Positions 1 to 32,068 of a DNA stretch of 32,068 nucleotides are shown here, piece after piece. Each line of letters starts with the position of its first letter. The stretch's first letter is position 1. The stretch is from a bacterium. Its GTDB lineage: Bacteria > CSSED10-310 > JAJRTK01. Under the pieces are notes generated by a model. That model worked only from the letters and a program-made list of their open reading frames with translations. It did no database searches and had not been told where the DNA came from. A program made the translations under genes and the position numbers. The stretch lies in assembly GCA_024278345.1 (NCBI GenBank), contig JAJRTK010000321.1, forward strand, positions 1-32,068. The letters are read 5' to 3'.

Positions 1-622
1 CATCTCCAACCACCTGATGCCATCCCATCGCCTCTTTAACACACAACCCCTCAGAGCGATTGGGTTTCCGTCTTCCCGACGGTTCTAGACTTCGCCTTTT
101 GGACGCAGGCTCGTCACGGCAACCGGCCGAATTGAGTTTGTCATCCTACGGACTGGTAGCTCTCCTTCAGTTGCTCCCCACCCCGCCTCACGGCGACGCA
201 GTTTCTGTCGGATACAGACCGGAGTGTGCATGTCTGGGAAGGACTTTCACCTTCCTGTCCGAATGTGCTTTCAGGCGTACGTCCAGGGAGCTAGCTCCCT
301 GGTGGGTGCGGGGCGAAGCCCTGCCTGGGGCCGGATGCCGAGCGCAGCGAGACGCGGCCCAAAGGGCCGCAGCCGGAGTCCCCGGACCACCTTCGAGTCA
401 CGCAAACGTGACCCGCCGAGCGGAGCGCGGCGGTGTCCGAAGCCAAGTTTTTTCCCGAGCCATTGTCCCGCCTTGCGTGGATACCCGACGGGATTTGATG
501 AGAAATCCGGGTGTTACGTTCATCCTGAGTGTTCTTAGTGCGAAAAAAATCGTATCATCGATTTATGGAACGTGCTCTGCTCTCTCTCTCCGGGGGAGGC
601 GGCAAAGTTATAGGGCGAATCG
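1..622. other. Non-coding stretch rich in hairpins
   Basis: I see no convincing gene here. Open frames crossing it have no recognisable domain and look like read-through of GC-rich DNA. Positions 200-280 contain small hairpins, such as GGAAGG/CCTTCC around 239-255, and 283-412 holds a run of strong palindromes listed separately. The part from about 120 to 285 resembles conserved DNA I associate with the edges of insertion sequences in environmental bacteria. That is an impression from memory, not a demonstrated match. No tRNA cloverleaf was seen. Confidence 0.5.
283..412. repeat. Array of consecutive perfect or near-perfect hairpins
   Basis: Four hairpins follow each other. A 20-bp perfect palindrome centred on GCTAGC lies at 283-302. 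GCGGGGC/GCCCTGC with a GAA loop lies at 308-324 (one wobble pair). GCGGCCC/GGGCCGC with an AAA loop lies at 354-370. GTCACG/CGTGAC with a CAAA loop lies at 397-412. The first palindrome reappears with one change inside the 199-bp mobile element at 23157-23176, so both regions may derive from the same class of hairpin-rich element. Confidence 0.7.
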
Positions 623-1813
623 ATGCTGGAAACAGTCTTGGGTGCGGGAATTTTTTTTGGTGGAGGGTTCGCTCTTTACCGGCTGGTGTTTGGTTTGCTC
701 TATTTTCTGCTTCCGCCGCGGCATGTTGAGCCCATTTCTGGAAAAACCGGCGGCCAGAAACGATTTCTTTTCGTTGTGCCCGCTCGGAACGAAGAGCTCG
801 TTTTGGGAAGATGCCTGGAGAGCTTGAGAGGACTGGAACATCCCGCGGAGCTGGTAAAATGTGTTGTGATCGCTGATCGTTGTGGTGACGGAACGGCTCG
901 GGTCGCCTGGGAAATGGGCGTCCAATGTCTGGAGAGGAAAACGGCGGAAGGCGGCGGTAAAGGGGAAGCCCTGGACTGGTTCCTGGAACAGTATCCGCTA
1001 GGAGATGTGGACGCGGTTTGCTTCGTAGATGCCGATTGCCGGATCGATGCCGGGGCGCCAAAAGAGCTTGAAGCTGTTCTGGATGCCGGAGCCCGGGTGG
1101 TCCAGATGGCGAATGGGGTGGCAAACCCCACGGAAAGTTGGCTGACGATGGTGACCCATCTTTCCCACGAGCTCCAAAACCACTTGTTTTACGAGGCTCG
1201 GACGAAGCTTGGACTTTCAGCGGCGGTGATGGGCACCGGATTTTGCGTTGATGGGCGGCTTTTGCGCGAAATGGGCTGGAAAGCCGTCTCTGACTGGGAG
1301 TTTACCGGACGTCTTTTGGAAAGGGGCACGAAGGTGGATTTCACCGCGGGGGTCAAGGTGATGTCGGATTTCCCGGCAACACTGGGAGCGGCCTGGCCTC
1401 AGCGACTTCGATGGAGCGCCGGGCGTTTTGGTGTGTGGAGTCGCTGCTTTCGGCCACGGGTGACGCAGTTCTTGTGGAAACCTACGCTGAAAGGACTGGA
1501 TGGGCTGGCGCTGCTTTTCGGTCCTTCCCACTCTGTTCTTTTCAACTGGAACGTAACGATCCTTGTGGCGAGTTGGCTGCTACCGGTGGCCGCGGTGTGG
1601 CGGTGGATGGCGGGAAGCGTCGTGCTTCTCCAGACCGTTCATCTGGGACTGGGCGTCCTGAACTCTGGCATGGGCCTAAGAATGGTGGTAGCGGTTACCT
1701 TCTTGCCTCTTTACTGCGGTTGGAAGGGTCTTGTCGAGCTGGTGGCGGCCGGCAATGTCGTTTTGGGACGAAGCCGAGGGTGGGGCAAGGGCCATCGAGG
1801 GGCGGGGAAGTGA
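623..1813 (+). CDS. Family 2 glycosyltransferase, membrane-anchored
   Basis: This 396-residue protein is a GT-A fold inverting glycosyltransferase, probably adding sugars to a surface polysaccharide at the inner face of the cytoplasmic membrane. An N-terminal hydrophobic segment (about 5-31) is followed by the GT2 nucleotide-sugar domain starting FVVPARNE (about 50-57). The metal-binding DAD is at 136-138 and a QRLRW motif at 260-264 resembles the QxxRW of processive GT2 enzymes. Two hydrophobic segments lie in the last 100 residues. The ATG at 623 is preceded by AGGGCG. Its stop is followed closely, or overlapped if an upstream GTG is used, by an O-antigen ligase-like gene, so the two look co-transcribed. 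The sugar and acceptor cannot be told from sequence. The family is secure, the precise role is not. Confidence 0.85.
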   Translation: MLETVLGAGIFFGGGFALYRLVFGLLYFLLPPRHVEPISGKTGGQKRFLFVVPARNEELVLGRCLESLRGLEHPAELVKCVVIADRCGDGTARVAWEMGVQCLERKTAEGGGKGEALDWFLEQYPLGDVDAVCFVDADCRIDAGAPKELEAVLDAGARVVQMANGVANPTESWLTMVTHLSHELQNHLFYEARTKLGLSAAVMGTGFCVDGRLLREMGWKAVSDWEFTGRLLERGTKVDFTAGVKVMSDFPATLGAAWPQRLRWSAGRFGVWSRCFRPRVTQFLWKPTLKGLDGLALLFGPSHSVLFNWNVTILVASWLLPVAAVWRWMAGSVVLLQTVHLGLGVLNSGMGLRMVVAVTFLPLYCGWKGLVELVAAGNVVLGRSRGWGKGHRGAGK

Positions 1814-1881
1814 GAGACTCAAAAAGAGTGCAAAACAAGAAGAGCGAAGGAACGTGGTCTTCTTGGCAAGGTGGGTCAACC

Positions 1882-3222
1882 GTGAACCCTGAAGCCAGGG
1901 AAAAACAGCGGTGGGGCTCGGTGGTGGGAGCCTGGTGTCTGGTGGCGAGCTATTTCCTGCCCTTTGAGCTGGTCTGGGCCGTGGCCGGACCCACGTCGAG
2001 CCGCAAGATCGCTGTTCTTGTGGCTTTGTGCGGGATTTTTTATGATCGCTTGCGGGGCTTACGCGTCTCGGTAGACTGGCGAATTCTTGGTTTGATGATC
2101 GCTTTGGCCATCTGGGTTTTCCTTGGATCATTCACGGCCTTTTCGCCACCACGGGCAAGGCTTGTTTCCTTGGAAATGGTGAAACTGGCGGTGGTCTATT
2201 CTCTGATGCGGAATGCCATGACCAGTGAATGGGGACTGCGCCAAGTTCTTGGAGGAATGGTCTTCTTGGGCTGCCTGCTCGCGGTCAACGGTTTGGGGCT
2301 CTATCTCATTGGATCCCGAGATGGCGTTCTTTTTCCCATGAATGTGGGACGCTTTGCTCTGCCCAACCAACGGGCTTTCGTCCTGGCCACGCTGGTGGCG
2401 GTGGCGCTGGGCCTTGGGCTCTCTGCCCGCACCGCGTCGCGCCGATGGCTGTGGCAAATTGGAGGAGCTTTGCTCTTTGCCGGAGTCGTGGCCAGCCAGT
2501 CCAAGGCGGCCTTTTTCGGAGCCGTGCCGGCGCTTCTCCTCTATGTGGGCCGAAATTGGTGGAAGAGCGTGGGTGCCATAGGGTTCGTTTTGGCGATCTT
2601 CCTGATTCTCACAGCGGTGGCACAAAAGAACTCTTCGGCTCTGGTGCAATTCAAACCGATGTACCTTACCAGCCAGGGATTCGTCGTGGACCAGGAGCAG
2701 CCCGCTGTTCGCCACCGCCTGGCACTCTTGTTCGATTTCAAGGAGCGGTGCTATTCGGGGCGGGCCGTGACCTGGAAACTGGGTCTCCAGCTCTTCGTGT
2801 CCAGCCCAGTTTTCGGCGTTGGCGGGGGCTGCTTTCCTCGGGCTTATCAAGCACTGGCACGGAGGCGGGGAGAGCCGCCGGACATGGCGCGAATGCTCCC
2901 TGCCCACAACACCGCCATCCAGGTTGCGGCAGAGCTTGGAGGAGTGGGCCTTGGAATTTTTCTACTCCTGTGGCCAGGGGCTCTGGTGCGCCTATGGTAC
3001 TCAGGAAAAATCAAAGGTCCGGCGGAAGCCCTGGGCAAGGGAATTCGCTTGAGCTTCGTTGGGGCACTTCTCATGGCGGGAGTCCAAGACAATTTTTGGG
3101 AATGGCAGGTCTACTTGTTGCTCGCGGCCGTTGGAGGATTGCTCGCCCTGGAGCTGGAAACAGCTTCGCGGCGGACTGCCGGGTCCCCGTCCGCCGACGT
3201 GGCTGGCCACCAGGCGGTATAG
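1882..3222 (+). CDS. O-antigen ligase/polymerase-like polytopic membrane protein
   Basis: About 446 residues with roughly ten hydrophobic helices and a long hydrophilic loop (approximately residues 255-345) before the last membrane segments. This is the layout of the Wzy/WaaL family, which polymerises or ligates polysaccharide at the periplasmic face. The tripartite SGRAVTWKLGLQLF / GVGGGCFP / AHNTAIQVAAELG stretch matches the conserved loop of O-antigen ligase proteins, where an Arg and a His are important. I chose GTG at 1882 because GGTGG lies 7 nt upstream and the protein then begins just before the first helix. A GTG at 1810 overlapping the previous stop (GTGA) is a good alternative and would make the pair translationally coupled. 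Its 3' end overlaps the convergent glycosyltransferase gene by 112 bp. Ligase and polymerase cannot be separated by sequence alone. Confidence 0.8.
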   Translation: MNPEAREKQRWGSVVGAWCLVASYFLPFELVWAVAGPTSSRKIAVLVALCGIFYDRLRGLRVSVDWRILGLMIALAIWVFLGSFTAFSPPRARLVSLEMVKLAVVYSLMRNAMTSEWGLRQVLGGMVFLGCLLAVNGLGLYLIGSRDGVLFPMNVGRFALPNQRAFVLATLVAVALGLGLSARTASRRWLWQIGGALLFAGVVASQSKAAFFGAVPALLLYVGRNWWKSVGAIGFVLAIFLILTAVAQKNSSALVQFKPMYLTSQGFVVDQEQPAVRHRLALLFDFKERCYSGRAVTWKLGLQLFVSSPVFGVGGGCFPRAYQALARRRGEPPDMARMLPAHNTAIQVAAELGGVGLGIFLLLWPGALVRLWYSGKIKGPAEALGKGIRLSFVGALLMAGVQDNFWEWQVYLLLAAVGGLLALELETASRRTAGSPSADVAGHQAV

Positions 3223-4373
3223 CTTCCGGTCCAATAACAGTATGCGGCCTGGACCACGGCCAAATTCAGGAGCACAAAAAAAGCCGGAAGCTGGAAGATC
3301 AGCCGGGGTGGACCGATACCAGCAATCCACTCATCGAATAGGAGATCCAACGCCGCAAGCCCATATCCCGCAAATTGCACGAAAAGCAACGTCCGGTAAA
3401 ACGAAGAATCCGAAAGAACCACGTTGGCCACGAAAGAGGCCAGCAAGAAGAGTGGCGCCAGCAATCGCAATAACTTGTGCGAGAAAAGCTGGAACGCCAC
3501 GGGGCTCCGGAGGGGATTGAGAAGGGGACCCAGATACCGGAATGCCTGAAAGTTCCCCGTCAGGGTGCGAACTTTCCGCCGGATCTCCGTGCGGGCATGT
3601 TTCGCAACCGTATCGAATGCCTTCGCGCGGCTGTCGAACACGATCCGATAGCCCTGCAATACAACCTGGAGCGGTAGTAAAACGTCATCGAGGATGATTT
3701 CGTCCGAGATAGGGACAAAGAGCCGCCTCCGCAGAGCGTAAATCGCTCCCGTGACTCCCAGCACCGAGTGAAGGCGGCTTTCGCCACGGCGGATCGCCTT
3801 TTCGTAGGTCCAGTAAAGACGGGTCCCCGTTCCTGTGGCCGACTCGTCGTGGGAAAGGAGATGCAACTCCCCGGTGACCGCCCCTACCACCGGATCAGAA
3901 AAATTCTCCACAAGACGAAGAATGGCGGTTCTGTCGAAGCTCTGGCGAACGTCGCAAAAGACGACGATCTCCTCTGCCACCGTGGGCAAAATCCGGTTGA
4001 GAATCGAGGTCTTCCCACGGCGCTTTTGGAAGACCCGGCATTCCACGTTTAGACTTCTATACCGTGCGGTGATCGCTTCGGATTGATCCGCGCATCCATC
4101 CAGAGCCACAAGGATCCGAAGCCGCTCCAACGGGTAATCTGACGCCAGGAGGTTCTCCAGCTTGCCCGCCAAGAGCGCCTCTTCATTGTGAACGACCATC
4201 AGAACCAAAACATTTGGAAGAGAATCCCAAGGAACCTCCCGGCATGCCGTCTTTCGCTTCCTCCAGCGACCGTGGAGAACAACGCTCAGGGGATAGCCAA
4301 CGTAGGTGTAAAAGAGCAAACTGGCCGATATCCAAAACTGCCAAACCCACCATTGACCAAAGTTTCCGTCCAT
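3111..4373 (-). CDS. Family 2 glycosyltransferase, polytopic
   Basis: A 420-residue membrane glycosyltransferase. There is one N-terminal hydrophobic segment (about 10-34), then a GT2 catalytic domain beginning VLVLMVVHNEE (about 55-65). An Asp in the CDVRQSFD segment (D141) stands where the DxD metal site is expected. An ILDDV motif near residue 233 probably holds the catalytic base. An RRKVRTLTGN segment takes the place of the usual QxxRW. Three or four hydrophobic helices follow from about 300. It is transcribed toward the ligase-like gene and overlaps its last 112 bp, so the two transcripts share antisense 3' ends. The Ser/Ala-rich tail (last 30 residues) is encoded in the overlap and looks unstructured. 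Family assignment is firm, substrate unknown. Confidence 0.85.
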   Translation of the reverse strand: MDGNFGQWWVWQFWISASLLFYTYVGYPLSVVLHGRWRKRKTACREVPWDSLPNVLVLMVVHNEEALLAGKLENLLASDYPLERLRILVALDGCADQSEAITARYRSLNVECRVFQKRRGKTSILNRILPTVAEEIVVFCDVRQSFDRTAILRLVENFSDPVVGAVTGELHLLSHDESATGTGTRLYWTYEKAIRRGESRLHSVLGVTGAIYALRRRLFVPISDEIILDDVLLPLQVVLQGYRIVFDSRAKAFDTVAKHARTEIRRKVRTLTGNFQAFRYLGPLLNPLRSPVAFQLFSHKLLRLLAPLFLLASFVANVVLSDSSFYRTLLFVQFAGYGLAALDLLFDEWIAGIGPPRLIFQLPAFFVLLNLAVVQAAYCYWTGSYTAWWPATSADGDPAVRREAVSSSRASNPPTAASNK

Positions 4374-4449
4374 TCTTCAGGTCCTTCCACCGATAGAAGG
4401 ACAGTATCAGAAATTGCCTCAGCGCGGATCACGACCCTTTTTTTTCCAG

Positions 4450-4498
4450 GTGTTACGTTCCGCTCCCATCGGCGGCAATCCGTCCGCCGCTGCTCGCC
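4450..4498 (+). repeat. 49-bp intergenic repeat, copy A
   Basis: Shares CCGCTCCCATCGG and the TCCG...CCGCT..TCGCC end with copies at 7544, 23012 and 24786, and all four are 49 bp. A GGCGG/CCGCC stem can form in the middle. It lies in the divergent region upstream of the epimerase gene. Confidence 0.75.
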
Positions 4499-4560
4499 AG
4501 TTTCGCCCCTTTCACCACCAGTTGCCCGGAAAGCGGCGCCCCAACCGAATGAGTTAACGA

Positions 4561-4595
4561 TAGGTTTGTCGTTTGGTAAGAAATCTGTAAACCTA
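4561..4595. promoter_or_regulatory. Inverted repeat TAGGTTT-N21-AAACCTA, possible operator
   Basis: TAGGTTT at 4561-4567 is mirrored by AAACCTA at 4589-4595, about 85 bp before the epimerase start. It could be an operator or part of a leader stem. No regulator is suggested by context and a chance repeat cannot be excluded. Confidence 0.3.
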
Positions 4596-4677
4596 ACAAA
4601 GATGCCTAAATCTCTTCGATAGCCTTTCTTGGATTTCGAGCTCCAGGGAGGTCCCTCAACCTTGAGGACGGGGAATC

Positions 4678-5643
4678 ATGCGAGTTTTTGTCACTGGTGC
4701 CACTGGGTTCGTCGGCCGCGCCGTTACCGCCCACCTTCTGGCGGAGGGCCACGAACCGACAGCCCTCCTCCTTCCTCGGGAACCTGATCCAGAGATCGAA
4801 GGGCTTCGGGTGGTCCGCGGCGATATCACTGTGTCGGCATCACTGGTGGGGTTGATGAACGATCACGAGGCCGTCATCCACATGGCCGGAGCCGTAGGCT
4901 ACGGACAGTCTTGGGATGCCTGCAACAGTCTCAATCGCGATGGAACCTGCAACGTGGCCAAGGAGGCATCGCGCGTGGAGGCCAGGCGATTCGTCCACCT
5001 GAGCTCCGTATCGGTCTACGGCCGCGAAACAAAACTCTCCCTTTCCGAAGAGGTTCCAGTCAAGAAAATCGGTGATCCTTATGGCGATACGAAGATCGAT
5101 GCCGAGGAAATCGTCCAAAAACTTGCCGACGCCGGGCGACTGGATCTGACGATCCTGAGGCCCACCGTTATCTATGGACCTGACGATAAGAAGTTCCTGC
5201 CTCTCTTAGTGGAAAACCTCCGCTCTGGCCGCGCCAAAATCATTGGTACTGGCAAAAACAGTGTCGATCTCATTCACGTGGCCGATGTCGCTGCCTTTGT
5301 GGTCAAGCTTCTTGGCGAGCCCGCCACCGTTGGCCGGATCTACAACCTGAACAACCCCAACAACTGCTCCTGGGAAGAGCTTTTGGAATCCATCGCCTCG
5401 GACCTCGGCGTGGCGGCACCCAGAGGTAGGCTTCCCTACAACCTCGCCCTGGTGATGGCCGGGCTGCTGGAGCTTATTTCTAGTTTCACCGGTCGTCCTC
5501 CACGCTTGACGCGTTACGCGGTCCGGGTCATCGGCCGCCAGTACCGATACGCGGTGGACAAAGCCTTGAAGGCGGGATTCCAGCCCTCGGTAGAGCTCCG
5601 GGAGGGCATCCGCCGCTGTTTAAAACAGGGTGGTTTCCTGTAA
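4678..5643 (+). CDS. NAD-dependent epimerase/dehydratase (extended SDR)
   Basis: This 321-residue cytosolic enzyme belongs to the extended short-chain dehydrogenase family acting on nucleotide sugars or related substrates. The Rossmann glycine motif TGATGFVG is at residues 6-13. A Ser-rich strand with the SSVSVYG segment (109-115) and the catalytic YxxxK (Y135, K139) are in place. The substrate-binding half includes ILRPTVIYGP (about 159-168). The ATG at 4678 follows GAGGACGGGGAATC, a usable ribosome-binding site. Its neighbours on the left are polysaccharide genes, which favours a nucleotide-sugar role. The C-terminal half also resembles sterol/flavonol-type reductases of the same superfamily, so the substrate remains open. 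The gene converges on the FG-GAP gene with only 10 bp between stops. Confidence 0.88.
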   Translation: MRVFVTGATGFVGRAVTAHLLAEGHEPTALLLPREPDPEIEGLRVVRGDITVSASLVGLMNDHEAVIHMAGAVGYGQSWDACNSLNRDGTCNVAKEASRVEARRFVHLSSVSVYGRETKLSLSEEVPVKKIGDPYGDTKIDAEEIVQKLADAGRLDLTILRPTVIYGPDDKKFLPLLVENLRSGRAKIIGTGKNSVDLIHVADVAAFVVKLLGEPATVGRIYNLNNPNNCSWEELLESIASDLGVAAPRGRLPYNLALVMAGLLELISSFTGRPPRLTRYAVRVIGRQYRYAVDKALKAGFQPSVELREGIRRCLKQGGFL

Positions 5644-5653
5644 GGAGAAGATT

Positions 5654-7525
5654 CTACGGGGAAACCCTTTTCCGCGAGACTCGGGCGCGAGAACCTAAGG
5701 AGCCTGCTCCGCGGACGAGATCGAGCCTGCTATCGATGGCGGGAACCGGGAAAACCTCGCGTTGGCCGTCCGGCCAAAGCACTTCCAGGCGCTCGATCTT
5801 TTCCTGGGCCCCGAGGCCAAAAAGCAGATCCATACTGTCCTGGGAGAGGTAAGATGAGCCCGCCTGAACCGAGCGCACCTGGATCTTTTCCCCAGCTACG
5901 AGCTTCACCTTTGCTCCGATGGCATACCGATTACCACCCGTGGGCTGGGCAAGGCGGAGCTTCAGCCAATGATGCCCCAACTTCTGGTCGTTCCGGAGAA
6001 GCGCAACGCCACCCCCGTAGAGAAGGAGCGCCACATCGGGATCGCCATCTGTGTCGAAGTCAGATACCGCCAGGCCCCGGGCCGTCTTGGGGCTTCTGAA
6101 GAAGGCACCGGTTTCGCGGCCGGTCTCGTGAAACTCCTCGCCCTGGCGATTCCAGAAAAAGAGTTGCCGCATGGGTTTGAGCTTCGGCGGCGCGGACTCA
6201 TCCTGAAACGTGCTGCCGGTGGCGACAAAAAGATCGAGCCTTCCGTCGAGGTCGGCATCCAGAAAGGTCGTGCCCCAGCCGATGAAATCGAGGGCGATCT
6301 GGCCCAGGCCCCGCCGATCAGCTTCATCGATAAAACGAGGCGGCGCCCCAGGAGCAGCTAGACGAGTTTCAACGAGTTCCGGTCCGGCTGGCTTTTTTGG
6401 CCTCAGCTTTCGGTAAAGGGCGTTTTCCTGGGCGATCCAGTGGGTCACGAAGATTTCCTGGGTCCCATCGTTGTCCACATCGCCAAGGGCGATCCCCATG
6501 GCGCCACGGTAATCGGCGATCCAGGATTCGTGGCTGGTATCCAGAAAGACCCCTTCCCCCTGGTTGAGGTAAAATGCGTTGTCAGAAACATCATTGGCCA
6601 CGTAAAGATCGGGCAAGCCGTCACCGTTGAAATCACTCCAAACGGCCTGGAGGCTACGGCCATCCTCATTGGCAACGCCGGCAGCGGCGGTCACATCGGT
6701 GAACCGCCCATTACCCTCGTTCCGATAGAGCACGTTGGGCGCAGGCAGATAGGAAGAGGGATTCAAGGTGAAGGGAACCACCGCCTTGTACTGGCTGGTG
6801 TGCCGGGTGCGATCCTCCTCCCGGAAATCGTATTGAACGTAGCGGCAAAGATAGAGATCGAGGTCGCCATCCAAATCGTAATCGCTCCAGGCCACGCCGC
6901 TGAAAAAGCCCTTCTGGTCAAGACCTGCTTCTTTCGCCGACTCGGTAAAATGGCCTTCGTCGTTTCGGTAGAGCGCAACGGCATCGTAGCCTGTCACCAG
7001 CAGATCGAGATCCCCGTCGCCATCGTAGTCAGCGAACGACGCGGCCATTCCAAGCCCGCGAAACCCAACGCCAGTCTCCTTGGTCACGTCGATGAAACGG
7101 CCTTCGTCATTCCGGTAAAGCTTCGTGGAAACCGAAGACTCCCTCCATCTCTTCCGTTGGTCCAGGGGACCAGAAATCGCCACTAAAACCAGGTCATCAT
7201 CGCCATCCCCGTCATAGTCGCCCCAAGCAACTCCAGAACCCATATCCTCCGGCAACTGCACCGAACGAGGAAAGGGAAAATGGCGGAACTCGATGCCACT
7301 CTGAAGGCCGATTTCGGTCCATGCCAAAGGCGGCGCACCGGCTGGTTGACGGAGCGACAGCTCACTGGTGATTCCCTCCGACCTCTCGCCGGGAATATAG
7401 GCCTTTTCCGGCGAGTTCCACGGCTGAACAATCGCCAGGAACAGGGCAGCGGCCGCAAAAGCCGAAGCAAGTCCTGTAGCGGTGGCCAGACGCCGGGTCC
7501 GACGGGTCCATCTTTTCTTTGCCAT
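5654..7525 (-). CDS. CRTAC1-like FG-GAP/VCBS repeat protein with ASPIC/UnbV C-terminus
   Basis: About 623 residues. A basic N-terminus is followed by one hydrophobic helix (roughly 17-34), so the rest is probably periplasmic or surface-exposed and tethered. At least seven calcium-binding FG-GAP-type loops of the form DxDxDGxxD are visible (for example DYDGDGDDD, DYDGDGDLD, DFNGDGLPD, DADLDGRLD, DFDTDGDPD), predicting a beta-propeller. The C-terminal segment with VQAGSSYLSQD and LEVLWPDGQ is the ASPIC/UnbV domain. I placed the start at ATG 7525 (MAKKRWTRR). A longer frame would run through the 49-bp repeat and is unlikely. It is the third gene of the mobB-cytochrome operon, after a 73-bp gap. 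Proteins of this family often sit beside multihaem cytochromes or TPR proteins. The molecular role is unknown. Confidence 0.85.
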   Translation of the reverse strand: MAKKRWTRRTRRLATATGLASAFAAAALFLAIVQPWNSPEKAYIPGERSEGITSELSLRQPAGAPPLAWTEIGLQSGIEFRHFPFPRSVQLPEDMGSGVAWGDYDGDGDDDLVLVAISGPLDQRKRWRESSVSTKLYRNDEGRFIDVTKETGVGFRGLGMAASFADYDGDGDLDLLVTGYDAVALYRNDEGHFTESAKEAGLDQKGFFSGVAWSDYDLDGDLDLYLCRYVQYDFREEDRTRHTSQYKAVVPFTLNPSSYLPAPNVLYRNEGNGRFTDVTAAAGVANEDGRSLQAVWSDFNGDGLPDLYVANDVSDNAFYLNQGEGVFLDTSHESWIADYRGAMGIALGDVDNDGTQEIFVTHWIAQENALYRKLRPKKPAGPELVETRLAAPGAPPRFIDEADRRGLGQIALDFIGWGTTFLDADLDGRLDLFVATGSTFQDESAPPKLKPMRQLFFWNRQGEEFHETGRETGAFFRSPKTARGLAVSDFDTDGDPDVALLLYGGGVALLRNDQKLGHHWLKLRLAQPTGGNRYAIGAKVKLVAGEKIQVRSVQAGSSYLSQDSMDLLFGLGAQEKIERLEVLWPDGQREVFPVPAIDSRLDLVRGAGSLGSRARVSRKRVSP

Positions 7526-7543
7526 GAAGAAGAGCTCTCGCTT

Positions 7544-7592
7544 GGGTTGTTTTCCGCTCCCATCGGCGTCCATCCGGCCGCCGCTATCCGCC
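7544..7592 (+). repeat. 49-bp intergenic repeat, copy D
   Basis: Matches copy B at 23012 along its whole length (GGGTTGT..TCCGCTCCCATCGG, then TCCGGC, then CGCTA and CGCC). It fills most of the 73-bp gap between the cytochrome stop (7599) and the FG-GAP start (7525), so it would be transcribed inside the operon message. Confidence 0.8.
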
Positions 7593-7598
7593 TTGGAG

Positions 7599-9686
7599 CT
7601 AGCTTCCCTCAATCTCGATCTTGGCAGTCGCTTCCGCAATGACCGTCACGGGAGCCGTCTTCGGCGGGTCTTCGCCCAATGTGAAGTTCACCAGGAACTG
7701 GTTGAGCTTGCGGTACATCAGCTTGGCTGACACGGTGAGGGTCCGGCTCTTGTCAGCAGGCGCGGCAAACTCGAATTTTTCCTCCCGATCCCCTGATGCC
7801 GCATCATCCGTTTTTTTGCCCGCTTCCACCAGAGCACCCGGGCAGGCGAAAGCAAACTCTACGGTGTCGGCGAAGCCGGGGAAGAGGGCGCGGCGGAAAC
7901 GGACCCCCACCATGTCCCAAAGGTTGTGCTTGTCAATGAGGTTCCCGTATTGATCCACCGGCTCCGCCTTGAACATGAAGCTGCCCTCGGGAACGAAATT
8001 CTTTTCGTTGAGCTTGCCCGTGCTGTAAACCAGGCGGCCAGAATCGTCGCGAACTTCGAGCTGGACCCAAACTTGGATGAGATCTAGTGGGCCAGTGGGG
8101 AAGTCATGGCCAACTTTGTTGGAGGTAATGACGACGCGGAGGGGCACATTTTCTCCGGGCTTGGCTGTCTTGGGTGCGGTAAGCTCGATGGGCACGGCAG
8201 GGCCATCGACCCACTTGCCTTGAATTTCCGGAATCCGGAGTTCGCCGCGAAGCCATTTCTCCGTCTCCTTGACATGCTCTTCTCCCCCCGGCAGGTCGAG
8301 GGCCTTGGGAATCCACTGATTGGCGCCCAGAAAAGCGTGGCTCCGGTGTTTCCCATCGTAGGGATCGCGATTTTTGTCTACGGGATCACCGGCGCCTGGG
8401 TCCGTGGAAGCCCGGAGGGGCATGTGGCATTCCCTGCACTCGATGGTCTTGTCCGGCTCATCGGGATGGTTCCAACGGCTTTTGCGCCAATTATCGTACT
8501 GATTTTGGAGCTGGACCCAGCCGACGTTGTTGACCTCTTGATCGACGAACTGTTTGTGGCAAGCGGCGCAAAACTCCGGCGTCTTGAACATCCGGCGGCT
8601 GTAGGTGGCATTGTGCTCATCGGGATAGGCGCGGATAAGAAAGTCCGAGGCAAACTTTCCAAGTTTGCCGCCGGAGCTTTCGTAAAGATAGCGCTGGGGC
8701 TCGGTGATCACGTAAGCGGCGTTACCCTTGATGTCGGTCTCGCGGATAGAATGGCAGGCCGCGCAGGAAATACCTTCCTGGAATCCGGAAAGGCCGGTGA
8801 GGTTCTCGACAAAAATGTTTTTCGTCCCGGAAAAAAGGGAGATGGGATCGTGGCAACCACCACAGTAACGGGTCGATTCGGGGCCGTTCTGCTTTCCCAT
8901 CGTGGCCTGAACCGCCTGAAAAACCGGGTCCATCGCCGCATAGCGGTGAGCCGATGGAAGCCACTCCTCGTAGATCTCCTGGTGACACCCCGAAGAGCCG
9001 CAGGCCGCGGAACCAGCCAGGCTTTCCGGGGCCAAAGGGCCATTGGTGTCGGTCCGGGCCAGGCTGGGAGCGAAGGGCCGATCATCGCCATAGGGTTTGC
9101 TGTAGTCGGCGGGAAACTCCCGTTTCGCCATGGGCTTCGTGCCGGCGGCACTCCAGGCGCCCCAAGCCACGGAAAAGGCAACGGCCACGAGAAGTGAGCC
9201 CCGGACGTAGAGGCGTACGGGCTCGCCGCGGCCCCAGCCAATGCCCGCGCTCATGGCGCGGAACAGGAGAAGGATCAAGTGAGGCATGGCAAAAGCGAGA
9301 AGAACGAAAGTCCCGGCGATATGAACGTCTCGCCACACCCAGGAGATCCGCGTGCTGGCCGCGGCCTGCAGGCTCAACACAAGGCCGGAGACAACCAGTG
9401 ACAAAAAGGCCAAGGCCGTCACATATCCCGTGAGCTTGTAGTGAGTCAGCGGGTGTCCACGATAGGCGCTGAAATGCTTCCAAATGTACACGAGGGACGG
9501 AATGATGAAAGGCAGCCCGACGATGGTGTGACAAAGGACCGCAACCTGCGTCGTGACGGAGAAGGGAGCAAGATAGATCACCAGGCCGGTGAGGGTTTCG
9601 AAGAACAGCAGTCCGGAGACCCACCGCACCAGGGCACTGGTCCAATCTTGTGTCTGTTTCACGGAATGGGCATCACTTTGGCTCAT
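7599..9686 (-). CDS. Membrane cytochrome b-like / pentahaem cytochrome c fusion
   Basis: A 695-residue redox protein. The first 180 residues contain about five membrane helices (near 21-41, 46-70, 86-106, 118-143, 160-181). Their His residues (H53, H122 and H136) could ligate b-haem, like the cytochrome b561/NapC-type quinol modules. A periplasmic part follows with five c-haem sites: CGSSGCH (229-235, a CX4CH variant), CGGCH (275-279), CAACH (308-312), CAACH (373-377) and CRECH (417-421). This part is similar in style to cytochrome c554-type proteins. A haem-free beta-rich domain (about 470-690) ends the protein. The inferred role is moving electrons from quinol to a periplasmic acceptor, or the reverse. 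Its ATG overlaps the mobB stop (ATGA), so translation is coupled. The electron partner is not visible in the window. Confidence 0.85.
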   Translation of the reverse strand: MSQSDAHSVKQTQDWTSALVRWVSGLLFFETLTGLVIYLAPFSVTTQVAVLCHTIVGLPFIIPSLVYIWKHFSAYRGHPLTHYKLTGYVTALAFLSLVVSGLVLSLQAAASTRISWVWRDVHIAGTFVLLAFAMPHLILLLFRAMSAGIGWGRGEPVRLYVRGSLLVAVAFSVAWGAWSAAGTKPMAKREFPADYSKPYGDDRPFAPSLARTDTNGPLAPESLAGSAACGSSGCHQEIYEEWLPSAHRYAAMDPVFQAVQATMGKQNGPESTRYCGGCHDPISLFSGTKNIFVENLTGLSGFQEGISCAACHSIRETDIKGNAAYVITEPQRYLYESSGGKLGKFASDFLIRAYPDEHNATYSRRMFKTPEFCAACHKQFVDQEVNNVGWVQLQNQYDNWRKSRWNHPDEPDKTIECRECHMPLRASTDPGAGDPVDKNRDPYDGKHRSHAFLGANQWIPKALDLPGGEEHVKETEKWLRGELRIPEIQGKWVDGPAVPIELTAPKTAKPGENVPLRVVITSNKVGHDFPTGPLDLIQVWVQLEVRDDSGRLVYSTGKLNEKNFVPEGSFMFKAEPVDQYGNLIDKHNLWDMVGVRFRRALFPGFADTVEFAFACPGALVEAGKKTDDAASGDREEKFEFAAPADKSRTLTVSAKLMYRKLNQFLVNFTLGEDPPKTAPVTVIAEATAKIEIEGS

Positions 9687-10417
9687 GGTCGAGGTCCGAG
9701 TGTAGGGGTTGACGACGAGGTGGAATGGAAGGCCGGTATCGAGTTGTGGCCGCGGTTTTCAGCCGGCTCTGACTTGCCGGCACTGCCCCGCGGGAACCTC
9801 TCTTCTACCCACGCAGCCAAGGCTTCGGGTTTTCCAAGCTCGAATACCGGAACGGGGAATGGCCGCTCCAGATCGGTGAAGAGGGCGATGAGGGTCGGAT
9901 CATGGAGACAGAGAGGCTCGGGGCTGCGCTTCGACCGGACCACCTCGATCTTGGGCCACGGACCTGTTTTATAACCCTCGGTAATGACCAAGTCCAGGCC
10001 CTGAAAGAAGTGAGATAGAAGAGCCTCCCGCTGAAGAGGTTCCGTCAGCCGCCTCCGAAAAGCCAATTCCGTATCAGAGGCGATGAGCACGCGGTTAGCG
10101 CCGGCCTGGAAATGCCGGTCGGTATCCTTGCCCTCGTAATCCATGCGAAAACCATGGGCATCGTGCTTGAAAGTGCCAACGCGCCAACCACGGAGGGTCA
10201 AGTGGCGCACAAGGTGTTCCAAGAGCGCGGTCTTGCCGGAATCCTTGCGGCCTACGATGGAAAGTACGGCGGGATGTGACGTCGGAGGTTTCATGGGAAT
10301 AGTCTGCGTGATTGGACCGTTGACGGGAGAAGAAACGGTTGGCCGCCCTTTTGGGTGACTGCGCTCCGCCCAAGGTAAATTGCCGTCCAACTTGCGATAA
10401 AAGGGTCTTTCTGTCAT
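9683..10417 (-). CDS. mobB: MobB-type molybdopterin-guanine dinucleotide biosynthesis adaptor
   Basis: A P-loop GTPase-like protein that assists MobA in attaching GMP to molybdopterin for Mo/W enzymes. The Walker A motif GRKDSGKT is at residues 56-63. The family signatures FKHDAHGF and DLVITEGYK follow, the latter being the Walker B region. I kept the ATG at 10417 because GAGGA stands 7 nt upstream. An ATG at 10294 would give the normal MobB N-terminus but has no visible ribosome-binding site, so the protein may carry a 41-residue extension. The C-terminal 40 residues are low-complexity and Ser/Thr/Pro-rich. The gene heads the minus-strand operon and overlaps the cytochrome gene by 4 bp. Its partner moaA/mobA genes and a molybdoenzyme are not in the window. 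Confidence 0.88.
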   Translation of the reverse strand: MTERPFYRKLDGNLPWAERSHPKGRPTVSSPVNGPITQTIPMKPPTSHPAVLSIVGRKDSGKTALLEHLVRHLTLRGWRVGTFKHDAHGFRMDYEGKDTDRHFQAGANRVLIASDTELAFRRRLTEPLQREALLSHFFQGLDLVITEGYKTGPWPKIEVVRSKRSPEPLCLHDPTLIALFTDLERPFPVPVFELGKPEALAAWVEERFPRGSAGKSEPAENRGHNSIPAFHSTSSSTPTLGPRP

Positions 10418-10551
10418 TGTCCGTCCTCAGCCGGGAAAGGATGATAGCCTTTTTCAACGCGAATTGCACACCTGGCAAGACTGACTGGGCCGTCGGACTT
10501 TGCGGAAGGAAGCCGCGCGAAGTCCTAGCACGCATTTTTCAGGAAACCACG

Positions 10552-11310
10552 ATGACGATGACAATCCTTTTCGAAACGCCTACTCATCGCAACCTCCTCC
10601 TTGAGGATTTTGGGCATGGCCAGGCGATCCAGGCGAACCAACATCTGATCATCCACAACGGCCAGGCCATCCTCCTCGACCCAGGGGGGCACAAGGTTTT
10701 CAACCAGGCTCTATCGGAGCTCAGCAGCTTGTTGCCCGGAGGCCAGGGGCTCCAATACCTCTTTTTTTCCCACGCCGATCCCGATATCGTCGCGGCGGTG
10801 AACCGCTGGCTCATCACGACGGATGCCATTGCCTACGCGTCGAAGCTCTGGCAAAGGTTCATCCCCCACTTCGGTCTCGACGACGCGTTTATGCACCGTC
10901 TTTTGCCGATTCCTGACGAGGGGATGTTCCTCGATCTTGGTGGAAGCGAGTTGATGCTGCTTCCAGCTCATTTTCTGCATTCCGTGGGAAACTTCCAAGT
11001 CTATGATCCGGTATCGAAGATCCTCTATAGCGGGGATCTTGGAAGTTCCATCGGCATGGATTACACTGAGGTCCAGGATTTCGACGCCCACCTCGCGTAC
11101 ATGGAGTCGTTCCATCGACGTTACATGGCCTCCAGCCGCGCTTTACGGGCTTGGGCCAGGATGGTTCGTCCGTTGGATCTCGAGATTATCGCCCCACAGC
11201 ACGGCGCCTTCTTCAGAGGCCGCGTGATGATCGACCGGTTTTTGGATTGGTGTGCTGGCTTCCAGTGTGGAATTGAAGTCTTGGAGCAAATCTACGAGAT
11301 TCCCAAATAG
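10552..11310 (+). CDS. Flavodiiron-like metallo-beta-lactamase-fold protein, paralogue 1
   Basis: A 252-residue protein with only the beta-lactamase-fold half of flavodiiron proteins, as in the stand-alone ODP (oxygen-binding di-iron protein) group. Likely metal ligands are H74-x-D76-x-D78, H143, D162 (SGDLG) and H217 (APQHGAF). Their spacing follows the flavodiiron pattern HxExDH/H/D/H, except that Glu is replaced by Asp and the final His of the first motif by Ile. There is no flavodoxin domain, so an enzymatic NO/O2 reductase would need another electron donor. A sensor role is an alternative. I chose ATG 10552, with AGGA about 8 nt upstream; 10558 is possible. It is the first gene of a six-gene operon and is strikingly similar to the gene at 11785 throughout. 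Confidence 0.82.
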   Translation: MTMTILFETPTHRNLLLEDFGHGQAIQANQHLIIHNGQAILLDPGGHKVFNQALSELSSLLPGGQGLQYLFFSHADPDIVAAVNRWLITTDAIAYASKLWQRFIPHFGLDDAFMHRLLPIPDEGMFLDLGGSELMLLPAHFLHSVGNFQVYDPVSKILYSGDLGSSIGMDYTEVQDFDAHLAYMESFHRRYMASSRALRAWARMVRPLDLEIIAPQHGAFFRGRVMIDRFLDWCAGFQCGIEVLEQIYEIPK

Positions 11311-11390
11311 GTCACGATGGAACCATATCACGAGCTCTCGGAGCCCGCGAAAAGCAGGTTCGGAACCCCACAGTGTTAAGGAGAAGGACG

Positions 11391-11756
11391 ATGTCCAGGA
11401 TCGATGATCTGAACCGCATCTTGAGGTCCTTGCAGACCGAAAGCCCTGACATTCGAGCGAGTGCGCTCATATCGGAAGACGGTTTGATGATTGCGAGTGC
11501 CCTGCCGCAGCATATTGACGAGATGCGCGTGGCGGGAATGAGCGCGACCCTGCTCAGCCTCGGGACCCGAGCTTCCAGAGAACTCTCACTGGGGGGGCTG
11601 GAGCAGACGCTGATTCGGGGGTCGGACGGCTATGCCGTGATGCTGACATCGGGCAAGGGGAGTATGCTCTTGGCCATCACCACCAAGCAGGCGAAGCTCG
11701 GGTTGATCTTCCTTGACATGAGCCGCGCCGCAAAGGAAATCGAGCGGATCCTCTAG
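11391..11756 (+). CDS. Roadblock/LC7 domain protein
   Basis: A 121-residue, single-domain roadblock/LC7 protein, the family of MglB and other partners or GAPs of small GTPases and ParA-like switches. The family pattern ASALISEDGLMIASALP (about 23-39) is followed by a long helix, then SDGYAVMLTSGKGSMLLAITTK and a C-terminal amphipathic helix. Such proteins form dimers with a shared beta sheet. The ATG at 11391 is preceded by AAGGAG with 7-nt spacing, which makes the upstream GTG at 11373 unlikely. It sits between the two flavodiiron-like paralogues, 28 bp before the second. No MglA-type GTPase is present, so the natural partner would be the ParA-like ATPase two genes downstream. Confidence 0.85.
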   Translation: MSRIDDLNRILRSLQTESPDIRASALISEDGLMIASALPQHIDEMRVAGMSATLLSLGTRASRELSLGGLEQTLIRGSDGYAVMLTSGKGSMLLAITTKQAKLGLIFLDMSRAAKEIERIL

Positions 11757-11784
11757 CACGCATCATCCGTGGGGAAGCATCACC

Positions 11785-12543
11785 ATGCCGACGACTCTTT
11801 ATGAAACGCCAACCCATCGCAATCTTCTCCTTGAGGACTTTGGAAGAGGGCAAGCTGTTCAGGCCAACCAACACGTCATCATCCACAACGATCAGGCCAT
11901 CATCCTCGACCCTGGTGGTCACAAGGTTTTCAACCAGGCGCTCTCAGAGATCACTCTTCTTTTGGGCACCGAGGGGAACTTACGTTACCTCTTCTTCTCC
12001 CATCAGGACCCCGACATTGTCGCCGCGGCAAACGGTTGGCTGATGACAACGGATGCCATCGCTTACGCCTCGGCACTCTGGATGAGGTTCATCCCACACT
12101 TCGGTGTCGATTCGATGGTGGTGGATCGACTCAAACCGATTGCCGACGAGGGAATGCTGTTGGATCTCGGGGGACTGCAACTGATGATCCTGCCTGCCCA
12201 CTTCCTGCATTCCGTTGGGAACTTCCAGATCTACGACCCAGAGTCGAAGATTCTTTACGCGGGAGATCTCGGTGCCTCCTTAGGAATGGAATACATCGAG
12301 GTCACGGATTTCCAGGAGCATTTGAAGTACATGGCGGGATTTCACCGGCGGTACATGGTATCGAATCGCGCCATGAGGGCATGGGCAAACATGGTTCGTC
12401 AGCTCGACATCGAGATCATCGCCCCGCAACACGGTGCTTTCTTCCGGGGCAAGGCCATGGTCGATCAGTTCGTGGACTGGTGTGCCGAGCTCGAATGTGG
12501 GATCGACATTATGGAAGAGTATTTCAGGCTCCCCAGGAAATAG
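11785..12543 (+). CDS. Flavodiiron-like metallo-beta-lactamase-fold protein, paralogue 2
   Basis: A 252-residue paralogue of the gene at 10552, collinear from end to end and sharing long blocks such as ETPTHRNLLLEDFG, LDPGGHKVFNQALSE and LPAHFLHSVGNFQ. The candidate metal ligands are all kept: H73-x-D75-x-D77, H142, D161 and H216, with the same Glu-to-Asp replacement. Differences cluster in surface segments, which fits divergence into a heterodimer or two sensing states. It starts at ATG 11785 after a modest GGGGAAG site, and the ParA-like gene follows after 23 bp. Retention of both copies around a roadblock gene suggests both are functional. Whether it binds iron, and whether it senses or turns over O2 or NO, cannot be told from sequence. 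Confidence 0.82.
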   Translation: MPTTLYETPTHRNLLLEDFGRGQAVQANQHVIIHNDQAIILDPGGHKVFNQALSEITLLLGTEGNLRYLFFSHQDPDIVAAANGWLMTTDAIAYASALWMRFIPHFGVDSMVVDRLKPIADEGMLLDLGGLQLMILPAHFLHSVGNFQIYDPESKILYAGDLGASLGMEYIEVTDFQEHLKYMAGFHRRYMVSNRAMRAWANMVRQLDIEIIAPQHGAFFRGKAMVDQFVDWCAELECGIDIMEEYFRLPRK

Positions 12544-12566
12544 ATTTTGGCATCGGAGGAAAAGCT

Positions 12567-13388
12567 ATGGCCCAACAAATCGTGATTGCCAGCCAGAAGG
12601 GTGGTGTGGGAAAGACGACCGTCTGTCTCAACCTTGCCTTGGCCTTTGCGGAGCGCGGAGTGAACACGCTTCTGGTGGACCTCGATCCACAGGGCGCCAT
12701 CGGTCTTTCTTTGGGGCAGAAGGACACGGCGTGGCCCGGAATCGCTGACCTCATGATGGGCGTCGTGCCCAAGGAAAAAACCATCGTTCGGACGAAGCTC
12801 CCCCTTTTGAGTATCCTTGCCCGAGGACGCCTCGATCCCCGGGATATCTGCGAATACGAAACGGCCCTCTATTCCACCAATCTCTTGAGCGACACCCTGA
12901 AGAAAGTGGAGGGTGGCTTCGACCTTCTCATCCTGGACACGCCCGGCGGCATGGGAATGATCACGAGAGCGATCCTCAGGATCGCCGAATTCGTTTTGGT
13001 TCCCGTACAGGCAGAGGTTCTGGCGGGACGCTCGACACCTCAGATTCGACGGATTATCGAGCATGTCCAAAAGAGCGAAAACCCCGGGCTTCGGTTTCTG
13101 GGCTTCCTGGCGACAATGGTGGAGCATTCCGACAAGCTTTCCCAGTCCATCTTGATGCAACTCTGGTCCAGCGGCGCCAACGTACTACAAACAGTGATCC
13201 CCCGGAACCGCGTTTTTCACGAGGCCTGCCAGAAGGGAATCCCCGTGGGCTACCTTGGAGCCACCGTTCATCCTGAGGCACGCCGCTTCGACATGCTGGC
13301 CATCGAGGTGGAAAACCTCATCCACCAGTACGCGGAAGAATCCGATTCCTCAGAAGAGATGACAAGGACAGAAAGAACCTTGATTTGA
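12567..13388 (+). CDS. ParA/MinD-type deviant Walker ATPase
   Basis: A 273-residue P-loop ATPase of the ParA/Soj/MinD group. The deviant Walker A KGGVGKTT is at residues 11-18, Walker A' LLVDLDPQG near 40-48 and Walker B LLILDTPGG near 128-136. A strong GGAGGA site lies 6 nt before the ATG. ParA-type proteins dimerise with ATP and position cargo on nucleoid or membrane. Here there is no ParB gene or parS-like repeat nearby, which argues against chromosome or plasmid partitioning and for an orphan ParA positioning or switching a protein complex. The roadblock protein upstream and the Pro-rich protein directly downstream (40-bp gap) are the obvious candidate partners. The C-terminal 15 residues are acidic/Ser-rich. 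Confidence 0.9.
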   Translation: MAQQIVIASQKGGVGKTTVCLNLALAFAERGVNTLLVDLDPQGAIGLSLGQKDTAWPGIADLMMGVVPKEKTIVRTKLPLLSILARGRLDPRDICEYETALYSTNLLSDTLKKVEGGFDLLILDTPGGMGMITRAILRIAEFVLVPVQAEVLAGRSTPQIRRIIEHVQKSENPGLRFLGFLATMVEHSDKLSQSILMQLWSSGANVLQTVIPRNRVFHEACQKGIPVGYLGATVHPEARRFDMLAIEVENLIHQYAEESDSSEEMTRTERTLI

Positions 13389-13428
13389 CCTGGTCTTTTG
13401 TCCTGTTCCCGTCATGGAGGACCTTTCC

Positions 13429-14400
13429 GTGGAACCGCTTACCTCCTATATTCGCTTCAGTCTTCAGAAGAACTCCGGACCAGTTCCGGAGGAGACCGCC
13501 GACGAACTGCCCAAAAGGGACCGTGCGCCAGTGAGAGAGCCGGCCTACCTCCGCTTTTCACTCCACGACCTGACCTTCGGTCGATTCGAAGTCGGCCGCC
13601 CAAGAGAGACAGTTCCCAAGGCCCCGGAGCCAGTGGAAATCTCGCCGGGGGGCGCCCCGGAGCCATCGCCGGGAGAGACCGAGCCAATGGCGGCTCCGAT
13701 TGCAACGCCCGCCAAGCCACCAAGGTCACCCCGATCAGCCGTCTCGGCTCAACCAGCTCCAGCGCCTTCGCCACCAACCCCTCTTCCTGCCGTCCGTTTC
13801 AGGACCAAACCTCCAGATTCCGGCAGGTTTCAAGCCGTCCATGGCCAGGCGGCTCCGGGGCTGACGCCCTTCGAAACCCCGGCCCCCCCTGTTCCGGCCA
13901 CCTCCTCCGCCGGGACGCCAAAACTCGAAGAAAAGGCGCCATCGCCGGCACCGACTCCTTATGACACCCACAAACCCACCGCCTCCTCCGCCATCCCCGC
14001 GGCAAAACCGCGGCTTCCCACTCAGGGACGCTTTGGTTCCAAATACTGGGATGAAATGCTGGACTGGTTCCTGCAAGCATCGCGGAGCGACGCCGCTTTC
14101 GCCATGAATCCCGAAGGCTTGACCATCTCCCACCGCGGCAAGTACACGGCGGACGAGGTGACGAACATCGGCTCGCGGTTGCTCATCGCCGTGGAGCATA
14201 TCTCGAAAATGGGTCTTTCGCCGGGACGCCCGGAATGCGTCCTGGTCCATTTCGGACCGCGGATCCTCACCGGGCTCTGCTTCGATTTGGAGCCGCCGGA
14301 ATTCCTCATCCTGGGTTTTATTGGCAGCAAGCCGCTCTCCTCTCAGACGCGGAAGGAAATCCTGCTGATGGTTTCCAGCATCCTCTCTTCACAAATCTGA
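13429..14400 (+). CDS. Pro-rich protein with roadblock-like C-terminal domain
   Basis: About 323 residues that I could not assign to a named family. Residues 1-60 hold two copies of a short motif, YIRFSL (7-12) and YLRFSL (40-45). Residues 60-200 are a Pro/Ala-rich, probably disordered linker. Residues 205-323 look like a divergent roadblock/LC7 fold: AFAMNPEGLTISHRG, a long helix GSRLLIAVEHISKMGL, then strands ECVLVHFGPRILTGLCF and FLILGFIG. GTG 13429 is preferred since GGAGG stands 8 nt before it. ATG 13414 lacks a ribosome-binding site. The position after parA and before a hybrid kinase suggests an adaptor joining the ATPase to the kinase, which is inference. Confidence 0.75.
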   Translation: MEPLTSYIRFSLQKNSGPVPEETADELPKRDRAPVREPAYLRFSLHDLTFGRFEVGRPRETVPKAPEPVEISPGGAPEPSPGETEPMAAPIATPAKPPRSPRSAVSAQPAPAPSPPTPLPAVRFRTKPPDSGRFQAVHGQAAPGLTPFETPAPPVPATSSAGTPKLEEKAPSPAPTPYDTHKPTASSAIPAAKPRLPTQGRFGSKYWDEMLDWFLQASRSDAAFAMNPEGLTISHRGKYTADEVTNIGSRLLIAVEHISKMGLSPGRPECVLVHFGPRILTGLCFDLEPPEFLILGFIGSKPLSSQTRKEILLMVSSILSSQI

Positions 14401-14457
14401 ATTCCGGCCCAATCCTGAAAACATCCAACAAAGCGCTTCGACATACTAGGCATTACG

Positions 14458-15933
14458 ATGAATCCCCATTCCCCTGGAGCTTCGCCCGAGGTTCTCATCG
14501 TCGATGATTCGGCCCCCAGCAGAATTATCATTCGGAGTCTGGTGCAATTAGAAGGCCACCGCTGTATCGAGGCGGCCGACGGTCCCCAAGCACTTGAGAT
14601 CCTGAAGGAGAAACCCATCTCTCTCGTCCTTCTGGACGTGATGATGGGCGGGATGTCGGGTCTTGAGGTTCTGGCAAGAATCCGAAAAGAGCGCACACTG
14701 CTGGAACTGCCGGTGATCATGATCACGGCGGGAGAAGCTCGGCGGACCATCGCCCGAGCCTTTGCCTTGGGTGCCAATGATTTCGTCACCAAGCCCGTCG
14801 ATCTGCCTGTCCTGAGAGCCAGGATACAGGCTCACACGACGATATCACGCCTTTCCCAGCGCCTGGAAGAAGAGAAGCGTTTCTCCCAAAATGTAGTGGA
14901 AAGCATCAGCGACATCGTCTTCGTCGTCGATGGGAACCAGCGGATCACTCTTTTCAACGACTCCGCGGAAAGGACATTCGGCCATCCGGCGGGGGCAATC
15001 CTGGGGCAACCAGCAGCGGACCTGTACGTCGATCCATCCGAGGGGGCCCAGCTCTTCGATATCGCTTTGGAGCAAGGCTTTTTTTTCGGTGAGACCCGCT
15101 GCCGCAAGAAAAATGGGGAAGAATTCTACGTTTTCCAGAAAATGTCAGTTTTGCAGCGCTCTGGTCAGGCAATGGGCCTGGTGATCGTCGCGGAAGAGAC
15201 GACGGAAAAGCGGAAGATCGAGGCCGAGCGGAAGAGGATTGCGGAGGTCAAGGATGAATTCTTCCGGATCGCCAGCCACGACTTGAAAAATCCTCTGACG
15301 GCCCTCGCCCTTGTGGGAGGTGCCCTGAAGATGCCCGGGCTGAGGCGGGAATCACGGGACCACTTCATCCTGGTGCTGGAGAAAAATGTCGCGGTCATGC
15401 AAGAGATCATCGAAGATTTCCTCGATTTTGGCGCCCTTGAAGATGGCGAGCTCCGGCTGGAGCTTGGGCATGTCGATTTACCCGAAATCGCCCGACGCGT
15501 CATCGATGCGAACATGGCCTACGCCAGGGACAAGAAGATCGAAATCAAGCTCCAGCTCGTGGGAAGTGTCCCGCGGGTTGCCGGCGATCCATTCAGACTT
15601 CGACAGGTCCTCTACAACCTGGTGAACAATGCCATCAAGTTTAGCCAATCCGAAACCGGCATCGAGATCTTCCTTCGCCCGGAGGGAGAGGGAGTGCTCT
15701 TGGAGGTGGTCGATTCGGGGCCGGGTCTCTCCGATGAGGACATGGGGAAGGTTTTCCAAAGATACCAACGGCTCAGTGCGAAGCCCACGGGGGGAGAAAA
15801 GAGCTCCAGGCTGGGCCTGGCTATCTCCAAGAAGCTCATCGAGCAGCACGGTGGCCGGATCGGAGTGTGGAACAACGTGGACGAAGGAGCGACCTTTTGG
15901 TTCTGGCTCCCCGCCAGCTCCTCACAATCATAG
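14458..15933 (+). CDS. Hybrid sensor: receiver-PAS-histidine kinase
   Basis: A 491-residue soluble signalling protein. The receiver domain (about 10-128) has acidic D16/D17, phospho-acceptor D60 and K112. A helical linker leads to a PAS domain (about 142-255). HisKA follows, with the phospho-acceptor H274 in SHDLKNPL, and then an HATPase domain with N-box VNNAIKF and G-boxes DSGPGLSD and SRLGLAISK. There is no membrane segment, so it reads a cytoplasmic signal. It is the last gene of the operon and a terminator follows about 165 bp downstream. An N-terminal receiver means its kinase activity may itself be controlled by phosphorylation from another kinase. No cognate output regulator lies in the operon. 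Confidence 0.9.
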   Translation: MNPHSPGASPEVLIVDDSAPSRIIIRSLVQLEGHRCIEAADGPQALEILKEKPISLVLLDVMMGGMSGLEVLARIRKERTLLELPVIMITAGEARRTIARAFALGANDFVTKPVDLPVLRARIQAHTTISRLSQRLEEEKRFSQNVVESISDIVFVVDGNQRITLFNDSAERTFGHPAGAILGQPAADLYVDPSEGAQLFDIALEQGFFFGETRCRKKNGEEFYVFQKMSVLQRSGQAMGLVIVAEETTEKRKIEAERKRIAEVKDEFFRIASHDLKNPLTALALVGGALKMPGLRRESRDHFILVLEKNVAVMQEIIEDFLDFGALEDGELRLELGHVDLPEIARRVIDANMAYARDKKIEIKLQLVGSVPRVAGDPFRLRQVLYNLVNNAIKFSQSETGIEIFLRPEGEGVLLEVVDSGPGLSDEDMGKVFQRYQRLSAKPTGGEKSSRLGLAISKKLIEQHGGRIGVWNNVDEGATFWFWLPASSSQS

Positions 15934-16100
15934 GAGCTCAAGACTCGGCTTTCTTTTGGCAGCTCGTGGTTGGATTGGAAACCCAATGGGGAAACTGTTA
16001 CAAAAGTGAAGAAAATCCATGAGCGAATCTCCCGTCCAAAGGCGACTGGTGCGAGCGGGGGGAACTCGCGCTGGATTCTCTCTTGAGTGGGAAGGGTGAT

Positions 16101-16132
16101 CCCTCCTGGTTTCGTGGGAGGGGCGTTTTTTT
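16101..16132 (+). terminator. Intrinsic terminator of the six-gene operon
   Basis: CCCTCC (16101-16106) pairs with GGAGGG (16117-16122), followed by GCG and a seven-base T run (16126-16132). It lies after the hybrid kinase gene and before the radical SAM gene, marking the operon end. Confidence 0.75.
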
Positions 16133-16176
16133 GGATTGTGGCTGCTCAGTAAGATCGGCTTGAAGGAGCGACGAAG

Positions 16177-17562
16177 ATGACGATCACCTTAGAAGAGCTA
16201 CGCCGGAATCCGGCCTTGCTGAAGCTCGACCTCTATTGCAAGGGAATCCGTTTGACTGACTCCTGCCACGAGGAAAAGGGTGGCCGGAAGATCATGCGGA
16301 CGCGGGCAGGCCTGGGAAGTGGGCTTGAGCTGGTTCTTCCTCACAACCTTTGGACGAATGTGCCCGTGGTGGAACCGTTCGCCAACGAGTCGCCCTACAA
16401 CCTCCGCCACTCCGAGAAGCGGGGTTTCGTTGTCTACCACGGAGACGAGGCGGTGACGGAGGTCAAGCTGTCGCCTCAGCCAAGCTGGTATGAAAGAGAA
16501 ACCACTTCCGGCCGGAAAATGACGCGCATCGGCTCGCTCCAAGGGACCTATCTGGGTGTCTACCCAGCGACGGTTTGCGGATTTTGGACGGAAGAGGTGA
16601 AGGTCAATTGCCGTTTCTGTTCGGTGGGCTTGAACCTCGGTGTAGACGACGCGGAGAATAAGTCGGTCCAAGACGTTCTGGAAACGGTCCTCGCGGCTCG
16701 CAAGGAATCGGGGATCACCTATGTAGATTTCAACACGGGCCATTATGAGGGAGAGACCTACCTCGACATCCTTGAACCCTATATCCGGGCCGTGAAAGAA
16801 ACGACAGGCCTTCTGATTGGGATTCAGACTCCGCCCCATTCCGACTTGAAACGGTACGATTGGCTCCGGGGCCTGGGAGTCAACCGCGTTTCCTTCTGCT
16901 TCGAGATCTTCGACCCTGAACGCTTCGAGGAGGTTTGCCCGGGCAAGGCACGCACTTATGGGTTGGAAAGGTATCTGGAAGCAACGGAGTACTGCGCACG
17001 GGTTTTTGATGTGGCCAACGGTGAGATCATCGCGGGATTGGAGTCGCCGGAGAGTTCCATGAAGGCCATCGACTGGTTGACCGAGCGTGGATCCATTCCC
17101 ACCGTTTGTGTTTTCCGGCCGCTTTTGGGGACGGACCTCGAAAATGAGCCGCCCCCGAAGACCGAGGAGATGATCCCCGTCTTCCGCCACCTGTACGAAG
17201 CCTGCATGAAACATGGGCTCCCCATCGGCATTGCTCCCAACGTCCACGTGAGTCTAGTGATGCTACCGGAGGAAGGCAGGTTTCTTTCTTCCAAGCGCTA
17301 TCGCTGGGCAGGCGTCAAGAACGTGACGCGCCGAACCGCTTTCCGGTCGGCCTTCAAGGTCGGGCAGTCTTTGCTGTACCGGAGCCCACCGGTAGACAAG
17401 GTGCCGGAAATCATTGCCGAGGTGATGGAAAAGTGTGGGAATTACCCCGCGAACCCCTCTGCAACCGCAGGGGGCAACGGAGCATCCGGCGTTGGTTCGG
17501 GCTCCGGGGGGAACGGGGCCCTGGCTGTCGCCTCGACCGCTTCCGGACAGACCAAATCGTGA
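16177..17562 (+). CDS. Radical SAM protein with CX10CX2C cluster motif
   Basis: A 461-residue protein. Cysteines C134, C145 and C148, in CGFWTEEVKVNCRFC, form the only plausible SAM-binding 4Fe-4S triad, but the first gap is ten residues rather than the usual three. After it the fold proceeds as in radical SAM barrels (TYVDFNTGHYEGE, GIQTPPHSD, RVSFCFEIFDPE, GEIIAGLESPE). The 130 residues before the motif form a distinct N-terminal domain. The last 40 residues are a Gly/Ser/Ala-rich tail, probably disordered. GAAGGAG lies 8 nt before the ATG. The next gene encodes an AhpD/CMD-like protein. Substrate and product are unknown, and I do not recognise the subfamily. Confidence 0.82.
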   Translation: MTITLEELRRNPALLKLDLYCKGIRLTDSCHEEKGGRKIMRTRAGLGSGLELVLPHNLWTNVPVVEPFANESPYNLRHSEKRGFVVYHGDEAVTEVKLSPQPSWYERETTSGRKMTRIGSLQGTYLGVYPATVCGFWTEEVKVNCRFCSVGLNLGVDDAENKSVQDVLETVLAARKESGITYVDFNTGHYEGETYLDILEPYIRAVKETTGLLIGIQTPPHSDLKRYDWLRGLGVNRVSFCFEIFDPERFEEVCPGKARTYGLERYLEATEYCARVFDVANGEIIAGLESPESSMKAIDWLTERGSIPTVCVFRPLLGTDLENEPPPKTEEMIPVFRHLYEACMKHGLPIGIAPNVHVSLVMLPEEGRFLSSKRYRWAGVKNVTRRTAFRSAFKVGQSLLYRSPPVDKVPEIIAEVMEKCGNYPANPSATAGGNGASGVGSGSGGNGALAVASTASGQTKS

Positions 17563-17714
17563 GAAGATCCTGGTGGCCGTTTTCGGTCGGCGTCCTGAAG
17601 GCGCGCCGCCTCCCGGAGTGGCATGGGAACCGCCGGCGAGGGCCGGTGGCCGCGACAAGGGTACTGGGGAGTGCGAAGAAAATCACTCGGTAGCACAAAA
17701 CCACTGGATCGATC

Positions 17715-18041
17715 ATGCTGAAACAGACTGAACCGCCGAAAACCTACAAAGAGTTTACCGCCCGATTCCCCAAGATTGCTGAAGCCTGGCAGTTAACGCG
17801 AGAGCAGGCTGCGGAAGGGCCTCTGGATGCGAAGACGGCAAGACTGATCAAGCTTGGAATCGCCATTGGCGCCATGCGGGAGGGTGCAGTACATTCCGGA
17901 GTGCGAAAATCCATAGCCATGGGAGTCACCGAAGAAGAATTCCACCAGATCATCGCCCTCGCTTCCGGGGTTCTCGGCTTCCCTTCCACCGTCGCCATCT
18001 TCTCTTGGTTCCGCGACGTGCTAGAGCCTCAGGAAGCATAA
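17715..18041 (+). CDS. Carboxymuconolactone decarboxylase/AhpD-like small protein
   Basis: A 108-residue all-helical protein of the CMD/AhpD superfamily. The core AIGAMREGAVHSGVRKSIAMGVTEEEFHQIIALA (about 50-83) is the family signature, with a His preceding the conserved helix. AhpD peroxidase enzymes have a CxxC in this helix. This protein has no cysteine there, so thiol peroxidase activity is unlikely and a decarboxylase-like or structural role is more plausible. It lies 152 bp after the radical SAM gene in the same direction and may be co-transcribed. A weak ribosome-binding site precedes the ATG. A strong bidirectional hairpin follows. Confidence 0.85.
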   Translation: MLKQTEPPKTYKEFTARFPKIAEAWQLTREQAAEGPLDAKTARLIKLGIAIGAMREGAVHSGVRKSIAMGVTEEEFHQIIALASGVLGFPSTVAIFSWFRDVLEPQEA

Positions 18042-18061
18042 GAGTCCAGCTCGGCGTTGAA

Positions 18062-18090
18062 CGTAGGGCGGGTTTGAAACCCGCCCTACG
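18062..18090. terminator. Bidirectional hairpin between convergent genes
   Basis: A 14-bp perfect inverted repeat, CGTAGGGCGGGTTT and its complement around a single central G, lies between the CMD-like stop (18041) and the dihydroorotate-dehydrogenase-like stop (18120). There is no long T run, so it may act as a bidirectional stem protecting 3' ends as much as a terminator. Similar GTAGGGCGGG palindromes are common dispersed repeats in environmental bacteria. Confidence 0.6.
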
Positions 18091-18119
18091 ACCAGGGCGT
18101 TGCACCCGATCCCACGGAT

Positions 18120-19124
18120 CTACGATCCCTGCTCCTGGTAGTCTTGGAGGATCTTCATGTAGTTGCCCCGCTCGAAAACCGATGGGTTGGGAACGCTCTT
18201 GTGGCTCATGCTCCCGCGCATCTGCTCGACGGATTCGTATTCGTGCTCATCCAGCCAGTCCGCGAGGTCCTTCTTGATCCGGCCAAAATGGGCCAGGCCG
18301 TGGAGTAGGATCGCCGAGGTCATCATGGCAACCTTGGCTCCCACCATGATCGACTTCAAGACGTCCCCATAACTGTGGACGCCGCCAGTGACCGCCATGT
18401 CGCACCAAATGTGCCCGTAGAGAATGGCGATCCAGCGCAGCCGAAGCCGCAGCTCCGCCGGAGAACTCAAATCCAAATCGTGGAGAACCGCCAGGGTCTC
18501 CAGATCGATGGCCGGCTGGTAAAAACGGTTGAAGAGCACCAACCCATCGACATGGGTCTTGTCTAGTCGCTTGGCCATGTTGGGAAGGCTTGTAAAGAAG
18601 GGGCTGAGCTTCACCGAAACCGGAATCGTGAGGTTCCGTTTCACTTCCTGGACCAATTCCAGGTGCCGTTGTTCCACCTGCTCGCTGGTTTCGCTCGACT
18701 CGGTGGGAATAGAGTAGATGTTCAGCTCCAGGGCATCGGCTCCCGCTTGCTCGATCTCTCGGGCATAGTCGGTCCACCCGCCGGGAGTCACCCCGTTGAG
18801 GCTTCCGATGACCGGTATGTTGATGGCTTCCTTGGCCTTGCGGATGACGTTGAGGTACTCTTCCGGCCCGATGGTATGCTCCTGGAGCTCCGGAAGATAG
18901 CTCACGGCCTCCGAATAGTGCTCGCTGGTGGTATGGAGGAACTGGTCAAAAGCAAGGCTCTCGTGGCGGATCTGCTCCTCGAACAGGGAATGCATGACCA
19001 CGACCGAAGCGCCGGCATCCTCGATACGGCGGAAGTTCTCGTCCTTCCTGGTGAGCGGCGAAGCAGAGAGGACCAGGGGCGATTTGAGCTTGAGGCCCAG
19101 ATATGTCGTGGAGAGATCAGTCAT
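18120..19124 (-). CDS. Dihydroorotate dehydrogenase-like flavoprotein
   Basis: A 334-residue TIM-barrel protein related to class 1 dihydroorotate dehydrogenases (NPLVLSASPL-type opening, here KSPLVLSASPLTR; then VIGSLNGVTPGGW, ALELNIYSIPT, IPVSVKLSPFF, VLFNRFY and MAVTGGVHSYGDVLKSIMVGA). The FMN-binding elements look present, while the usual DHOD catalytic surroundings are altered, so pyrimidine synthesis is doubtful. The ATG at 19124 has GAAGGAGG 9 nt upstream and overlaps the end of the PFOR gene by 8 bp, a tight coupling. Proteins of this kind adjoin pyruvate:ferredoxin oxidoreductase in many anaerobes. The partnership suggests an auxiliary redox role with ferredoxin or NAD(P)H, not experimentally defined as far as I know. 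Confidence 0.88.
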   Translation of the reverse strand: MTDLSTTYLGLKLKSPLVLSASPLTRKDENFRRIEDAGASVVVMHSLFEEQIRHESLAFDQFLHTTSEHYSEAVSYLPELQEHTIGPEEYLNVIRKAKEAINIPVIGSLNGVTPGGWTDYAREIEQAGADALELNIYSIPTESSETSEQVEQRHLELVQEVKRNLTIPVSVKLSPFFTSLPNMAKRLDKTHVDGLVLFNRFYQPAIDLETLAVLHDLDLSSPAELRLRLRWIAILYGHIWCDMAVTGGVHSYGDVLKSIMVGAKVAMMTSAILLHGLAHFGRIKKDLADWLDEHEYESVEQMRGSMSHKSVPNPSVFERGNYMKILQDYQEQGS

Positions 19125-22100
19125 TGAGCTTGCCTCCTTCCCGGGCTGGATGACAACTGAGAGCCGCCAGTTGCTGGTATCGCTCCCAACGGTTGGTGGC
19201 ATCGTTTTGCGCAAGGTCCAGCAAGCGGCGGGCAGCTTCCTGGTTGCTTCGAGCCAGCATCCGGTAGCGGGTTTCGTTGTAGGCGTATTCCTCGAACCGG
19301 ATCTTGGGCTTCTTCGAATCCAATTGTAAGGGATTGACCCCTTTCTCCGCCAGCCTGGGGTCGTACCGGAAGAGAGGCCAGTGGCCGGATTTAACGGCCC
19401 CGTCCTGCTGTTTCAGGCCGAAGCGCATATCGTAGCCATGAGCGATGCAGTGGGAATAGGCGATGATGATGGACGGCCCGTCGTACGATTCCGCCTCCAG
19501 AAAAGCCTTGACGGTTTGCTTGTCACTGCTGCCCATGGCGACCTGCGCAACATAGACGTTTCCGTAGGTCATGGCTAGCAGGCCCAGGTCCTTTTTGCCA
19601 AGGGGCTTGCCGCCAGCGGCAAACTTGGCCACTGCTGCTCTGGGAGTCGCCTTGGACATTTGGCCGCCGGTGTTGGAGTAGACTTCGGTGTCAAGAACCA
19701 GGACGTTGACGTTCCGCCCTGAGGCCAAAACGTGATCGAGGCCGCCATAACCGATGTCATAGGCCCAGCCATCGCCTCCTACAATCCATACCGACTTCCG
19801 CACGAGCGCCCCTATTAAGCTCGAAAGATCCCGAGCGCGGGGCGACTCGATCTCCTGGAGCATGGGCTGAAGCTTGGCGACCCTTTCACGTTGGAGCTCA
19901 ATCCCCTCTTCCGTCGATTGATCGGCTTCCAGGATGGCCTGGCACTGCTCCGGGTCCAGGTTTTCGGCAAGCTCCGCCAACAGCTCCCGGGCGTACTCAC
20001 CCTGCTTGTCCAGGGTGAGCCGCATTCCCATGCCGAACTCGGCATTATCCTCGAAAAGCGAATTCGACCAGGCCGGGCCACGGCCATCCCGGTTCGTCGT
20101 CCAGGGGGTCGTGGGCAAGTTGCCACCATAGATGGAGGAACAACCCGTGGCGTTGGCGATGACGGATCGGTCGCCGAAGAGCTGGCTAAGAAGCTTGACG
20201 TAGGGAGTCTCGCCACACCCGGCGCAGGCTCCAGAGAACTCAAAGAGAGGCTCCAAAAGCTGCAAATCCTTGACCTGAGCCGAACGGAGCTTTTTTCTGT
20301 CGATGTCGGGCAACTGGAGGAAAAACTCCCAGTTCTCCTTCTCATTGGAACGGATGGGCTCCAACGGCTTCATGTTGATGGCTTTGAACTTGGTCTCTCG
20401 CTTATTCTTGACAGGGCAAACTTCGACGCAAAGAACACAGCCGGTACAATCCTCCGGGGAGACTTGCAGACAGTATTCCATGCTGTCGAGACCTTTCCAG
20501 CGGGCCTTGGCATGAAGAAACCCGTCAGGAGCATTCCGTAGTGCCTTCGGCTCCACGAGCTTTGCTCGGATGACGGCATGGGGACAAACCATGACGCACT
20601 TTCCACACTGGATGCAGATTTCTTCGTCCCAGACAGGAATCTCGAGAGCGATATTCCGCTTCTCCCACCGCGTTGTTCCCAGCGGATAGGTGCCATCCTC
20701 CGGAAGTGCCCTCACCGGAAGCTCGTCGCCTCTTCCGGCGAGCATGACCGCCGTGACATTCCTGACGAATTCCGGTGCCTTTGCGGAGACAGCCGGCTTG
20801 CGGCGGAGCTTGCTGGTCGCTTCTCCTGGGATCTCCACCTGGAAAAGCCTCGACGCCGCGGCATCCACTGCCTTGAAGTTCTTTTCCACAACGGCGCGGC
20901 CGCGGCTTCCGTAACTCTTCTCAATGGCTTCCTTGATCGCCTGGATCGCCTCGGTCGGCGGAAGGATCCCGCTGATTTTGAAAAATGCCGTCTGCATGAT
21001 GGTATTGATCCGCCTGCCCATCCCGGTATCGGCGGCAACCTCATAGGCGTCAATCACGTAAAACTTGAGCTGTTTGTCGAGGATCGTCCGCTGGATCTCT
21101 CTCGGCAGGTAGTCCCAGACTTCCGCCGGCCCGTAGGGACTATTCAGCAGGAAAGTCGCGCCGGGAACGGCAAGCTTGAGCAGGTCCATCTTTTCGATGA
21201 ACGAGAACTGGTGGCAGGCAACGAAGTTCGCCCGCTGGATCAGATAAGTAGAGTGGATCGGCTTCTTGCCGAAACGAAGGTGGGAAACCGTCGTGGAACC
21301 GGCCTTCTTGGAATCGTAAACAAAGTAGCCCTGGGCGAAAAAATCGGTGCCTTCGCCAATGATCTTGATGGAGTTCTTGTTGGCGCTCACCGTGCCATCG
21401 GAACCAAGACCGTAGAAGACAGCGCGAACCGTATCGTCGCTCTCTGTACAGAAATCACCGTCGATCTCAAGGCTCGTATTGCAAAGATCATCCGTGATGC
21501 CCACGGTGAAATGGTTCTTTGGGGCGGCTTTGCCAAGCTCGCCCAAAACAGCCTTCACCATGGCGGGAGTGAACTCTTTGGAGGAAAGCCCATAACGCCC
21601 GCCCAAGACCCGAGGGAAGCGTTCCAGTGGAAAAGCGCCGTTCCCCAGAGCATGGGCTTCGGCCAAGCCTGTCAAAACATCCTTGTACAGCGGCTCGCCA
21701 GCGCTCCCGGGCTCTTTCGTCCGATCCAGCACCGCGATGGCCCGCGTCGTGGAAGGCAACGCCCGAAGGAGATGCTCTACCGAGAAGGGCCGATAAAGGC
21801 GAACCTTTACGGCTCCAACTTTCTCTCCCCGTTCCGCCAAAGCGGCCACGGCCTCTTCCGCGGTCTCAGCACCAGAGCCCATGAGCAGGACGATCCGCTC
21901 CGCGTCTGGCGCGCCCACGTAATCAAAGAGGCGGTATTGGCGTCCCACCTGCTCCGCGAAACGGTTCATGCAGCTCTCCACGATCCCCGGACAGGCAAGG
22001 TAGTAGGGGTTCACCGTCTCCCGAGCCTGGAAGAAGACATCCGGGTTTTGCGCGGTTCCCCGAATGAACGGATGGTCCGGGCTGAGAGCCCGCCCGCGGT

Positions 22101-22707
22101 GCGCATGGATCGTCTGGTCGTCGATCAAGGCCCGCAAGTCGCTCTCTGAAAGCTCTTCGATCTTCATGACTTCGTGAGACGACCGAAAACCATCGAAAAA
22201 ATGAAGGAAGGGAATCCGGGACTCCAGCGTCGCCATCTGCGCGATGAGAGCAAAATCCATCACCTCCTGGATGGAGCAGGAGCAGAGCATCCCCCAGCCC
22301 GTGGAACGAACCGTCATCACGTCGCTATGGTCTCCGAAAATCGACAATGCCTGCGCGGCCACGGACCGGGCGCTCACGTGAAAGACCGCGGCGGTCAGCT
22401 CGCCAGCGATCTTGTACATATTCGGCAACATCAAGAGCAGTCCCTGAGAAGCCGTGAACGTCGTCGTCAAAGCTCCCGTCTGGAGAGATCCGTGGACGGC
22501 GCCAGCGGCGCCACCTTCGCTCTGCATCTCCACCACCGTGGGCACCGTCCCCCACAAGTTGGGCTGGCCGTTGGCCGACCACTGGTCGGAGAGCTCACCC
22601 ATGGGCGACGATGGAGTGATGGGGTAGATGCAGATGACTTCGTTGAGCTTGTGGGCCACCCGTGCAGCCGCTTCGTTTCCGTCAATGGTAATGGTCTGAC
22701 GCTTCAT
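19117..22707 (-). CDS. nifJ: Pyruvate:ferredoxin (flavodoxin) oxidoreductase, single-chain
   Basis: A 1196-residue cytosolic enzyme converting pyruvate and CoA to acetyl-CoA and CO2 with reduction of ferredoxin or flavodoxin. The length is typical of fused homodimeric PFORs. The pyrimidine-binding domain starts with YPITPSSPMGE (28-38). Two 4Fe-4S ferredoxin motifs are at C698/C701/C704/C708 and C754/C757/C760/C764. The proximal cluster begins with CAGC (828-831), followed by NATGCSSIYGG and the thiamine-diphosphate site GDGWAYDIGYGG. I chose ATG 22707 (MKRQTITIDG), the family start. A longer frame would run back through a sigma-54 promoter. The dihydroorotate-dehydrogenase-like gene overlaps its end. 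Regulation is probably sigma-54-dependent, with an NtrC-type gene divergently placed next door. Confidence 0.95.
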   Translation of the reverse strand: MKRQTITIDGNEAAARVAHKLNEVICIYPITPSSPMGELSDQWSANGQPNLWGTVPTVVEMQSEGGAAGAVHGSLQTGALTTTFTASQGLLLMLPNMYKIAGELTAAVFHVSARSVAAQALSIFGDHSDVMTVRSTGWGMLCSCSIQEVMDFALIAQMATLESRIPFLHFFDGFRSSHEVMKIEELSESDLRALIDDQTIHAHRGRALSPDHPFIRGTAQNPDVFFQARETVNPYYLACPGIVESCMNRFAEQVGRQYRLFDYVGAPDAERIVLLMGSGAETAEEAVAALAERGEKVGAVKVRLYRPFSVEHLLRALPSTTRAIAVLDRTKEPGSAGEPLYKDVLTGLAEAHALGNGAFPLERFPRVLGGRYGLSSKEFTPAMVKAVLGELGKAAPKNHFTVGITDDLCNTSLEIDGDFCTESDDTVRAVFYGLGSDGTVSANKNSIKIIGEGTDFFAQGYFVYDSKKAGSTTVSHLRFGKKPIHSTYLIQRANFVACHQFSFIEKMDLLKLAVPGATFLLNSPYGPAEVWDYLPREIQRTILDKQLKFYVIDAYEVAADTGMGRRINTIMQTAFFKISGILPPTEAIQAIKEAIEKSYGSRGRAVVEKNFKAVDAAASRLFQVEIPGEATSKLRRKPAVSAKAPEFVRNVTAVMLAGRGDELPVRALPEDGTYPLGTTRWEKRNIALEIPVWDEEICIQCGKCVMVCPHAVIRAKLVEPKALRNAPDGFLHAKARWKGLDSMEYCLQVSPEDCTGCVLCVEVCPVKNKRETKFKAINMKPLEPIRSNEKENWEFFLQLPDIDRKKLRSAQVKDLQLLEPLFEFSGACAGCGETPYVKLLSQLFGDRSVIANATGCSSIYGGNLPTTPWTTNRDGRGPAWSNSLFEDNAEFGMGMRLTLDKQGEYARELLAELAENLDPEQCQAILEADQSTEEGIELQRERVAKLQPMLQEIESPRARDLSSLIGALVRKSVWIVGGDGWAYDIGYGGLDHVLASGRNVNVLVLDTEVYSNTGGQMSKATPRAAVAKFAAGGKPLGKKDLGLLAMTYGNVYVAQVAMGSSDKQTVKAFLEAESYDGPSIIIAYSHCIAHGYDMRFGLKQQDGAVKSGHWPLFRYDPRLAEKGVNPLQLDSKKPKIRFEEYAYNETRYRMLARSNQEAARRLLDLAQNDATNRWERYQQLAALSCHPAREGGKLND

Positions 22708-22757
22708 CGGACACCTGTCGTGGTCAATGGAAATCAAATCGATAACGCCGGTAATGA

Positions 22758-22776
22758 TTAGCACGATCAATGCCAA
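22758..22776 (-). promoter_or_regulatory. Sigma-54 (-24/-12) promoter of the PFOR gene
   Basis: On the minus strand, TTGGCATTGATCGTGCTAA has the GG-N10-GC spacing and matches TGGCAC-N5-TTGCW at most positions. Transcription would begin near 22750, giving a leader of about 42 nt before the ATG at 22707. Confidence 0.65.
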
Positions 22777-22883
22777 GGAACATTTTCCAGGGAGTTTTCG
22801 GCAAATTGGAAGCCTGGAGCGTCGAAAGTCGCCGGAAACAACCGTGGGTTATGCAATCGATTGCCGATTCGTCGATAACCCAT

Positions 22884-22896
22884 TGACAAATTGTCA
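22884..22896. promoter_or_regulatory. Palindrome TGACAA-A-TTGTCA, candidate activator site
   Basis: A perfect 13-bp inverted repeat about 108 bp upstream of the PFOR sigma-54 promoter, a normal distance for an NtrC-type enhancer site. The same half-sites recur at 27253-27265, upstream of the octahaem cytochrome gene. Confidence 0.5.
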
Positions 22897-23011
22897 CGGG
22901 ACTGCTCCACTAACACTCCGTGAGCCCCAATCCCATGGAAAAACGATCAACACACCATCCAAGGGGCCGAAATACTTTGGGTGCCAATGGGAGTTGCCCG
23001 TTGTCTTTTAT

Positions 23012-23060
23012 GGGTTGTACTCCGCTCCCATCGGGCGCCGTCCGGCACCCGCTACTCGCC
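23012..23060 (+). repeat. 49-bp intergenic repeat, copy B
   Basis: Its first 41 bases (23012-23052) are identical to the minus-strand copy C at 24794-24834, so the two form a perfect inverted repeat around the NtrC-type gene. A GGGCGCC/GGCACCC stem with a four-base loop can form in the middle. Confidence 0.85.
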
Positions 23061-23099
23061 CCTTCTTGTTCCCGGCGGATCCGGATCTTCCTTTCAGCG

Positions 23100-23298
23100 G
23101 CCTCGGTCATGGTACCGGCCACCCGAAAAAAGCGCGCAGCGCACAAAGATGTGGGTCCAGGGAGCTGGCTCCCTGGCGTGGGTCTGGGAGCGGCGCTCCC
23201 AGCGGAGGTACGGAGGCAGAGACTCCGCCGGGTTCCAGGGCTGGAAGCCCTGGGGCGGCGTCTGAAATCTGCACCGTGGCCGGTACCATGACCGAGGC
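23100..23298. mobile_element. 199-bp non-autonomous element with 23-bp TIRs
   Basis: Both ends carry a perfect 23-bp terminal inverted repeat beginning GCCTCGGTCATGGTACC (23100-23122 and 23276-23298). The element is flanked by the 10-bp direct repeat CCTTTCAGCG (23090-23099 and 23299-23308), the mark of transposition. The interior encodes nothing but contains three strong hairpins: 23157-23176, CTGGGAGC/GCTCCCAG at 23184-23202, and CCAGGGCT/AGCCCTGG at 23235-23253. A 10-bp duplication is within the range made by IS4-group transposases, but the parent family cannot be assigned here. Confidence 0.85.
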
Positions 23299-23319
23299 CC
23301 TTTCAGCGGAAGGAGACCA

Positions 23320-24744
23320 GTGACCGAGCAATTCCATATCCTGGTGGTTGACGACAGTCCCAGTGTTCGTCTCTCGCTTTGCAAGACGCTCCGGAAGCAG
23401 GGATACCGGTTGAGCGAGGCGGAAAGCGGCAAGGCGGCCCTGGCCGTTCTCGAACGCCAAGAAGTCGATCTGATGCTCACCGATCTCAAAATGCCCGGGA
23501 TGGACGGAGTGGAGCTGACTCGTCAGGTGCTTCGGATTTGCCCGACCCTCCAAGTCATTCTCGTGACCGCTTTTGCCACGGTGGAGACGGCGGTAGAGGC
23601 CATGCGCCATGGAGCAGCCGATTACCTCAAGAAACCCGTAGAGCGAACAGAATTGTTCAAGGTCGTTCGGAAAGCGCTGGAGACCCGGCGTCTCTTGACA
23701 GAGAACGAAAGGCTGCGGCAGCAACTGGAACGGCTGGAAAAGCCCGGGCGGCTCGTCGGGCGAAGCCGAAAAATGCAAAGACTCTTGGATCTTATCGGCC
23801 AGGTGGCTCCATCCAGAGCGACGGTCCTCATCCAGGGCGAATCGGGGACTGGGAAAGAGCTGGTGGCTCACGACCTGCACGATCTTTCACCCCGCCGAAA
23901 CAAGCCGTTCATCAAGGTCGCTTGCGCAGCCCTACCTGAAAGCCTTCTGGAGGCCGAGCTCTTCGGTCACGAAAAGGGCGCGTTTACCGGAGCCCTGGTC
24001 AAGAAGGAGGGAAGGTTCAAGCTGGCGGACGGCGGGACACTGCTTCTGGACGAGATCGGCGACCTGCCTCTCTCCATGCAGGTCAAGCTTCTCCGCGTCC
24101 TCCAGGAAGGCGAATTCGAGCGGGTGGGCGGTACCACGACGATGAAGGTCGATGTCCGCATCATCTCCGCGACAAACCGGGACCTGGCCAAGGAAGTGAG
24201 CAAGGGAAGGTTCCGGGAAGACCTCTTCTATCGCTTGAACGTCATCACCCTCAATATCGCGCCACTCCGGGAAAGAGAAGAGGACATCCCCATTTTGGCG
24301 GAACATTTTTTCCGCCTCTATTCCCAGCGGAACAGCAAGGAGGATCTCGAGTTTTCCCGGGCCGCCCTGGACTGGTTGATGGGCTATTCCTGGCCGGGAA
24401 ATGTCCGGGAGCTGGAAAATGCCATCGAGCGGGCGGTCGTATTGGCCCGCGGCCGATTCGTGCTGCCGGAGGACCTGCCGCCAAAGCTCCAGACTCATCC
24501 TCACCACACCGTGGAAGATGGCGACCGGATCTGTTTCCGGATCGGCACGCCTCTCCAGGAGGTGGAGCAAACGCTTTTGGAGGAAACCTTGCGCTACACC
24601 GACGGGGACAAGGAGGCTGCGGCTGCGATGCTGGGGATCTCGAGCCGAACGATTTACCGGCAACTGGCCCGGCAACAAGAGTCCGCGGGCAAGATCGAAG
24701 GGGGCGACGGCCTCAACAAGGATCGGGCTCCCGGCCTTGGGTGA
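23320..24744 (+). CDS. NtrC-family sigma-54-dependent response regulator
   Basis: A 474-residue activator. The receiver domain (1-120) has phospho-acceptor D55 and K105. The AAA+ domain (about 145-385) has Walker A GESGTGKE (173-180), the sigma-54-contacting GAFTGA loop (220-225), Walker B LLLDEIGD and the R-finger region. A Fis-type helix-turn-helix is near 428-455 (KEAAAAMLGISSRTIYRQL). The GTG start is supported by GAAGGAG at 23309-23315. A transposed element lies immediately before this Shine-Dalgarno sequence, so the native promoter has been displaced. Neighbours are a receiver and a kinase gene downstream. Sigma-54 promoters at 22758, 25461 and 27655 are the natural local targets. The 41-bp inverted repeats flank the gene. 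Confidence 0.95.
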   Translation: MTEQFHILVVDDSPSVRLSLCKTLRKQGYRLSEAESGKAALAVLERQEVDLMLTDLKMPGMDGVELTRQVLRICPTLQVILVTAFATVETAVEAMRHGAADYLKKPVERTELFKVVRKALETRRLLTENERLRQQLERLEKPGRLVGRSRKMQRLLDLIGQVAPSRATVLIQGESGTGKELVAHDLHDLSPRRNKPFIKVACAALPESLLEAELFGHEKGAFTGALVKKEGRFKLADGGTLLLDEIGDLPLSMQVKLLRVLQEGEFERVGGTTTMKVDVRIISATNRDLAKEVSKGRFREDLFYRLNVITLNIAPLREREEDIPILAEHFFRLYSQRNSKEDLEFSRAALDWLMGYSWPGNVRELENAIERAVVLARGRFVLPEDLPPKLQTHPHHTVEDGDRICFRIGTPLQEVEQTLLEETLRYTDGDKEAAAAMLGISSRTIYRQLARQQESAGKIEGGDGLNKDRAPGLG

Positions 24745-24785
24745 AAATCGGGTCCGGGGAGAAGCGTCGGTCATGGGGGAAAAAG

Positions 24786-24834
24786 GGCGAGCCGCGGGTG
24801 CCGGACGGCGCCCGATGGGAGCGGAGTACAACCC
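24786..24834 (-). repeat. 49-bp intergenic repeat, copy C
   Basis: Read on the minus strand, its first 41 bases are identical to copy B and the remaining eight are nearly so. One end is duplicated by the adjoining mobile element: AACCCAAA is present at both sides of 24838-24992. Confidence 0.85.
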
Positions 24835-24837
24835 AAA

Positions 24838-24992
24838 GGGACCTATCAGATCCGGTTGACAAGTCCACGCACGAAAGGAACCTACCGTTCAATTCCGTGA
24901 ATCCCGTCCAGCCCGCCACCGGCAAGATGCCGGTGCCACCAGGGCAGCGCCGGGGAGTGTAAAGCAAAAACGCGGGGATTTGATAGGTCCCA
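24838..24992 (+). mobile_element. 155-bp MITE-like element, copy 1
   Basis: Terminal inverted repeats GGGACCTATCAGATCC / GGGACCTATCAAATCC differ at one position. The perfect 8-bp direct repeat AACCCAAA flanks it (24830-24837 and 24993-25000). The interior has an 8-bp stem CACCGGCA/TGCCGGTG and the conserved TGTAAAGCAAAAAC near the right end. It shares both ends and these blocks with the inverted copy at 27300-27453. It has no coding capacity. Several IS families make 8-bp duplications, so the helper transposase is unknown. Confidence 0.9.
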
Positions 24993-25011
24993 ACCCAAAG
25001 AATAATTTGCA

Positions 25012-25407
25012 TCAGGATGGATGTCTGGGGTGTCCGTAAAGAACGCCTTCGAGGATGGTGAGGAGCTTGGAGCGACTGATGGGCTTTTGGATATATTCTT
25101 GGAATCCCAGCTTCATGGCGTCCAGATAGGTTCCCATGTCGCCATAAGCGGTCATCATGATGACCGCTGGCGGGGGGTGCCGGGGTTCGGCGCGGGAGAT
25201 TTCCTCGGCGAGGCGGAAGCCATTCTTGCCAGGCATCCTGTAATCCGTCAGAACAAGATCGAAGTCCACTTTCCGGAACTGATGGAGAGCCTCGTCACCG
25301 TCGCGGGCCAGAGTGACGTGGTAACCGGCTTTCTCCAGAATTTTTCGGAGTGCTTTCCGGAGCGAGTCGTCATCATCGACCACAAGAATATGTTTTTGGC
25401 GATCCAT
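25012..25407 (-). CDS. Single-domain response regulator
   Basis: 131 residues comprising only a CheY-like receiver domain. Acidic pocket DDDD is at about 11-14, the phospho-acceptor is the Asp in LVLTDYRMPG (about 55), T in MMTAY and K in QKPIS. There is no output domain, so it acts through protein contacts or as a phosphate shuttle. It is divergent from the histidine kinase at 25507, sharing a 99-bp control region. It has AGGAT 7 nt before the ATG and a strong sigma-54 promoter about 55 bp upstream of its start. The kinase, this receiver and the NtrC-type protein may form a branched phosphorelay, which is inference from position. Confidence 0.92.
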   Translation of the reverse strand: MDRQKHILVVDDDDSLRKALRKILEKAGYHVTLARDGDEALHQFRKVDFDLVLTDYRMPGKNGFRLAEEISRAEPRHPPPAVIMMTAYGDMGTYLDAMKLGFQEYIQKPISRSKLLTILEGVLYGHPRHPS

Positions 25408-25460
25408 GCAAGTGATCCTCGCACCAGAGTTTCCTGGAAAACCTCATACTGCAAGGGCGC

Positions 25461-25476
25461 AGCAAGTTTCGCGCCA
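25461..25476 (-). promoter_or_regulatory. Sigma-54 promoter of the receiver gene
   Basis: Minus-strand TGGCGCGAAACTTGCT keeps GG-N10-GC and most of the TGGCAC-N5-TTGCW consensus. The predicted start point near 25450 leaves a leader of about 43 nt, nearly the same as for the PFOR gene. Confidence 0.7.
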
Positions 25477-25506
25477 CGGCGAAGGAAATGAACCGGAGGA
25501 TTGTAA

Positions 25507-27207
25507 ATGGCTGGTGCGGAGAAGGTGCTAGAGTTTGGACCGCTGTTTCGGGGGCTCTGTATGGCTCTGGCAGATCATACCGGCGCCTGCGGCCGATGCG
25601 TCATGCGAGAAGTCGGCCGGCAGCTTGGAAAGATCTTCGTGCAAGAACTTTTGAGCCTGGGAAAATTGGAGCGGGGAATCTCCGGGATCGAGTTGTTTTT
25701 TCAAGTCTACTGCCGGAGGGAACTTGGGGATTTCAAGATCGTTTGCCTGGATCTGGACCAGCCATTTGTAGAGATTCGGGTCTTGAAAGCTCCGGCCCGA
25801 GGCGAGAAAAAGCCCTGGCCTCCCCAAGCTTGTGAGGCTTTTGCCGGGCTCATTGAGGCGGTCTTTGCGGAGCTGGCGGAAGAAAAGTTTGATCCTCGGC
25901 AAACTCTCCTTTGCAAGGAGCTGGCCTGCCGAGTGGCCGGAGCAGATGATTGCCATTATGTCATTGGGAGTTGGAAAGACCTTGCCGAGCTCCAGGGCTA
26001 CCTCCAAAAACACCAGCACCCGCCCTTCTGGAGAAACCGAACCGAAGAAGTGAAACCGAACCTTCCCATTTCGGCGCTCTGTGGGGTTTTCTGGAAAAAC
26101 AAGGAACTCGAGTCAACGGTGGTGGGCCTTAGTGAACGGCTTTCCATGAGCCAGCGTTTGCTTGAGAGTCTCCTGGAAAGCTCCGCCGACGCCATCCTCG
26201 CCGTGGACGAGCAGCATAAAATCTTGACTTGGAACCGCGGTGCCGAGCTCATATACGGCTGCAAGGCCCACGAAGTCCTGGGCAAGAGCTTTGAAATGTT
26301 CGTGCCCCAAGACCTCCTGGAACGAGACGAGCTTGGCCTTATTGGTCAGGCGATCCGGCAAAGCGATTACCTTTGGCACTACGAGACGGAGCGCGTGACG
26401 CGAAATGGCCGGCGAATCGTCATCGATCTCACTTGTTCGGCCATTCGGGACGAAAAGGGCCAATTCTTGGGCTGTTCCTCCATCGCCCGGGACATCACGG
26501 AAAAAAAGCGCCTTCAAAAAGATTTGCTCCTTTCCGAAAAGCTGTCGGCCATTGGGACAATGTCTGCCCACGTTGCCCATGAAGTGCGCAATCCGCTTTC
26601 CTCAATTAGGCTCAACCTCGAGCTTCTGGGGGATGAATTGGTGGAGGGCGGCAACCTTGCGGAAGCCCACACGCTTCTGTCGGCAATCCAGGCTGAAGTG
26701 GAAGTCCTGACCCAGTTCACCGACGAAGTCCTTCAGTTCGCCCGCCTGCCTAATTTTTCCTTTGAGACCCTGGAACTAGAGCAACTTGTCCAGGAGCTCA
26801 TCTCCTTCATCTGTGAAGAAGCGGAGCGGCGACGGATTGGAATCGAAACGCGCTTTTCGGCAACGGTGCCGCCCGTGCAAGGCGATGGGCACAAGCTCCG
26901 GCAGGTCCTTCTCAATCTATCGCGCAACGCCATGGAAGCGATGCCGGAAGGCGGACAGTTGATCCTGGAGGTCCGACGGGATGGAAAGGATGTGGAGATC
27001 AGGGTGCAAGACACGGGCAAAGGAATTGCTCCCGAGGTTTTGCCGAAGATTTTTGAGCCTTTTTTCACGACGAAAACCTCGGGAACAGGACTCGGTCTGG
27101 CACTGAGCCAGCAAATCATCCACGAACATGGCGGAAGCCTGAGCTGCACGAGCCCACTGGGAGGGGGCTGCACCTTCGTGGTTCGGCTTCCCGGTGTCGC
27201 CGTTTGA
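25507..27207 (+). CDS. Cytoplasmic histidine kinase with V4R-like Cys-rich N-terminus and PAS
   Basis: 566 residues without membrane segments. The N-terminal part (1-160) ends in CKELACRVAGADDCHYVIG (C136, C141, C149), the pattern that closes 4-vinyl-reductase (V4R) small-molecule or metal-binding domains. Further cysteines C18, C28 and C31 (CGRC) could bind a metal or cluster. A PAS domain spans about 215-335. HisKA has H358 in AHEVRNPL, and HATPase has NLSRNAMEAMP and DTGKGIAPE with GTGLGLALS. The combination resembles NtrB-type kinases, which control sigma-54 activators. It lies between the divergent receiver gene and the octahaem cytochrome operon. The signal may be a redox or small-ligand cue read by the Cys-rich domain. 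Confidence 0.9.
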   Translation: MAGAEKVLEFGPLFRGLCMALADHTGACGRCVMREVGRQLGKIFVQELLSLGKLERGISGIELFFQVYCRRELGDFKIVCLDLDQPFVEIRVLKAPARGEKKPWPPQACEAFAGLIEAVFAELAEEKFDPRQTLLCKELACRVAGADDCHYVIGSWKDLAELQGYLQKHQHPPFWRNRTEEVKPNLPISALCGVFWKNKELESTVVGLSERLSMSQRLLESLLESSADAILAVDEQHKILTWNRGAELIYGCKAHEVLGKSFEMFVPQDLLERDELGLIGQAIRQSDYLWHYETERVTRNGRRIVIDLTCSAIRDEKGQFLGCSSIARDITEKKRLQKDLLLSEKLSAIGTMSAHVAHEVRNPLSSIRLNLELLGDELVEGGNLAEAHTLLSAIQAEVEVLTQFTDEVLQFARLPNFSFETLELEQLVQELISFICEEAERRRIGIETRFSATVPPVQGDGHKLRQVLLNLSRNAMEAMPEGGQLILEVRRDGKDVEIRVQDTGKGIAPEVLPKIFEPFFTTKTSGTGLGLALSQQIIHEHGGSLSCTSPLGGGCTFVVRLPGVAV

Positions 27208-27252
27208 GCGGAAGCCGTTGATCCCGGCCATCTGTCATGCAGTCAGAAAAAA

Positions 27253-27265
27253 TGACAATTTGTCA
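27253..27265. promoter_or_regulatory. Palindrome TGACAA-T-TTGTCA, candidate activator site
   Basis: A perfect 13-bp inverted repeat, extending to 15 bp with flanking A/T, with the same half-sites as 22884-22896. It lies about 390 bp before the cytochrome sigma-54 promoter. About 162 bp of that distance is the inserted MITE and its duplicated target. Confidence 0.5.
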
Positions 27266-27299
27266 TGATTGGATCGAAGACCAACGAATTACCACCTTG

Positions 27300-27453
27300 G
27301 GGACCTATCAAATTGTCGTGTTTTTGCTTTACAATTTTCTTCGCCGAAACGGTGGCACCGGCATCTTGCCGGTGTAGCCCCCTCCGGGCTGCACGGAGCC
27401 GGGAAGGAGGCCTGCCCCAGCGGTGATGTTGTCAACCGGATCTGATAGGTCCC
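27300..27453 (-). mobile_element. 154-bp MITE-like element, copy 2 (inverted)
   Basis: Read on the minus strand it begins with the same 25 bases as copy 1 and shares the CACCGGCA/TGCCGGTG stem, TGTAAAGCAAAAAC and the right end TTTGATAGGTCCC. The perfect 8-bp direct repeat CCACCTTG flanks it (27292-27299 and 27454-27461). The intervening sequence has diverged from copy 1, so these are family members rather than a recent local duplication. Confidence 0.9.
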
Positions 27454-27654
27454 CCACCTTGTTCATCGTTTGCTCTATCCCTCTATATGGGAACTGTGCC
27501 AGGCCCCAGTTTGCCGCAACCAGCAAGTGATATATACGTCGTCCCCGCGGTCCGGTGGATCCTATGGTGAACAATGTCGAATTGCGGCAGGATCGGCGGG
27601 AAGAGTGGAGGCGTGGAAGCTAAAACAAGAAAAACAGGTCTCCTTTTCCTACAA

Positions 27655-27670
27655 TGGCTTGTTTCTTGCT
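27655..27670 (+). promoter_or_regulatory. Sigma-54 promoter of the octahaem cytochrome operon
   Basis: TGGCTTGTTTCTTGCT has GG-N10-GC spacing and an intact TTGCT -12 element. Transcription from about 27681 would give a leader near 140 nt containing a GAGCCC/GGGCTC hairpin. Confidence 0.65.
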
Positions 27671-27819
27671 ACTTTTTTGCGCATTGGGACTTTGAGGGAA
27701 AACAGAGGGGTCGCGAGCTTTAGGACCCTTTTGGATGAGGGGAAGTGCGAGCCCGGAGGGCTCCATCAGAGGAAACCCTCATCGGGGAACGATCCAGACC
27801 AATGAAGGAGAAAGGCTAG

Positions 27820-29178
27820 ATGAGTAAGAGGACAAGAATCTGGTTTATGGGGGCGCTGAGCGTCTTTTTCGTGGGGGCAAGCATCGCCGCGGCTCAGAGC
27901 GAGCAATGCTACGACTGCCACAAGGTCAAGAGTCCCGGGTTGGCTGCCCAGTGGAAGAGTAGCGTTCATGCAGCCAATGAGGTCGGGTGCTTGGAATGCC
28001 ACGAGGCGGAAGAGGGGGAGATCGATGGATGGACCCACGAGGGGCAACTGATCTCGTCTTTGGTGACGCCCAAGGACTGCGCGAAGTGCCACGATGAAAT
28101 CGCCGAAGAGTTCCAGGGAAGCCATCACGCAAGTGCGGGGAATATACTTGGATCGCTCGACAACGTTCTGGGAGAGATTGTCGAAGGTGCGCCGGCGGCG
28201 CACGCGGGCTGTTGGCAGTGTCATGGCTCGAAGATCGCGTTTAAGTCGGACGACAAGGGCAACGTCGTCAAAGACAAGCTAGGCCGGCCCGTTCTGGACA
28301 AGACCACCTGGCCGAACTCCGGCATTGGCCGGATCAATCCCGACGGCAGCGTCGGCACCTGTTCGGCCTGCCACTCCAGGCACCGCTTTTCCATCGAGAT
28401 GGCCCGGCGACCGGAAAACTGTGGAAAATGCCACTTGGGCCCCGACCACCCGCAGAAGGAGATCTACGAAGAGAGCAAGCACGGAATCGCCTTCAGGGCC
28501 GCCGATGCCCAGGGAAAGATGCACATGGACGCGAAACCGTGGATCGTTGGGCAAACGTACACGGCCGCTCCAACATGTGCCACGTGCCACATGAGCGCCA
28601 CATCCGACCAACCGGCAACCCACGATCCCGGCAAAAGGATTTCCTGGACTCTTCGACCGAAGGTGTCCAAGAAGATGGAGAACTGGGAGCAAAAGCGGCA
28701 AAGCATGAAGAACGTATGCCGAGCCTGCCATTCCAATGAATGGATTGACGGGCATTACGAACAGTATGACGCGGTGGTCAATCTCTACAATGATAAGTTC
28801 GGCAAGCCGGCCACGGAGATCATGAAAGCTCTGTTGGACGCGGGGCTCCGAACCGCAACGCCATTTGACGAGAAAATCGAATGGACCTTTTTCTACCTTT
28901 GGCACCACGAAGGGCGCCGAGCCCGGATGGGTGCCTCGATGATGGCACCGGATTACACCCAGTGGCACGGGTTCTATGAGATCGCTGAACGATTCTACAT
29001 GGAGCTCATTCCGGAAGCCAAGGAGATGGCCCACGGCAACCGGAAGGTCAACAAAGTCATCAAGAAGGTCCTGAACATGCCGCAGCACAAGTGGACCCAG
29101 GGCATGGACGAGAAGACGAAGCAGGAGATTCGCGAGTTTTACAAAAAGCGCTACGAAAAAGAAGGAGGTAAGAAATGA
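27820..29178 (+). CDS. Octahaem c-type cytochrome, hydroxylamine oxidoreductase-like
   Basis: 452 residues with a signal peptide (cleavage near AAA|QS, residue 25) and exactly eight CXXCH sites starting at 30, 57, 87, 131, 181, 201, 253 and 300. The C-terminal helical region carries WHHEGRRARMG and APDYTQWHG (Y379), typical of the HAO family. A Tyr in this area forms the cross-link to the catalytic P460 haem in true HAOs, and Y379 is my candidate. The family oxidises hydroxylamine or hydrazine, or reduces nitrite, in the periplasm. The protein is shorter than nitrifier HAO (about 550 residues) and lacks a C-terminal membrane helix. Its TGA overlaps the ATG of the porin gene (ATGA). No haoB or c554/cM552 genes are adjacent. 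Direction of catalysis is open. Confidence 0.88.
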   Translation: MSKRTRIWFMGALSVFFVGASIAAAQSEQCYDCHKVKSPGLAAQWKSSVHAANEVGCLECHEAEEGEIDGWTHEGQLISSLVTPKDCAKCHDEIAEEFQGSHHASAGNILGSLDNVLGEIVEGAPAAHAGCWQCHGSKIAFKSDDKGNVVKDKLGRPVLDKTTWPNSGIGRINPDGSVGTCSACHSRHRFSIEMARRPENCGKCHLGPDHPQKEIYEESKHGIAFRAADAQGKMHMDAKPWIVGQTYTAAPTCATCHMSATSDQPATHDPGKRISWTLRPKVSKKMENWEQKRQSMKNVCRACHSNEWIDGHYEQYDAVVNLYNDKFGKPATEIMKALLDAGLRTATPFDEKIEWTFFYLWHHEGRRARMGASMMAPDYTQWHGFYEIAERFYMELIPEAKEMAHGNRKVNKVIKKVLNMPQHKWTQGMDEKTKQEIREFYKKRYEKEGGKK

Positions 29179-30485
29179 AGCGTTGGTTATGGATGTTCTT
29201 GGCGGGGGCACTTGCCCTGAGCGGTGGCCGTTCGGCCTTAGCCGATGAATCCGGGTATTCTGATGAGACCGAATCCGCACCGCCGCAAGTGATCGTTCCC
29301 GGCGCCTTGACGCTCAAGTTGTCGGGACAGCTCAGGGTCAGGGAAGAGCTCTTCGACGCAATCTATTCTCCGGCCAACCCCCTGGGCGACGAGAGTTACG
29401 ATTTTCTCCACATGCGCTCCCGGCTCCGGGTAGATGTCGAGGTATCGGAGGGCTTTGCGGCGGTTTTCGAGCTTCAGGATGTTCGGCGGTTCGGTGAAGA
29501 GGGGAAAACGGCGAATGATACCGAAGGCATGGATATCAAGCGGGCCACCATCGTCATCAAGAAGCAGGATATGAAGCTGGAGATCGGCCGCTACGTCATG
29601 GCGTACGGAGACCACCGGATCATCGGTAGCCTCGAGTGGGTGGATCAAGGGCGAACCTACGATGGAGCCCGCATTTCCTACGCGCCCGATGGCTATTTCT
29701 TCGACGGGTTTTATTCCAGGATCCGGGACGACAAGTTCAGCACGGATGACAAGGAGCTTTTCGGAGTCTATGCCGGAGCGAAGAATCTTCCCATGACTCT
29801 TGAGGCTTACGCCATCTACTACAAGGACTACAAGCTGGCAACGGTGGACGGCGACGGGCCAGAGAACGGCTTCGCCACTCTGGGCCTGCGCGTGGCCAGC
29901 AAAAAGGGCAGCCGGCTGGATTATAAGGGCGAATTCGCCTACCAGACCGGTGACCTCTTCGACCGGAAGCTCAATGCTTACGCATTCGCCGTGCTCGCTG
30001 GATACAGGCTCTCCGACGGCGGTTGGAAACCTCGTATCGGTGTGGAATTCGACTATGCCACCGGCGACGACGCCGATGCGGAGAAGACCGAGCAGTTCCA
30101 GACCATCGCACCAACCAATCACATGCACTACGGCTATGCCGACCTCATGGGCTGGAGCAACATGATGGACATCCGAGCGTCGTTCCGGGTGCATCCCTCC
30201 AAGACGCTCAGGCTGACCCTTGATTGGCACCGCTTTTCCCTGGCGGAAACAACGGGAGCCTGGATCAACGCCGCGGGCCAGGTAGTTCGCGCTGGAACCA
30301 CCGAGGACGTGTCCAGTAATCTGGGCGATGAAATCGACTTCGTCTTCAACTGGAAGGCCGGCAAGGGCTTTGCCGTGCAAGGCGGCGTCGCCGCTTTCTT
30401 TCCCGGGGCCTACGTCGATGACACGGGAGACGGAGATTCTCCGGCCGCAACCTTTGCCTACCTCCAAACGATGCTGAAGTTCTAG
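29175..30485 (+). CDS. Outer-membrane beta-barrel (alginate-export-like porin)
   Basis: 436 residues with a signal peptide (cleavage near ALA|DE, residue 23). Alternating amphipathic strands run throughout and the protein ends in the Phe typical of outer-membrane barrels (LQTMLKF). The strand pattern, with GQLRVREE, FLHMRSRLRVDVEV, FELQDVRRFG, and the LEIGRYVMAYGD and GARISYAPDGY segments, resembles the AlgE/alginate-export porin group, which also includes anion-selective porins beside periplasmic redox enzymes. It is translationally coupled to the octahaem cytochrome (4-bp overlap). It therefore probably admits or exports that enzyme's substrate or product, or holds the cytochrome at the outer membrane. 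An intrinsic terminator follows 25 bp downstream. Confidence 0.85.
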   Translation: MKRWLWMFLAGALALSGGRSALADESGYSDETESAPPQVIVPGALTLKLSGQLRVREELFDAIYSPANPLGDESYDFLHMRSRLRVDVEVSEGFAAVFELQDVRRFGEEGKTANDTEGMDIKRATIVIKKQDMKLEIGRYVMAYGDHRIIGSLEWVDQGRTYDGARISYAPDGYFFDGFYSRIRDDKFSTDDKELFGVYAGAKNLPMTLEAYAIYYKDYKLATVDGDGPENGFATLGLRVASKKGSRLDYKGEFAYQTGDLFDRKLNAYAFAVLAGYRLSDGGWKPRIGVEFDYATGDDADAEKTEQFQTIAPTNHMHYGYADLMGWSNMMDIRASFRVHPSKTLRLTLDWHRFSLAETTGAWINAAGQVVRAGTTEDVSSNLGDEIDFVFNWKAGKGFAVQGGVAAFFPGAYVDDTGDGDSPAATFAYLQTMLKF

Positions 30486-30509
30486 TGAATCTCGGCATTT
30501 GAGCAAGTT

Positions 30510-30541
30510 GAGGGCCGGGCGGCAGCTCGGCCCTCTTTTCT
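30510..30541 (+). terminator. Intrinsic terminator of the cytochrome-porin operon
   Basis: GAGGGCCG (30510-30517) pairs perfectly with CGGCCCTC (30528-30535) across a ten-base loop, followed by TTTTCTT. It lies 25 bp after the porin stop. Confidence 0.85.
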
Positions 30542-30597
30542 TGGGTCGTAAGAGGCTTTCAGGGCATTTGCCCTAACCCGGGGCGATGATTTGCGCG

Positions 30598-30627
30598 TGG
30601 CGGCGGACGGACTGCCGCCGCGAGCGG
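30598..30627 (-). repeat. Partial copy E of the 49-bp repeat
   Basis: On the minus strand, CCGCTC then GGCGGCAGTCCGTCCGCCGC matches the centre of copy A with one substitution but lacks the CATCGG connection and the outer ends. It lies upstream of the desaturase promoter. Confidence 0.5.
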
Positions 30628-30679
30628 ACGCCTCTGCCAGGCTCCGTCATGAGAGCTTTTGGGCAGGCTTTCCCGGAGG

Positions 30680-30708
30680 TTGGAGATAAAGCAATATTGG
30701 CGTATAAT
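30680..30708 (+). promoter_or_regulatory. Sigma-70 promoter of the desaturase gene
   Basis: TTGGAG (30680-30685), a 17-bp spacer and a perfect TATAAT (30703-30708). Transcription would begin near 30715, leaving a leader of about 44 nt. It is the clearest housekeeping promoter in the window. Confidence 0.7.
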
Positions 30709-30758
30709 AAATCGTTCCCACAGTTGTTCACTTCAGCTTTTTCTGGAAACGACCGCCC

Positions 30759-31775
30759 ATGCCATCGACGAAACCCGCTTCGGCCAGACACCATTATCCG
30801 CGCCATGCCAAAGCCCTCAAGGGCGACCTCAAGAGAGCGATTCCCACCAGTACTCTCCGGGACCTCCACGTTCTCTCCACCTGGCGCCACTTCCTGGTCC
30901 TTGGGCGCCTGCTGCTTCTTGCGGGGCTCGCGGTCACGGTCATCGCCCAGACCCAAGGCTGGCTCCCCGCAACCATGGCCATGTTCGTCCTGGGCTTCGT
31001 TTTCTTCGATTTCACCATCCTTCTCCACGAAGTGGTCCACGAAGCAGTCTTTTCGAAGAGGAATCCCCGGCTCAATCGGATCCTGGGCCACATCTACGCC
31101 TTCCCCAGCGGAATGTCGGCCTCCCAGTTCACCCGCTGGCACCTGGATCACCACGACGAGCTGGGAGATCCCGAAGCGGACCCCAAGCGCCACCATCTGA
31201 GTCCCAAAAAGAACTCCCGTTGGCTCAAGGCGGCCTATTGGACCTTCTTGTTGATCCCCATCTACTTTCGAGCCGCACGGCAAGAGGTCTTGACGTATCC
31301 CGAGGACCTCCGGGCACGAATTCGCCGGGAGCGGACGATGGTCATCGGCGGGCATCTGCTCCTTTTCGCCTTCCTCTGGTGGATTGCCGGGCCTCGCCTG
31401 GCCCTCATGGCCCATCTATTGCCCTATCTGGTGGTCTTTCCCATGGCCTTCGCCCTCAACCGCCTGGGGCAACACTACGACATCGACCCGGGCGATCCGG
31501 CCCGCTGGTCGACCCGAATGAAGCCTTCTTGGTTCTGGGACTGGATCTTCTGCTGGTCAAACTACCATTTGGAGCACCACTACTTTCCCCGGGTCCCCTT
31601 CTACAAGCTGGGCCGTCTGAACCGTGAGCTCGGGCAATTTTATAAGGAGCGCGGGATCCCCGAGCGGACGTACCGGCAGCTCCTTTGGGGCTGGTTCGCG
31701 CGGAACGAGGAAGCCCACACTCGGTGGAGTGAACCCAAGCGTAGGGGAAACTCAGGAGCTCCCATCGGGAGGTGA
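30759..31775 (+). CDS. Membrane fatty acid desaturase (di-iron)
   Basis: A 338-residue integral membrane enzyme introducing a double bond into acyl lipids with O2 and an electron donor. The three His boxes are complete: HEVVH (90-94), HLDHH (128-132) and HLEHH (270-274), with an extra His at 239 (GQHY). Hydrophobic helices lie around 45-65, 70-88, 160-172, 193-211 and 213-233. The family also contains carotene ketolases/hydroxylases, so the substrate is not certain. It has its own sigma-70 promoter and a weak ribosome-binding site. Its last 24 bp overlap the convergent SPFH-like gene. The enzyme needs O2, so the organism must meet oxygen at times. Confidence 0.88.
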   Translation: MPSTKPASARHHYPRHAKALKGDLKRAIPTSTLRDLHVLSTWRHFLVLGRLLLLAGLAVTVIAQTQGWLPATMAMFVLGFVFFDFTILLHEVVHEAVFSKRNPRLNRILGHIYAFPSGMSASQFTRWHLDHHDELGDPEADPKRHHLSPKKNSRWLKAAYWTFLLIPIYFRAARQEVLTYPEDLRARIRRERTMVIGGHLLLFAFLWWIAGPRLALMAHLLPYLVVFPMAFALNRLGQHYDIDPGDPARWSTRMKPSWFWDWIFCWSNYHLEHHYFPRVPFYKLGRLNRELGQFYKERGIPERTYRQLLWGWFARNEEAHTRWSEPKRRGNSGAPIGR

Positions 31776-32068
31776 AGGCCGGATGGCCAGTGGCTGGTCG
31801 GCGACGGCCAAGGTTGCGGCTTTCTCGCTTTCTTCTATCGACTGTTGGATCGCCTGGAGCTGTTCCTGGATGGACCGGGAATCGGGTAAGGGTCCCAAGA
31901 TGCTGTCATCCTCGCGGAGGCACGCTTCCAAGAGCACGGCTTCTTCGGGTTTTCTGTCGGGGACGTTCTGAATGGCGGTGACGGAGTTTGAGATCCCCTT
32001 CATGATGTTGGTGATTTCAAAGGGAACGATGAACTTGGTGGCCGCGCCTTCTCCGAGTTTCTTGAGGG
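31752..32068 (-). CDS. SPFH/Band 7-like protein, C-terminal part (cut by window edge)
   Basis: Only the last 105 or so residues are in the window, and the frame stays open to its end. The visible start, KKLGEGAATKFIVPFEITNIMKGI, resembles the end of an SPFH/Band 7 domain (stomatin/prohibitin/flotillin group), whose members form membrane-bound rings. A ruler-like acidic helix (SIQEQLQAIQQSIEESEKAATLA) and a Pro/Ser tail follow. An internal Met at 32003 should not be taken as the start, because coding similarity continues upstream of it. It overlaps the desaturase gene's end by 24 bp. Identification rests on a short stretch. Confidence 0.6.
   Translation of the reverse strand, partial: LKKLGEGAATKFIVPFEITNIMKGISNSVTAIQNVPDRKPEEAVLLEACLREDDSILGPLPDSRSIQEQLQAIQQSIEESEKAATLAVADQPLAIRPSPPDGSS

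Follow-up and report, generated by a model that had tools for sequence, protein, structure and literature searches.

An operon of two ODP-family di-iron proteins, two roadblock proteins, a ParA ATPase and a histidine kinase

In orphan ParA systems, such as McdAB and the ParC/ParP system of chemotaxis, a ParA that lacks a ParB is found next to a partner protein whose N-terminal region is disordered. The oxygen-binding di-iron proteins (ODPs) of Treponema denticola and Thermotoga maritima (PDB 6qnm and 6qrq) are reportedly oxygen sensors, an account said to be that of Muok et al. in 2019. In general, ODPs serve as O2 sensors and have been recruited to signalling genes (PMC7319448, PMC7666581). 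Two types of roadblock-containing modules have also been described. The actinobacterial G protein systems called conservons (CvnA-D) are operons with a histidine kinase, a roadblock protein and a P-loop NTPase, and with an accessory sensor in some of them (PMC13343842), and in the MglA-MglB module of Myxococcus, with MglC or RomY, a roadblock protein and a partner regulate a P-loop NTPase (PMC7949163, PMC9481161). In 2014, a linked MglA was missing for 328 of the 749 MglB homologues, and no orphan roadblock protein had then been characterised experimentally (PMC4316618). A family that pairs orphan roadblocks with a ParA and an oxygen-sensor protein provides a candidate client and a candidate input for testing.

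The window, a stretch of 32,068 nucleotides of bacterial DNA, contains six ORFs at positions 10552–15933, all on the + strand and separated by intergenic gaps of exactly 80, 28, 23, 40 and 57 bp. The genes, gaps, domains and order listed in the sequence-only reading were borne out by the ORF coordinates and Pfam. That reading also placed a terminator after the last gene; a possible intrinsic terminator was detected there (16100–16123, + strand), whose 9-bp stem precedes a T7 run and which starts 167 bp past the last stop codon of the operon, but the scan as a whole was at chance level, with 9 found versus 8.3 expected. The last gene (14458–15933, +) codes for a REC-PAS-HisKA-HATPase histidine kinase with an N-terminal receiver, all four domains being above the Pfam cut-off, and the H-box ASHDLKNPL and the receiver motif LVLLDVM are visible in its sequence. 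Regarding a link to chemotaxis, the two CheW-bearing regions of the genome are on other contigs, and none was found on this one.

The di-iron proteins ODP1 and ODP2

The first and third genes code for ODP1 (10552–11310, +) and its paralogue ODP2 (11785–12543, +), proteins of 252 aa with a beta-lactamase fold that are 72% identical. Both match the Pfam ODP family PF19583 (E 2.7e-67 and 4.4e-68, respectively), with scores of about 227–229 bits versus a cut-off of 27.2, and two PDB entries that bear the name oxygen-binding di-iron protein, 6qrq (E 4.7e-64) and 6qnm (1e-56), are matched by ODP2. The metal ligands H73, D75, D77, H139, D161 and H216, and also the ODP-specific Q215, were found in 91/91 aligned ODPs. 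The third His of motif 2 is replaced by I78, and a Gln (Q215), considered an ODP marker (PMC7785958), occupies motif 5, as in the ODP-type ligand set. Judged by sequence, both beta-lactamase-fold proteins belong to the ODP sensor family, and they share with the ODPs from T. denticola and T. maritima their family, their metal ligands and the Gln marker.

The pair had been proposed to be flavodiiron-like or ODP proteins. The second term is supported by Pfam, the ligands and the Gln marker, whereas the first one does not hold: the Pfam matches of ODP1 and ODP2 were to ODP and Lactamase_B only, and no flavodoxin domain was found, so that they are stand-alone ODPs. Their identity as flavodiiron enzymes was rejected for lack of this C-terminal domain, and that of zinc hydrolases is disfavoured by the ODP markers. 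A broader version of the enzymatic role, in which the ODPs are protective enzymes, O2/NO-consuming or zinc-dependent, and the regulatory genes do no more than control them or go along with them, would agree with a fold common to flavodiiron reductases and metallo-hydrolases, and with a weak resemblance, in NCBIfam, to flavorubredoxin and to SoxH-related hydrolases. We consider it improbable, since the operon has neither a flavodoxin domain nor a reductase gene, the solved homologues are O2 sensors, the Gln marker is universal among the aligned ODPs, and ODPs are tightly linked to signalling genes.

The roadblock proteins and the ParA ATPase

Robl1 (11391–11756, +; 121 aa) is a roadblock/LC7 protein (Pfam Robl_LC7, 1.1e-14) that matches a Thorarchaeota roadblock (PDB 7f8m, E 1.9e-24). 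The second roadblock protein, Robl2 (13429–14400, +), starts at a GTG at 13429 with a GGAGG 7 nt upstream, and an alternative ATG is found at 13414. Its N-terminal two thirds are Pro-rich, with a duplicated Y[IL]RFSL motif, and probably disordered; an N-terminal helix motif found in 12 of the 14 Robl2 proteins from ODP-ParA operons is absent from this one. The divergent C-terminal domain extends over residues 205–328, approximately (numbering of the 328-aa ATG form). Pfam gave no match for this protein of the operon, and its relatives gave weak matches to Robl_LC7. In the AlphaFold model, the C-terminal domain showed a pLDDT mostly above 80, with many blocks at 90–96, and an H-E-E-H-E-E-E-H order, and its best Foldseek matches were MglB. 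Comparison of Robl2 and Robl1 profiles with hhalign produced mostly low probabilities, with a "pro" group that wrongly held two ORFs of locus L081, and the assignment is based on structure rather than on these profiles. Robl2 is predicted to have a roadblock fold, in two subfamilies, and the roadblock-like end previously proposed for the Pro-rich protein is upheld by the AlphaFold topology and the similarity to MglB.

The fourth gene (12567–13388, +) codes for a Soj-like ParA ATPase (Pfam AAA_31/ParA, 8.1e-31) with a deviant Walker A motif, KGGVGKTT, and a match to Thermus Soj (1wcv, E 4.6e-27). No parB was found in the operon, and the sole ParB_N match of the genome adjoins another ParA on contig C109, supporting its earlier description as an orphan ParA. 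The 15 operon ParAs, this one included, form one supported clade (96/81), apart from ParB-linked ParA and with a single further member. The closest Myxococcota orthologues are mostly without ODP.

There is no MglA gene within the six-gene operon, and the client of the roadblocks might be a Ras-like GTPase from an unlinked gene elsewhere in the genome, the ParA being incidental. The characterised roadblock clients in the literature searched are small GTPases, and the genome carries an MglA-MglB-like pair (L172, contig C312). However, this MglA-like pair has its own roadblock, and Robl2 follows the single clade of the operon ParAs, which makes an unlinked GTPase an unlikely client.

Conservation of the gene neighbourhood

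In a biased sample of 78 related ODP loci, in which gene calling at GC-rich loci is approximate, leaving their start codons and some of the neighbours uncertain, Robl1 was found at 1.5 kb or less from ODP and on the same strand in 43, and Robl2-type proteins, REC-DUF4388-like proteins and histidine kinases were found at 6 kb or less in 34, 32 and 30, respectively. ParA was nearby in 14/78 loci, accompanied by Robl2 in 13 of them; in the 14th (L080) the contig stops just past ParA. The gene order is kept outside this genome, as a Bacillota MAG (L085) shows the arrangement Robl1-ODP-ParA-Robl2-REC. Others are ODP-Robl1-ODP-REC-ParA-Robl2 (L082) and HK-Robl1-ODP-REC-ParA-Robl2-ODP-HK (L187), and ODP duplication is seen repeatedly. 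The expected co-occurrence of six families was observed in that genes for ODP, roadblock, ParA and two-component proteins are linked across phyla, but the exact six-gene set is not the core.

Most loci with ODP and a roadblock gene have no ParA, many of them being HK-Robl1-ODP-REC, so that ODP and Robl1 do not need it. In five loci (L105, L106, L109, L114 and L116) a Ras-like GTPase and Robl2-Robl1 are near ODP; in Neisseriaceae-type genomes a Ras-like GTPase occupies the place of ParA, and other ODP loci encode an OmpA protein and a membrane-anchored Robl2. The conserved core includes two roadblock proteins, whereas ParA may be missing or have a Ras-like GTPase in its position.

The distribution is patchy, and a close ODP relative was absent from all seven same-phylum genomes examined, as would fit co-transcribed neighbours without joint function. 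Nevertheless, the gene families recur jointly in Thermodesulfobacteriota, Myxococcota, a Nitrospirota MAG and a Bacillota MAG, and the ParA phylogeny is coherent. Because the same families recur together in other phyla, their association exceeds chance, and a fortuitous neighbourhood is very improbable. The outputs could also run in parallel, ODP-Robl1 controlling the histidine kinase directly and ParA-Robl2 only localising the complex, not switched by the ODPs. This would explain the loci with a kinase and no ParA, and also the ParA and Robl2-like pairs without ODP in Myxococcota and in this same genome (L171), and it has a parallel in the accessory proteins of conservons, which modulate their kinases (PMC13343842). 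Against it, Robl2 accompanies ODP-Robl1 also when ParA is lacking, in the OmpA and GTPase layouts, and therefore both roadblocks seem tied to the ODP side, in such a way that we find separate outputs rather unlikely.

Proposed mechanism and comparison with known systems

In the reading that we prefer, with a probability of around 0.5, a di-iron sensor of O2 (or Fe/NO) acts on a P-loop NTPase by way of the two roadblock proteins, and the two-component proteins stand alongside. The module would work in cytoplasmic, gas- or iron-responsive signalling. ODP1 and ODP2, likely as homo- or heterodimers, would bind Fe(II) and O2 (possibly NO), change state, and act through the adjacent Robl1, which probably pairs with Robl2. 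The roadblock pair would control the P-loop NTPase switch, here the ParA ATPase, whose ATP cycle and nucleoid-bound pattern could determine where, or whether, a Robl2-tethered complex assembles. The histidine kinase may relay the state by phosphotransfer, or be itself the cargo. In this scheme we infer O2/NO as ligand, the physical contacts, and the order and direction of signalling.

No precedent for the action of a roadblock protein on an ATPase of the ParA type was found in the literature searched, nor, among publications on ODP with roadblock and on DUF4388 other than the original 2019 ODP paper, any description of this module or its related gene sets. A more tentative proposal is that roadblocks regulate a ParA (SIMIBI-class) ATPase with a di-iron gas sensor driving the switch, resulting in O2/NO-dependent intracellular positioning, and that sensors and NTPases are exchanged between lineages. 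If true, gas sensing would be linked to spatial organisation, and a second NTPase class would come under roadblock regulation. The cultured relatives Desulfuromusa kysingii (L090) and Methylocystis sp. B8 (L065, with the OmpA layout) could allow testing.

In T. denticola, a chemoreceptor and CheA are the proteins to which the ODP is coupled (PMC7666581), whereas the ODPs of this operon are partnered by roadblock proteins, by ParA and by a kinase of the HisKA type. As in orphan ParA positioning systems, a ParA without ParB lies next to a partner whose N-terminal part is probably disordered, but here this partner terminates in a predicted roadblock domain. The group 3 MglA systems (Wuichet and Sogaard-Andersen 2014), with an uncharacterised protein, MglA and one or two MglB, are similar to the GTPase loci (L105, L114 and relatives) in layout only, not as a group assignment of the GTPases, and differ from this operon in its ParA; the main text of that study does not contain the word "lactamase" and mentions no beta-lactamase-fold neighbours. 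With conservons the operon shares its histidine kinase, roadblock and P-loop NTPase, but it has ParA instead of the Ras-like GTPase CvnD, which Pfam did not find in it, the ODPs are the presumed sensor, and a second, divergent roadblock protein is present, with REC-DUF4388 regulators in its relatives; no match to CvnC/DUF742 was found with Pfam among its six proteins. From the MglA-MglB module it differs in having ParA as NTPase and a protein of an O2-sensor family built in. By analogy, the module resembles the actinobacterial conservons and the Mgl modules, with ParA as the putative switch.

Composition of the operon

The six genes proposed in the sequence-only reading, and the gaps between them, were confirmed in the window, which comes from contig C249 of a draft genome of 6.06 Mb (550 contigs, around 88% complete). 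The 40-bp gap before Robl2 (13429-14400) rests on a GTG start at 13429, with a GGAGG sequence 7 nt 5' of it. Upstream of the operon, the opposite strand carries two genes, one MobB-like and the other of cytochrome-c type, and a possible terminator (16100-16123) separates its 3' end from a radical-SAM gene. Elsewhere in the window, a gene for a multihaem cytochrome precedes one for an alginate-export-type porin (27820-30485); upstream of them are genes for a response regulator of the sigma-54 type and a histidine kinase with a PAS domain. The window also has a pyruvate:ferredoxin oxidoreductase gene (19120-22776, minus strand), which suggests anaerobic metabolism.

ODP1 (10552-11310) and ODP2 (11785-12543) gave Pfam ODP matches far over the cut-off, matched two oxygen-binding di-iron proteins of solved structure (6qrq and 6qnm), and are 72% identical, being mutual sisters in the ODP tree (100/97). 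In an alignment of 91 ODPs, residues H73, D75, D77, H139, D161, H216 and Q215 (ODP2 numbering) are invariant, the counterpart of this glutamine being an unusual feature reported for the Thermotoga ODP (PMC7785958). In the literature, ODPs are described as sensors of oxygen and iron that various signalling pathways have recruited (PMC7319448). As five other loci (L041, L042, L082, L091 and L187) also hold two ODPs, the duplication recurs, and the paired proteins may form heterodimers. One remote ODP match (L008, G017:C1:36112-36837) contains a single in-frame TAG.

Robl1 (11391-11756) is a roadblock/LC7 protein whose nearest solved chain is the Thorarchaeota roadblock 7f8m, to which its sequence is closer than to solved MglB. 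The Pro-rich protein had no match in Pfam; its residues 205-328, approximately, gave a confident structure prediction with the order H-E-E-H-E-E-E-H, and the top Foldseek matches of the model were MglB (E 4.7e-5, TM by target around 0.7), bearing out the roadblock-like end attributed to it and hence its name, Robl2. The last protein is a REC-PAS-HisKA-HATPase kinase (14458-15933).

Neighbours of ODP genes in other genomes

Genome contigs were scanned once with a six-ODP alignment, yielding 78 loci, a sample biased to window-like ODPs because ODP2 was the first row of the query. In 43 of them, a Robl1 gene shares the strand of the ODP gene and lies no more than 1.5 kb away. Given the 5 roadblock genes per 6 Mb of the window's genome, chance would produce such a neighbour about once in a thousand, by our own arithmetic and for loci that are not independent. 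Within 6 kb of the ODP we found Robl2-type proteins (34 loci), REC-DUF4388-like regulators (32), histidine kinases (30), ParA (14), an OmpA protein (14) and a Ras-like GTPase (6).

Three layouts were distinguished. Layout P, Robl1-ODP-(kinase)-REC/DUF4388-ParA-Robl2, appears in Thermodesulfobacteriota, Myxococcota, a Nitrospirota MAG and a Bacillota MAG, the last with the REC protein at a different place. Layout O, Robl1-ODP-OmpA-Robl2, appears in Proteobacteria and Myxococcota, and its Robl2 has a predicted membrane helix at the N-terminus. Layout G, ODP-TPR protein-GTPase-Robl2-Robl1, is shared by five of the six GTPase loci (L105, L106, L109, L114 and L116), from Neisseriaceae-type genomes and Hydrogenophilus. 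The layouts cluster in the ODP tree (20 changes versus 48 with shuffled labels). None of these partners accompanies the Aquificota and Pseudomonas ODPs among the 78 loci. The window's own order recurs in part: locus L085 keeps it from Robl1 on, but ends in a REC-DUF4388 protein and not in a kinase. The window's genome also carries an MglA-like GTPase gene with an adjoining roadblock gene (L172, G000:C312:1-9000, 421-1521).

ParA and its putative partner

The window ParA (12567-13388) is Soj-like, with a KGGVGKTT motif. ParAs from 15 operons form one clade (support 96/81), separate from the cluster containing the ParB-linked ParA of the window's genome and its counterparts in other genomes. The sole further member is a paralogue on contig C549 of the same genome, at a locus (L171, G000:C549:12000-30000, 6428-10049) encoding TPR/DUF4388-like proteins, ParA and a weakly Robl2-like Pro-rich protein, where no ODP was found. 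Reciprocally, a search of 195 Myxococcota genomes (E < 1e-40) gave 10 close ParA orthologues, two of them accompanied by ODP: the L056 locus and L187 (G222:C171:37500-49500, 2228-9442), which reads kinase-Robl1-ODP-REC-ParA-Robl2-ODP-kinase. Since several others are followed by a Robl2-resembling Pro-rich protein without ODP, the wider core may consist of ParA and a Robl2-like partner, with ODP-Robl1 as one input; in the one such protein run against Pfam (L192), a roadblock domain was unconfirmed.

The Robl2 N-termini of 14 ODP-ParA operons (window, L056, L070, L074, L076, L081, L082, L083, L084, L085, L090, L095, L102 and L187) were compared. Ahead of the linker, 12 have a short helix motif, for example SSEIxEAxxLxxxL, which is absent from the window and L074; the window protein has YIRF at residue 12 and YLRF at residue 45 (ATG form). 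The pattern, composed once the sequences had been inspected, matches shuffled N-termini at 0.13%. As the partners of ParA often bind it by peptides at their N-termini, this motif is a candidate contact site.

Proposed mechanism and known systems

In the most economical reading, the ODP would sense O2, NO or iron and act through the roadblock pair on a P-loop NTPase, with the two-component proteins relaying the state or being themselves positioned. That the NTPase is the client of the roadblock proteins is suggested mainly by layout G, where a Ras-like GTPase takes the place of ParA near the same ODP-Robl1-Robl2 set.

Among the openly accessible papers searched, no account of ODP with roadblock or ParA was found. 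Layout G resembles Group 3 MglA systems, for which beta-lactamase-fold neighbours are unmentioned in PMC4316618. Conservons have a kinase alongside their roadblock protein and Ras-like GTPase (PMC13343842), and in Mgl modules MglB acts with partners such as RomY (PMC9481161). By inference from this comparison, the window operon would work like these two systems, although without the GTPase that defines them.
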